Positions 1 to 64,000 of a stretch of 64,000 nucleotides of DNA are shown in pieces. The notes under the pieces were generated by a model. The model searched no databases. It saw only the letters and a program-made list of their open reading frames with translations, and had not been told where the DNA came from. Source of the DNA: Chaetoderma sp. LZ-2023a (lineage: Eukaryota; Mollusca; Caudofoveata; Chaetodermatida; Chaetodermatidae); assembly GCA_034401795.1 (NCBI GenBank), contig CM067367.1, positions 78,154,079-78,218,078 of the forward strand. The letters run 5' to 3'. The translations under genes were made by a program, and so were the position numbers. The first letter of the stretch is position 1. The number at the start of each line of letters is the position of its first letter.

Positions 1-155
1 CTGTAGCTTCCCCATGCCTGCAAGTTTAATATATTATCTGTATTGTGATTGTTAATTGTCAATTCTGTTATAGTAATTATTATTTATACTAATAACCATT
101 CTTAATTATATATTAAATATATTATTTATTTATACACGTATTGATCTATACCCTA

Positions 156-396
156 TTAACCATTTCATCCCTAAATCTGTTAACAATTTAAGGCACCCAA
201 AACTGCCCTCCGCAGTGGTCTTGATGAATGACCATTTGCAGGCTAAGAGAAGAGTACTTTTAGAAAATTTGGCACTGGAATGATGGCCTCGATAACTGAG
301 CCAGTCATTCCAGAGGTAAGTTTTCAAAAATAGTCTTGCCCTGGTCTATCCTGTCTATGAGAAATTTGAAATCAAATTTAATCATAAAAGGGTTAA
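156..396. repeat. Palindromic TTAA element, family P1
   Basis: It starts TTAACCATTTCATCC and ends AAAGGGTTAA, with TTAA at each edge. The middle is an imperfect inverted repeat around CTCGATAACTGAGCCAG, with arms carrying CACTGGAATGA and its complement. The same arms recur more than fifteen times in the window. TTAA targets and CC(C)TTT termini fit non-autonomous piggyBac-type elements; that assignment is inference. This copy is degenerate in its left arm. Confidence 0.75.
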
Positions 397-429
397 TGAT
401 TAAGAATTTAGATAAAAATCAAACATTTT

Positions 430-595
430 ACCCAGTCGCTGTCAATTTGTAGGTCAAGAGAAATCTATTTTTGAAAATGTACCACTGGAATGGCAGAATT
501 GGCAACTTTTTATTTTTCAAAATATTTTGAAAAAAGGAAAAGGAAATCAGCTGAAGAGGAAAATTCGCATCCCTGATTATAGGGTTAAATGAGTG
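430..595. repeat. P1 fragment fused to a second dispersed segment
   Basis: The left part (to about 495) is one P1 arm with the CACTGGAATGG word. From about 505 it switches to an AT-rich segment (ACTTTTTATTTTTCAAAAT ... GAGGAAAATTC) that returns at 10565-10640, again next to a P1 copy. It ends at GGGTTAA. The recurring junction suggests an older composite element and not two independent insertions. Confidence 0.5.
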
Positions 596-965
596 TATAG
601 GGGTCAATAGGTCAATATAACATTAATATATTGTACTCCTGTTGTATAATAATAATAGTCACTATATTTTCTATATTATTATATAATTATATTGTTATTA
701 TTTAATATAAGCCCAATCTTTTGGCTTCTCTCAAATTTCATTGGTTTAATTATTTTCACAGAACATATTTGACCGATGAAATCGTGGGATATATTAATGT
801 CTTCTTGGGAAGAGAATCTTCTCGAATAGGAAAGTTTAAAAAAATGTGATTGTTTGTTGTTTTATATCTGGTTAATGTTGATTATTAGTACCCTGCTTGT
901 CCTTAGTCATGATTGTATGCGTGTTATAAGGTCCTAATTGTTGAAAAATGAGTTTACCCTAATAA

Positions 966-1005
966 TAGGTTACCTGATTTTGAGCCCAGGTAACCTATTA
1001 TATAG
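966..1005. repeat. Short hairpin (TAATAGGTTACCTG arms)
   Basis: A 14-bp arm, TAATAGGTTACCTG, is followed after a short loop by CAGGTAACCTATTA. A similar hairpin with AGGTTACT / AGTAACCT arms lies at 22664-22711. No function is visible. Confidence 0.5.
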
Positions 1006-1057
1006 ATTATCACTTCATCAACAAAATTTTTACATGTAGCTCAATTTACAATGCTAC

Positions 1058-1151
1058 AGGAAAGTTGTTGAATATTTTGAAAATAGTTTGAATGGAAGAC
1101 ATTTAAATGGCAGCAATGGCTTCCAGTCAAATTATTTTCAAAATATTCAAC
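1058..1151. repeat. Palindromic core of family P2
   Basis: Arms GTTGAATATTTTGAAAA and TTTTCAAAATATTCAAC enclose a degenerate centre. This is the central hairpin of the P2 composite family, seen in fuller form at 14372-14785 and 26150-26535. Confidence 0.7.
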
Positions 1152-2136
1152 AGAATATAATAGTTCGTTATGCATCAGAAGTGTCCTGTATCTGGTCAGT
1201 ACATGAGATTTTTTATGGGTTAACTGCTCAATATTATGCTAAATGAAAAATCATTCATTCTAAAATTTTATGGACTAATTTATAAGCTACTGAGGTTGTG
1301 CTACCTCCTCACGTGTACAAAGGGATAAAATTAACAGTAGTCCGGCATCCCAAGGCTACAGTAGTAGAAATTGGCCAAGGATAGTATCATTGGTGACTGC
1401 CCAGTATTATTTCGAAGTCACTGTGCTCTGTCAAAATTTGACAGCTATTACTATGACCCAAGGGTCGCTGGTACCGTGGTACTGGATGTTGAAATCAATT
1501 TAAAAATTTGAAATTTTCTCAAGTTAAAAATTCTGTCACACGAGTTATCAAATTCAATGTATCGGCCGTCTGTCACATAGTTATATTTTAGTTAGTCTCT
1601 CTTTAGTCTTATTGTGTAAATATGAATTTAAAGATAGACAGACCCCTCTAAGCATCAACACGGTTTAAGGACGGTGGCCATTTTGAAGCCTGAAAGCCAC
1701 AATGCGAGGACACCTATACATTGTATAGAATAACCACTGATCCAATCTATAAAAAGAAATTAGGCATAAACAATTGTTGTATTTTATATGTATAGCTAAA
1801 TCTAGTTCAAGCATTATGTATTTTTCCTATAGCAAGCTAGCAAACAGTTACCACGATACCGTAGTACCCACAGTATCCTAGTACTGTACCTTAATTTGCA
1901 TTCATTCTACTAGAATGTTTATTGGTTTGGTACATGTGTACTATTGTCTCCTGTAATGGAATTTGCTTTGAAAGTTATGTTCTGGATAATTATCAACTTG
2001 TGCTTGTTAAGGATATATATGTGAACCACTCATGTAAGCAGAAATTATTTTTCTATTATTATTTTTCTTGTGCTTTTCTACTTTTTCTACTGTTCACGAA
2101 TTGCTCAGTTTATGCCCATTTTCATTACCAAGATTA
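1152..2136. other. No gene or repeat recognised
   Basis: AT-rich sequence. I see no exon-like reading frame, tandem repeat or element end. A word around 1350 (GGCTACAGTAGTAGAAAT) recurs at about 20107 next to the 3' end of the LINE, which hints at an unrecognised dispersed repeat. Confidence 0.5.
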
Positions 2137-2395
2137 TTTTTGAAAATTTGCCACTGGAATGACTGGCTTGATTATCGCGCCAGTCATTTGCGGTTGTAAA
2201 TTTTCTTTTAATCGTCATCATTTGTTCTACCACTGTACATTTCTCTGCAGACATCTGCAGAAGCCAATTTCGCCTAGCTTGGTCATTAACACTTTCAACC
2301 CTCCCATTCGTCCAAGAAAATTAAAATTCTCTCCGAAAATGTCCAAGAGAAGACTATATGTGAAAATCTTTCACTGGAATGACTGGCTCAGGTAT
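2137..2395. repeat. Two broken P1 copies
   Basis: At 2137-2210 a P1 core (CCACTGGAATGACTGGCT and a diverged return arm) is recognisable. At 2285-2395 only the left half of another copy remains, starting near ATTAACACTTTCAACCC and stopping after the central GACTGGCTCAGG. A stray right-arm word (CTTGGGTCTGCAAATGG) lies at about 2505. Confidence 0.55.
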
Positions 2396-2682
2396 TGTAT
2401 GAAATTGTATGAAAAGTAGGTCAGTGTCCGGGCCATCGTTTCACGTTTTCCCTGCATAGTATGCCTTCGGGAAGCATTCATCAGTAAATTTCAAAAATAA
2501 TCTCTTGGGTCTGCAAATGGATCCATCACTCAAGTATCTCACATCATAATCAAAGATGTCGCAATCAAAATGACTTAGCTCTGTCATGAAAATCTAAGAC
2601 TCATCAAAATTGTATGACTGAAATATCCTTGATGACATTTTCCAAGACCAAGGCCTTTTTGACCAGCATAAGGCTTAAAGGC

Positions 2683-2879
2683 TTAACCCTTACGATTCTG
2701 ATGTCATGATGTTATCTTTTACTGTGTCAATAGCAAAGAAACTGGTTTAGATTTTTTTTTAAATGTGATGGACAAGCACATCTTCCACTAAATTTGTTGA
2801 GAGATGAACACCACTTCTTCATCTTTAAAATTAATTTGAAAATTTAAAATTTTGACATCGTGTGAGTCGTAAGGGTTAA
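2683..2879. repeat. TTAA-flanked inverted-repeat element, family P4
   Basis: Bounded by TTAA and TTAA. Termini are CCCTTACGATTCTGATGTC on the left and, read inwards, CCCTTACGACTCACACGA on the right. The centre carries a diverged hairpin near ACATCTTCCACTAAATTTG. Other copies are at 14828, 16889, 27074, 40734 and 44933. TTAA plus CCCTT ends points to piggyBac-type mobilisation (inference). Confidence 0.75.
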
Positions 2880-2919
2880 TGGTCAGATGTGCTCGACCAA
2901 ATTTTTATAAACTTTGCTT

Positions 2920-3058
2920 TATGAATGTTCATTTTCAGGAAATGAGACTTGAAAAAAATGACTGGCTCGCAAATTACAAATTAAAATAGTCTTCTGTTGG
3001 CCAGCAAATTAACACCACTACAGATGCTGGTTTTGACTGGCTTGAACATTAAACGGTT
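2920..3058. repeat. P1 remnant
   Basis: A worn copy keeps AATGACTGGCTCG, a TAGTCTTCT arm and the right-hand tail (ACTACAGATGCTGG...TTGAACATTAAACGG). The return half of the palindrome is largely lost. Confidence 0.5.
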
Positions 3059-3363
3059 ACATAAATGTGTGAAAATCATAAGATGTCTGGAAATATTGTC
3101 TAAAAATACCTGAAAATGATCGAACAGTCCTAATCAATGAATCCACTTTTAGCTTTGCCCTGCCAATTTCTAGTTTAGCACCACCCATGCTTTGCACGTA
3201 TTGGGATCGATCTATATACTTTGAATCCTGAATTCTCAGAATCCCAATTTCAAGGAAATTATACAGGTAAGCTGTTGAATATTTTGAAACTAATTTGACT
3301 TGGTGCTGTTGCTGCAATAAGTGCCCAATCGAATTAGTTTCAAAATATTCAACAGAATGTTTA

Positions 3364-3968
3364 TTAAAGGATAATTAACCTCATCTCTTGATAACTATAC
3401 AGGTGATTTAATATGTCACTCATGAACTATGCAGTTAATTTCAGGCTTTTTATTATGCTGCTAAAGAAACATATTCAGGCTTTAGTAGCTAAATGTTTGT
3501 TCAATCTACACCCTATGATGGCTGTCATGATTTCCTTTTTAACCAATCACAAAAAACCTAGCGTTTCTGCCTCAGTATACGCTCAGTCATAGAGGTGTCA
3601 TCTATAGTTTGACAATGTGGTGTAAAAACAGCCATACAGGTAAGCTGTTGAATATTTTGAAACTAATTTGACTGGAAGTTGTTGCTGCCTTAGGCAGCAA
3701 CAACTTCCAGTCAAATTAGTTTCAAAATATTCAACGAGATTAGTACTACATAATAAAGAATATAATACATTGGCACTTAATGACATCACGCACTATCGCT
3801 TGAGGAGATGAAATGGCGACGATCGCTGTTTAACATTTACGCGATATTACAAAGCAGTTAACTGTGATACAGATAAGGGAATGTGACAGAATATGAATGA
3901 TATGGAATCGATAAACCATAGTCTATCGGTACAATACAACATTTGATATGAGTTTAGTATCACTTTAA
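3364..3968. repeat. TTAA-flanked element nested in a P2 copy
   Basis: Starts TTAAAGGATAATTAACC and ends GTATCACTTTAA; read inwards the two ends share TTAAAG.GATA.T. Removing it rejoins TTTATTAAA to TGGTAAAGACATAC as in uninterrupted P2 copies, which supports insertion after the host P2 copy. It carries its own near-perfect P2-type palindrome at 3644-3737, so at least three layers are stacked. Confidence 0.6.
3644..3737. repeat. Near-perfect P2 palindrome
   Basis: Two arms of about 44 bp are almost perfect complements, centred on GCCTTAGGC. This is the best-preserved P2 hairpin in the window and the one most likely to fold in a transcript. Confidence 0.85.
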
Positions 3969-4190
3969 ATGGTAAAGACATACAATTCGTACAACTTCAA
4001 GGAGTATTCCAAGTTCATGGCAGAGTATTTCTGTCAGTTATGATTGTGATGTTAACTTGTATGTGATGGAGTTGATTATGACATCATGTACTTGAGTAAC
4101 AGATTGGATTCATCCATTAAGTCCTTATACTAAATTTTCACTTTCTTCGAGACTAATACCACTGCCTATAGTACATACCTGTATATCCAT

Positions 4191-4390
4191 TTAACCGGCT
4201 GACTGCTGTGTTTTGGCAGACGACATATTCCAAGGGTTATATCTCTGAACTGCTCAATATTTTGAAAACAATTTGACTGTTGTAAGCCACCAACAATTTT
4301 CAGTCAAATTTTTTTCAAAATAATGAGCAACTCAAGAGATTTTGCCCATTGAAATTATTGTCTGGTGGCTTGCAGCAGCGAGAATGTTAA
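4191..4390. repeat. TTAA-flanked palindromic element, family P3
   Basis: Starts TTAACCGGCTGACTGCTG and ends CAGCAGCGAGAATGTTAA. The central hairpin contains AATTTGACTG...GTAAGCCACCAAC...CAGTCAAATT. Sister copies are at 8250-8458 and 9355-9564. The arms resemble P2, but the ends and the TTAA flank are different. Confidence 0.75.
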
Positions 4391-5504
4391 GGGGTTCAAA
4401 GCTAAAAGCATATATATATATATTGTCACAATGTTGTTATCTTTGTTGAATATCTCTAATAATTCCTATTAATATTATTTTTATTACTATGGTATACTGT
4501 GTTCTTTGTCGTTTTGATACTCAGAGATATTTATTGGTTTCTATGTTTATATATTAATATTAATTATTATATGCTAACAATTAATCGATATACTAATTTA
4601 TTGTTTCACACTAATTATTTTTATTATCGAAATACAGAGCATTTTGAAATAAATTGTATCTGTTAAAGCATAAGAGTTTCTAGCCTTCTGTTTTCAAATG
4701 TTCGTGATAAGAGTAGTAACATGAGATGGGTTTGACCGGTCAGTGTTGACCACCGAGTAAGTTGTCTTGAGAGGCTGTGGCCTTTGTCAGACAGTATAGT
4801 TTGGGGCTGTGCATTCGCAATGGATGAGGTAAGCATTTAAATGTTCATTTATTAAACGTTTAAATGAATTTTAGCCTTTCTCATCAGATGCTGCAATTTG
4901 CTAGTGACATAGTAACCTTCCTAATAACCAGGGGTCATTGTGTCCACATGCACTTATTCAAGAACGGCGTTGCTTTGTAACTTGGATCGCATAGCATCAT
5001 TAATATTAACACGCTATTATAACAGACTCGATACAAACTGGTTTTTAATTTATTTTCAATGTCCAACCATATATCAGTTTTCACATTCTACGGTTAATCG
5101 TAAAACCTGTCATTGGCCATGAATTACTAATGTACTTTAGTGCATCGGCATCGGAAGTGTTTTTTCTGCGACGTAATCTTCAAATTAACGTGATACCACA
5201 TCCTACCTAGTCAGCTTTTAAGATTAGTTTTCTTAGCAATAATTATAGCGTCAGCAGAAATTTTTAACCATGATGGCTATTTTGTATTACAAATTAGACT
5301 GACCCAATCAACCATAATCGTTCACACACCGGCGCTAAGCCACTCCCACTTGTGATCCGAAAGTGAGCCAATTGTGAGCATGGGCAATAGTTTATGCGTA
5401 GGTGGAAATGACGTCTTTAAAATATGTGCCATCTCTCGTCTCTTCCAGAACAAATTACTGTAATAATAACAGTTAATAATACTTGACCATATCCTGTCTA
5501 TTGT
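4391..5504. other. No gene recognised
   Basis: AT-rich stretch with a short TA run near 4411 and a diverged palindrome around 4836-4875 (CATTTAAATGTTCATTT...AAACGTTTAAATG). I see no conserved coding signal. Confidence 0.5.
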
Positions 5505-5960
5505 CCATTTTTTTGCTGGATGCCCATATGTCCGTCCGTCTGTCCATCCGTCTTTGCCTGTCCATCACTGCCAATCATTTCTTGTCAACGCAAATCATCC
5601 TACAGTTTAGTTATGATTCTTTTGAAACTTGGTAAGTGTTATCAATCACCACCTGAAGAGGTGTGTGTGTGTGTGTGTGCTATCCATATGCCTGGACATA
5701 TATCCATCTGTCCAGAATGTCTGTCTGTCCATCCATCTCTGACAATTATTTCTTGTCACTACAACTAGACTTCCCAATGGATTAACGTGAAATTTCATGC
5801 ACATTCATCTCTAAAAATCGTTTCTTGTCAACGTAACTCCTGATGTTTCCAATGGATTAACCTGAAATTTTGTACACAGAATCATTTGCATGTCGTGTCT
5901 GGAAAATTATTCATTACAGTTATCCCCCTTTACATATCTTGAAACCGATGCATAACTCAT
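5505..5960. repeat. Degenerate dispersed repeat with GT microsatellite
   Basis: Recurrent words CATTTCTTGTCAACGCAA, GTCCATCCGTCT and AATGGATTAACCTGAAATT appear two to three times with about 200-bp spacing. A (GT)n run sits near 5661. The same words return at about 6825-7450. It reads as a dispersed repeat with internal tandem units, not a gene. Confidence 0.5.
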
Positions 5961-6652
5961 GGATTCACGCAAAATTTCTTCATCTGATTGCTTTTGTTAC
6001 TACTGAAGTACTGATGGGATAATATAGCGACCATCTGGTTAATTATTACGTAGGTGGGAGACCATAGTAGACAATCTCATCCCGCTTGGTTGATTCAACA
6101 GGGTGCCATGCAATTTAGTTGGTGAATCCAATAGCTCTCTTTGGCCTTTGTCCACACAGACATGTCGTCGTTTGGGTATGATGAGAGAACTTGGATGATA
6201 CGATAGTGTATGCCAACATTGTTTTGTGCACCTTTTGCAAGTGATAAGGTACATGTAGATGATGTTGTGTAATTGCCAGTTTCCAGTTCTGCCGGTGGTG
6301 ATGGTGGGAATGGTTCTGCCTGGACCATATGTGACGTCTGGACCAGTGTCCTGGATCTTTGTATCCTGCCTGGACTGGTGTCCAGTTCTCCTGTAATAAC
6401 AAGTCTCAACAGTTTGTGAGATAATATCTTGTCTCTGGTTTGCTGCTTAATCTGCTTCTCTCGCTAGTGGAGGGCTGGTGCTGGGTGATGATATACGGAC
6501 AGTTTTGTCGGTGGCCATCTTGTTTCCAGTTTGGCCTGTTCATCAATGGCTTCCACTAGGTCAATAAGTGACCAACAGATCCTAATGACACCCTGAATAC
6601 CGAAATTGGTAATAGCTGATTGGTTTTGGATACAGCATTCAAAGCGTTTTTT
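5961..6652. other. No gene recognised
   Basis: Several overlapping minus-strand frames of about 100 codons cover 6095-6409. Their translations (histidine-rich, low complexity) resemble no family I know and no splice-bounded exon is evident. Confidence 0.4.
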
Positions 6653-6816
6653 CAGATTAGAATCTAATTACTACGTAAACGGTGTTGGTGGCTTTGAGCC
6701 TGACGTTATCTACTGTTTTGTAGATAAAAGTCTGACCTTCAGACTTTCATCTACAAAATAGTAGATAGTGTCATGCTCAAAGCCACTAACACTGTTTATG
6801 TAGTAATTAGATTCTA
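6653..6816. repeat. Long palindrome (AGAATCTAATTACTACGTAAAC arms)
   Basis: Arms of about 75 bp run from TTAGAATCTAATTACTACG to its near-exact complement ending TAGTAATTAGATTCTA, folding around TCTGACCTTCAGA. Only one copy is seen here. It has the form of a foldback MITE, but no target duplication is obvious. Confidence 0.7.
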
Positions 6817-7450
6817 GCGACCATCTCCGTCAGTCCATCTGTCTATCTCTTTGCCCATTTGTCTGTAATCATTTCTTCTCAATGCAACTCATACAGAAAG
6901 TTGGTGAATATTGCCAGTACATGTACCACTTGAATATATGCATGATCCTTTTTTGGCAAAATCCATCCATATTTGCCTGCATTCTCCCCTGAAACACATA
7001 AAATTCATCAACATTTTCTTTTTCGTGCCAAACCTTGAAGCATTTTGAACATATTCTCTCAATTCTTGTGCCACTGAATATATTACTTCAAGAGGCAGTG
7101 CTATGATTCCATTTCGAATACATCCATCCTTATTTGCCCGAGTTATCTCAATTGAGACATAAAATTTATCAAAATTGTCTAGCCTGGCTCAGATCTCAAA
7201 TAATTTTTAACCTTCACTCAGTTGATATATTGTATGGAAACAACTTGAAATGATGTGATTTTGGTGAAATATATCCATTTACACCAGAGTTATCTCACAT
7301 GACACTTATATTTGGTAAAAGTATGGTTGCTGCTAGATTGCTTGAATATATCTAGACATACTTAGTTCTAATTTGATTGCTGGATATCATGCGGGAAGAC
7401 GTCGGTTGCGATCATGTTTCAGCAAAATCTGTCCGGACCAGATCTCAAAG
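6817..7450. repeat. Degenerate tandem-unit repeat
   Basis: Units of roughly 130-150 bp share words such as ATCCAT(C/T)...ATTTGCC, GTTATCTCA..TGA.AC and AAATT.ATCAAAAT. The opening words repeat those at 5505-5960. No reading frame of interest. Confidence 0.4.
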
Positions 7451-7742
7451 ATGAGCCTATAATGTCCAGCTAGGCTGTGCTATTGTTTTACCAGTTTTTT
7501 AATAATACGAGCTCATCATTTATTTCATGTTCCTTGTTGATAATATAGATGTTGGAATGATACAAGCCCATTGATCCTCTTGTTTTCAAAATTAAACTGG
7601 TGCCGGGAATTCAGGTTTTCGGTTTCAAATCAATCCCAAAAGGCATAAAAGTGAGTAGAGCTTAGCTAGAAATGAGTTTCTCAATGTTACTATGAACTAC
7701 CTCCCTGTTATAACTCCCTTTTGTAATTAGCAATATGATGGA

Positions 7743-8250
7743 ATGAACCTTTCCAGAATACTGACGTCATAATCAGCTAAGCGGTGCGTCGGGTGACGTC
7801 ATAATCATTACGTCATAAATGATTCTATATGGCCCGTATTTAACTCTTAATAGTCTGACACATAAGAATTGTACATGTATTGCTCTACTATTTAATAAAC
7901 ATGGTGTTGAATATTTAGAAACCAATTTGACTGGGTGCTGTTGCTGCCATAGTTTAGTTTTCTGGAAATTCATAGTCGGGGCATTCAGGAATTGATCAAT
8001 CCCAACACGAGTGAGGTGTGGGTGGAGCTTAGATAGAGATGGGCGGGGCATAGCTAAAACTGGAAACGTCCATTGGTTCCAAGTTAAGCAATACTGGAGC
8101 TTATAGTATTAGTAAATGCTTTTTTCTCAAATCATACCGATTCAGGGAGTTCAGAGATCGATCGATCACAACACGATCGCGGTGTGGGTGGAGCTTAGCT
8201 AGAGATGGGGTGGGGGGGGGGGGGCATAGCTAAAAAATGGAAAGGTCCAT
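7743..8250. repeat. P2 composite element plus a second partial P2 tail
   Basis: The left end GAACCTTTCCAGAA is followed by GACGTCATAATCAGCTA, TAATAGTCTGACAC, half of the central palindrome (7905-7950), GTGTGGGTGGAGCTTAG and AGATGGGCGGGGCATAGC, ending GGAAACGTCCATT at about 8074. The right half of another copy follows (8120-8250), ending GGAAAGGTCCATT. CC(T)TTCC / GGAAAGG ends form the terminal inverted repeat of this P2 subfamily. Confidence 0.65.
8208..8225 (+). repeat. G homopolymer run
   Basis: A run of Gs interrupted once by T, inside the P2 tail where other copies read GATGGGCGGGGCA. The expansion looks like local slippage or a base-calling artefact. Confidence 0.6.
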
Positions 8251-8458
8251 TAACCATCTGACTGCCGAATTGTAGCAGACGACATTCCAGGGGTTATAAC
8301 TCTGGAACTGCTAAACATTTTGAAAACCATTTGACTGAAAGTTGTTGGTGACTACGGCACCAACAACTTTCAGTCAAACTGTGTTCAATATATTCAGCAA
8401 GTCAAGAGTTTTTGCTGATTGAAATTGTCTGGTGGCTTGCAGCAGCGAGACAAATTAA
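8250..8458. repeat. P3 palindromic element
   Basis: TTAACCATCTGACTGCCG on the left and GCAGCAGCGAGACAAATTAA on the right. The hairpin core reads ACTGAAAGTTGTTGGTG...CACCAACAACTTTCAGT. It abuts the end of a P2 copy; the two families often sit end to end here. Confidence 0.75.
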
Positions 8459-8569
8459 AACACTACCTAATGCAGCTATTCTAAATTAGAAATACACCCA
8501 GATGGTCAAGTTTGGTGATGATCCATCCAGTAGAACTTCAGTCATTGTGCAGACATGGAAGCATGGGTG

Positions 8570-9110
8570 GCCAGACACACGGATACGTGAACAAACAAGA
8601 GTTCCGCAAACGGTGCATAATATGCTACCATGATGACAAACCAACGAATCAGAGCTATCTTCCCGATACATAGTCTAGTTACCCTATGATCTTCCATAGT
8701 GAGGCAATAAACAGTAGCAGAGTTATCATTCACAAATCAATTTTCATGATTGCCACTGGTGGCCACATAGGATTTTGGATCACAGTCGATTCTGAAAGGG
8801 TTCCGCCTCCGACCAAGTCCAGTCATCTATGAAATCTCAACACGATTCGATAAATGGTGTCCACAAACCAATTTTCAAGATGGCTGCAGCTGGTGGCTGG
8901 TAGCCATAATAGATTTTGCATCATCATTGATTTTGACAGGTTTCTTCCTCAGACCAAGTCCAATCATCCTATGAAGTCTCAAAGCAGTCTGATAAATGGT
9001 AGCGGTGTTATCATGTGAAAAACACTCTGCCACCTGACTGGCCACCCAGGCACCTTCCCATAAATGCCATCACAAAATACACACACTAATTTTTTGGCAG
9101 GGTATAAAAA
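8570..9110. repeat. Dispersed repeat P8 with ~130-bp internal units
   Basis: About three diverged tandem units contain TTCTTCCTCAGACCAAG, CAATCATCCTATGAAG, ATAAATGGTAGCG and TTTTCAAGATGGCTGC. It opens CCGCAAACGGTGCATAAT and ends TTTTTTGGCAGGGTATAAA. The sister copy at 54775-55564 has the same order with better-preserved units. Confidence 0.65.
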
Positions 9111-9354
9111 AAGAAAATGCAATGTCAATAAATTTAACATCACTGAATTTATTTAATGCCCTCACAATTTTGAGTTGATATAAATATTTAATTTCACACA
9201 AACTTGTATTCCAAATTTAATACAGCCCTTAAAGCTCTAATAAATTTATAAAAGACAGAAATTTCAAATAAAATGGATTGTTTGCTACTTCATGGGCACG
9301 TTAACAAGAGGTGTAGATACTATTTTAGATTTATATTGCAATCGTCATATTAGT
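9111..9354. other. No feature recognised
   Basis: Short AT-rich stretch between two repeats. Nothing to report. Confidence 0.5.
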
Positions 9355-9564
9355 TTAACCGTTTGACGGCTGAGTTTTTGCAGACAACATTCTAGAGATT
9401 ATATTTCTCGATATGCTAAATATTTCGAAAAAATTTGACTGAAAGTTATTGGTGGCTAAGCCACCAACAACTTTCAGTCAAATCATTTTCAAAATATTCA
9501 GCAAGTCGAGAATTTTTGCTCAATGAAATTATTGATAGGTGGCATGCAGCACTGAGACAGTTAA
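9355..9564. repeat. P3 palindromic element
   Basis: TTAACCGTTTGACGGCTGAG on the left, GCACTGAGACAGTTAA on the right. The core hairpin (GACTGAAAGTTATTGGTGGC and its return) is well kept. It is the best copy for defining the P3 ends. Confidence 0.8.
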
Positions 9565-9849
9565 TCTCTAGTCTGGGCTGACTGGGTATTCTCGTATAAA
9601 AACACTACCTTCTCCGCCATGCCTGTTGGCTCTATCTCTTCTAGTTAGCTAATGTACCCATAAAGGAGACAATACTCCCAGATTTATTTGAAATGTATGC
9701 TTTTTATCAATTTATGAGTGTTACGGTAAATGTTTCACATACTTTCTAAGTCACTAAAACTAGTGATCGGTGCATGATTTTCCAAAATATATTCCAGCAA
9801 TGATCACAAATGTTTTTGCGATGCTAAACAGAGAAAATAGGAAAATCAT

Positions 9850-9962
9850 GAACAATTTGTTGAGAATTTTGAAAATACTTTGACTGCAAGTTGTTGCTGC
9901 CTATGTCAGCAACAATATGCAGCAACAGTTTCCAATCACAGTAATTTCAAAATATTCACCAG
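9850..9962. repeat. P2 palindrome, partly duplicated centre
   Basis: TTGAGAATTTTGAAAATAC and ATTTCAAAATATTCACC arms; the loop holds three partial copies of GCAGCAACA, suggesting slippage in the hairpin tip. Confidence 0.6.
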
Positions 9963-10564
9963 CTTTACGCTGATTTCCATTGTCACTGTTACCAGTGTGC
10001 ATACGTGCATGTGTACAGATCTGTGCCAGGACGCCACAGCCATCAAGACTTCTAACATGTCTATCATTGGTACATACATGTATTGAGATATCGATATATC
10101 CTTATTTTTCATGCCCTAAATAATGTGATCTTTAGCCTTTACCAGGGAAACATCACTCAAAACCACAGCTGAAAATTGAGTAATTCTATCATTCCACCAA
10201 CCCAGCATTAGAGCCCATAGAATAGAGTCAAGAAACCCAAACCAGAAACGTAAATTAACATTCTGAATTAAAGTTCATAGACATGATAGAAAGAAGAAGA
10301 ATAGAATCGACTAACAAAACATCATGGCTTGCGTGACTTAAACAACATCACCCGATTTTTTAATCAGGGTGCGAGAACTTTAAGAAACTAGAACAATCTT
10401 GTGACTTAAATGATACATGTATTTGCAGATTATCCCTTTAATCAAGCCAGCCAAGAACCAGGTATGAGAATGGTCTAAAGATAAAAAAGAGGAAATATCA
10501 GAGAAAAAGGAGGAATGTTACCTACACTACGAAAAATACATTTGTTTTGGGCCTTTCAGACAGA
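9963..10564. other. No gene recognised
   Basis: Nothing I recognise. The open frame at 9880-10086 is a read through the palindrome and its flank and has no family resemblance. Confidence 0.5.
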
Positions 10565-11035
10565 ACTGACCACTTTTTATTTTTCAAAATTTTTTGAAAA
10601 AATAGAAAATCAGCTGAAAAGAGGAAAATTCCCATCCCTAAGGAACAACTGCTCAAGCTGTCTAGAGCAATGTTCATTTGCAGAATAAGAGAAGACAATT
10701 TTTTTAATTTACCATTGGAATTCCTGGTCCGATAACTGAGCCAGTCATTCCAGTAGTACATTTTCAAAAATAGTCTCTTGGTCATGTTGACCTGAAATAG
10801 GCATTCAATAACCATTTAAATGGCAGGAAATATAAGGTATTTGCTTAATGAATGTCAATTTGCAGGTCAAAGACATTAATTTTGAAAACTTACCACTGGA
10901 ATGAATGGCTCAGTTATCGAGCCAGTCATTCAAGTGGTTAATTTTCAAAAATAGTGCTGTCTTGGTCTGCAAATGGACATTCATCAAGGCCATTGTAGAG
11001 ACAGGTTTTGGCCGGCTTGGCCATTAAGCTAGCAT
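10565..11035. repeat. Two P1 copies and the segment shared with 505-595
   Basis: 10565-10640 repeats the ACTTTTTATTTTTCAAAAT...GAGGAAAATTCCCATCCC segment seen at 505-595. A P1 palindrome follows (10655-10800, centre CCGATAACTGAGCCAG), then a second (10845-11027, centre CTCAGTTATCGAGCCAG). The end of the second runs into the TTAA of the next element. Confidence 0.65.
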
Positions 11036-11341
11036 TCCATAAATGTGAATGTGGAACCATAATAAAAATGTATCTCATTAAATTTAATGTGTGATTCCGT
11101 ATGAGCAGGCGCGGAATACCAGGCAGATGCGGAAGCGATTTTCTTGGTCACTACGCGCAGCAATTAAAACCCAAAATACAAGTATGTGTAAATAAATGAA
11201 TACAAATGAAGTCAGGAACGAAATTGTTTGCAAGCGCAACTAGTAGAAAATGCACTATATGAAGATGCACATACCTCAAATAAAATGGCTACCGAGACGC
11301 ACCTGCTTGATGCATCCACGATTATGGAATCCTAGCTTTAA
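11024..11341. repeat. TTAA-flanked inverted-repeat element (GCTAGGATTCCAT ends)
   Basis: Left end TTAAGCTAGCATTCCATAAA; right end, read inwards, TTAAAGCTAGGATTCCATAA. About 318 bp. The interior has clustered GCGGAA/GCGC words (AGGCGCGGAATACC, CAGATGCGGAAGCG). The same right-hand end word (GGAATCCTAGCTTTA) occurs at 36123-36137 next to a cluster of GGATACGGA words. Confidence 0.6.
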
Positions 11342-11376
11342 ATGGTAAATGGAATTTTTATTTTCTTAAACAGTCT

Positions 11377-11616
11377 TTAACCCTTTCACGCTGAAGATGG
11401 CTCACACCAGCCTCTGCAATGATCTTGAGGAATGTCCATTTGCAGGCCAAGAGAAGACTATTTTTGACAATTTACCGCTGGAATGACTGGCTCAATAACC
11501 AAGCCAGCCATTCCAGTGGTAAATTTCCAAAAATAGTCTTCTCTTGGCCTGCAAAGGGACATTCAACAAGGGAATATTCTGATTTTCTTGGTCAAATTTA
11601 GCCATGAAATGGTTAA
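11377..11616. repeat. P1 palindromic element, well preserved
   Basis: TTAACCCTTTCACGCTGAAG on the left, CATGAAATGGTTAA on the right. The central palindrome (about 11425-11575) folds around TCAATAACCAAGCCAG. TTAA at both sides and CCCTTT termini make this a type copy for P1. Confidence 0.8.
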
Positions 11617-11778
11617 CGTTAACTGTTTATATGTCATCGCTATTTGCTGGACAACGCTACCATGACAACCTGACTGTGACAACACATTGAAATAAGTTAA
11701 CTTATGTACAATAATACAAATTTGCGCAGTAATATAAACAAACACAGCTGGCCACATTAGATTCTGAATCTGAATGAC

Positions 11779-12013
11779 TTAACCCTTTAACATTTTTATC
11801 CGCCAAAAACAGCTTTTACAGTGGTCTTGAGAAATGTCAATTTGCAGACCAAGAGATTATTTTTGAAAATTTACCACTGGAATGACTGGCTCTAACCAAG
11901 CCAGTCATTCCAGTACTAAACTTTCAAAAATCGTCTTCTCTTGGTCTGCAAATTGGCATTTTCTTTGAAAATTTTTTTGTTTTCTTGAACAAATTAAAGG
12001 CTTAAATGGTTAA
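11779..12013. repeat. P1 palindromic element, well preserved
   Basis: TTAACCCTTTAACATTT on the left and TTAAATGGTTAA on the right. The central loop has lost the CGATAA trinucleotides (GACTGGCTCTAACCAAGCC). Confidence 0.8.
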
Positions 12014-12249
12014 TAAGCACGGTCCTGAAAAATATACAACACTCAATGGATTTCCAACAGTTTTTATCAATCCATCTAAACAACAGTGGTATAGCGCACC
12101 AAAACCTCATCACAATGGCCAGATTGGATTTCACATTCGGGCGCATTATCAATAAGTATCCTTGAAGTTCACATTCCACACACATTCATTTCCAGTTTTC
12201 AAAGACTCGGACAAAATAGAAGGAACTGACCTCTTACTCAAGGTTCTGA

Positions 12250-13130
12250 TGTCATAATCAAATATGATACTAGTTCGCTGACATCACAATCATAATGACG
12301 TATTATAAGGTCATACGTGAAAATTTAAATTGTATGTCTGATGGATTTGCAATTTAATACAGTTTTTGTTGAATATTTTCAAACTAATCTGATTGGGAGC
12401 TGTTATAGTGCCCAGTAAAAGTAGATTCAAAATATTTAACCGCTTTCCTGTGTAGTTACCTTGAAATTTTGGTTCTGGTAAGTCAGGTGTCAATGTTTTA
12501 AATCGATTGCAACTCAAGTAAAACATAGACAGAGCTAAGATTGAGATGGGTGGGGCATAGCTAGAGATGGGCAGGGCATAACTACAGATGGGTGGGGCAT
12601 AACTAAACATAGATCACTCTGGTACTGAGTTAGTGCACGGATATACGTACCAATTTTCAAGATAGCCAGCGCCCAGCCACAATGAATTTCAGATTCAGAA
12701 CAATTTTGATACTAATCATCTGCTTATCATTCCGTAATGGATTCCAGTTTATCTATCAATCATATGATGTCATACATGTAAGCAACTATGTGACACGTAG
12801 AATGATGTCATAATCCATTACGTCATGAATGGCATAGCTAAGTTCATCACGAATGCTTAATTGATGACGGACTAAGCATTGTTGTACAAATTGTATGTCT
12901 TTACTATTAAATTGTTGAATATTTTGAAACTAATTTGATTAGGCGCTGTGATAGGCAGTAACAGCACCCAGTCAACTTACTTTCAAAATATTCAACAGGT
13001 TACATGTATAGATTTTTGGAAATTGAGATTCGGAGAGCAATGTGATTGATTGATTCCAACACGGGCACGGTGTGAGTGGAGCTTAGCTAGAGATAGGCGG
13101 GCATCTAGCTAAAACTGGATTCCTCCATTA
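12250..13130. repeat. Two P2 composite copies
   Basis: Copy one spans about 12250-12610: GATGTCATAATCAAA, palindrome at 12367-12442, GGTGGGGCATAGCTA. It contains three tandem GATGGG(T/C)(G/A)GGGCATA units near 12545-12600. Copy two spans about 12755-13130: palindrome 12910-13003, GATCCCAACACG-like word, GGAGCTTAGCTAGAGAT, ending CTGGATTCCTCCATTAA. Confidence 0.6.
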
Positions 13131-13473
13131 ATTTCTAACCTTTTGAATCAACTGATCAAAGTAACAAGGTTATTGTCAGGACAGACAGACAGACACAGAC
13201 ATGACTATTACAATAATCTCACTACACTTGATGAAGGAGAAAAACGTCTCTATGAGTACACCGGAACAACCATCCACCAGTGTAGCTGAACATATGTTCA
13301 TCACTCCATATCACCGAAGATCCATTACCACATGTGTCCACTACTCATTGAACATAACTTCCAATAGTGTAGCTGGATGAGTGTCCACTAGTGTACCTGA
13401 CCAGTGTCCATTGAACGGTAATGTCGCTAAGCGTATTGTAAGTCTTATTTGCCACGTGACCCCTTTTCTTCCG

Positions 13474-13567
13474 TTATCTTTTGCTGCTTAAACTCAAGCG
13501 CATGTTCTTCTCCATCTCAAACTGACGTTGATCTGTGCGGCTGAGGAAATCCAATCTCTCGATGTAA
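13474..13567 (-). CDS. CFDP1: CFDP1 last coding exon (BCNT-C domain end)
   Basis: Reading the minus strand, an acceptor TGTGTTTCAG precedes a T that completes a glycine codon split from the upstream exon. The exon then encodes YIERLDFLSRTDQRQFEMEK followed by NMRLSLSSKR and TAA, 30 whole codons. CFDP1/Bucentaur proteins end this way (human: YIERKAFLDRVDHRQFEIER...). The Y-I-E-R and R-Q-F-E residues are the conserved end of the BCNT-C domain. The 3' UTR presumably continues below 13474; I found no convincing AATAAA. This is the end of a chromatin-remodelling subunit homologue related to yeast Swc5. Confidence 0.95.
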
Positions 13568-13599
13568 CTGAAACACATAATATACATATAAATAATGAT

Positions 13600-14089
13600 G
13601 TTAATCAAACACTGTGGATCTACCCCTACAATAGATCTGTCTCAACCGCCGGTTACGTGAGTTCAGTAAATCGCAATTATGCATAACCGGGTATTCACTG
13701 ACTGGCATCAGATGATCAGCTGCATATTTAATAATTAAAAAATGACTAAACTAACTTTTGGTAATTTCAAGAGAAAATAAACAGGTGAAAATTTAAATAT
13801 TTTTATCAGAAATAAAATTGTATTGGTTATATTAATCTGACACTTTAATTGACTACGTAATAGGTTTAGTAACAAAATCATATTATTTTGGAGAACATAC
13901 ATCTAGTGAGAAAATACTTGCCACTTTTGAGAGGGCCATGCGTGATCTAGCAAGTATATACTAAATCTATGACCCCACCCACTCCATTGCCAAAATTTCA
14001 TTCGTGCTTTCTGATGGCCACATTAGGTAATAGATCCATTTGAACCATTTAACACTCAGAAAACAGAAATGACGAATTCCTTTTGATGT
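13600..14089. other. Intron DNA, nothing recognised
   Basis: No repeat ends, frames or RNA genes that I can support. Confidence 0.5.
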
Positions 14090-14200
14090 AAGGAATATTT
14101 TTAAAAGCAGCTTGAAACAAATTTGACTACATGTAGAATAAGGTACTGGGCAAAGTTTCCAGTCAAATTAGTTTCAAAATATTCAACATCTTCCCCTGTA
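14090..14200. repeat. P2 palindrome, worn
   Basis: GCTTGAAACAAATTTGACT and AGTCAAATTAGTTTC enclose a degenerate centre containing ACATGTAG. The flank CCATTTAACACTCAG also occurs before the P2 copy at 22495, so this may be a separate subfamily. Confidence 0.55.
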
Positions 14201-14371
14201 GAGTTGACCGAAAATTGAGATATTGGAAATTTAAGGCTTAATTCTATTTAAGCTTTGCCCACTTTGAACAACCATGCATTTGAATCGAAATGTAAAGAAT
14301 GACATTTGACATTAATAGAACTATCCTGGTACATGTACATAGGATCTTTCAGTAATAAACATGATAAAACA

Positions 14372-14785
14372 GGAATGGACCTTTCCGGTTTTAGCTATGC
14401 CCCGCCCATCTCTAGCTAAGCTCCACCCACACCACGCTCATGTTGGGATCGATCGATCTCTGAACACCCTGACTATCAATTTCCAAAAAACTACACAGGT
14501 AAGCTGTTGAATATTTTGAACCTAATTTGACTGGGTGCTGTTGCTGCCTAAGGCAGCAACAGCACCCCAGCCAAATTAGTTTCAAAATATTCACCCGCAT
14601 GTTTATTAAATAGCAAAGAATTACAGACATACAATTCATACAACATGTCGGAGTATTTGAGATTTGATGACTGTCTATATGGAACCCTTTGCGACGTAAT
14701 GATTGTGACATCATCATACACGCGCTGAGCTGATTATGACGTCGTACGAGGTCAGATGATGGATGGATACTCTGGAAAGGTGAAT
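14372..14785. repeat. P2 composite element, fullest copy
   Basis: Left end AATGGACCTTTCCGG; right end CTCTGGAAAGGTGAATT. In order: TAGCTATGCCCCGCCCATC, AGCTCCACCCACACC, GTTGGGATCGATCGAT, TACACAGGTAAGCTG, the central hairpin at 14504-14597 (arms about 45 bp around GCTGCCTAAGGCAGC), TTTATTAAATAGCAAAG, CATACAATTCATACAAC, then GATTATGACGTCGTACG. This order defines the family. Confidence 0.75.
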
Positions 14786-14827
14786 TGTGTTTTGAATGCT
14801 CGAAATCCTATTTATATCATTAATCCG

Positions 14828-15036
14828 TTAACCCTTATCAATCTGCTGTCAAAATTTTTAATTTTCAAATTAAATTTAAAGATAAACTGGTGTAGATTTT
14901 CCAACAAATTTGGGGAACGATGGTGCTGTCGTAGACAGCAACATCGTACATCAAAATTGTTGAAAACTGTACACCAGTTACTTCACTATTGACACTGTAA
15001 AAGATAGAATATTGACATCAGTGTGGTACGGGTTAA
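14828..15036. repeat. P4 inverted-repeat element
   Basis: TTAACCCTTATCAATCTGC at the left and ACATCAGTGTGGTACGGGTTAA at the right. The interior keeps AACTGGTGTAGATTTTCCAA, a GCTGTCGTAGACAGC hairpin and ACACCAGTT. Confidence 0.8.
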
Positions 15037-15039
15037 TGG

Positions 15040-16290
15040 TCAAGATTTTAAATTTATGTCAAGCCAGTCATTCCAGTGGTAAATTTTTAAAAGATACTCA
15101 TCTCATGACCTGCAAACAGATATTTTTCAGACAACTGTAGAGTAGGTTTGCGCGATTTTTCGATTTAATCGTGAAGTTCGATTTATTTTTCAAATCACGA
15201 TTTTTACGATGTAATTGAGGAAAAATCGGAAAATCGTCAAAAATTTCATGGTTTTTTTAAATCTGAAGTGTCTACTTTTCCGTCGCATTTTATCAGTACA
15301 TGAGTACAATTATAATCGATTCACGCCTGTGTTCATTGTGTTTATATCCCGCCGTGCCGAATAATTACTAATCACAACACAAAGCGCTACAATAAACAAA
15401 CTAACAATAGCAAGGTAACACTTTTGTCATTGAGAAAACCAGCTAGTTACTCCGTCGAATCGCCATATAATTTTCTTTCTTTCGCTGCAGACCCTGAGTC
15501 TGTCGTGATATGCCAAGTATATATTTAGTTGCAGAGTGTTAGGCAATCAGTGAACAGAATTCTTTTTAATTCTAGGGTTAGCCATTTCAGGCGGTGCAAT
15601 AACTTTTCCTTTTTGATTCGGTTGTCATGTCAAATTAAAGAAAATAAAGCAACAGCATTCCAGATTGTTTGATTTTGAACTGTGCGTTCTGTTGATTACT
15701 CTTAAATGTAAATCGTACATTCTGAAAGCAACTATAAACTGCTCTATAGGACAAGTTTACGCCGTTACACTCGTACCTACTCAAAGCTCCCGTCCTATGT
15801 ATGTGGATTGCCCAGTATCTCCCCGGGTACTAATATTAACGTCTTCGCGTTGCTCCGATAATGACCTAAACTCACTCTACAAAGGGAGACTATAAGCGGA
15901 AGATGATACGTCATGTAATTTATATTTTTTTCTCGGCAACATTTTATCTCAAATTTTGATGAAATAAATAATGTTTATTAAACTATACGCAATATTTAGG
16001 CGGTCCCAATTAATAATTTCACTCCCGCGATGATGGATATAAGGTATACATTAAGCATAGACTTAGGATGGTAAGAATTTGGCGCATGAAAATGTGTTCT
16101 AATTTCGTGCTATTTTTGTATCATTTATTTCAACTTTTCTAGAAACAAGTGACGTTATCCCGGTTTATACTTTTGGGAATTTGGACCTACGATTTAATCG
16201 AAAATCGCGATATTTTTTATAAAATTGATCGCGATGTTTCAAAGCAAAAATCGCACAAGCCTACTGTAGAGGCCCTTTGTGGCTAAGCTT
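15040..16290. repeat. P1 right half split by a hAT-type element
   Basis: 15055-15142 reads as the right arm of P1 (AAGCCAGTCATTCCAGTGG ... CCTGCAAACAG...AACTGTAGAG). Its tail continues after 16264 (CTGTAGAGGCCC...GCTTGATTATTA). The insertion is therefore younger than the P1 copy. Confidence 0.65.
15143..16263. mobile_element. Non-autonomous hAT-type element with 8-bp target duplication
   Basis: Ends TAGGTTTGCGCGATTTTT and, from the other side, TAGGCTTGTGCGATTTTT are inverted repeats. The flanks CTGTAGAG (15135-15142) and CTGTAGAG (16264-16271) are identical, the 8-bp duplication typical of hAT transposons. The 1,121-bp body has no transposase frame. A block at 15960-16110 (ATAATTTCACTCCCGCGATG, TTTCGTGCTATTTTT) also occurs inside the element at 50904-51950. 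Confidence 0.85.
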
Positions 16291-16374
16291 GATTATTACA
16301 GAACTAATCGTCTTAATGTATTCTTGCTCTTAGGATAAACAAACAAGTTGATATTGATTCTAAAGAAGGCCAAA

Positions 16375-16465
16375 ATGAGCTGAAAAATAGTCATATGTTG
16401 GCCTGCAAATGGACGTTGGTCAAGACGACTGCAGAGGCTATTTTGACTAGATCATTAAACGATTT
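16375..16465. repeat. P1 right-half fragment
   Basis: Keeps TTGGCCTGCAAATGGACGT, the GACTGCAGAGGC tail and ATTAAACG. The left half is missing. Confidence 0.5.
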
Positions 16466-16888
16466 GACACAAGAATGATTTATAATAACTACATGTAGAA
16501 TGACTCTGTCCTGCGTGTGGAGCCCTTTTTCCTCAAATCTATCGCAAATCATTGGTGACAGTGTCGTTAAATAAGGATTTATATGGTATCGTATGCTATC
16601 AGCCTATCATATAAGTCACGGTATGGCATGGTATCACCTAGGGCAGGGCAGTGCTGAGGAAAATGTAATGCCTCTGCCGTATGGAAGCAATGGACACCAG
16701 GTAAAATCACATAGAATATGCTTGACCACTGGATACAGTCTGATCTTGAAAAGGCAAACTACTTGTCAGAGCAAGATCTCATGTTATTGCCTAAAGAGGA
16801 CACTATAAGGACATAGCCTCAAAACTGACCCATAAAGCCAAACCACTTACTGTATTGGCAGTGTAAGCACTAATCACCTGAGTATGTC

Positions 16889-17077
16889 TTAACCTTTACC
16901 ACTGATGTTACACAATTTTTAATTTTCAAATCCAATTAAAAGATGAACTGGAGTTCATTTTTAAACAAATTTGGTGAAACAACATGGTCCCCCAAAATTG
17001 TTTAAAAATGTACACCAGTTTCTTTGCTATTGAAACAGTAAAAGACAGAATATTGACATCAGAGTTGTAAGAGTTAA
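16889..17077. repeat. P4 inverted-repeat element
   Basis: TTAACCTTTACCACTGATG at the left; ATTGACATCAGAGTTGTAAGA then GTTAA at the right. The central hairpin is shortened to a CATGGTCCCCCAAAATTG stretch. Confidence 0.7.
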
Positions 17078-17204
17078 ACATACAAATGGTCAACATTTAT
17101 ATGTAATTCCATATGTCACTGATTCTAATCATTTTATATCTGACAAAGGATTTTGTTTAATTAACTCTGCTGCCTGTAATGACCCAGCCGCCTGGCTCAC
17201 AGTA

Positions 17205-17480
17205 CAGATCCTAGTTAGCTTTACTTAAACGCATCCTAAAGCTTGTTTAAAATGCGTTTAAATGGTGTAATTTTCTCGTCATTTTCTCGTAGTGATCTAC
17301 TTAGACATAGCGCGTTTGGTAAAATCTCATGATGCATCTTGAATTTTATCTTGACGGGTTTAAATTTTGACACTACGCATTTGACACATTGAAGCCCTAC
17401 GCGTTTGGTAGCGCTTGAAAATTTTCCGATAAATTAAACGCGCCATCAACCGCGGATCTCTGGTTCTTTCGCCGAGTCCT
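17205..17480. repeat. Cluster of TGCGTTT-like words behind a CAGTACAG end
   Basis: It opens CAGTACAGATCCTAGTTAGC. About eight variants of one word follow at 25-40 bp spacing on either strand: AACGCATCC, ATGCGTTTAAATGG, GCGCGTTTGGTAAA, GGGTTTAAATTTTGAC, ACGCATTTGACAC, ACGCGTTTGGTAGCG, TTAAACGCGCC. Similar clusters are at 25180-25480, 27775-28100 and 51960-52200. Iterated words near element ends are often transposase-binding sites; that reading is inference. Confidence 0.5.
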
Positions 17481-18374
17481 ATGTCTAGAAACAAACGGGT
17501 ACTAAGTTCCTAGTCTACGCAGACCCGGTTATCAGTACACTTTTTCTCCGTCCTCCGAGAAAACATCTTGCATGTTTTGCAAACTTTGAGCGATTCGTAC
17601 AGCAGATTTTAACTTATTTACGTCAATTTGTGGCTGGATTTATCAGAAGATGTATTTAATTTAGTATTTCTTTGCGGGAATCGTCTAATTTCTGCGTTTT
17701 TATAGTGAAAATCTCGATATATCTAATGCTGAATGGACAATCATCTTGAACTGGAACGCCATTCCATTCTGATGACGTCATCGCGTATATATTTAACTTC
17801 GTTATCTTTGATTGGCAGAGATATTGTTGGAAAAGCCATCAATGGCAAATCTGATTGGTTGAACTAATGTCATGATGCTTTGACAGTTGTGTACTATTAG
17901 ACGACAGTAAAAAAGCAACATAACCTAAACAAGGATTTCCACTTTGGCTGTGATTTGGACAAAAACCAAGTTGGATCCAGATTGGGTACAAATTTTAATT
18001 TATGGATATATCGGAAACAAACTGGTCAGATTTTGCTCAAATTTTAACAAAGGAGGTTGTGTGATCATACGTTAAGATTTAACAAGCTTGGATGCGATCA
18101 AACGAAAATTTTAGGCAGTGGGTTACAATCTCTGATAACTCGGTAATTTCAAGGGCCTGACGATGGAAAGTAAGTGATAACTAGATTGTTTGGTCGATGA
18201 CGTGTCATAGCAATCGACCACGTTCACTACTTTGACCTCTTTAGCCTACCCTACCCCCAGGGGAGGAGCCAAATGTAATACCAGAAAAGTGGCTGCAATG
18301 CAGCAATAAATCTTGACTTCATGACAGCAATGACCTATGAAGCTGGACTTCAAACATAAAATAAATTTAGAAGC
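17481..18374. other. Intron DNA, nothing recognised
   Basis: CpG-containing but without a frame, hairpin or element end I can name. A palindromic word ATGACGTCATCGCG lies at 17770. Confidence 0.4.
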
Positions 18375-19440
18375 TTATCAACAAGAGGCCCAAGGGCCTG
18401 TAACGCTATCCTGGACGGTGTATGGCAATAAGGGCTGCCAGCGGAGAAGGCCGCTACTATGTCAAAAAAGGCTGCCTATATAATATACTGAGTATGTACA
18501 TACCTATTTATCTATCTATAAAAACAATTTTCAAAATATTCAGCAGGTTGCCTGTATACCCCTATCTAATTTCCACTTCCTATGTTCCTTTTCAGATGAA
18601 GCGGACATAGAGGCGAACTGTCAAAATATCTCATCTGATGACGGTTGTTGCTAAGCACAGAATTATAAATAGGGATAAGTGTTAACAAAAGTAATTTTAT
18701 TCTGTTCAAGTTTCGGTATAAAACCGTTTTAAAACAAACATGAATAAAATAAATTGGTTGAATAATTTCAGTTTATTTTGTCAGTTATTTCTATAGTCAA
18801 CACATACCATAACATGTGAAAAACTACTGAATGTTTGAATCGCATTCCATAAGGATCGAAAAGTGTAGATACAGAAAAAAAGAAATATGAAAATCATTTT
18901 GATCTTCATATTCAATCTTGATTGTTGTTCTTGTTTGATATGTTGAAGCCCACAGCCATATGATCATTCCACCCAAGTTTTGTTCAAATTGGGACACTAA
19001 TTAAGGAGTAGGTTTTTAAATGGTTCTGGAGTTTTCAAAAAATCCAAATGGCCACCAAAAATGGTCACACGAAATTTCGAATAGAAGTTCTAGAGCCAAC
19101 TACTACAGAATCCTTCCAGCCCAATTTGGATATAATCCAACAAGCGGTTATGGAGAATATGCATTTTGGCAATTTATGTCCAGCCAACTAGGGTTGAAAT
19201 CTGCCAAGCGGTTAATGAGGAGTAGCGTTTTGACAATTTTTGCTAAATTTTTCATAAAGTCAAAGATTTTCACACAAAAATTGACCATTCAAAATTCTGT
19301 GCATGTTCGGAAGCTGAAAGCATTAGGGTCCTTCCAGCCAAATTAGCTTGAAATCCACCAAACTATTAATGTGGAATGGCGTTTTTAAACATAAGTTGAT
19401 GGATGGATGGCGGACAGCATATGGTTGCCATGCGTATCAG
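18375..19440. repeat. Dispersed mollusc-type repeat, fragmentary
   Basis: Begins CAACAAGAGGCCCAAGGGCC, matching the start of the long repeat at 48208. At 18960-19430 there are two tandem passages with CATTTTGGCAATTT / GCGTTTTGACAATTT and CCTTCCAGCCCAATTTGG / TTCCAGCCAAATTAGC. A word TTCAAAATATTCAGCAGG at 18530 is a P2 remnant. Confidence 0.5.
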
Positions 19441-19828
19441 TGACTTTAACCTTTTGGCCAGAACATCATTGTGTGATGCCGTATCATTATCCAAACATGA
19501 GATATAAACAGAAAAGTTGAGCTAAACGCAAATTGGATGCCGCCGGGCGACGTGCAGGGTATCACAATGGCTCGTTTTACTTTGTAGTTGAGATAAAAAT
19601 GGCCTCTTGCACTCCATAGTAACCTACAACATTTGTTTGAATTCCATCCACCAGTTTTGGAGGAGTTGCATTACACTGGCGTGGATCGCTGTGAAAAATC
19701 TGGAGTTCATAAGGTGAAATGATCTGTGAGAGTAAGGGTTAAAATTAACATGAGCTCAAGGTTAGCAGAAATTGCCCAGGGCTAGTACAACTTGTAACTG
19801 ACCAACCCAATGGTAACAATTTGACATG

Positions 19829-20000
19829 TCAACCCTTTAATGGTCAAGGTGGTCAAAACATTCCTCTGCTGTGATCTTCAGAAATGTCGATTTGCAGAGC
19901 AAGACAACTATTTTTGGAAATTTACCAGTAGGATGAGTGGCTCAATAATTGAACCAGCCATTCCAGTGGTAAAATAGTCTTCCCTTGGTCTGCAAAGAGA
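19829..20000. repeat. P1 element, worn
   Basis: Begins CAACCCTTTAATGGTCAAGG and keeps GGATGAGTGGCTCAATAATTGAACCAGCC at its centre over both arms. The right end is eroded. Confidence 0.6.
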
Positions 20001-20139
20001 TTTGAAGGGCTATAGTAGAATCTAGTAATCACTAGTCCTTCTATCTAAATGCAGTAGCTCATCTGGCTTAATTTAAAACTATGTATGTTTGATTACTGTA
20101 TTCTGTGGCTACAGTAGTAGAAATATCCAACAGCTGCAA

Positions 20140-21619
20140 TCAGTCCTTCCTCGCCTTCGCCCACTGTGTCTTGTCCTCAGCCAAAATCCTTAGCTTCCTC
20201 AGGTCCATTCTTGACTTGAGTGTACCTAATCCTGCTTTCTTGAGGTCACCTCGTAGCACGCTTAGCAGATTTATGCAATGATGTCCTCTCCTGGCTCTGT
20301 ATTTGCTGGCTCCAAGTAGGGCGAATTCCAAGGCTCTCTGTGCTGGTGTGTCTTCTGGCATCCTTAGCACATGGCCAAACATGGAACATCTTTGCTGGGC
20401 AACTTTTACAGACAGCGGCGACATATTACACATCTTGTATAGTGCATCGTTGGAAATTATGCTCTCTGGCCATCGGTGTCCAGTGATGGTGCGTAGGTGT
20501 TTGCGATGGCAGGCATCGAGTTTGTCTAGAGCTGCCTTTGGAGCTGCCCAGCTGTTAAGGTTATACATCATCAAGGATACGCAGGTTGCATTGTATAAAC
20601 GAAGTCTTTTTACCAAGGGCATCTTTGATCTACGAATCCATAGCTTCCAGAAGGACTGGAAAGCCATGTTCCCCATGATGCAGCATGCATCAATGCCAGC
20701 AGTACTGCAAAGCAGTGAGCCCAGGATTTTACTTTTTCCTCCATGGTTCGCCGCCACGGAATGGATCGTCATTCTCTTTAGTTTCATGCGTTGTAGATAG
20801 GTATATGTGGATGCACTCTGTTATGGATTCATTCATAAAGAGATTCTCAATTTTTTGTTTGCTTGCAGCTATTGGGAGAAGTTCGTCAAGGGGTTTCTTT
20901 TCCTCAACTATAAAGTCCACATCGTCAGCATATTCCATCTCTAGCGGCAGGCCCAGTATTGACACCAGGGGGGGGGGGGGGGTGTTTGGTCTTGTCGAGT
21001 TCTCACGCACGGATTTCAATGCAGCAGCCAGGTAACAGGTGAAGATTACAGGGGATAGACCATCTCCCTGTGTGGAGCCGATTGATGTCTCAAACTCTAC
21101 AGACTTCACTAACTTGACTCATACTCTCAGCTTGGTGTCTGCAAGCAGTAGTCTCACTAGTCATAGCTCATCTTCATTGCATTTAATTGTGTCGAAGGCT
21201 CGTGACATGTCAATGCCCATTTTGTGGAAATCCCAGTGTTTGGACATGACTACCGACACAAGCATGCGTTGAGCCAATACAATGTCTGCGCAGCTGCGTC
21301 CACGTTTGAAGCCACCTTGACATGATCCGGTGACGTCGTCGATCTTGTCTCGGATGCGGCATAGAGTAACATTGGATAGGATTTTCTGTATGCTGTTAAG
21401 GAGCACAATGGGCCGCAGATTGGCTGGGGGGGGGGGGGGGGCAGGTGGCTTCTTGGGCTTGGGTAGCTGGATAAGGATGCCTGGGCCTACAGCGTCGAAG
21501 GGAAGGTGGTGCATAAAAGCTGAATTGGTTATGTACGTGATCGGTTTTGAGATAATGTCACTTGCATATTTGAATAGTTCATTGATCATGCCATCATTTG
21601 AAACTATAGAGGGGTTCAA
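20140..21619 (-). pseudogene. Broken LINE (non-LTR) reverse transcriptase
   Basis: Three frame segments on the minus strand keep reverse-transcriptase order. At 21619-21161: LPKPKK and NLRPIVLLNSIQKIL, then GGFKRGRSCADIVLAQ and the palm A box IDMSRAFDTI. At 21109-20729: the GSTQGDGLSPVIF box and the YADDVDF active site. At 20787-20140: a C-terminal region with MMYNLNSW, MFGHVLRMPED and RILAEDKTQWAKA. The first two segments are in the same frame, separated by one TGA at 21161-21163. The second and third differ by one base at an A run near 20732. No endonuclease domain is seen upstream, so the 5' part is missing. The clade is not resolved; an RTE/CR1-like group is possible. No poly-A tail or target duplication was found. 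Confidence 0.85.
20968..20983 (+). repeat. G homopolymer within the LINE
   Basis: Gives a proline run between the GDGLSP and YADD boxes on the coding strand, an atypical position for prolines in a polymerase palm. It is likely slippage or sequencing expansion. A second run is at 21427-21440. Confidence 0.6.
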
Positions 21620-21659
21620 ATGATGTGCGAGAGTGTGGGCAGAACTATGGGAAATCTAG

Positions 21660-21890
21660 ATAAATCCGGAAGATCCCAATCTCTGATTACATAAAATAAA
21701 TGTTGTCAGCCAATCCGCAATCTTATGGATAGCCCACATACCAAATTTGATTGAATTCCACCCAACTGTTTGGGAGGAGATAGCATGATGGATGGATGGA
21801 GACAAATGTATCCTAATTTTTTCAAAACATGGAGATGAAGAAAGGACTCGAGACTTTAAAGGTAGGTAGGTAATTAATTCAGTCATACTA
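21660..21890. repeat. Fragment of a dispersed tandem-unit repeat
   Basis: Words CCACATACCAAATTTGATTG and GAATTCCACCCA with GATGGATGGATGGA at the end resemble the style of 18960-19430. Too short to classify. Confidence 0.4.
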
Positions 21891-22019
21891 AAATGTCAAT
21901 TTCATTGGATTGAAAAATTAGGCTACCAGAATTATTTGCCATGCCACATTGTTTTCAGTGAAAGGGATAAACATAGCAAAAACTGGAATTGGCAAGAGGA
22001 TAAAGCAGAAGTTTTCTAA

Positions 22020-22335
22020 TGGATAAATCCACTTTTAGCTATGCCCCAGCCATCTCTAGGTAGGCTCCGTCGATGCTTTGCAACTGCGTGTGCTGGGATC
22101 AATAAGTACTTTGAATCCTGAATTCCAAACTCCAAGGTAACTATAGTTACAGTAAACCTGTTGAATATTTTGAAACTAATTTCAAATAATTTGACTGGGG
22201 TCTGTTGTTAAATATTCAACAGAATGTTTACTAAATAGTAAAGACATATAATTCGTACAACTGACTGAAGTTTGACAGATTTAGTTGCGTCAGCCTACAT
22301 ATGATGCAATTCCTTATGACATCATATACTTAACC
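22020..22335. repeat. P2 composite copy
   Basis: Left end AATGGATAAATCCACTTTTAG; GCCCCAGCCATCTCTAG; GTGCTGGGATCAA; the palindrome at 22156-22217 with a short internal duplication (CTAATTTCAAATAATTTGACT); TTTACTAAATAGTAAAGAC. The right end is eroded. Confidence 0.6.
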
Positions 22336-22494
22336 ATTTAACACTCATGCAGGGTTTTGCTGAGGCAGGGCCCTTGCACCATTTAGCACTCTAAAATTCA
22401 CAATGTCCAAGCATTACCTTCGCACATGGGTCATTGGCTCACTGGGTTTTAGGCCATAGATATCTTCCATGTATGTACTTGATCCAACATTTCT

Positions 22495-22563
22495 GGTGAA
22501 TATTTTGAAACTAATTTGACTGAAAGCCAGCTTCCAGTCAAATTGCTTTCAAACTATTCAACA
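22495..22563. repeat. P2 palindrome with a short loop
   Basis: TGAATATTTTGAAACTAAT and a return arm (GTCAAATTGCTTTCAAACTA) fold around GAAAGCCAGCTTCC. Confidence 0.65.
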
Positions 22564-22663
22564 TCATACTTATATAATGACTGTAAATGTGGAATTCTGG
22601 GATTTCAGGTCAAAGGGGTAAAATGTGATAATTCATTGGTTTTGATTTGGGGCCCCACTTCTG

Positions 22664-22711
22664 TGATAACGCAGGTTACTAGGCAAATATTGGCCCAGTA
22701 ACCTGCATTAT
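22664..22711. repeat. Short hairpin (GATAACGCAGGTTACT arms)
   Basis: Arms GATAACGCAGGTTACT and AGTAACCTGCATTATC around GGCAAATATTGGCCC. The stem is related to the hairpin at 966-1005 through AGGTTAC. Confidence 0.6.
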
Positions 22712-22775
22712 CATTCTTGTTTTAATAAATGTGATGTCAGTGCTAAGGGGAAAGTTATAGATTGTCGTAAGAGAG

Positions 22776-22778
<3 letters not shown>

Positions 22779-22856
<78 letters not shown>
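22779..22856 (+). repeat. TA microsatellite, left of mariner element
   Basis: An uninterrupted (TA)n tract that continues on the other side of the element at 24167-24235. The transposon inserted at one of its TA steps. Confidence 0.95.
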
Positions 22857-22857
<1 letters not shown>

Positions 22858-22998
22858 GAGAGGTGTTCAGTTTATTTTGTCACAAGATTGCACGATTTCT
22901 TGCTGCATACTTTTGGTCAATTGTCTGACTCACAATACCTTTTTACTAAGCCCACGAGCTTACCGACACGCTAGTTTAGTTTGTTAAAAGTTTTCACC

Positions 22999-23388
22999 AT
23001 GCCAAGACATAAAATAAGCGAGAGAGAGGAGGGTATAATTCTCCATCGTTTGAGGAGGGGAATGACGCCATCACTGATCAGAAATGAACTTTTGAAAGAA
23101 AATATCAGTGTCAGTGTGAGGACCATTTATCGCGTAAAGAATAACATCGGAAAAGAACGACAATTGACGAATCTAACACATGGAAAATCTGCTACGTTGA
23201 AAATCAGAAGAAGACGAACTGTAGTATCAAAACAAGTGATAGACAAAGCGAAGAAAATGATAGCAAGAATTAACCCACCGACACAACGTGAGATGAGCAA
23301 TCTATTAGGAATTAGTTTGGGATCCGTAAATAACACCATAAACAACTGTTATCAAGGCAAAACTGAGAAAGAAATGTTTGGTTCATAA
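22999..23388 (+). pseudogene. mariner transposase, N-terminal DNA-binding part
   Basis: Starts at ATG 22999 (MPRHKISEREEGII). The usual pair of helix-turn-helix motifs is visible: ILHRLRRGMTPSLIRNEL with VSVRTIYRVK, then PPTQREMSNLLGIS with SVNNTINN. The basic stretch LKIRRRR lies between them, as in the GRPR-like linkers of Tc1/mariner proteins. The frame runs out at TEKEMFGS and stops; the next part continues in the frame one base over. Confidence 0.88.
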
Positions 23389-24091
23389 ACTATCCATAGA
23401 GAAGGTTGAAAAGAGGAGGACGAGGAGCTGGAGGCTGTACCTGAAGCTGTGTGCGGGGAAGTGGAAAAACTTTGTCACCACAGATGAGGCTATGTTTTAT
23501 CTAGGTGGAAGCTACGGAAAATGGCGAGTCTGTTATGTTAGGAAAGGACAAATTGATATGGATAAGTTGAAGTTTGTTAAACGTGACAGTTTCGCGCCTG
23601 GTTTCATGGTATGGGCAGGCGTTAGTCATTACGGAAAGACCAGTCTTAAATTCGTTGATTGGAATGTGAAAATCAATGCTGATTATTACATCAAACATGT
23701 TTTGAGACCCTTCTTGAAACATGATGTTCCCAAATTATTCCCAGGGAACAAACAGAAGGACATGGTTTTTCACCAAGATAGTGCCCCCTCTCATACTGCA
23801 CGAAAGAGCTTAACATACTTAAAGCAGAACAATATTAAATTCATTAGCCCTGAAGAATGGATGCCGAAGTTGCCGGATGCTGCCCCTATGGACTTTAGTA
23901 TCTGGAGGATTGTCAAGCGCCGTCTACAGAAGCAGAAAGTTACAAGTCTTAACAGTCCAAAACGTGCTCTCAAAACCGAATGGAAGGCACCAAGTCAAAC
24001 TGTGATCAATAAAGCCCTTTCTTCTTGGCCTAAGCGCTGTAGACTGATATATCATGCTCATGGGTCTCAAATTGAACATCTTCTGCAATGA
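23378..24091 (+). pseudogene. mariner transposase, catalytic DDD domain
   Basis: Continues the protein with KCLVHKLSIEKVEKRRTR. Catalytic residues: first D in FVTTDEAMF, second in MVFHQDSAPSHTAR, third in PDAAPMDFSIW. The aromatic/VWAGVSHYGKT strand lies between the first two, as expected. It ends NIEHLL-like at TGA 24089. With the N-terminal part the protein would be about 365 residues, normal for the family. The net one-base shift lies between about 23360 and 23378 (GAGAAAGAAATG). Confidence 0.9.
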
Positions 24092-24165
24092 AATTATTTT
24101 GTGATACATTATTGTTGCTTAAATACTTATTTGAAATTTGTGACAAAATAAACTGAACACCTCTC

Positions 24166-24166
<1 letters not shown>

Positions 24167-24235
<69 letters not shown>
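24167..24235 (+). repeat. TA microsatellite, right of mariner element
   Basis: Remainder of the TA tract into which the mariner element inserted. Confidence 0.95.
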
Positions 24236-24238
<3 letters not shown>

Positions 24239-25179
24239 TTTCGTTTACCTCTTGTCGCGAAAATAGGAAATAGAATGGCAAACTTCAAATGCATGTGGAT
24301 AAACAATCCGATAAACTCGATCATCGATGCGTGTCTTTGGTTACAAATTTCGAGAAAACTCAAGCACTGTCAGTAATAAGTCTGAGTTAAGATGCCGAAG
24401 CGGTCAAATATATAGGCATCACACTTTCTGATTGAGTTTCGTTATTCTGTGTTATCTGTCTACTCTTTAGTCTGTGGCATACACGAAATGTGCATAGATT
24501 GATGTATTGCACACGCAAAAATATGTTATTTTCGAAACAGTTGATGCCATCTTTGCTAAATCTCATTCAATATGCGTGTATTCTCGACCAATCAGACTCG
24601 TGTGATACAGTGATACCCGCTGCCGAAAACAGGGTAATGAACTTACGTACTCGGATATCAGGCGCCAGTAAAACAATTATGTACGCATGCGCATATCTAT
24701 GTAAAAGCGGAGCTTTTTGGTTACATATTATGTATGAAATAGAGAATTCTAAAACAACCAAATGTCAGGTTTGCAGATTTTGTAAATCGCTTCCCTTTCC
24801 GTTATAAGATGTTGCAACACTAGCTGCAACTGATGCATATATTGTTCTAAAAAGTTTTGCCTTTTACGTCAGCTCAAATTAGACTATATTGTAATAATCC
24901 CATTTCAGAGAATATTTTGGTATATTCATCCAGATTTCAAGAGAAATTGTGGATTGAAATTTTTTTTAAATATACGCACAGTCATCAAACTGGCTTCATA
25001 CACACTAAAGAATACCTAGTGCAGAGTTCACACACGTACATTTTATACAAAAGTACAATTAACGATTACGATGATATGGCATTACGGCCACGAAAAAAAT
25101 AACTAAATGTGATGCATGTACTTAACACATATATGGCTCCAATTGCAATTTAGATCTACATGTACGGGTCCTTGACAGA
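24236..25179. other. Intron DNA, nothing recognised
   Basis: The longest frame (24490-24807, plus strand, about 105 codons) has no recognisable motif and no exon boundaries. I regard it as chance. Confidence 0.5.
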
Positions 25180-25480
25180 CTATAGACCGATTCCACTTTA
25201 TGTTTAATGACGCGTAGTAAGAATCTTTGTCGCATTACTGAATACATTTGATTGCGCGTTTGACTTTTCCGTGATGGGTTTAAAATATTCCATAATGCGT
25301 TTAACATATTATAGGATGGGGTTGACTTTCCGTTAGACGCACCTATAAAATAAATTAAATGCGTTTGGTGTTTGGCCACACCTGAAAACGCTACACGCTT
25401 TTGACGCTAAAAAGACGCATTTTTGTTTCGTTTTTGTTTCGTCAAACAGTAAACCTAACTAAGATCTGTACTGTACATGT
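25180..25480. repeat. Cluster of TGCGTTT-like words, CAGTACAG end
   Basis: Read from the right edge inwards it opens CAGTACAGATCTTAGTTAGG, nearly the same as the left edge at 17205, and is preceded by TA. Inside are ATGCGTTTAAC, GCGCGTTTGAC, GATGGGTTTAAAAT, ATGCGTTTGGTG, AAACGCTACACGC and GACGCATTTTT at 20-40 bp spacing. Confidence 0.5.
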
Positions 25481-25743
25481 AGCATTGTCAGATATGCCAT
25501 TGGTACAGTCTAGGACGGCCTGGGCTGTTGCAGTCTGGAGTGAGCATAGACATGATTTCATTTATTTCAACAAAGGATTTCTTTCATGATTTTGCAAAAA
25601 ATGTCAAAATTACTGAAAATTTGGAAAATTAATTTAGTCCACACAAAACAGTTTGTAAATATATTCAGGTATGAAAGCATTAAATTAAATATACATTGAA
25701 GAAGATAGCAGCATGACTAGTTTCACAAAACGCTTATGCTCAC

Positions 25744-25829
25744 CCATCTTTTCCACGATTATGTATCTTGAGATCTTCTTCAATATTAGCTTCCTGCTTG
25801 AAACTTTCCCAGTCCAGTTTAGATTTATT
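25744..25829 (-). CDS. CFDP1: CFDP1 exon (BCNT-C domain start)
   Basis: Minus strand: acceptor TTTTGTCCCAG, then 28 codons plus two bases, then donor GTGAGC. The peptide is [20 protein letters not shown] followed by KIHNRGKD and a split glycine. The human protein reads [20 protein letters not shown]...IHNRGKEG, so the WESFK core and the HNRGK(D/E)G turn are intact. The two-base overhang joins the T at 13567 to give Gly-Tyr-Ile-Glu-Arg, confirming both boundaries. Confidence 0.96.
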
Positions 25830-26069
25830 CTGGGACAAAACGAAAATATAATTTTATATAATAAACAATTAAACCAAATGTATATACAACCTACTGAGCT
25901 GACCACGATTTTTAGTTTGAAACGATTTTGACTTGAAATGATAAAGTACTAATTTAAGTAAATTACATTTTAAGTAATATATGCCAAAAACTGCAACAAC
26001 ATTCAAACCAATTTTGCAAATAAATTGGATACACAAACAATTGATTGATCACATGTTGCGATCTAGAGG

Positions 26070-26097
26070 CCCCCCCCCACCACCCCCCCCCCCCCCC
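26070..26097 (+). repeat. C homopolymer run
   Basis: Three C tracts broken only by CA steps. One of several poly-G/poly-C runs in the window. Confidence 0.7.
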
Positions 26098-26149
26098 GAC
26101 ACAATTATTATGAGACTAATGTTAAAGAGAATCTCAAATTCATTGCAAT

Positions 26150-26535
26150 GGATCTTTCCAGAGAAATGACATCATATGACGTCATAATCAGCTACGTGGC
26201 GTGTAGGATGATGTCATAATCATTACATCATAAATGATTCTCTATGTCTTTAACTCCTAATAGTCCGACACGTTGTACAAATTGTATGTCTCTACTATTT
26301 AATAAACATGCTGTTGAATATTTTAAAACTAAATTGACTGGGCGCCGTTGTTGCCATAGGCAGCAACAGCACCCAGTCAAATTAGTTTCAAAATACTCAA
26401 CAGCTTACCTGTACAGTTTTCTGGAAAATTGATAGTCAGGAAGCTCAGGAGATCGATTTATCCCAACACTAGCGAGGTGTGGGCGGACCTTAGCAAGAGA
26501 TGGGCGGGGCATGGTTAAAAATGGAACGGTCCAAT
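26150..26535. repeat. P2 composite element
   Basis: Left end AATGGATCTTTCCAGAG; right end AAATGGAACGGTCCAATG. The order mirrors 14372-14785 in the opposite orientation: GACGTCATAATCAGCTACG, TACAAATTGTATGTCT, the palindrome 26309-26404, GTGTGGGCGGACC, GAGATGGGCGGGGCATGG. Confidence 0.7.
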
Positions 26536-26589
26536 GAAATGTATATCACGTTTATCACACAAGTTGAGCTTAAACATCACATTTGCAAT

Positions 26590-26892
26590 GCGTGAAACAT
26601 GCCTGCAAATGAACATTCCACAAGACAACTGCAAAGGCAGGATTTGTCCGGCTTGGTCATTAACCCTTTAACCCTCAAATTTATTCAAGAAAATTTCTAT
26701 TATAAAATGTCCATTTGCTGACCAAAAGAAGACTATTTTGGAAAATGTACCACTGAAAAGACTGGCTCGATAACCGAGCCAGTCTTTTCAGTGGTAAATT
26801 TTCCAAAATAGTCTTCTTTTGGTCTGCAAATGGACATTTCTCAAGGAAGCCGTTTTTTGGCTGATATGAGTGTTAGATTGTTAAATGGTTAA
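26590..26892. repeat. P1 tail fragment followed by an intact P1 element
   Basis: 26590-26660 is a P1 right end (GCCTGCAAATGAACATT...GGCTTGGTCATTAA). From TTAA at 26660 a full P1 copy runs to TTAA at 26892: CCCTTTAACCCTC on the left, AGATTGTTAAATGG on the right. Its arms (26700-26840) are a near-perfect palindrome around CTCGATAACCGAG and carry ACTGAAAAGACTGG where other copies read ACTGGAATGACTGG, changed equally on both arms. Confidence 0.8.
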
Positions 26893-27073
26893 ATGCGTAA
26901 ATTAGAGTGTACATCCGATCAACAATATATTCAGCTGTGCATCTGTCACTCAAGTATACGATGTCACAATCAAACACGTCACTTGTTAGTTGATGTCACA
27001 ATCAGAAAGACATAGCTCTGACATGAATATCAGTCGGTCACGTAGCTGTAGGTACTGTTAGTGAATTTACAAT

Positions 27074-27233
27074 TTAACCCTTACCACTCCGGTGTCAAAA
27101 TTATAAATCTTTAAATTAAATTAAAAGATGAACAGCAACATCTTGCAACAAAATTGTTGAAAAATGTACACCAGGTTCTTTGATATTCACACAATAAAAA
27201 ATAGAATATTGACATCAGATTGGTAAGGGTTAA
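27074..27233. repeat. P4 element with a shortened centre
   Basis: TTAACCCTTACCACTCCGG to GACATCAGATTGGTAAGGGTTAA. About 50 bp shorter than its relatives; the GCTGTC hairpin is largely gone. Confidence 0.8.
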
Positions 27234-27238
27234 TAAAC

Positions 27239-27500
27239 ATTCTGTTGAATATTTTGAAACTAATAGGCAGCTACAACACCCAGTTAAATTTGTTTCAAAA
27301 TATTCATCAGAATGGTTATTAAATAGAAAAGATATGCATTTACAATTCGTACAACTTAACGGACTATCCAGCGTTTACGACTAACTTAATTATGTCATTC
27401 ATGACGTAATTGATTATGATGTCACAGTACATTGTGTACCTATCACTTAATTGATTATGACATTATATGAGTGATAGATAAACTGGATTCATCCATTGAC
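27239..27500. repeat. P2 composite, right two thirds
   Basis: Begins with TCTGTTGAATATTTTGAAAC, has a short palindrome loop (27239-27312), then TTATTAAATAGAAAAGAT, CAATTCGTACAACTT and the end ACTGGATTCATCCATTG. It ends 32 bp from the exon at 27532. Confidence 0.65.
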
Positions 27501-27531
27501 ACAATGGATGGACGAAATGATGTATACGTAC

Positions 27532-27757
27532 CAAAGTAGATATTGTTGGTTTTTTGTTAATATGACCGAGCACACTTGATAGTCCTCCACCTCCTCCTGC
27601 TCCTTTTCCAAACTTTCCAAGTTGTCCTTTCCAGTCATTGCTTATCAGACCTTTAATTGCACCTGGCGATGAACTGCTGCTTTCCAATGAACCACTGCCT
27701 TCCAAAGAACCACTGCTTTCCAACGTCAGACTAGGAGTTTCTGAATGATTTTTTTCA
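27532..27757 (-). CDS. CFDP1: CFDP1 exon with serine/glycine-rich linker
   Basis: Acceptor TATCATTTCAG, one base completing a leucine codon, then 75 codons and donor GTACGT. The first half is rich in serine, glycine and leucine (SLTLESSGSLEGSGSLESSS), followed by KGLISNDWKGQLGKFGKG and GGGGGLSSVLGHINKKPTIS. Human CFDP1 has the shorter RSSGMSSLLGKIGAKKQKMS at this place, so the SSVLGHINKK end aligns and the repetitive part is extra length. The exon is clearly coding, but the linker is probably disordered and lineage-specific. A DIRS-type retrotransposon lies only about 350 bp upstream in the next intron. Confidence 0.93.
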
Positions 27758-27774
27758 CTGAAATGATATATGTT

Positions 27775-28100
27775 ATACAGTACGTCACAAAAATAACTTA
27801 CGAAAAATGCATTTTTTAATGCGCCAAAAGGAAAACAAACGCGCCAATTTTTCAACGCGTAGTAAAACAAAATTCTGTATAGAACGCGTTGTCTAGACAT
27901 TTTCTGACGGGCCTAAACTCTTGTTTTCATGCGTCTAATTTGTTTCGACCCATTAATTTTTTTCTGACGAATGTACTGAAATGTTTAAACGCACTAATAA
28001 TTTTTAATTTAGGAGGTGCTATATATTTGACGTGCGTTTTAAAATGTTACGCGTAGGAAATACGACACGAACTATTTATCTTGCATGTGGTTGTCCTGGC
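27775..28100. repeat. Cluster of TGCGTTT-like words
   Basis: Words AATGCGCCAAAAG, AACGCGCCAATTTTTC, AACGCGTAGTAAAAC, GAACGCGTTGTC, CATGCGTCTAATTTG, TTTAAACGCAC, GACGTGCGTTTTAAAATG and TACGCGTAGG succeed one another every 25-40 bp. A CAGTACGTC word (27778) marks one edge. The DIRS element starts directly at the other edge. Confidence 0.5.
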
Positions 28101-28142
28101 ATTTAAACGAAATCTAGGATTTCTTTTTTCACGAGAGAGTTG

Positions 28143-28319
28143 ATACTTACCTCCCTAATACTTTTGATATTGCTAAATATCGGCTTTCACTCAATAAAAC
28201 ACTCAGATTAAAAACAGTTAGGTGCCCCTACTGGGCAGGGAGTCAGAGGTAGTCCGGCGGATGCTCGCCCCACCACCGCGCATGCGCCGACTACTACTTC
28301 CTCTGGCTCATTTATTGGC
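28143..28319. repeat. DIRS terminal inverted repeat, left
   Basis: Runs from ATACTTACCTCCCTAATAC to CTCATTTATTGGC and is the near-exact complement of 34943-35120. Outside it a short unique end (from 28104, TAAACGAAATCTAGGATTTC) is matched in the internal complementary region. Confidence 0.92.
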
Positions 28320-28386
28320 TAACACATGCAACTACCAAGAGCCTGAAGACCGAGCCTCTGTGGGGCGGAGAGGCCGGGTCAGTATC

Positions 28387-28470
28387 TAGGGAGGTAAGTA
28401 TCAACTCTCTCGTGAAAAAAGAAATCCTAGATTTCGTTTATTTCACATCAAGAGTATACTTACCTCCCTA
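28387..28470. repeat. DIRS internal complementary region
   Basis: The first half (CTAGGGAGGTAAGTATCAAC... to about 28442) is complementary to the left outer end. The second half (TTTCACATCAAGAGTATAC...) is complementary to the right outer end. The two meet around 28441 with an overlap of about two bases, as expected for a copy of the joined ends. Confidence 0.88.
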
Positions 28471-28670
28471 ATACTTTTGATATTGCCAGAATTCGAAAGT
28501 GAATCTGGCGGGAGGGAGGCGAGGTCAAAAGACCAGCTCTTCCCTATACGCTTTCAAGCGTTTAAGGCACTTATGACGTCTGAAACTGTGTGAAAACACA
28601 GTCAGGATTTGATAAACCATCGGATAACACAACCGATGTTTGAGAGATGACCGATTTGTCATATGCGCTC

Positions 28671-28684
28671 CCCCCCCCCCCCCT
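28671..28684 (+). repeat. C homopolymer
   Basis: Short C run in the non-coding 3' part of the DIRS element. Confidence 0.6.
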
Positions 28685-29014
28685 TGGGAGGAAGATTAAA
28701 TGACCTCAATGTCCTACACGCTCTCTACGTACTAGTGCCAAGTACTATAGGACAGAGACGAAAAGGCTCCATTTTCGTATACTCTCTCTAAAGAACCACA
28801 ACCCACATAAACCATCACCATATTAATAACACTGGGTAACGTGACAATACAAACAATGAACAACACATGAACAAGACTGACCTTGTTGTACTAGGAAGCT
28901 GTCATCATGAATCCAGTAGAGAAGGATGATACAGTCCCGACAAGTGGTTGTCACCGTCGCTGAATGGCGAAGTATATAAGCAATGCGGAAGCACTCTTCA
29001 CAAACATAAAGCGG

Positions 29015-30060
29015 TTATTGTTTCAAAATCGACAAGGCGAGAGGGTTAGAGGTGTCACGGAGGTAATGGTCTGTAAAACTTGACTCACAGTGCCACTGAG
29101 CCACTGACATAATATCATCCACAGGGACCCCACTAAACAGGGCAGTGGATGCCACGACACCGCGGACACTGTGAGCCTTGGCCACGTCAACCTGTCGCCC
29201 GGTGGCGGATTTGTGACAAAATTGAATACATTCCACAATCCACCTAGAAATGGTGTCCTTAGACGCCCTACCATGGGGTTCAATATATGACAACCATAAC
29301 GCTGACTGGTCGGTACGCCACTCCGAAGTACGCTGTTTGTACCGGAGCAGCGCCCGTACGGGGCACCATACTTTAGAATTAGGATCATATCTAGTTAAAG
29401 ATGGCAAAAAAAATAGGCTGACCTGGATATTTCAATGACTGATTTTTAGACAAGAAATTAATCCTAGGTAGAAGCTTAAGGCCTTCCCCTGTAACCACAA
29501 ACCGGTCAACCTCGGCTGATAAGGCGTGAATTTCACTCCTACGCCTTGCCGAGGCCGCAGCAATTAAAAATACAGTTTTAAGAGTTAACATTTTCATAGA
29601 AATGGAACTAAGTGGTTCAAAAGGCTTATCACCTAGTACCTGGAGCACCAGTGATAAACTCCAAGACGGAATCAGTGGAGGATTCCTTGGTCTTAGATTG
29701 CCCATGCCTTTAATTAATACATTTAATGTACTTACTTCATCACTCCCCCTAATAGCCAAGCAAGGAATAACAGTCATTAAAGCTGACTTATAACCAGCAA
29801 TAGAGTTAGGCTTGAGGCTATAGGCATCATATAGGTGACAGAGGAAATCAGCCACTACCTGAATAGATGATTCCATTGGATCAATACATCTTTTTGAGCA
29901 CCATTCTGCAAATCTGTTGATTTTATAATTATATGCTCTGGAGGTTGACCCCCTCCTGGCTTTGGCCATAAACATGGCCGCTTGCTCAGAAAAGCCCTCC
30001 TTAATTCTAGATTCCTTGACAACATCCACGCAGTCAATCGGAACATTGACGGATTGTCGT
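29015..30060 (-). CDS. DIRS tyrosine recombinase region
   Basis: Fossil part. The N-terminal, SAM-like part is visible (RAYNYKINRFAEWCSKR, FLCHLYDAYSLKPNSIAGYK), followed by the catalytic fold with the SARRRSEIHAL helix and, further on, AHSVRGVVAST and FTDHYLRD, the typical Arg / His-x-x-Arg / Tyr set of lambda-integrase-like recombinases. In DIRS elements this enzyme joins the circular DNA copy to the genome. It overlaps the reverse-transcriptase region on the same strand, an arrangement known in the family. Confidence 0.85.
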
Positions 30061-32044
30061 GAAGGGCCTTGCCCTGGAAGATAAGGTTGTCCATCAGAGG
30101 CAGCGGAACCGGATTGCAGACCAGAAGGTCCAGCAGATCCGTATACCACGATCGGCTTGGCCAATCCGGGGCGATCAGAAGCACTTGGCACTCCTGCTGC
30201 CTGATTTTCTGAAGCACCTTTGGAATCAGGATTGCTGGGGGGAATGCGTATGCATACATTCCCTCCCAGCTGATAGCTAACGCATCTGTTGCGAAAGCGC
30301 TTGGGTCTGGAATCGGAGAGACGTACGTCGTCATCTTCGCATTCTTCTTCATCGCGAACAAATCTATGTTGGGTTTTCCCCAATGGTCGAACAGACGATC
30401 CGCCACACATTGATTTAGTTGCCATTCCGTGGGTAAAACACTCATCCTTCGGCTCAATGAGTCTGCTAGCAGATTTAACCTCCCCGGAATATGAACTGCT
30501 TTCAAGGTGATCCCATGATCCAGGCACCAACAAAGCAGTTTCCATGTCATCATACAGAGACTGGGCGACTTCGTTCCGCCCTGGCGGTTTATGTAAGTCA
30601 CTACTGTTGAGTTGTCTGAACGAATTAGAACAATCATGCCCTGAACTTTCTGTAAGAAATGTTCCAGGCCCAGGACTACTGCTCTTAGCTCTAGTAGATT
30701 GATATGTTCCTTGGACTGATCCAGATCCCAAAGCCCTGATACTGTGGACTCTTCCAGACAAGCTCCCCACCCCTCCATCGATGCATCTGTATACACAGTC
30801 ACCTGAGGGTGGGGAGGGGTTAGCAAAACCCCCGGCAAGAGATTCTCTGTATTCAACCACCATTGCAGGTGGTGAATCAGAGGCGCCAATACTGACACGT
30901 TCGAGTCCAGCGAACCTGAACTCTGGGTCCACTGTGTCATGAGAAACAACTGGATCGGGCGCCTGCGCAAGGCGGCCTGCGGAATGACTGGTTCCAAAGA
31001 AACCATCAAGCCCAGCATTCTCAAGTAAACCCGTGCCAGGACATGACGACTGTCGCACACCGACTGTATTACCGAGATGAGTATTTGAACCCTCTCCTGA
31101 GTGGGGTACACATACCCCGTCTCCAGATCGAAGAACATGCCCAGGTAAACAAACTTCTGGGATGGAGTTAGCTCTGATTTCGGGAAATTGATCATCCAGC
31201 CCAAGTCCGAGAGAGTTTTCAAAACAATCTCCAGATTGGCTGACAATGATTCCCGGGTGTGTGCTTTCAACAGCCAGTCGTCTATGTACGTGTGGACTGC
31301 TATGCTTCTCCTGCGGAGGTATGCAGTGATCGCGAGAACCACACGGGTGAAGACCCGAGGAGCCGTGGAAATCCCGAAGGGTAACACCCTGAATTCCCAC
31401 CGCCGGCCCTGAAATGCAAATCTCAGGAAGCGACGGAAACTCCTCTCTATGGGAATGTGGAAATAAGCATCCTTCAAATCTATTGACGCTGTCCACATTC
31501 CTCGCTCTAACCCCGCCAACACCGAGCGCACAGTCTCCATCTTGAAACTGGGCGTCTCTATGAACTTGTTCAATGGCTTGAGGTTGAGAATCGGCCTCCA
31601 CCCTCCGGTGTTTTTTGGTACTAAGAACAGGGTTGAATAAAAGCCCGGGCACCTTAGTGCCGGCTGAATGGCTCCTTTTTGTATGAGGGAATTTATTTCC
31701 TCCTCTATACACAACCTCTGATCCGGATCCCGTGGAATAGGAGTCCAGATCGGCGCGAGAGACAGTCGCGATGGCGGGCCTGTCAGCCAGTCGGGACGAT
31801 ACCCGACTGAAAGCCATCGCAAGACTAAACGGTCCTGAGTCAACCGTTTCCACTCTGGCAAGTGGCCGGCCAAACGGCCGCCCACCGGTCCACCTAGGGA
31901 TAGAGGTGGACATAAGGAGTGCCAGAGTGGCACTGTTCTCTCGGCGTGAAACACCGGAGTGGTTCCCACCGCGGTAACCAGGCCATCAGGCCCGATTACC
32001 GCGACCAGATCCCCGCGCGCCCCGCCCAGCGCCGCGCGCACCAC
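29855..32044 (-). CDS. DIRS reverse transcriptase / RNase H region
   Basis: Fossil part, about 729 codons. Reverse-transcriptase boxes in order: FLVPKNTGGWRPILNLKPLN, then the palm box ASIDLKDAYFHIPI, LPFGISTAPRVFT, and YIDDWLL at the active site (the IDDWL form is typical of DIRS, not Ty3/Gypsy). An RNase H domain follows with VTVYTDASMEGWGA, LLELRAVVLGLEHF, IRSDNSTVVTYINRQGG and VHIPGRLNLLADSLSR. No aspartic protease and no Ty3-type integrase are seen, as expected for DIRS. Confidence 0.93.
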   Translation of the reverse strand: MVRAALGGARGDLVAVIGPDGLVTAVGTTPVFHAERTVPLWHSLCPPLSLGGPVGGRLAGHLPEWKRLTQDRLVLRWLSVGYRPDWLTGPPSRLSLAPIWTPIPRDPDQRLCIEEEINSLIQKGAIQPALRCPGFYSTLFLVPKNTGGWRPILNLKPLNKFIETPSFKMETVRSVLAGLERGMWTASIDLKDAYFHIPIERSFRRFLRFAFQGRRWEFRVLPFGISTAPRVFTRVVLAITAYLRRRSIAVHTYIDDWLLKAHTRESLSANLEIVLKTLSDLGWMINFPKSELTPSQKFVYLGMFFDLETGYVYPTQERVQILISVIQSVCDSRHVLARVYLRMLGLMVSLEPVIPQAALRRRPIQLFLMTQWTQSSGSLDSNVSVLAPLIHHLQWWLNTENLLPGVLLTPPHPQVTVYTDASMEGWGACLEESTVSGLWDLDQSKEHINLLELRAVVLGLEHFLQKVQGMIVLIRSDNSTVVTYINRQGGTKSPSLCMMTWKLLCWCLDHGITLKAVHIPGRLNLLADSLSRRMSVLPTEWQLNQCVADRLFDHWGKPNIDLFAMKKNAKMTTYVSPIPDPSAFATDALAISWEGMYAYAFPPAILIPKVLQKIRQQECQVLLIAPDWPSRSWYTDLLDLLVCNPVPLPLMDNLIFQGKALHDNPSMFRLTAWMLSRNLELRRAFLSKRPCLWPKPGGGQPPEHIIIKSTDLQNGAQKDVLIQWNHLFR

Positions 32045-34062
32045 GGTGCGCGGGCGGCTGTCTGGCTGGGTGCGGCTGAGGAGCCTGCGCCCCCCTCACT
32101 GCTGGCCGAATCGCCCGTGGCCTAGGCCTACGTTGCGACGGTGGCTGGCCTCTGACCTGGCCAGCACCACCTCGAGCCTGCAGAGGACGAAACGCAGGGG
32201 GTGCCGCGCGAACACGCTCCCGCCGGAGCACCTCAAATTGCTCACGCAGCGCCCTCTGGTTGTTAACCAGAGTGACCGTCTCCTGGAGGTGCCTGCATCC
32301 CTCACCTCCAAAGAGACCAGGACCTGTCATAGGCGTCCGCAGCAGCCTATTATACAGGTCCTGGGACGGGCACAGATTGTCAAGTGCAAACGTGCGCCGC
32401 GCCCGGACACTTCTGGTCACCGCCCGCGTCAAACAGTCCAAAGCCAGGTTGATACCATCCTGAATGGCTCTCTGAACTGTTACCGGGCTTGGCTGGCGTG
32501 ATGCGGAGGCCGCTACCACCCCCTGTAGCAGCTGGGAGACGTGGGACAGAGCGGCAATCGACGCTCTCCCACTCTCCTCCGCATCACGCAGCGCGGCATT
32601 CGCCGAACGCAACGCGTTCGAGCACAAGACTCCCGTGTCAGAACGGGAGCCCGGCCGCGCATCTTCGCCTAAAGCCGCGCGATCATCAACGCTTGGCTTC
32701 GGCACCACACCGTACCGCTGGTAATCCAGGGGCACGATGCGGCAACGCTTCGCCACCCTCGCGAGGGGCCTTCGCGAGACGTCCATTAACCTTAATGGAC
32801 GCCTCCGCCGCTTCGAACATGTCCACGACATGTTCAGCCAGCGGCAGAGATGGCATAGCGGTAGCCGCCGGCCTACCAGCTAACCACGGCCTATGGTCAC
32901 GCTGGCTAGCCGGCAGCTCCACGGGTAGATCGGGCCGAACACTTACCAGCCACTGGCAAGCGTCCGACCAATCCTCCTCCGTGGCTAACTGCGAGCGCTC
33001 TACTAGACGAGGGCCTTCGTCTTCCTCCAGAGCACTCGCAGTTGACGTCGACGGCGGGTAAGCTGATACCCCTGGCAAGCCTGGAAAAGCATGCGGGCCC
33101 GAGAGAGCAGGCATGCTAAACTCCGCGGCTTGACCAGGAGCAGGCGCCGTGGCAGAGCGTGGGGTAAACACCGCTCTACCACGGGCCTGACCAGCACCAG
33201 CGATACCATCGGCAAGCCGAGGTATGCGGTATCCGTGGTCAACAGCACCGCCCGGGGACACCTTCTGGACCGTGAAATCTACTCCTGCGAGAGTAGAACC
33301 ACGGAACACGTCGCCTGTATTCCCCGCGAGGGGTGCACAGACGTCGTATTCCATGGCCACGTCCTCAGAAGGCGACCCTAGCAGGAGATCCTCTTCCTCC
33401 TGGCCAGAAAGATTAGACTCCGGGTCAGCAAAGAGAGCTAACCCGGACTGGCCAGGGAAGGTGCCATAGGAGGCTTTGACACCTTCGGCGCGCGGATACC
33501 CGGGGTCTGATGAGCAGACCGTGGGTCCCAGCAACAACCGTTGTCCACGGCCCCTCGGCGCGGCGCCATGCCTGCTGCCAGGGCCGTGGACTGCCCCCAA
33601 CAAAGGGGCCACCTCTGAATCCACAAACGGACCGGACCTAAAGAGACCGGATTCAGAGGCGGGGATCACCTGCTCGCAAGCAGATGCCGAGGACAACAAA
33701 GGAGCTGGCCCAGGGAGCATGCCGCGAAGCAACTCTGGGACCAAATCCTTTATTGTCCTCTGCATCTCTTGTAACATTTCGGACCTGAAGGCCTCCATAT
33801 CCACCGCGGATGAGGCCTTCCTCTTACCCTTCTTACAACCCTCCTTCTTCTTCTTCCTCTCTTCCTCCATCACCTTCTCCCTTGCCTGCAAAGATAAAAA
33901 CTCAGACATTAGGTCTCCCCCCCACTGCTTACATACGTCGCACTTCAGCAACGGTCCACAGGGACTGCAGCTGAAGCACAAGTGCGGAACGAAACGGTTT
34001 TTCAAAAACCTCCCGCAGGACGGGCAACCAGGTCTCTGAAACAGGACAAAGGACAGGGACAA
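31986..34062 (-). CDS. DIRS gag-like region
   Basis: Fossil part. It opens with a cysteine-rich, zinc-ribbon-like stretch (CPSCGRFL, CFSCSPCG, CDVCKQWGG), then a lysine/glutamate-rich coiled-coil-like segment (EKVMEEERKKKKEGCKKG) and a long proline/alanine/glycine-rich region. This is the usual place and style of a DIRS Gag-like protein. Sequence conservation of such Gags is low, so the call rests on position and composition. Confidence 0.7.
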
Positions 34063-34942
34063 TGAGCAAGATAGTTAAGGTTAGCGAACTCAAAACCAAC
34101 TAAAAAAGAGAGGGACAGGATCCTCAAGATCGCAAATCAAGAAGAACCAGCCTTGGACAAAACGTTAAATGTTAATAAAGGCCAAGGCCGATTATGACGT
34201 CATCACTCCTGTGACCAAATTAATCGATCCGCAACAAGCACCAAGTGCAAGAACGAATTGTATAAGTAACCGGAACATTCCCGTTGAATAGGCATATCGA
34301 GTACACAACAATCAGATATACAGAGATAACTCCTTCCAATTCTAGCATTGGCAAAAAGGGAAATTATCTCCCCTTTTGTTTATCAATAATTAGATACCTG
34401 ACACTTGTACAGACAAACCATCCAACGCGATGTACCGGAGAACTCCACCATAGTACGCCTCTACATTCTCTCCACCGAAGGGAAAGGAATTGGATCAAGA
34501 GGGCAAAGTGAGAAGACCTTTATAACAGGCCTCCAACTCACTGAACATATTCTTTTGGTTAGATAACCTAACAGTATTAGTAGGAAATGGAACCGTGGTG
34601 GAGAGAAAACATATCCTCTTGTGCCGAGAAGTCCATCAAAGCTTCTACGTGATACCTGTGGACAAAACACAAAGAGAAATGAGACTTATGAAGCACCATG
34701 TTGTAAAAAACCAACACAAACAGGCGCTAATCACGGTAAGCGCGAGTCCCGGAAATACATTAAACCGGGACAAAACACGCTAGCATATCAAAGAAGTCAC
34801 CTGATAAAGAGATCCCGCTCCTTCTAAAGGTGAATCCTCCCTTTCCGACATGCTTCCCACGTACAAGAATCGTCAAATTTGAGTAAAACACAAGGTAACG
34901 CGCAGAAAAGTATAGACAACACAAAACCGCATGTAACCCTTT
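34063..34942 (-). other. DIRS 5' non-coding region
   Basis: Leader of the element between the right terminal repeat and the gag-like region. It contains no frame that I can assign. Confidence 0.6.
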
Positions 34943-35120
34943 GCCAATAAATGAGCAAAGAGGAAGTAGTAGTCGGCGCATGCGCGGTGGTGGGGCGAGC
35001 ATCCGCCGGACTACCTCTGACTCCCTGCCCAGTAGGGGCACCTAACTGTTTTTAATCTGAGTGTTTTATTGAGTGAAAGCCGATATTTAGCAATATCAAA
35101 AGTATTAGGGAGGTAAGTAT
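34943..35120. repeat. DIRS terminal inverted repeat, right
   Basis: Complement of 28143-28319 with only a few differences, mainly around the AGCAAAGAGG word. On the minus strand this is the 5' end, where DIRS transcription starts. Confidence 0.92.
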
Positions 35121-35137
35121 ACTCTTGATGTGAAATA

Positions 35138-35724
35138 CTACTAATGAAGAGATCTCTGCACACGCGTAATTCCTTCTTTTTATAACCCAAATATAATGCA
35201 TATGCGATATCACGGTGAGCACAGTTAGGCTAGTACGAACATACGGTTTAAACGTTAGTACTCTATATCGGGGACGTTTGGGAATTCCCCCAATGAAGTG
35301 TGATCTCTACCTATACGGTTGCTTTCAGTTTCTTTTTTATAAACAACCAAAGCACCAGGATGTGCCGAATAGCGAGATCGCTAAAGAATTACGAAAATAC
35401 GGTTTAAATTGTTAATATTATGTATTTAGAAAAACGAAATTCCTGGAAAATCAGTTAACAACAAATAAATATGTAAGTTAATAGCGCACTGACGTAAGCC
35501 TCACATGCCATTTTATTCCGGGAAAGGTGCTACAGGTATTAGAAGTGAATGTATGGAATTGTATATGACTGTGAAATTTAGTGATAATTTAATATTTAGT
35601 AATAGGCTTTGGATTATTTCTTATATGTGGAGTAGACATAAATAGGCTGTGTCACGTTAACATAATTAATACGCAAACGCGATGACAGTAACAGCCCAAA
35701 TTATAAACTCGTCAAGAAAATTTG
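35138..35724. other. Intron DNA, nothing recognised
   Basis: No coding or repeat signal beyond scattered AT-rich sequence. Confidence 0.5.
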
Positions 35725-35730
35725 CTGCTG

Positions 35731-35787
<57 letters not shown>
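35725..35787 (+). repeat. CTA trinucleotide microsatellite
   Basis: About twenty uninterrupted CTA/ACT steps. Confidence 0.95.
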
Positions 35788-35899
35788 TTAGCATGAATAT
35801 ATTCTAAAATAGTCTATCAGCCTTTCAGTGAGTTTCACATTCCAGTGCACTTACTACGAATTTAACTTATATATTGGAGCACAAGTACAGAATAATAGT

Positions 35900-36140
35900 G
35901 TCGATTTGGGGAAAGCCCATGAATGACGTAATGAAAACGTCATTTTCAAGGAATCCCACATCCGAATGCTGTCCGTATCTGAATAAAATCGCTACATGTA
36001 GCGATCGGATTCGGATACGGACAGGTTTTGCATACGCATACGGACATATGGAATCATACTATCTATTTGTAATGGGAGCGAAAAAAATTTCGGATACGGA
36101 TACGCAACCGCATACGCATTAATGGAATCCTAGCTTTATG
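35900..36140. repeat. Cluster of GGATACGGA / GCATACGCA words
   Basis: Iterated words CATCCGAATGC, GTCCGTATCTG, GATCGGATTCGGATACGG, GCATACGCATACGGAC, TCGGATACGGATACGC and CCGCATACGCATTAATGG, with an ACATGTAGCGATCG half-palindrome. It ends GGAATCCTAGCTTTA, the same end as the element at 11024-11341, so it may be a larger relative. Confidence 0.5.
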
Positions 36141-36454
36141 CATCAAAATCTTATAATTGATGCAGCGTGGAAATGCCCCCGTTTTTGGCCGGTTTTTTTC
36201 GGCTTTTCTAGTAGTTATTTTTGCGGCGTACTGTACTAAGTTTCAAACAAACTTCCTTTATTCTTGAGCACCACGTAGAGGCAGGCTTGATATATATGCT
36301 ACATGTAGCAATGTGGTTGCAATGCCAATACATCGAATCAAACCGGGTACAGCTGTTATTAAAAAAAATCTGCTACATGTAAATCTGCTACACGTAATAA
36401 TCAGTGCGAAACTCTAGAAATCTGTTAGACTTGACAGAGCTACCATAATAGGTC

Positions 36455-37640
36455 TCTTAGACTTGACAAACAGGGACAAAAGGGCTAAAACTGTTACATT
36501 TGGCAAAAAAGGCAGTGAGAATAAATATGTTAAACTTGACAAACAGTGTCAGTGGGGATAAATCTGTTAAACCTGACAAACAGTGTCAGTGGGGATGAAT
36601 CTGTTAAACTTGACTAACAGTGCCAGTGAGGATAAATCTGTTAAACTTGACAAACAGTGCCATTGAGGATAAATCTGTTAAACTTGACAAACACTGCCAG
36701 TGGGGATAAATCTGTTAAACTTGACAAACAGTGCCAGTGGGGATAACTCTGTTAAACTTGACAAACAGTGCCAGTGGGGATAAATCTGTTATACTTGACA
36801 AACAGAACGTGGGATAAATCTGTTAAACTTGACATACAGTGTCAGTGGGGATAAATCTGTAAAAACTCGACAAACAATGTCAGTGGGGATAAATCTGTTA
36901 TACTTGACAAACAGTGTCAGTGGGAATAAATCTCTTAAACTTGACAAACAGTGTCAGTGGGGATAAATCTGTTAAACTTGACAAACAGTGTCAGTGGGAA
37001 AATAATCTGTTAAACTTGACAAACAGTGTCAGTGGGAATAAATCAGTTAAACTTGACAAACAGTACCAGTGGGGATGAATCTGTTAAATTTGATAAACAG
37101 TGCGTGGGGATAAATCAGTTAAACTTGACAAACAGAACCAGTGGAGATAAATCTGTTAAACTTGACAAAAAATACCAGTGGGGATGAATCTGTTACACTT
37201 GACAAACAGTGCCAGTGGAGATAAATCTCTTAAATTTGCCAAAAGAGTCAGTGCGAATAAATCTGTTATACTTGACAAACAGTGTGTGGGGATAAATCTG
37301 TTAAACTTGACAAACAGTGTCAGCGGGGATAAATCTGTTAAACTTGCCAGTGTCAGTGGGAATAAATCTGTTAACCTTGACAAACTGTACCAGTGGGGAT
37401 GAATCTGTTACACTTGACAAACAGTGCCAGTGGGGATGAATATGTTAAACTTGACAAACAGTGCCAGTGGGGGGATAAACCTGTTAAACTTGACAAACAG
37501 TACCAGTGGGGATGAATCTGTTAAACTTGACAAACAGCGACAGTGGGGGGGGATAAACCTGTTAAACCTGAGAAACAGTACCAGTGGGGATGAATCTGTT
37601 AAACTTGACAAACAGTACCAGTGGGTGAATCTGTTATACT
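36455..37640 (+). repeat. 38-bp minisatellite, about 30 copies
   Basis: Tandem units of GATAAATCTGTTAAACTTGA followed by CAAACAGTG(T/C)CAGTGGGG. Two unit classes alternate (GTGTCAG and GTGCCAG/GTACCAG), and the GATGAAT variant becomes common to the right. Single-unit deletions occur near 36805 and 37105. It continues identically to the right of the N gap (41501-41835) because of the duplication. The period is not a multiple of three and any frame through it is meaningless. Confidence 0.95.
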
Positions 37641-39239
37641 TCACATACACAGCCCTCAAAATTTGGAGCGTTCATGTGTCGGTTACGTGGAGTAAAATTA
37701 CCGTGAATGAAGAAATGGTCGCGTAAGTGACAAAGCCCAGAACGGTAGTTATCTCTGATCGTGGAAAACAGAAAAGTTTCAACAACTTTTTTATATGAAG
37801 CATGCTACATGTATTTACAACATAATTTAGCATTTTCAAACATCTAAAAGATCGATAACATCTGTCTGTCAAATTCTATAAATAAGCGACAGCGCGTATG
37901 TGTCAGAGACAAACTTCCGTTGTATTTCCGCTAGCATTACTACATAGCCCGGAAACTAGTCTCGCTACATGTTATGCATCAACAACGGACTGTTCAATTA
38001 TAAACCGTTGCATGCAAGTACGTGCAACTGTCGGCTGGCATGTTCCCGATATTATTTTATATACATGTACGCGATTGGATCCCGATATAACATAGGAAGA
38101 CATGCATTGTTGAGTGAGTCTCAAAGTATAGTCTCCTTGAGTTTCAGTTGGCTTGTTGAGACAGCTGTTTAAGAATTTATCTGTTAAATTAAACTGTTAC
38201 ATTCATAGATCCTAGCTACTGTGTCAGTGTGTATTTGTCCATGACACACAATAATTCAGGCCTCGAACCTCGACGGGATTCTTGTAATATTTCCGAAATA
38301 AAAAAATACGGGAATCCAACTGGATTCTCGTAAATAAACGCTTCCAAAAACGTAAACATTCCATTTTTACAGAACGCCACGATCCCGGTTAGTAATTTCA
38401 ACAATAAAAATACACAGGTAATGAGAAATGTCTCGCGTGACTGTACAGTCGTAGTTAATAACAATCGATAATGCGCACTCGTAGTTTCTGATTGGCTCGC
38501 GGGATATCCGATTTCAATAGGCATGAATGAAAATTACTATTGTAGTAAAATTTTGATCACGTGCCTCGTTGTCATTCATAATGAATTAATCACATGATTT
38601 ATTTCAACCAATCTCTGTGCGACTCTCGCGATTAATACTGATGACTAATGGCGAACGAAAAATCTAGTCACTGTGCCTCTTTTAAATGCAGTAAAGCAAT
38701 ATGTTAACGCCCACTTTGACGGGTTATATGACCCAATATATTATTATTGGAAGGGTCTGACAGTAATACCACCCAATATTTAAGTGGTTCATTCCTTTGG
38801 AGTGACCGAGAAAACAGGACTATATGTCAGGAAAACCGGAACTCTTATTTTCAAGTAAATCGCATTTGCACTAAATTGTCAGTTTAAAGCGTACAAGTTA
38901 AGAAGGGTCAAGCTATCTACTAAATGCCTTAGAGCCGGTTACGCTTTTTATTGTGGCGGACTTGCGGGTTATTGTTTTATATTAGAAATGTACGCTGCTT
39001 GTACAAGTACAAATATTTGGTAACAGTTACAAAAAAATCTACCCGTCACAGGTAAAATTTTATCAACATTTCAACCCCTGTTGTTTTTGGGGCAATTAAG
39101 ACGGTAGTTCTTTGATACAGGTGAAATTCTTTACAAATTAAAGCATATTCTTTTAAATATTTTGAAAATAATATGACTGGAAGCCATTGCTTTCAAGGCG
39201 GCGGTGGGTGGGCTGGAGAGGGTTGCTCAACTAGGTAAG

Positions 39240-39500
39240 CCACAACAATGTAAGATATTCTTCTTCTTCTTTTCGTTCGCTGATCATACGGCCAGTCCTA
39301 TAAGTGACTATCGACATGATCATAAGCGTTAAGTGCGTGGATCCATGGTTTATTAGTGCGCCGTGCGGCCTGGAACCTCCGTCTTCAGCACTCGAGGTTT
39401 CTGTCAGGGTTACCTCACCCTTACCTCCTTTAGTCGCCTCTTACGACACGCAGAGGATACGGAAGGTGTATTCTAAGCCCCACCTACAGGGCAAATGTAA
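39240..39500. repeat. Dispersed repeat with a GTCGCCTCTTACGACACGC word
   Basis: The block CAGGGTTACCTCACCCTTACC, AGTCGCCTCTTACGACACGC, ATTCTAAGCCCCACCTACAG has the style of a SINE or retroelement tail. I cannot assign a family. Repeated at 43440-43700 only through the duplication. Confidence 0.35.
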
Positions 39501-40397
39501 GATATTCAATTCTTTGTTTTTGTAGTGGGGTTTGGGGTTGGGGTGGGAGGAGGGTGTTACGATATTTATAAATATTGGGTCATTAGTCACTAATTATTAT
39601 AGTGGGTCTGGAATTTTGAAATATATGTTTGGAAAAAGTATGGAATTTTATTGTGCCCAAGGTGTATGAACCCTGAAATTGTTGCAAGCTGGAAAGATGT
39701 TACCAATGAGTGTTGTCATACAAATACTGATATTTTGGCAGAGAAAATGCACATTTGCACACCAAAGGAGTAATGTTTTTGGAGACTTAACACTGAATGA
39801 CTGGCTCGGTTATCAAGCTTGTAATTTCAGGGGTAAATTTTCCAAAATATTCTTCTTGGTCTGGAAATGGAACGAATGAATGGACATAAAACAAAAACTC
39901 AATCTGCTTTTTGACAAATTTACTTGAGAAATATTACAGTACTTATATCACAATGGATGAATCAACTTTTAGTTATTCCCCACCCATCTCTAGCTAAGCT
40001 ATGCTCCAAGCTTTGTCCCAGAACCTCAATTTCATGGTAACTATACAGCTAACTTGGTGAATACTTGAAACAAACTTCCCCTCAAAACAATCAACAGAAT
40101 GTTTATTAAATTGCAAAGACATACAATTAATACTTACTGACAGACTACTATGAGAGTTAGTATTGTTCGTCAGTTATAATAGTGACTGGTGACATCAACC
40201 TATATGTGATGTAATTGATTATGAGGTCAATGGTTGAGTAACTAAACATATTTTATCTGTAAATTAGGTAATTGGTGGATAAGTCCATGCTGTAATCAAC
40301 ATGCTAATGATAATTCAGCAACATGCACTTTAAATTCATTATTAACTTAATATACAGAAGAAATATGTTCAGATAAAGCAGGTTTGGATAAAAAATG

Positions 40398-40470
40398 GCG
40401 TAACCATTTTGCGCAACCAATTGGTTACGCAAACTGATTTTGCGCAACCGAACAATTGGTTACGCAGACC
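40398..40470. repeat. Iterated GCGTAACC / TGCGCAACC palindromic block
   Basis: Over 73 bp the words GCGTAACCA, TTGCGCAACCAA, TTGGTTACGCA, TTTTGCGCAACCG and CAATTGGTTACGC alternate, giving overlapping inverted and direct repeats. The duplicate is at 44597-44670. Confidence 0.7.
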
Positions 40471-40578
40471 TGAAAACATGGGACCCAAAAATGGGTCTCG
40501 CAAATATTTGAAATATTGAGGGCTGCATACAGAGCCAGCAGAGATATCGTCTGAATAAATCTATTATCGTTGACTTAC

Positions 40579-40692
40579 AGAGCCTGCGGGGAAGAACTAG
40601 ATCCAGCAGAAGACATTGCTGTTTTATCCTCTGTGATCTTCTTCAGCTCATCTTGGCCTTCTTTAGAAGCAATATCTACTTGTTTAGTTATC
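40579..40692 (-). CDS. CFDP1: CFDP1 exon, duplicate copy next to the gap
   Basis: Minus strand: acceptor CTTGTTTTTAG, one base completing an arginine codon, 37 codons, two bases, donor GTAAGT. The peptide is ITKQVDIASKEGQDELKKIT then EDKTAMSSAGSSSSPQA; human CFDP1 reads RVTKEVDATSKEAKSFFKQN here. The exon is identical to 44778-44891. It is 114 bp, divisible by three, and both copies start and end in the same phase. Splicing both in would simply repeat 38 residues. Whether two copies exist in the genome depends on the assembly question noted at the gap. Confidence 0.92.
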
Positions 40693-40733
40693 CTAAAAAC
40701 AAGAGTACATATAATTTTTTACCAGCTTGTTCA

Positions 40734-40940
40734 TTAACCCTTACCACTCTGATGTTAAAACTTTAACATTTTTAATTAAATTAAAAGATGAACTGTTGTT
40801 CATTTTTCAACAAATTTGGTTGGTGATGGTGCTGTCATAGACAGCAACATCTCCCACCAAAATTGTTGAAAAATGTCCACCAGTTCCTTTGCTATTGACA
40901 CAGTAAGATAGAATGGTGACATCAGAGTGGTAAGTGTTAA
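40734..40940. repeat. P4 element 41 bp upstream of the exon acceptor
   Basis: TTAACCCTTACCACTCTGATG at the left and ATCAGAGTGGTAAGTGTTAA at the right, with a GCTGTCATAGACAGC hairpin at the centre. In the direction of transcription it ends 41 bp before the acceptor of the exon at 40692. Confidence 0.85.
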
Positions 40941-41000
40941 TGTGAGATAAATTATCTAACTCGGTCGACATAATAGTGCCAGTGGGTAGAACGAAGAAAA

Positions 41001-41500
41001 NNNNNNNNNNNNNNNNNNNNNNNNNNNNNNNNNNNNNNNNNNNNNNNNNNNNNNNNNNNNNNNNNNNNNNNNNNNNNNNNNNNNNNNNNNNNNNNNNNNN
41101 NNNNNNNNNNNNNNNNNNNNNNNNNNNNNNNNNNNNNNNNNNNNNNNNNNNNNNNNNNNNNNNNNNNNNNNNNNNNNNNNNNNNNNNNNNNNNNNNNNNN
41201 NNNNNNNNNNNNNNNNNNNNNNNNNNNNNNNNNNNNNNNNNNNNNNNNNNNNNNNNNNNNNNNNNNNNNNNNNNNNNNNNNNNNNNNNNNNNNNNNNNNN
41301 NNNNNNNNNNNNNNNNNNNNNNNNNNNNNNNNNNNNNNNNNNNNNNNNNNNNNNNNNNNNNNNNNNNNNNNNNNNNNNNNNNNNNNNNNNNNNNNNNNNN
41401 NNNNNNNNNNNNNNNNNNNNNNNNNNNNNNNNNNNNNNNNNNNNNNNNNNNNNNNNNNNNNNNNNNNNNNNNNNNNNNNNNNNNNNNNNNNNNNNNNNNN
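41001..41500. other. Assembly gap of 500 N
   Basis: Exactly 500 N, the round size that scaffolders insert for a gap of unknown length. The sequence to its left stops inside duplicated DNA and the sequence to its right starts inside the minisatellite that already ended the left-hand array. Confidence 0.99.
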
Positions 41501-44500
41501 TTGACAAACAGTGTCAGCGGGGATAAATCTGTTAAACTTGCCAAACAGTGTCAGTGGGAATAAATCTGTTAACCTTGACAAACTGTACCAGTGGGGATGA
41601 ATCTGTTACACTTGACAAACAGTGCCAGTGGGGATGAATATGTTAAACTTGACAAACAGTGCCAGTGGGGGGATAAACCTGTTAAACTTGACAAACAGTA
41701 CCAGTGGGGATGAATCTGTTAAACTTGACAAACAGCGACAGTGGGGGGGATAAACCTGTTAAACCTGAGAAACAGTACCAGTGGGGATGAATCTGTTAAA
41801 CTTGACAAACAGTACCAGTGGGGTGAATCTGTTATACTTCACATACACAGCCCTCAAAATTTGGAGCGTTCATGTGTCGGTTACGTGGAGTAAAATTACC
41901 ATGAATGAAGAAATGGTCGCGTAAGTGACAAAGACCAGAACGGTAGTTATCTCTGATCGTGGAAAACAGAAAAGTTTCAACAACTTTTTTATATGAAGCA
42001 TGCTACATGTATTTACAACATAATTTAGCATTTCAAACATCTAAAAGATCGATAACATCTGTCTGTCAAATTCTATAAATAAGCGACAGCGCGCATGTGT
42101 CAGAGACAAACTTCCGTTGTATTTCCGCTAGCATTACTACATAGCCCAGAAACTAGTCTCGCTACATGTTATGCATCAACAACGGACTGTTCAATTATAA
42201 ACCGTTGCATGCAAGTACGTGCAACTGTCGGCTGGCATGTTCCCGATATTATTTTATATACATGTACGCGATTGGATCCCGATATAACATAAGAAGACAT
42301 GCATTGTTGAGTGAGTCTCAAAGTATAGTCTCCTTGAGTTTCAGTTGGCTTGTTGAGACAGCTGTTTAAGAATTTATCTGTTAAATTAAACTGTTACATT
42401 CATAGATCCTAGCTACTGTGTCAGTGTGTATTTGTCCATGACACACAATAATTCAGGCCTCGAACCTCGACGGGATTCTTGTAATATTTCCGAAATTAAA
42501 AAATACGGGAATCCAACTGGATTCTCGTAAATAAACGCTTCCAAAAACGTAAACATTCCATTTTTACAGAACGCCACGATCCCGGTTAGTAATTTCAACA
42601 ATAAAAATACACAGGTAATGAGAAATGTCTCGCGTGACTGTACAGTCGTAGTTAATAACAATCGATAATGCGCACTCGTAGTTTCTGATTGGCTCGCGGG
42701 ATATCCGATTTCAATAGGCATGAATGAAAATTACTATTGTAGTAAAATTTTGATCACGTGCCTCGTTGTCATTCATAATGAATTAATCACATGATTTATT
42801 TCAACCAATCTCTGTGCGACTCTCGTGATTAATACTGATGACTAATGGCGAACGAAAAATCTAGTCACTGTGCCTCTTTTAAACGCAGTAAAGCAATATG
42901 TTAACGCCCACTTTGACGGGTTATATGACCCAATATATTATTATTGGAAGGGTCTGACAGTAATACCACCCAATATTTAAGTGGTTCATTGCTTTGGAGT
43001 GACCGAGAAAACAGGACTATATGTCAGGAAAACCGGAACTCTTATTTTCAAGTAAATCGCATTTGCACTAAATTGTCAGTTTAAAGCGTACAAGTTAAGA
43101 AGGGTCAAGCTATCTACTAAATGCCTTAGAGCCGGTTACGCTTTTTATTGTGGCGGACTTGCGGGTTATTGTTTTATATTAGAAATGTACGCTGCTTGTA
43201 CAAGTACAAATATTTGGTAACAGTTACAAAAAAATCTACCCGTCACAGGTAAAATTTTATAAACATTTCAACCCCTGTTGTTTTTGGGGCAATTAAGACG
43301 GTAGTTCTTTGATACAGGTGAAATTCTTTACAAATTAAAGCATATTCTTTTAAATATTTTGAAAATAATATGACTGGAAGCCATTGCTTTCAAGGCGGCG
43401 GTGGGTGGGCTGGAGAGGGTTGCTCAACTAGGTAAGCCACAACAATGTAAGATATTCTTCTTCTTCTTTTCGTTCGCTGATCATATGGCCAGTCCTATAA
43501 GTGACTATCGACATGATCATAAGCGTTAAGTGCGTGGATCCATGGTTTATTAGAGTGCGCCGTGCGGCCTGGAACCTCCGTCTTCAGCACTCGAGGTTTC
43601 TGTCAGGGTTACCTCACCCTTACCTCCTTTAGTCGCCTCTTACGACACGCAGAGGATACGGAAGGTGTATTCTAAGCCCCACCTACAGGGCAAATGTAAG
43701 ATATTCAATTCTTTGTTTTTGTAGTGGGGTTTGGGGTTGGGGTGGGAGGAGGGTGTTACGATATTTATAAATATTGGGTCATTAGTTACTAATTATTATA
43801 GTGGGTCTGGAATTTTGAAATATATGTTTGGAAAAAGTATGGAATTTTATTGTGCCCAAGGTGTATGAACCCTGAAATTGTTGCAAGCTGGAAAGATGTT
43901 ACCAATGAGTGTTGTCATACAAATACTGATATTTTGGCAGAGAAAATGCACATTTGCACACCAAAGGAGTAATGTTTTTGGAGACTTAACACTGAATGAC
44001 TGGCTCGGTTATCAGGCTTGTAATTTCAGGGGTAAATTTTCCAAAATATTCTTCTTGGTCTGGAAATGGAACGAATGAATGGACATAAAACAAAAACTCA
44101 ATCTGCTTTTTGACAAATTTACTTGAGAAATATTACAGTACTTATATCACAATGGATGAATCGACTTTTAGTTATTCCCCACCCATCTCTAGCTAAGCTA
44201 TGCTCCAAGCTTTGTCCCAGAACCTCAATTTCATGGTAACTATACAGCTAACTTGGTGAATACTTGAAACAAACTTCCCCTCAAAACAATCAACAGAATG
44301 TTTATTAAATTGCAAAGACATACAATTAATACTTACTGACAGACTACTATGAGAGTTAGTATTGTCCGTCAGTTATAATAGTGACTGGTGACATCAACCT
44401 ATATGTGATGTAATTGATTATGAGGTCAATGGTTGAGTAACTAAACATATTTTATCTGTAAATTAGGTAATTGGTGGATAAGTCCATGCTGTAATCAACA

Positions 44501-44777
44501 TGCTAATGATAATTCAGCAACATGCACTTTAAATTCATTATTAACTTAATATACAGAAGAAATATGTTCAGATAAAGCAGGTTTGGATAAAAAATGGCGT
44601 AACCATTTTGCGCAACCAATTGGTTACGCAAACTGATTTTGCGCAACCGAACAATTGGTTACGCAGACCTGAAAACATGGGACCCAAAAATGGGTCTCGC
44701 AAATATTTGAAATATTGAGGGCTGCATACAGAGCCAGCAGAGATATCGTCTGAATAAATCTATTATCGTTGACTTAC

Positions 44778-44891
44778 AGAGCCTGCGGGGAAGAACTAGA
44801 TCCAGCAGAAGACATTGCTGTTTTATCCTCTGTGATCTTCTTCAGCTCATCTTGGCCTTCTTTAGAAGCAATATCTACTTGTTTAGTTATC
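44778..44891 (-). CDS. CFDP1: CFDP1 exon, copy contiguous with upstream exons
   Basis: Same splice sites, phase and peptide as 40579-40692. It joins the upstream exon (ending AG) to give an arginine codon: ...FDFAGEEVR then ITKQVDIASKEGQ. That junction reproduces the human order FDFAGEEVRVTKEVD, which fixes both boundaries. Confidence 0.95.
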
Positions 44892-44932
44892 CTAAAAACA
44901 AGAGTACATATAATTTTTTACCAGCTTGTTCA

Positions 44933-45141
44933 TTAACCCTTACCACTCTGATGTTAAAACTTTAACATTTTTAATTAAATTAAAAGATGAACTGTTGTTC
45001 ATTTTTCAACAAATTTGGTCGGTGATGGTGCTGTCATAGACAGCAACATCTCCCACCAAAATTGTTGAAAAATGTCCACCAGTTCCTTTGCTATTGACAC
45101 AGTAAAAGATAGAATGGTGATATCAGAGTGGTAAGTGTTAA
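44933..45141. repeat. P4 element (duplicate)
   Basis: Second copy of 40734-40940 with the same position relative to the exon. Confidence 0.85.
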
Positions 45142-45259
45142 TGTGAGTTAAATTCTCTAACTCGGTCGACATAATAGTGCCAGTGGGTAGAACGAAGAAA
45201 ATTGATGACCGCAGGCTCGATCACACAATATTTGATATCTAGGTTTCCACTCGACTATC

Positions 45260-45530
45260 CAACCAGTCATTCCAGTTGCAAATTTTATTTTAATAGTCTT
45301 CTCTTGGCCTACAAATGGACATTGCCTAAGACCGATTTTAGCCAACTTGGTCATTAAAGGATTAACAAATTTAATGGTTAGAATTGGTCAAGAAACATCT
45401 ACAATTTTGAATTGTCAATGTCCATTCGCAATGCCATGAAAAATGTACTACTGAAATGATCGAGCAAGCCACTTCAGTGGTAAATCTTCGAAAAACAGAT
45501 TTCCATCAGCCTGCGAATGAATATTTCTTA
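45260..45530. repeat. Two worn P1 fragments
   Basis: 45260-45363 keeps the right half (CAGTCATTCCAGTTGC, CTTGGCCTACAAATGG, TTGGTCATTAAAGG). 45400-45530 is a changed copy with CTGAAATGATCGAGCAAGCC at its centre and a GGTAAATCTTCGAAAAACAG arm. Confidence 0.55.
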
Positions 45531-45764
45531 ACCCTCTAATGGTCATACCGACCATAGCCTCTGCTATGGTCTTGTGGAATGTCCATTTACAGGTCAAGAA
45601 AATAAAAATTTTGAAAATTTACCACTGGAATGACTGGCTCGATAACCGAGCCAGTCATTCCAGTGATAAATTTTCAAAAATTGTATTCTCTTGGCCTTTA
45701 AATGGCCGTAGAATAAAGAACATATTTAAATTTTCTTGACCAAATTTGACAATTAAAGGGTTAA
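45528..45764. repeat. P1 palindromic element, well preserved
   Basis: TTAACCCTCTAATGGTCATAC to GACAATTAAAGGGTTAA. The palindrome at about 45610-45680 is perfect around GGCTCGATAACCGAGCC. Confidence 0.85.
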
Positions 45765-45800
45765 GACCATTGCACAGGATGATTTAAACCTGCGTGATCA

Positions 45801-46030
45801 TTAACCCTTTACTCATTAAGCCGGTCAAAAATGCCTTCGGCAGTGGTTTAAAAAAATATCCATTTTCAGACCAAGAGAAGGATACCTTTGAAAATTTACA
45901 ACTGGAATGACTGTCTCGATAATCAAGACAGTTATTTCTTTGATAAATTTTCAGAAATAATCTCTTGGCCTGCAAATGGACATTTTCCATTAGAAAGTTT
46001 TAAAAATATTTGACCTAATTCTAGGGTTAA
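45801..46030. repeat. P1 palindromic element
   Basis: TTAACCCTTTACTCATTAAGC to AATTCTAGGGTTAA. The centre reads GACTGTCTCGATAATCAAGACAG, a matched change of the usual GGCTCG...CGAGCC stem on both arms. Its right TTAA is shared with the next element. Confidence 0.8.
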
Positions 46031-46367
46031 AGGTGCATATTCACAGCATAATTCCTGAAAAGAAAATTAAAACTTGTATACTTTTAGAGGCTTGAATTGT
46101 GTGACTAGACATAATGAAACTAAATCAATCTTAAAATATGGTGATTTCAATTCGTATAAATATAATTTTTGTTTGTGAATTTGAAATAGTGGCTCGTTTC
46201 TCTAATTTAAGTTCACAACTGAAAAAAATTATATTATTATTTAATTTATTAAAAATTATAAGATTTATTTCGTTTCATTACATTGATGTACACAATTTAA
46301 ACCTCTAAAAGTATACAATTTTAACTATTTTATTTTCACGCATTCTGCTGTGAATATACACCTTTAA
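46027..46367. repeat. Long inverted-repeat element P5 (TTAAAGGTG ends)
   Basis: Starts TTAAAGGTGCATATTCACAGC and ends CTGTGAATATACACCTTTAA. The arms (to about 46115 and from about 46285) also pair through AATTTAAACCTCTAAAAGTATAC on the right and GTATACTTTTAGAGG on the left. 341 bp with no frame. Words from its arm (CTTTTAGAGGC) recur at about 56490 and 60105. Confidence 0.8.
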
Positions 46368-46489
46368 AGTTTTAACCGGTCATGCTGACATTTATTCAGT
46401 GAATTACAAAACATACTAGACGATAGGTGAGCAGAGTTGGCAATCAATCGGCCACCTGGTGGTCGTCTCAGGAGATCACAAGAATGGAG

Positions 46490-46870
46490 CAATCCAGTTT
46501 TAATTGTGTCCTGTCCATCTCTAGCTAAGCTTCACCACACTGACTTTGCCCATGTTGGGATCGATCGATCCCTGTGCTCTCTGAAACCTAATTTAAACAA
46601 AAATATATAGATAGCTGTTGAATATTTTGAACCAAATTTGACTGGATGCTGTTGCTGCTTATGGCAGCAACAGTGCCCCGTTAAATTAATGTTAAAATAT
46701 TCAACAGAATGTTTATTAAATAGTAAAAACATACAATTTGTACAACTTGGCAGGCTATTAAGCATTTATGATGGACAATATTGCAAATTTCATGATGTAA
46801 TTGATTATGACATCAGCCTACATGTGACGATGTTGGTTATGATATTGTATGATTGATTGACTGGATTCAT
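46490..46870. repeat. P2 composite element
   Basis: GCAATCCAGTTTTAATTGTG..CCATCTCTAGCTAAGC, GTTGGGATCGATCGATCC, the palindrome 46614-46708 (centre CTGCTTATGGCAG), TTTATTAAATAGTAAAAAC, right end GACTGGATTCATCCACTG. It ends about 85 bp from the exon at 46957. Confidence 0.7.
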
Positions 46871-46956
46871 CCACTGATCACCTGGGAGCCAAAGTATGGG
46901 ATCATTTTATTAATTTCCTCAGGGGGGGGGGGTGTTTCGAGGCCTGTATGTAATAC

Positions 46957-47057
46957 CTGACTTCTTCTCCAGCAAAATCAAACACTTTTGTAATGGACAT
47001 CTGACCAGAGGTAGATGGCCGGACCACAGCAAGAGGTCTGGTAGGCATAGGGGAAAT
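46957..47057 (-). CDS. CFDP1: CFDP1 exon with the ITKVFDFAGEEV motif
   Basis: Acceptor GTATTTTCAG, 33 codons plus AG, donor GTATTA. The peptide ISPMPTRPLAVVRPSTSG continues QMSITKVFDFAGEEV. The motif ITKVFDFAGEEV is identical to human CFDP1 and is the strongest single identifier of the gene. A G-rich run lies 25 bp downstream in the intron (46922-46932). Confidence 0.97.
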
Positions 47058-47344
47058 CTGAAAATACATGCAGTAACAACGATGATATTTGTAAAGACAA
47101 GTTGCGGTACACATAGTGACAATCCGTCAAAATAGTTTCCAGGAATATACAGTCATGTAATCAATACACACATTTGATAGCAAGAAAGCAATACTAGAGC
47201 TAATAGTATAATCAGGAAATGCTTTTTCTCAAATTATTCTGATTCATTTCCATTTTTACCAGTGGTCGTATATCTAATACTGTAGTAAAAATGTACATCT
47301 AATACTGTAGGAAATTAACAATAAACACTATTTGCTAGTTTCTT

Positions 47345-47557
47345 TTCCATTCCTCTAAGAATGTCCATTTGCAGGGCAAGAAATGACCCTTTTGGAAATT
47401 TACAACTGGAATGACTGGCTCGATTATCGAGCCAGTTATTCCAATGGTACATGACTGTACATTTTCAAAAACAATCTTCTCTTTGCCTGCAAATGGACAT
47501 TTTCTATGAAAAAATAGAAATTTGTTTGACCAAATCTTACCAGTAAAGCGTTAAATG
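47345..47557. repeat. P1 palindromic element
   Basis: The core GGCTCGATTATCGAGCC is a perfect palindrome. The right arm contains a short extra ACATGACTGTACA. The right end is CCAGTAAAGCGTTAA; the left end is eroded. Confidence 0.7.
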
Positions 47558-47681
47558 GGCTAACCAATGCTAAAATCACATGATTATTTGAATGTGATAT
47601 ATAGTCATGATAGTACAGATTGGAAATACGTTTTAAAACATGTTTTAAATCTACCCAGTAACATGTCACATTTACTTAATA

Positions 47682-48157
47682 TAGCGTTGTTCCAATTAAT
47701 CGATTTGATCGATGATTGATTGGTTTGCATGTTCAACCAATAGATCGATCATGATTTCAGAAATCGGTTTTGACTGCTTATAAATTTACGATATTAAAAC
47801 TGCAGTTCAGATAGATGATTCTTTTTTTTGGCAGTACCATTTTTAATTTCATTTTACAACTAAATAACGTAGTATTACTCCATACGAGTCCATAGTCTAA
47901 GACATTAACCTTCACAACACTGAAATAGTACGCTAATCAAATTAGTTTCAGCTTCCAATCAAATTAGTTTCAAAATATTCAACAGATTATTTCTTAAATT
48001 ATTACGGTTAAATATCCATGAACATGCAATAATTATTGCACTCAAAACTTCAGAATGGGTAAAAATGAGAAAATCTTATGATCGATTATTAATTGATCAT
48101 CGGTTAGTATGTAAAACCAATCATCGATCACAAAAACAGTACCAATTCCCAACACTA
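47682..48157. mobile_element. hAT-type MITE with 8-bp target duplication
   Basis: Flanked by ACTTAATA at 47674-47681 and 48158-48165, a perfect 8-bp duplication. Ends TAGCGTTGTTCCAATTAATC and, from the right, TAGTGTTGGGAATTGG are imperfect inverted repeats of hAT style. The subterminal parts are rich in ATCGAT(C)AT words. A P2 half-palindrome (47935-47985) is embedded. Confidence 0.85.
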
Positions 48158-50903
48158 ACTTAATATACATGTATATGTACATGTAAGAACTGTTCTGCTG
48201 AATATTTAAACACAAGAGGCCCAAGGGGCCTGTGTCGCTCCCCTGGAGCACTATGCATTTTTGTCAAAATTTTTGGTGGGTGGTTTAGTAGTCTTTTAAA
48301 TGAGTTTGTGGACATTTTTGCAAGTCCAATATGGGGTCCTTCCCTGTCAAATCACCCAGAAAACGAGAAAATGAAACCTCACCCACTCCAATTTTGCTCA
48401 CAATTGGTATATGGGGTTACTTGGGATGAAAAAGATGATATTTCAAATTTTAGCATGATCGGACAGGTGGTTTCTGAAATACTGGCACATGCTTGAAATC
48501 AGGAAGCAGGGGAATTAAGGAATTCCACTTCCTGTCCATGGGGTTCTTGTATAATGAAAGTTTCCATTGAATATTGCACTTTTTTAGCTTCAGGTATACA
48601 TACACATGTATTTTGACCTGATTTTACAGGCTAATAAGAAATAATATACCTCAAATTTGTTTATATTATGCAGTAAACATGTTGGGCTACATTTTTCATG
48701 CAAGGTAATCTCAAAGTCATGTGATCCACAATGTCAAATTCAACGTCAAAGTAAAGGTCAAAAGGTCACCATGCTTAAAATTATCCCTACATGTATGTAA
48801 AAGATAATGGCATTTTTGGAATCCTTGTGAAATTACCTTTCTAGAAATGCCAATTTCATCAAGAGTGACCAATTGGTTGCTGAGCTATAGTCATTTGAAT
48901 ATCGGCGGCCATGCCTCTTTTGGCGAAAATCAGGGGCTGTATTTCAGAAACCACTTGTCCGATTACGCTAAAATTTGAAATATTATCTTTGTCAGCCCCA
49001 ATAACCATATATACCAATTTTTACTAAAATCGGAGGGTGTGAGGTTTCATCCATTGGGTGATCTGACACGGAATGACCCTATGGCCGCCAAACACGCTAC
49101 ATTTTGATTGATCCACTATGGCCATGTTTCTGACATAGCTCCTTCCCTTGAACAAACTTTAATGGCACTCAGTGCCTAATTATATCTCCCAAATTGCGGC
49201 CCAATCCGTTCAGCAGTTCTGGAGTTGATTTGGCAAAAAATAGGTTATCCAAGATGGCCACCAAGCCATTTGGCCAATCAAGTTCCCTTGAACAAACTTG
49301 GTGCAGCTCTTGCCCTAGATGATATTTCATGCGTTTTGAATTGATCCCCCATTTCGACCAAAATCCAAGATGGTCACCAAACAAATTGGCCGATCGACTT
49401 TGTTTGAACAAACATGGACCTCTATGCCCTAAGAATGCTTCCTGCCAAATGTACTTGAGATCGGTCCAGTGGTTCTCGAGAAGACATTTTAAATTTCCCA
49501 TTGCTTTAGTATGGGAGTTTTTGGCAGGAAAAAAATCCAAGATGGCTGCCAAACCGTTTATCCGACAGTTTAAAAAATGGGAAATATGAAATCAGAATAC
49601 GCACAAACATATATAAACCCAATTTCGGCCTCAAAATCCATCAAATAAAAAATCCAATATGGCCGCCAAGCATACTACATTTTGATTGATTAGTACACGG
49701 CGGCTATGTTTTTTGACGGATTACCTTTGCTTGAACAAACTTTCATGGCCTTTAGTCTCCAATAATATCTCCCCAATTTCGGCCTGATCACTTCAGTGAT
49801 TCTAGAGAAGTCGTTTTCTGGAAAACTAGGTCATCCAAGATGGCCACCGAACCATTTGGTCAATCAAGTCCTCTTGAACAAACTCGGCTTACATCTTGCC
49901 CTAGATGATGTTTCATGAGTGTTGAATCGATTCCCCCAGCAGTTTCGGAAAAGAAGATTTTGAAAGATGTTTCCTAAAATCGGCTGAAATCCAAGATGGC
50001 CGTCGGGAAAATTGGCCAATCGGGTTCATTTGAACAAACTTGGATCCCTATTCCTTACGGATGCCTCCTGCCCAATTTAATTGAAATCGGCCTAGTAGTT
50101 CTCGAGAAGACATTTAAAATTTCCCATTGCTTTAGTATGGGAGCCTTTGGCAGGAAAATAATCCAAGATGGCTGACAAACTGTTTATCCGACAGTTTCAA
50201 AAATGGCAAATTTGAGCTCAGAATAGCCAAAAACATATATAACACCAATTTTGGGCCCAAAACCATTCAAGTAAAAAAATCCAATATAGCCGCCAAACAC
50301 ATTACATTCTGATTGGCCCACGGCGGCCATGGTTTTGACAGATCAACTTTCTTTGAACAAACTTTAATGGCCCTTCGTCCCTAATCATATCTCCCGAAGC
50401 TGGGTCTGATCCCTTTAGCGGTTCTCGAGACTAAGTCGTTTTCGGGAAGAATAGGTTATCCAAGATGGCCGCTGAACCATTTGGTCAATCAAGTCCTCTT
50501 GAACAAACTTGGCTTACCTCTTGCCCTAGATGATGTTTCATGTGTTTTGAATCGATTCCCCAAGCGGTTTCGGAGAAGAATATTTTTAAAGATGTTTCCT
50601 AAAATTGGCCGAAATCCAGACTGGCCGCCTGCCAAATTAGCCGATCGGGTTCATTTGAACAAACTTGGATCCCTATGCCATAAGGATGTTTCCTGCCATA
50701 TATAACTGAAATCGGCCTAGTAGTTCTCAAGAAAGAAATTTTAAATTTCCCATTAATTTAGTATGGGAGCATTTAGCGAGAAAATAATCCAAGATGGCCA
50801 CCAAACCATTTATCGACAGTTTCGAAAATGGCAAATTTGAGCTCAGAATACGCAATAAACATATACAGTACAGCTCAGAGTTAACTTAACGTATGAATGG
50901 GTC

Positions 50904-51950
50904 TAGGGCTGCGCGATATACCGATACCATATTTAAAACCGATATCCTGCACTGACGGTTTCATAACCGATTATAAGAAATAAATATCGAAAAACCGAAT
51001 ATGAACATATTTTCGGTTTTTCGTATCAGGATTGTTAAAAATAAAAGATACTAACGAGCATGAAAAGCGTAATGAATAATAATGACCATACTTTCCATTA
51101 AGCTACGTTCGGGGCAACTAATAATTGAACGTGGCCCCAATTGCGCATATTGTGTAACTCCATGTAACTCGCTGTACGCCGAGAGAAATCAAGCAGCGAA
51201 TTAATTAAATAAATATCTTCGTCTTTTCTCTGGTAGTCTCCGATAAATTTGCAATATAAAACACAATACTAACGCAGGAATTTGTCATTGAAATTTGTAT
51301 CGGGGAAAACATTTCTAAACAACGGCATCCATTTTATTTACGTCACCGGCTAATTAACATAAGGCAAAGTCGTCCCAAAACTAAATCGCCCGAATGCATA
51401 AAAATCTCGCCAATAAATATAATGCTGAATACATTTTTCTGATTAGGATATAATTTTAAATAGAATTATTACTCAAACCGTTTTTAAAACGTTATCTTCT
51501 ATACACAATATCATATTAACTTATGAAATTCGCGTTCGCAATATTACAGTTAATATTTTCTTCAAGGCATGATTTCGTCGCCGGGCCGAATTGGAAATGA
51601 AAGAAGAAAGGGAGATAATTACATCATAATTAATTACAATCACGTGATTTACGTCTTTTCGCAACCTGTTTTGCTGATGATTTATGATTAATTTTGACAA
51701 AATAAACGATGTTTATTTAACTGTGCGTAATATTTAGGTGGTCTAATTAATAATTTCACTCCCGCGATGATGGATATTATAAGGTATATTAAGCTTTAAA
51801 GGCATAAAACGTTACGAATGTATCAGGGCGTGAAAATACGTTCTGTTTTCGTGCTATTTTTTATAATTTAAATTTTTTGTTTCATGTCCATAAAACCGAT
51901 ATTCGGTTAAAACCGATATGAAAAGCTGTAAGCCAAACCGCGCAGCCCTA
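50904..51950. mobile_element. Non-autonomous hAT-type element nested in the above
   Basis: AATGGGTC flanks both sides (50896-50903 and 51951-51958). Ends TAGGGCTGCGCGATATAC and, from the right, TAGGGCTGCGCGGTTTGG. The 1,047-bp body lacks a transposase but shares ATAATTTCACTCCCGCGATG and TTCGTGCTATTTTT blocks with the element at 15143-16263. It also carries GAACGTGGCCCC / GGGGCAACTAATAA near 51110. Confidence 0.88.
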
Positions 51951-51959
51951 AATGGGTCT

Positions 51960-52230
51960 GACATGCATGCATTGAAGGCCCATTTCCAACGCATCGGTTT
52001 TAAAAACACAATGCATTCACAACGCATTTAGTTAATTTTTTGGATGAATTTAAAATAATAAATATATGCGTTGAAAACGAGCATTAAATGTGTAAATAAG
52101 CAAGTTTGAATTTTTTTGATGTCCCCAGAGATAGTGCCAAATGCGTTGTTAAAAGCAAAACGGAAGATGCCAAATTTTAAATGCGTTTAAAAGATTCATA
52201 TGTGCATTGCGTAATACCCGGCGTACATAC
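51960..52230. repeat. TGCGTTT-like word cluster
   Basis: CAACGCATCGGTTTTAA, ACAACGCATTTAG, ATATGCGTTGAAAACG, AAATGCGTTGTTAAAAG and AATGCGTTTAAAAG. Lies inside the CAGTACAG-ended element, on the right of the nested hAT insertion. Confidence 0.45.
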
Positions 52231-53340
52231 CAACTCCACGGCTCCAACTACCCGGGATCCAATCAAACTTAGCGGTACATTACATTTCCTAGAAGGGACT
52301 AAGGTAAATATGAGAGTTTTCCTAAAAAAAACAGTGGGACATAATATTAAAAATCAAAATTATAAATATTACGAAACACAAAATCATGATTCCCGGTTGA
52401 GAATTAATGTAACGATGTGCCCCTGAACATCTTGCGCCCCTGAACGTTTTGCATCTAGTGCAAGAACCGTAAGCATCGGTTCGCTTCGCTTCGCATTTAA
52501 CTTTTATAAACATCCAGCACAGCGAAACATACTGACTGGCGAGATTTGACATAGATTAATCGTAGTGAAAATTGTCCGTAAGCAACTTCATTATCACTTC
52601 TACGCATCACCTGTGTTCGCGATGAAGACAGCGAATAAACGCAAAATTATGGATTAAAGATGTCAAAATATAGCTTATGTGTATCAATGCTCGACTAATG
52701 TAGACGCTTTTTATAAAAACATGCAGATGGTGTGGTTTTTATTGATAATATGACACACAAATTAGCAGATTCGTGTCCGCTACCACAATATCCCCATCGG
52801 TGCTCTACATGAAAAAAGACTAGTTCAGGGATAGTTATCAAATATTATGCGCCCCTAAAGCTGTAACATGTACCGATATCGCATTGGCTTTTCGCGGAAA
52901 TAAAACGGCCGTACTGATTTAATGATTTTCTTTTTGTGACATTCGTTAGCTTTCGGATTCACTATATTACAATGTAATGTAGTCGAGTATAACACATTGT
53001 TGTTGCCTCACTCAGGAACCAGGTAGAGGAAATGAGCAATCGCCACACACCCCTCTACATAGCAATAACATAGCTAGATGATAAATAGTGCCGTAATAAA
53101 CCCATGAAAGTTAACATTATAAATAGTCAGGGAGCTACATGTAATTTCACTATATTTCATGAACCAGACATTGTTTGTTTTATTATTTTAAAAGTCAAAG
53201 TGGGCGTTAAGATATTGCTTTATTGCTTTTAAAAGCGGCACCGCGAATATGTGAAATTGATGCATCCATTATTTTAAAATAAACCCGCTATGTACGCGTC
53301 ATTGCAGATGCATTTTATGTTAAGTTACATGTAACTCTGA
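52231..53340. other. Interior of the CAGTACAG-ended element, no frame
   Basis: About 1.1 kb with CpG-containing patches and a GCTTCGCTTCGC word near 52485. I see no coding signal. Confidence 0.45.
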
Positions 53341-53929
53341 GCCGTACTCTATTAAAACAATTTTGGCCTCAAAATCCATCAAATAAAAAAATCCAATATG
53401 GCCACCAAACACGCAACATTTTGATTGGCCCACCGCGGCCATGTTTTTTTATGGATTAACTTCCCGTGAACAAACTTTAATGGCGCTTAGTCCCTAATCA
53501 TATGTGCCAAATTTCGATCTGCTCCCTTCAGTGGTTCTGGAGAAGTCATTTTCACTAAAACTAGGTCAACCAACATCGCCGCTGAACCATTTGACCAATC
53601 ACGTTTCCTTGAACACACTTGGTTCAGCACTTACTCTAGATCGTATTTCATAACGTTTGCATCAATCCCCCAAGCAGTTTCGGAGAAGATTTTTAGACGT
53701 TTCCTAAAATCGTCCAAAATCCAAGATGGCAGTCAGCCAATTTTGGCCGATCGGCTTCGTTTGAACAAACTTGGATCCCTATGGCCTAAGGATGCTTCCT
53801 GCCAAATATAATTGAAATCGGCCCAGTGCTTCTTGAGAAGTCGTTTTAAGGAAAAGTTGACGAACGGACGACGGACACACGACGGTCGCCATGGCATAAG
53901 CTCACTTGGCCTTTCAGGCCAGGTGAGCT

Positions 53930-54018
53930 AATAATTGAATTGGAAGACATTGCTGCCTCAGGCAGCTAAACAGGGAGCAATGTCCTCAAATCAAATTATG
54001 TGTAAAATATTCAACAAT
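53930..54018. repeat. P2 palindrome, worn
   Basis: ATTGCTGCCTCAGGCAG centre with diverged arms; the left arm merges with the end of the previous repeat. Confidence 0.5.
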
Positions 54019-54080
54019 ACGTTTATTTTCCTTTGGAAATGCATTAAGTTATTTCCAAGCTGTACTGTACAATTTTATAC

Positions 54081-54339
54081 CTTGGACATGTTAGGAGTAT
54101 TAATTACAGCTGGACGTTGTGATGCTGACACTGACGATGATGTTGCCTTCCCTTTCTTATTCACATCTGTGAGAAAACTTGACCAGAGGTCATCAGCTTT
54201 CTTCTTTTCCTTATCCCCTTTCTGATGTTCAATGTCTCTAGCAATCTCCTCCTTCAGAACTTTGTTCTCGACATCCTGCATATCAGTCGTTTCAACTTCT
54301 GAAACCTCATTCTCCAATTTGATACCACCTGTTCGCCTC
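54081..54339 (-). CDS. CFDP1: CFDP1 exon with the DDLWSSFL motif
   Basis: Acceptor CTATTCTGTAG, one base completing an arginine codon, 86 codons, donor GTATAA. The exon starts RRTGGIKLENEVSEVETTD and is glutamate/lysine-rich, then KKADDLWSSFLTDVNKKGK and a serine-rich tail ending NTPNMSK. Human CFDP1 has KRRQGGLSLEEEEEE and KKEDELWASFLNDVGPK. The D/E-L-W-x-S-F-L motif is the conserved N-terminal signature of the family and is followed by the basic linker. Confidence 0.96.
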
Positions 54340-54414
54340 CTACAGAATAGATGCAGAAATCAAGTTACATGTACATGTACAATGTACACACACACAATTG
54401 TGGGATCAATTTGT

Positions 54415-54700
54415 AGCTATGCCCCGCCTATTTCTAGCTATGCCCCACCCATTTCTAGCCAGTCTCCACCCACTCTTTATGCATGTTGAATTCGATTTGA
54501 AACTTTCAAACATGAATTCCACGAATCTAGTACAATATTTTGAAACTAATTTGCCTGGGGTCTGTTGGGGAAGCAAGATTTCCCCTGTCAAATCAGTTTC
54601 AAAATATTCCATAGACTGTTTATTAAATTGTAAATTTATTCATCAAAGATATACAATTTATACACTAGTGAGACATTTCAATTTTCTTGAGGGAGTTACA
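54415..54700. repeat. P2 composite element
   Basis: TAGCTATGCCCCGCCTATT repeated once (TAGCTATGCCCCACCCATT), GTCTCCACCCACTC, then the palindrome at 54529-54612 with a CTGTTGGGGAAGC loop, then TTTATTAAATTGTAAAT. It lies in the intron between the exons at 54081 and 55616. Confidence 0.6.
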
Positions 54701-54774
54701 TGTACATGGTGCAATGTACAATCTGTCTCTAATGTAGTTATGTCATCGCTCTGGAGAAATTTATACAAGAGCTC

Positions 54775-55564
54775 CGCAAACGGCGCATAATACCCCGCCA
54801 TGATGACAAACCAATGAATGAGAGCTATCAGAAAAGAGCGATTTCTTCCTACAGTCCTCTCAGGAAGTTTCAGTGATCCACTAAACGGTCATGGAGTTAT
54901 CATCCGGAAACCAATTTTCAAGATGGACGCCGGTGGCTGGTGGCCATTTTAAATTTCGGAGAATCGTCGATTTCGATAGGTTTCTTCCTCAGATCAATTC
55001 CAATCATCCTGTGAAGTTTCAAAGCTCTCCAATAAACGGTAGCAGAGTTATCGTGGAGAAACCAACTTTCAAAATGGCTCCCAGCCATTTTGGATTTCCG
55101 ATCATCGTCGATTTCGATACATTGTAAGTTTCCTCAGAACTTTTCCAATCATCCTATGAAGTTTCAAAGCGATCCGATAAAGGGTAGCAGAGTTATCATG
55201 CGGAAACCAATTTTCCAGATGACTGCTGGTGGCTGCCGGTCATCTTGGATTTTGGATCATCATCGATTTTGATAGGTTTCTTTCTCAGACCCAGTCCAAT
55301 CATCCTATGCAGTTTTAAAGCAATCCGATAAACTCTAGCGGAGTTATCGTGTGGAAACCAATTTTCAAGATCGCTGCTAGTGGCCATCTTGGATCTCAGA
55401 TCATCATCGATTTCAATAGGTTTCTTCCTCAGACCTAGTCCAATCATCCTATGAAGGTTCAAAGCAATCCAATAAATGGTAGCGGAGTTATCTTGCGGAA
55501 ACCACTCTGGCACCCGCAAAGGCCATCATGTAATACCCTGCCAATTTTTTTGGCGGGGTGTATA
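54775..55564. repeat. Dispersed repeat P8 with ~130-bp tandem units
   Basis: Opens CCGCAAACGGCGCATAATAC and ends TTTTTTTGGCGGGGTGTATA; ATAATACCCCGCCA and its complement TGGCGGGGTGTAT make short terminal inverted repeats. Four to five tandem units carry TCCAATCATCCTATGAAG, AGCGATCCGATAAA, AGAGTTATCATGCGGAAAC and TGGCTGCCGG/CATCTTGGATTTTGGATC. The units are clearer than at 8570-9110. Confidence 0.75.
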
Positions 55565-55615
55565 AAAGCTTAGACCATTAAAAACGTGTATATTCTGCCA
55601 GATGTAATTACCGAC

Positions 55616-55760
55616 CTAGATGTGAGTGCTTGTCCTTTCTTCTTGCGTTTCTTGCCTCTGTTGTTGCCGCCGGGCTGTGTCGATGGATCATGACCAATTG
55701 TTGATGCATCAAGGCCCTCATCTTCACCAGACTCATCCTCTTCACTTACAGCCTCTCCAT
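55616..55760 (-). CDS. CFDP1: CFDP1 second exon (acidic then basic)
   Basis: Acceptor TTTCATGATTGCAG. Two bases (AT) complete a codon from the missing first exon; 47 codons follow plus AG, then donor GTCGGT. The peptide GEAVSEEDESGEDEGLDAS is acidic; PSTQPGGNNRGKKRKKKGQA is basic. Joined to the next exon it gives ALTSR-RRTGG, matching IPARKRRQGG of human CFDP1. In Swc5-type proteins the acidic N-terminal region contacts histone H2A-H2B. The donor is weak (GTCGGT); a GTAATT three bases downstream would break the frame. The start codon lies further upstream and was not found here. Confidence 0.93.
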
Positions 55761-55786
55761 CTGCAATCATGAAAATAATCACTTAG

Positions 55787-56013
55787 TTAACCCTTTAACC
55801 GTCATATCAGCTAAAAATGCCTTCTGCAGTGGTCTTGAGAAATGTCAATTTGCAGACCAAAAAGACTATTTAAACAAATTTACCACTGGAATGACTGGCT
55901 CAATAACCGAGCCACTCATCCCAGTGAGAAATTTTCAAAAATCTTCTCTTGGTCTGCAAATGGACATTTACTATGAGAAAATTGAAATTTTCTGGAATAA
56001 ATTCAAGGGTTAA
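55787..56013. repeat. P1 element 26 bp upstream of an exon acceptor
   Basis: TTAACCCTTTAACCGTCATAT to AATTCAAGGGTTAA with the central CTCAATAACCGAGCC palindrome. In transcription direction it ends 26 bp before the acceptor at 55760, so the branch point must lie within or at the edge of the element; the edge reads GGGTTAACTAAG. Confidence 0.8.
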
Positions 56014-57204
56014 ATACAGTGCTTAGCCAAAAGATACCATGTCCAGCACATTAGAAAATATATCATTGACACGGAATATCCAGTCTCCAGGTAAGCTGGT
56101 GCATATTTTGACACACATGTAATTGAAACTAATTGGACAGGGACCTTTGTCAGCTAGCACAGGCTCAATTTCAAGGTAACTGTAGAAAGCTGTTGCATAT
56201 ATGTTATATATTTTAACCAGTTTAACTGGAACATGCTTAGCCCTGCCCTACATGTACAGGCTGAAACCCCTTCCCATTAAATTAGTTTCAAAGTATTCAT
56301 CAGAATTAAGAGTTAAACGGTCTTTTTTCAATGGAAATGCTGTGCCACTGAACAAATGTTAATTTTCCTTTTGGGGTAAATTTTTTCTATGAAAACAGAA
56401 CATGGAAAGTTGCGTGGTTTGAGAAATATACTATATAATTTAACACCACTGTAAATTTGGGGAAGAAAGCTTTGTTTTTGTTACATGTACTTTTAGAGGC
56501 CTTTTTCTGACACCCGTGCTTTAACGTAAAAAATGTCCTCTCCAGTTTGGCAACAAATGTGCATACATGTACAGTGGCTATATGAAATATTTTATTGGAT
56601 AAATAATTAAATAGATATGCTTTAAATTATTTATTATACCACACTTTCCCCTGGCACATTGGAATTGTACACCATTGTTCCATTAGATGATTATTGCAGC
56701 CTCAAGTATGTCATGTCAAAATTTCGTCAAAATGTATATCTTGCTGTCTTGCAATGATGTCTATCGATACTATTGCTTAGTTCTGCGCATAAGAAATATA
56801 GTTTGGGCCACTGAGCAATTACACAATAATACCATACCTTCTTGTGTTTGATATTGTGTGTGGTTGCTTGCATAACGTGTATTATGAAAATGTCCTCTCT
56901 AACGCTCACTAACTTTTCACAGCAGATGTTGAATTACAGTATACTTTTACCATTCATTTGACAATTTAAAAACTTGTGTGGTTTGGTGAAAGATGTTCAA
57001 AGAATATTTCTATTCTCGTTATATCATAATTCACTATTCAAAAGTAGAAATTCACTTTTTATTATACAATTTATTAATTAGATTAACATATATCAATGCT
57101 GTGACAACTCTGATGAACTGGTTATTCATCTACATGTACAATGTGTTTTCCTTTAAAAGACAATTCTATATGTTTGCAATAAATAACATTTAGACCTTTT
57201 CTTT
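56014..57204. other. Intron or 5' flank DNA, P2 remnants
   Basis: 56090-56305 has scattered P2 words (AGGTAAGCTGGTGCATATTTTG, AAATTAGTTTCAAAGTATTC). The rest is AT-rich without recognised features. Confidence 0.4.
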
Positions 57205-57372
57205 TCACAATTTCTTAGCATGTTCACATTGTTTGTTAAAGTGAGAGACGAGTCCTGGAGAGGACATATCTTTGCCATGGTCTTTAACTTGGTCTGTCTC
57301 CTGTTGTTCATGCTCATTGGAAGCAATATCTGGGAATGGAATTTGACCAGGTCTAGATCTACTACAATAAAT
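57205..57372 (-). other. Possible coding exon, unassigned
   Basis: An acceptor-like TTTATTGTAG precedes an open frame of about 55 codons (SRPGQIPFPDIASNEHEQQE...) ending at TGA 57205. Composition is exon-like (rich in Q, E, D, K), but it matches no family I know and is not part of CFDP1, whose order is complete without it. It may be chance. Confidence 0.25.
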
Positions 57373-57423
57373 TAAGTAGTACTCCATTTTTAGCGGCGTT
57401 TGTATCATTAGTTTTGCTAACAA

Positions 57424-58487
57424 ACTCTCCTGTTGTTATATCAGAGACAGTTATATCATATCTTATCGCTAGATAAATAACATATTTACATCCCTGTTAA
57501 AAACTGGTACCTAAGTACACAAAAACTCTGAAAACAAATATTGTGTATTTACACATGGTAAATTTATTTGGAGGAATTGAAATATTTTAATTTATGTATT
57601 GTATTTATTCTAATTATACCGCCGGGCGGGTAGCAGTCACAAAAGGGCCGGGTTAATTAGGGTGGAAAAAGTTTGAAAAAAATACCACGAAATTAGAACA
57701 GTTTTCTCAGTCAACTTGAATCAGTATATAATTATAGTATTCCATGCAATTTCTGCTAAATTTGCTCAAATATTCATAAAAACTACTCGTTTCACATTAG
57801 ATTTATTCAGAGGCTTTATTTAGGACATAAAGGTGACATTTAGTGAAGTTAGGAACAAACAATTTATACGTTGTTAAATTGGATGGAGGCACGTTTGTGA
57901 TGCGTTCACTGATACATCGGAAATTATGCCATAGCCATATCTCAACGCATAATTCACGTTAGCAGCTCTATCACTGAATGGCAAGATAATGATCAGAAAC
58001 AATTTAGGCATTGATCGAATTGACTGGAGGCGCGTTTGTGATGTATAGCCGTATCTTAATGCCAATTCAACAACAGCGTTAGACGCTCAGTCATTGAACG
58101 ACAGAATAAGCTGAAGAAAAACAATCTTTTTGCGCATGTATTCACGAAAATGACCTAAATGTGGCTGCATGTTCTGTTTTTTCTGGATGTTTTTCTTTTT
58201 TGAAGACTAGATGACAGCGGAAGATTTATTATTTCTTACTATTGGTAATTTGCTTTTTTTTCACCATTCTCAAAAACATGGGGCTGGTATAATTTGGAGG
58301 GGCGCGAAAATTAGAATAAATACGGTATTATTTCACTTAGTACTTGCTAATTACTACATAAGTAATTTATTGACAAAAGCTTTACATTCTTATGCAATCG
58401 GCTAAACTAACCATACCCTGTTAGAAATTATTTATGTAATTATTTTAATGAAAGTTCATGATTCAAAGGCTGTCACGGTAACATAGT

Positions 58488-58491
<4 letters not shown>
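57424..58491. other. No feature recognised
   Basis: At 57880-58090 two passages resemble each other (GGATGGAGGCACGTTTGTGA / GACTGGAGGCGCGTTTGTGA, CATTGAACGACAG / CACTGAATGGCAAG), a pair of diverged direct repeats about 135 bp apart. No coding signal. Confidence 0.45.
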
Positions 58492-58492
<1 letters not shown>

Positions 58493-58536
<44 letters not shown>

Positions 58537-58545
58537 ACGAGCGAG
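58493..58545 (+). repeat. GA microsatellite
   Basis: (GA)n of about 22 units, followed by a GAGCGAGCGAGTGAGAGGG decay. Confidence 0.95.
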
Positions 58546-60846
58546 CGAGTGAGAGGGGAGGGAGGGAGACTTTAAACTACACATAGACATGCATGCACAT
58601 AGGTAAATTGGTTTCAGAGATAGACAGACAGACGGACGGATGCAATTTTTTAAGCACCAGTGAAAAAAATCTAAGTTATTTCTGAGCCATGCGAAAACAT
58701 GCAGCTTAACATTGCCGCGGGCGTGTCTATCGGCTGGAAAATGATATGGCCCAACAAATATACATGTCTCACTTGCGGGACCAAAATAGGACCAATGATT
58801 GTGGTTATCAAATCTATTATGTACATGTGTTTGAGCTGTAATATATACTATGGGTACTGAAATTCGTGAATCTAAGCAAACAATGCACTCGTGAAAGAAA
58901 AATCTGAAACAAATTTGCACAGGAATTTAACACGAAGTAAAATAACACTTCAGAATACAAATACAAAATTTTCTAGGGGAAATTATAATTTTAAAACAAA
59001 TTCGAAGCATTTGAACTGAACCACCTCGCCCGGTTAATGCGTAAAGTAGCGGTACCGAATTTCGTGAATTGGTGAGTATGCATCTTCAGCTGTCTGGTAC
59101 ATGTACACGCTTGTAAATACTTAAATATCACTGTATTGGTTTGTTGGATATTTCAACTGCTAATTCTGTCAGTTTTGACCCATATATTAGTCCTACATAT
59201 GAATGTATACGTGTTTAATTAAATCTGTCTTGAAATAATTTTTCTTTTCTTGGGTTGTCATATTTAATTTCCGTTCCCAAAATATGACATCACAAGAAAC
59301 TGTAGAAAATTTATTTCAAGATGTATTTAATTAATCACGTATCAGACAACAGAGTATTATCCACAGCAGCTGACGATGGCTGACGTCACTCCATGGAGGT
59401 TACGATGGCTGATTTCTGCGTGAAGATTTTGTGACTTCGGACAAAAACAGTCATGTCTGGGTATTTATCCGACGAATTAAGTAAAAATCTTATTATATTT
59501 GTAAAATATAATTATTCACGAGCCAAAATATGGCGGTTTTGTTTGCATAAAGTGTATATTCGCGGCGTAGTAACTTAATGAAAAGGTATGGTATTGATTT
59601 GTTTACGTTGTACCAGCACACATCGTTTCATATTCTCATAATTCTGAACAGTGTAAACCCGACAGCGACTAAGGTAGCATCTCGGTTTTATATATCCACT
59701 TACGCTGATTGAATACTAGTAATGATGGAGATTCATGTGCGTGCATGCGTGCATATGTGTGGCTGGGTGGGGGCTATGAGGCGGGCATGGGCGTAGTTGC
59801 TTAGTAAAGAAGAGTGCTAAACATTGTCAACATAGTTTACTTTATTAGCTAAGACTATAGTTCAGAAAACATGATTTCATGAAATATAGGTCAAATACAA
59901 TATAGAATGTGTGCTGGCAATAGGCCTACATCAAGTTACACTCAAGTTATAGATTTCAGCAGGCAAGTATAGTAGTACTATATCCACTGTTTTACAATGT
60001 TTATAAGTGAAATCTTGTATTGAATCGTGCAAATATTTTCAAGTATTCAAGTGGAATTTTAGAGGCGCACATTCACACATGAATACTTGAAAAATATTAG
60101 CAAGATTCGATACTTTTAGAGGCGTAGGTTTTAGAGCGTGAGTATCCATGATTTGTGTGGGAACATTTTTAATTCAACGCTTTTCTCATATATAGTCGGC
60201 AGATTTGATCAATCTAACGCGTACTAAGAGCCCGCCTCTTAAACAACTATCAAACTAGCCAATGATTGATTGATTAAAGTAAATAAGCGACTGATTGACA
60301 GTGCCTGTCCGCCCGTCATATTGTGCAGTACACGCTCACTGTGTTGGATTGGTTGATGAACAAAGCAGGGCGGGGAAAAGCAGGACACTTCAATGGAAGG
60401 ACGCAATAATGAATTCAATTAAAAAGAAAACACAGTTAGAGCTTTGTGATTCGTACAGGGCAATGAAGAAATCTGGACAAAATTGCGGGTGGAATTAATT
60501 ATTTAATTATTTGACCACCATGTGCCATTCAGATTATCAACAGTTGTCGCTTGACACCTTTACTCTATAAATTTATCCTCAGATTAATGCTTAATAATAA
60601 TGATATGTGTTGTTAATGCACGTGTCTTGCAATCATTACACGTGTTATTGCCACTACAACAGATTAGCGTGTCAGGACAGAACTGGAAATGAAAAACTAA
60701 ATAAAATAAATAGATAAACAAACAAAACCAAATATTAAATAATAATAAAATAACGATAATCGATTACGAATTTTCATAATCGATCACTGATTCAATCGAT
60801 CGATAATCTAAAATCGATTAGCAGCACTAATATATATTATACTATA
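58546..60846. other. Flank DNA, no gene recognised
   Basis: At 59340-59560 the sequence is less AT-rich, with a TGACGTCA word (59380) and repeated GATGGCTGA. A short frame from ATG 59453 (MSGYLSDELS) has a possible GTAAAA donor, but nothing supports a gene. At 60295-60498 a 67-codon frame with LQWKDAIMNSIKKKTQLELC looks exon-like yet unassigned. A hairpin at 60013-60110 has CAAATATTTTCAAGTATTCA arms. Confidence 0.35.
60750..60838. repeat. hAT-like terminus, partner end not found
   Basis: The right edge, read inwards, is TAGTGCTGCTAATCGATTTT with repeated ATCGAT words, very like the MITE at 47682-48157. I could not find the left end. Confidence 0.4.
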
Positions 60847-62364
60847 CTGAACCAAAAAAGTTTAGCAACACGGAGAATATTACTGTATAAATGTTATTTA
60901 ACAAAAACAATAAATTGATTCAAATATATTATTTAATTGATAGGTCATTTTCCAATTTGAACAACAGTCTCTTGATACTGTAATGCTAGCATCGCGCCTT
61001 TAACACGGCATCATTCAACGGATGGGTTCAATTTAAATAATGACACTGAGCTGTCAATACTGGTTGTGACCTCCGCGCGCATTAACCACCGCCGTACATC
61101 ACTTTCTCATGCTTCGAATTAAGCACCTGATGTCACGAAGAGGAATCGCATCCCATTCCTGGAGCAGTGCAGCTTCCAGCTCCCGCACGTTGTGAAGATG
61201 TGGATGGTTCTCACGCACCATACGGCCAAGAATGTCCCACATGTGTTCGATAGGAGACAGGTCCGGTGATCGCGCTGGCCAGTCCAACAGCGGAATGTTA
61301 TTAGCCTCAAGGAAATCACTGGTGACCCTAGCTGAATGAGGACGGGCGTTGTCATGCTGGAACATAAAGTCTGTATGATGCTGCGTAAAAGGGATGACAA
61401 CAGGCGCGACAACTTCTTCACAGTAACGTTGAGCCGTTAAATTTCCGCGAATCACAATAAGATCTGTTTTGCCATTTTCATGGATTACAGCCCAAACCAT
61501 GACACTGCCGCCACCGAATCTGTCGTGCTGAATGATGTTGACTGCATCATACCGTTCTCCTAAACGTCGCCAAACCCGTTGCCTACCATCCGCCACATCC
61601 ACACAAAACCTTGACTCATCACTGAACAAAACGTGGCTCCATTGTTGAGCACGCCATCGCTGATGAGTTCTTGCCCATGCAAACCGATCATCGATGTGAC
61701 GCTCTGTAAGCAGAACAGCAACAAATGGATGACGGGAATGCAGTCCAGCATCATGGAGTCCGTTTCGCACAGTTTGTGCATGCACTGTAGTGCCGGCAGC
61801 GGTGTGCAAATTACGGGACAGCCGTGGCGCAGTCTCAAACCTGTGACGTCGTGATGACATCACTAATTAGTGGTCTTCTCGTGGTGTTGTTGCTCTCGGT
61901 CTGCCAGATCGTGGTTGGTCATTAGCATGTCCAGTTGCCTGCTCATGTTGGCGGAGACGGGAAATGGTTGAGGTGTGAACACTAAAATGTCGAGCAACAG
62001 CGCGAACGCTCTGCCCAGCAACGAGTCTTCCCATTGCTTCATAGCACTGATTTTCGGGTAGCCATGGGCGGCGGCCCATATTCGGTAGGGTAAACTTTCA
62101 AGCATTTTCTGTTAACATTCGTTATCTGCTTTTGCAATATGGTGACTTTTTGCCTTCGCTACCCGCCAATGTGGGCCAGTGCATGAAAAATGCATTTTCA
62201 CATGCAGTAAGCGTGCGGCCGAGAAATGAAAGAAATGATTTGCATTTCTTCATGATCAGCGAGACATTATATTGACGAAACATGCCTGCAAATTTGGTTA
62301 TAAATGGACGCATAGTTTTAATACAACAAACCAAACTTCACTGTTGCTAAACTTTTTTGGCTCA

Positions 62365-62365
<1 letters not shown>
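60847..62365 (-). mobile_element. Tc1-type (DD34E) DNA transposon, 1,519 bp
   Basis: Ends CTGAACCAAAAAAGTTTAGC and, from the right, CTGAGCCAAAAAAGTTTAGC are inverted repeats of about 25 bp with one mismatch. TA flanks both sides (60845-60846, 62366-62367). It carries one transposase gene on the minus strand, whole apart from a single in-frame stop. Right of it the TA target continues as a TA microsatellite. Confidence 0.94.
61099..62079 (-). pseudogene. Tc1 transposase interrupted by one TAA
   Basis: Starts at ATG 62079 (MGRRPWLPENQ). DNA-binding part: AMGRLVAGQSVRAVARHFSV and HTSTISRLRQHEQATG form the first helix-turn-helix, then the GRPR-type hook PRSGRPRATTPREDH. A TAA at 61867-61869 follows, and the same frame continues LVMSSRRHRFETAP, AQTVRNGLHDAGL. 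Catalytic residues: D in LFSDESRF, D in FQHDNARPHSAR, E in SPDLSPIEHMWD, with 34 residues between the last two (DD34E). The glycine-rich FGGGSVMVWAV lies between. Total about 326 residues, near the usual 340. Tc1 proteins usually have a tyrosine where the stop is, so one base change explains it. Confidence 0.93.

Positions 62366-62424
<59 letters not shown>
62366..62424 (+). repeat. TA microsatellite, right of Tc1 element
   Basis: Uninterrupted (TA)n directly against the transposon end. Confidence 0.95.
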
Positions 62425-62427
<3 letters not shown>

Positions 62428-63122
62428 CAAATAGTGTTTTTGGATTTCATGTTTTTTGTCTCTAAAAGGCTAACTCCTGTGAGTGAAGAAAAAACCCAAA
62501 ATGGATGCCACTTTCGGTAACAGATGACATCACATTACTTTTATGATGTTAAGGAGCTGGAGTAATGGATTAACCCTCGGTTCTTTGAAACTCCCTCAGT
62601 AGACATAAGGGATGATATTTTTTTTTCTCAACAGTTAAAAACATGTTTGCACTTTATGTTAATTTTGACATTTTGGCAAATAATTGATAACAACCCACCC
62701 CCTCTTCTAGAGCCTCTCCAATAACATTTAGAGACACTGCTGTCAATCAGCCTACTCCGAAGCGGTGGAGAAATGTAAACAAAACAGGTGGTAACCTTGG
62801 ATAGGGAGTTCAGAGTGAAAATTGAAGTAGTTAATATGACATTATATTATATTGTTTCTAATAGATGGCAGCGTAACAAATTGATTACTAAAAACCATTC
62901 GAAAATTGCCCGATTCATTGCAATGCTATGCTTGTGTGAAGTTTGCCAAATTAGGGGATTCATAATATATTAAGTCATTGGATTAACACTAGCCCTATGG
63001 GACTGCATGCTAAAAATCTAGCCGGTAGAAAGAGCGCAGGAAAAGCCGGTCCCGGCTAGCTACCTCCCCTTATTATCGGCAGTGATATTTGTACATTGTT
63101 TGTTGTGCTCCGCTGAACAACA
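62425..63122. other. No feature recognised
   Basis: Moderately AT-rich. A short inverted word AAAGCCGGTCCCGGCTAGC lies at 63042. Confidence 0.45.
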
Positions 63123-63236
63123 ATGCCGTCGTCATTGTGTTGTGTTCCTTTGTGTAACGCCCGAGGCGGTCATTCATTCCCGAACCATCACACATTGAAA
63201 ACGAAATGGATAATTGCGATATGCAGAGATAAATGA
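63123..63236 (+). pseudogene. THAP zinc-finger N-terminal fragment
   Basis: From ATG 63123: MPSSLCCVPLCNARGGHSFP, then NHHTLKTKWIIAICRDK and TGA. The spacing C-x-x-x-C with VP, the G-G-H-x-F-P turn and the KWI-A-RDK segment are the start of a THAP domain (C2CH zinc finger, found in THAP proteins and P-element-type transposases). THAP domains usually continue RDKW; here the tryptophan codon position reads TGA, followed by ATACCAG and a possible GTTGTC donor. The second half with the C-x-x-H pair was not found downstream. It may be a decayed first exon of a THAP gene or transposase. Confidence 0.7.
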
Positions 63237-63657
63237 ATACCAGGTTGTCATAATATTGTTTGTAAAAAGCATTTCACGCAGGCTGACTATATTATGGAAA
63301 CTGTACACGGTGAGTGTTCATAGTCTACATATCTACGTATTTGGCATGCCAAAAATTGTCAGATTGACAGGTAATAGCGATGAATGTCTGATAAATAAAA
63401 CCAGAGACTGCGTCTACTCAGAATATAAGCTCACGGGAAATAATTTGGCAAAGAAATATAATGCCAGTGAATGTTATTCCCGTGACAAACTATTTCTTTC
63501 ATAATTTGATTTCATGTAAAGTTACACGTGTAGTGAGATTGAATCGCATCACAGGTGAGGGTTTGTATGATGAAATAAACTGTACTACACCACCTAATAA
63601 TATTACATGTATGTCCACCCCACCCCAATATGCCACACTATCTACCCCCAACTCTAT
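63237..63657. other. Downstream of THAP fragment, no further exon recognised
   Basis: The plus-strand frame 63214-63504 has no THAP C-terminal motif. Nothing else supports an exon. Confidence 0.4.
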
Positions 63658-63659
63658 GA

Positions 63660-63678
63660 GGGGGGGGGGGGGGGGGGG
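63660..63678 (+). repeat. G homopolymer run
   Basis: Nineteen Gs. A likely slippage site and unreliable in length. Confidence 0.85.
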
Positions 63679-63809
63679 TCCTTGCATAATATCTGTCCAT
63701 ACTGCAGGTACATGAAACTATAGAGGGAGAACTCCACAGAGACAGATTTCAGTGGCAGCATTGATAGTGTCGGCTAACCAACACTTGGACAGAGTAGCCA
63801 TCTGCAAGC

Positions 63810-63999
63810 AACATAGAAATTTCAATTTTTATTTGTAGATCAAGAGAAGCGTATTTTTTAAGATGAATCACTGGAATGACTGGCTCGTGATCAAGCCAGT
63901 CATTCCAGTAATAAATTTTCAAAAATATGTTTCTCTTGGTCGGCAAACGGACATTTCTCAAGACCACTACAGAGTCAGTTTGGCTGCTATGAGTGTTAA
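63810..63999. repeat. P1 palindromic element at the window edge
   Basis: The core GACTGGCTCGTGATCAAGCCAGTC lies at 63878-63901, with good arms and the tail CACTACAGAGTCAG...GAGTGTTAA. The left end is eroded. Confidence 0.7.
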
Positions 64000-64000
64000 A

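What the first reader, a model, noticed from the sequence alone, without database searches (positions are those of the whole stretch)
37307..45201. An in-frame CFDP1 exon present twice around a 500-N gap
Two segments of about 3.7 kb match nearly base for base on either side of exactly 500 N. Each carries the same 114-bp CFDP1 exon, with the same splice sites and phase. Copy one is continuous with downstream exons, copy two with upstream exons, and the first runs into the gap while the second starts mid-minisatellite. That is what two haplotypes laid end to end would give. If real, the gene would encode a repeated 38-residue block just after the ITKVFDFAGEEV motif, or two alternative identical exons.
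Basis: partly seen in the sequence, partly recalled or inferred. Interest (0 to 1): 0.8.

Follow-up and report, generated by a model that had tools for sequence, protein, structure and literature searches.

The report
Assembly artefact duplicating a CFDP1 exon
Two neighbouring pieces of this genome assembly overlap by 3.7 kb but were laid end to end with a filler gap instead of being merged, so one exon of an ordinary gene appears twice when the animal most likely has it once.

Summary
37307-41000 and 41501-45201 match at 99.19% over 3,703 columns around the window's only N run, exactly 500 N. Both carry the same 114-bp CFDP1 exon, minus strand, identical splice sites and phase. The match ends on the last base before the gap and begins on the first base after it: a dovetail. 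The other end of the same 132.6-kb contig meets another 500-N gap with the same pattern: 10,087 columns at 99.59%, from that contig's first base to 16 bases short of the gap. A third gap, on another scaffold, showed no overlap in the flanks fetched: 2 of 3 gaps examined overlap. The four other CFDP1 exons modelled are each hit once in the 2.44-Gb assembly. The copies differ by 0.51% substitutions, as alleles may, and human CFDP1 aligns to one block only. Conclusion: an unmerged heterozygous contig overlap causing a false exon gain, a known assembly error. A real tandem exon duplication is not excluded without reads; I give it about 2%.

The parts
37307..41000 (.). Copy one: last 3,694 bases of the left contig, running to the gap
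   Evidence: Self-alignment 99.19% with 41501-45201
41001..41500 (.). Gap of exactly 500 N: scaffolding filler (inferred: probably no sequence is missing here)
   Evidence: Only N run in the window; 3 of 3 gaps in 307.5 kb of this assembly are exactly 500 N
41501..45201 (.). Copy two: first 3,701 bases of the right contig
   Evidence: Self-alignment
40579..40692 (-). CFDP1 114-bp exon, copy one
   Evidence: Splice sites and phase; first part aligns to human CFDP1 just after ITKVFDFAGEEV
44778..44891 (-). CFDP1 114-bp exon, copy two (same letters)
46957..47057 (-). CFDP1 upstream exon with ITKVFDFAGEEV, one hit in the assembly
27532..27757 (-). CFDP1 downstream exon (GGLSSVLGHINKKPTISTL), one hit in the assembly
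25744..25829 (-). CFDP1 BCNT-domain exon (KSKLDWESF), one hit in the assembly
13474..13567 (-). CFDP1 last exon with stop codon, one hit in the assembly
36453..37649 (.). 37-bp minisatellite, 32.5 units, left contig
   Evidence: Tandem Repeats Finder
41501..41847 (.). Same minisatellite cut by the start of the right contig, 9.3 units
37650..40525 (.). High-copy DNA transposon with 15-bp terminal inverted repeats (CAGCCCTCAAWATTT) and a likely 6-bp target duplication CATACA (read from the edges), in copy one
41848..44724 (.). The same transposon insertion in copy two, same flanks

Best explanation
It is an unmerged heterozygous overlap between two contigs. The assembler built the left contig from one haplotype through the minisatellite, the transposon, the exon and 308 bp beyond; it built the right contig from the other haplotype, starting inside the minisatellite. 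Because the haplotypes differ by about 0.5% and the stretch is repeat-rich, the overlap was not merged. A scaffolder then placed the contigs in order and put 500 N between them, so 3.7 kb and one CFDP1 exon are written twice. Shown: the dovetail geometry, the fixed filler, the same pattern at the contig's other end, one hit each for the four other exons modelled. Inferred: that the two versions are alleles, why the assembler stopped there, and that the scaffolder was a Hi-C tool.
For: (1) The match ends on the last base of the left contig and begins on the first base of the right contig. (2) All 3 gaps found in 307.5 kb examined are exactly 500 N. (3) The other gap bounding the same contig (C9:78061971-78062470) also has a dovetail: 78051873-78061954 against 78062471-78072555, 10,087 columns at 99.59%. 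(4) All 6 hits of the CFDP1 protein search (14 candidates scored) lie in this window, and only the copied exon is hit twice; one BCNT-domain hit (10 candidates scored). (5) Differences are led by substitutions: 19 against 6 indels here, 37 against 5 at the other gap (34 and 7 by BLAST), 0.51% and 0.37%. (6) At the other gap the differences cluster in patches with long identical tracts, as mosaic haplotypes would give. (7) The two transposon copies differ at 15 of 2,869 positions compared, while the other copies among the 40 candidates scored in each search match at 97% or less. (8) Collapsing the overlap gives one intact in-frame reading with one block, as in human CFDP1.
Against: The third gap (C1:50027299-50027798) shows no match between 27.3 kb left and 12.2 kb right of it, so the error is not at every join. 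No reads, depth, k-mer counts or RNA were available, and genome-wide heterozygosity was not measured. A larger true duplication with the gap inside it could also give a dovetail. Only 13 of 19 substitutions here and 17 of 37 at the other gap are transitions, so the second set does not look typical of neutral polymorphism. Patchiness is seen at the other gap but not here. The last 16 bases of the left contig at the other gap do not align. The two-copy model scores only slightly worse against human CFDP1, 110.4 against 111.3 bits, and yeast Swc5 aligned the block in two places, the first very weakly (7.6 bits).
Confidence: 0.95

Rival explanations
1. A real, recent tandem duplication of about 3.7 kb or more inside CFDP1, giving a repeated 38-residue block or two identical alternative exons, with the assembly breaking in it.
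For: The copied exon would splice in frame twice. Divergence of 0.51% would fit a young duplication. The bucentaur gene family has reported tandem gene duplications in ruminants (titles seen only in a reference list). Yeast Swc5 aligned the block at two places, residues 151-186 (7.6 bits) and within 197-289, a very weak hint that the region can hold repeated motifs.
Against: A duplication of just 3.7 kb needs both contigs to end exactly at its edges. A larger one needs more CFDP1 sequence hidden in the gap, and would not explain the separate dovetail at the other end of the same contig. No further copies were found elsewhere among the candidates scored. The two-copy model gains nothing against human CFDP1 or yeast Swc5.
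Confidence: 0.02
2. Overlap of two contigs kept apart by sequencing or consensus errors (homotype duplication) rather than by allelic differences.
For: Same geometry. Ko et al. (PMC9516828) name sequencing errors as a minor source of false duplications (abstract; classification in section 17). At the other gap 20 of 37 substitutions are transversions and sit in clusters, which errors could also give.
Against: Differences are led by substitutions in both overlaps, and 13 of 19 here are transitions; long-read errors tend to be indels (recalled).
Confidence: 0.03

Closest known systems
Heterozygous overlap between primary contigs (purge_dups, Guan et al. 2020, PMC7203741; abstract and part 1 of 2 of the text read)
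   Same: Allelic contig ends both kept in a primary assembly, matching suffix to prefix, which the paper says harms scaffolding and gene annotation
   Different: Read depth, which that tool uses, was not available here
False exon gain from a false duplication (Ko et al. 2022, PMC9516828; outline with abstract and sections 8 and 17 read)
   Same: An exon of one gene falsely duplicated within that gene, with a scaffold gap between the copies
   Different: Shown there with reads and a second assembly; here with sequence geometry only
CFDP1 / bucentaur (BCNT) family, PF07572
   Same: The gene matches the family and the human protein and shows one BCNT-domain hit in the assembly
   Different: No difference studied beyond the false second exon; N-terminal exons were not modelled

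Membership tests
Heterozygous contig overlap | Suffix of one contig matches prefix of the next, same orientation, up to both contig ends | tested here: met
   37307-41000 against 41501-45201, both ends flush with the gap
Heterozygous contig overlap | Gap between the copies is a scaffolding filler | tested here: met
   3 of 3 gaps seen are exactly 500 N
Heterozygous contig overlap | Divergence of allelic size | tested here: inconclusive
   0.51% here and 0.37% at the neighbouring gap, led by substitutions; consistent, but genome-wide heterozygosity was not measured
Heterozygous contig overlap | About half (haploid) read depth on both copies | not testable with these tools
   No reads held
False exon gain (Ko et al.) | Exon duplicated within one gene with a scaffold gap between the pair | tested here: met
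False exon gain (Ko et al.) | Low depth, discordant read pairs, absence of the copy in a better assembly | not testable with these tools
   No reads and no second assembly held
CFDP1 / BCNT | BCNT domain PF07572 above the gathering score | tested here: met
   79.6 bits against a cut-off of 22.2 for a spliced peptide (78.9 with the block twice)
CFDP1 / BCNT | One copy of the block after ITKVFDFAGEEV, as in human CFDP1 | tested here: inconclusive
   Human CFDP1 aligns to one copy only, but the score difference between models is small, 111.3 against 110.4 bits; only one animal relative was compared

The most novel reading that the evidence does not exclude
A real, very young tandem exon duplication in CFDP1, possibly a polymorphism of one haplotype, adding a 38-residue repeat directly after the ITKVFDFAGEEV motif of a chromatin-remodelling subunit.
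Probability: 0.02. Interest if true: 0.35.

Novelty: not a real feature. Interest (0 to 1): 0.07.

Why it matters
Mainly as a caution. This assembly shows unmerged overlaps at 2 of the 3 scaffold joins examined, so gene models near its 500-N gaps may contain false exon or gene gains. Gene-family or exon-duplication counts from this genome should be screened by cutting at N runs and testing contig ends for dovetails.

Tried and rejected
Considered and rejected: two independent insertions of the same transposon as the cause of the match. The copies also share the minisatellite tail, the 53 bp between transposon end and exon, the exon, 308 bp of intron and a nested insert. Considered as evidence and dropped: identity of the exon copies, because at 19 substitutions in 3,350 bp no change in 114 bp is expected about 52% of the time; and the in-frame double exon, because a 114-bp symmetric exon gives that for free. 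Paper searches: 'CFDP1' with 'exon duplication' found 0 papers; 'bucentaur' with 'intramolecular repeat' found 0. The organism was not identified.

Full report
Observation. The window has one run of N, 41001-41500, exactly 500 long. 37307-41000 and 41501-45201 align over 3,703 columns at 99.19%, with 19 substitutions (13 transitions) and 6 indel events; outside the minisatellite there are 19 substitutions in 3,350 aligned bases, 0.57%.

The gene. On the minus strand, exons at 47057-46957, 44891-44778 and 40692-40579 (the copied exon), 27757-27532, 25829-25744 and 13567-13474 splice in frame to the C-terminal part of CFDP1, ending in a stop codon. An acidic and a DLWSSFL-bearing candidate N-terminal exon lie near 55.7 kb and 54.2 kb and were not modelled. 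A spliced peptide (without the 27.6-kb exon) matches PF07572 at 79.6 bits, or 78.9 bits with the block twice, and human CFDP1 in the PDB. The full one-copy and two-copy models score 111.3 and 110.4 bits against human CFDP1, which aligns to one block only, and 41.9 and 41.0 bits against yeast Swc5. In one search yeast Swc5 aligned the block at two places, residues 151-186 (7.6 bits) and within 197-289 (32.7 bits for that whole stretch). That is too weak to argue from, but it is told here.

What the copied stretch is made of. From left: the tail of a 37-bp minisatellite; a transposon at 37650-40525 with 15-bp terminal inverted repeats and a likely 6-bp target duplication CATACA, ending 53 bp beyond the exon's 5' splice site; the exon; and 308 bp of intron. 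The transposon family is common: among the 40 candidates scored in each of two searches, dozens of copies at 91-97% identity appear across the genome. This copy carries a nested insert of roughly 200-230 bp (about 39261-39493), which is missing in the 4 of 6 other copies whose fetched stretch spans that place; the other 2 do not reach it. The two copies in the window share the insert, the edges and the flanks, so they are the same insertion. The repeat-rich content and the truncated minisatellite would explain why an assembler stopped here; that step is inferred.

Geometry and context. The match is flush with the last base before the gap and the first base after it: a dovetail of contig ends. 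The assembly is held (2,438,752,110 bases in 2,753 sequences; window at C9:78154079-78218078). I fetched 100 kb on each side, then 3.5 kb more. The only other N run is C9:78061971-78062470, again exactly 500 N, at the other end of the same 132.6-kb contig. It shows the same pattern: the left contig's last 10,098 bases, bar the final 16, match the right contig's first 10,085 bases at 99.59% over 10,087 columns. There are 37 substitutions there (17 transitions, 20 transversions) and 5 indels in a global alignment; per 500 columns they fall as 10, 3, 8, 5, 1, six bins of none, 1, 9, then none. In 40 kb of C1 one more 500-N gap was found, with no match across it on either strand. So 3 of 3 gaps in 307.5 kb are 500 N and 2 of 3 show an overlap. 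The seven short loci from elsewhere in the genome (L003-L008, L015, about 26 kb) had no N run. Within the 264 kb around the window, one other pair of near-identical stretches over 300 bp turned up, 1,679 bp at 98.7% about 60 kb apart and not at a gap: high identity alone does not prove alleles; the flush contig ends are what matters. Fillers of 500 N are described for Hi-C scaffolds in two papers of which I saw passages (PMC10421919; PMC12879420); which tool was used here is unknown.

Copy number. A CFDP1 protein search of the whole assembly gave 6 hits (14 candidates scored), all in this window: four exons once each and the copied exon twice. PF07572 gave one hit. A DNA search with 39300-40730 found two full-length matches, both in this window; the other hits cover essentially the transposon only (40 of 5,926 candidates scored). 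The right contig's unique flank, 46850-48900, had one full-length match, itself; its other hits are partial repeats. The same check for the left flank did not complete.

Verdict. This fits a heterozygous overlap as described by the authors of purge_dups (PMC7203741), with a false exon gain as described by Ko et al. (PMC9516828). The real-duplication reading is left at about 2%, because a larger duplication with a gap inside would also look like a dovetail and no reads were available.

Noticed in passing
window 28143-35120: A DIRS-like retrotransposon in a CFDP1 intron: inverted repeats of about 180 bp at its ends, 98.3% identical, an open frame with a reverse transcriptase domain (PF00078, 85.8 bits; an RNase H match below cut-off) and an overlapping frame whose C-terminal part looks like a tyrosine recombinase (recalled likeness; no Pfam hit). 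Higher GC than its surroundings.
   Followed up: partly
window 37650-40525: High-copy DNA transposon with 15-bp terminal inverted repeats CAGCCCTCAAWATTT and a likely 6-bp target duplication, ending 53 bp from a splice donor; other copies scored are up to 97% identical.
   Followed up: partly
C9:78051873-78072555 (L038, L016, L017): A second, larger unmerged contig overlap of 10 kb around another 500-N gap, with differences clustered in patches and 20 of 37 substitutions being transversions.
   Followed up: yes
C9:78240754-78242432 and C9:78300323-78302001 (L028, L034): A pair of 1,679-bp stretches at 98.7% identity about 60 kb apart, not at a gap; probably a recent mobile element.
   Followed up: no
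window 61099-61866 (-) and 23342-24091 (+): Open frames of Tc1/mariner-type transposases: the first with PF01498 and PF13358, the second by likeness only, without a Pfam hit at the threshold used.
   Followed up: partly
window 21161-21655 (-): Fragment of a reverse transcriptase (PF00078, 30.7 bits, just over the cut-off).
   Followed up: no
window 49361-50239 and 49987-50865: Tandem pair of about 880 bp at 84% identity, period about 626 bp, with no gap.
   Followed up: no
L039 7299-7798 (C1:50027299-50027798): A 500-N gap with no match between its flanks in the stretch fetched: a counter-example to the pattern.
   Followed up: yes
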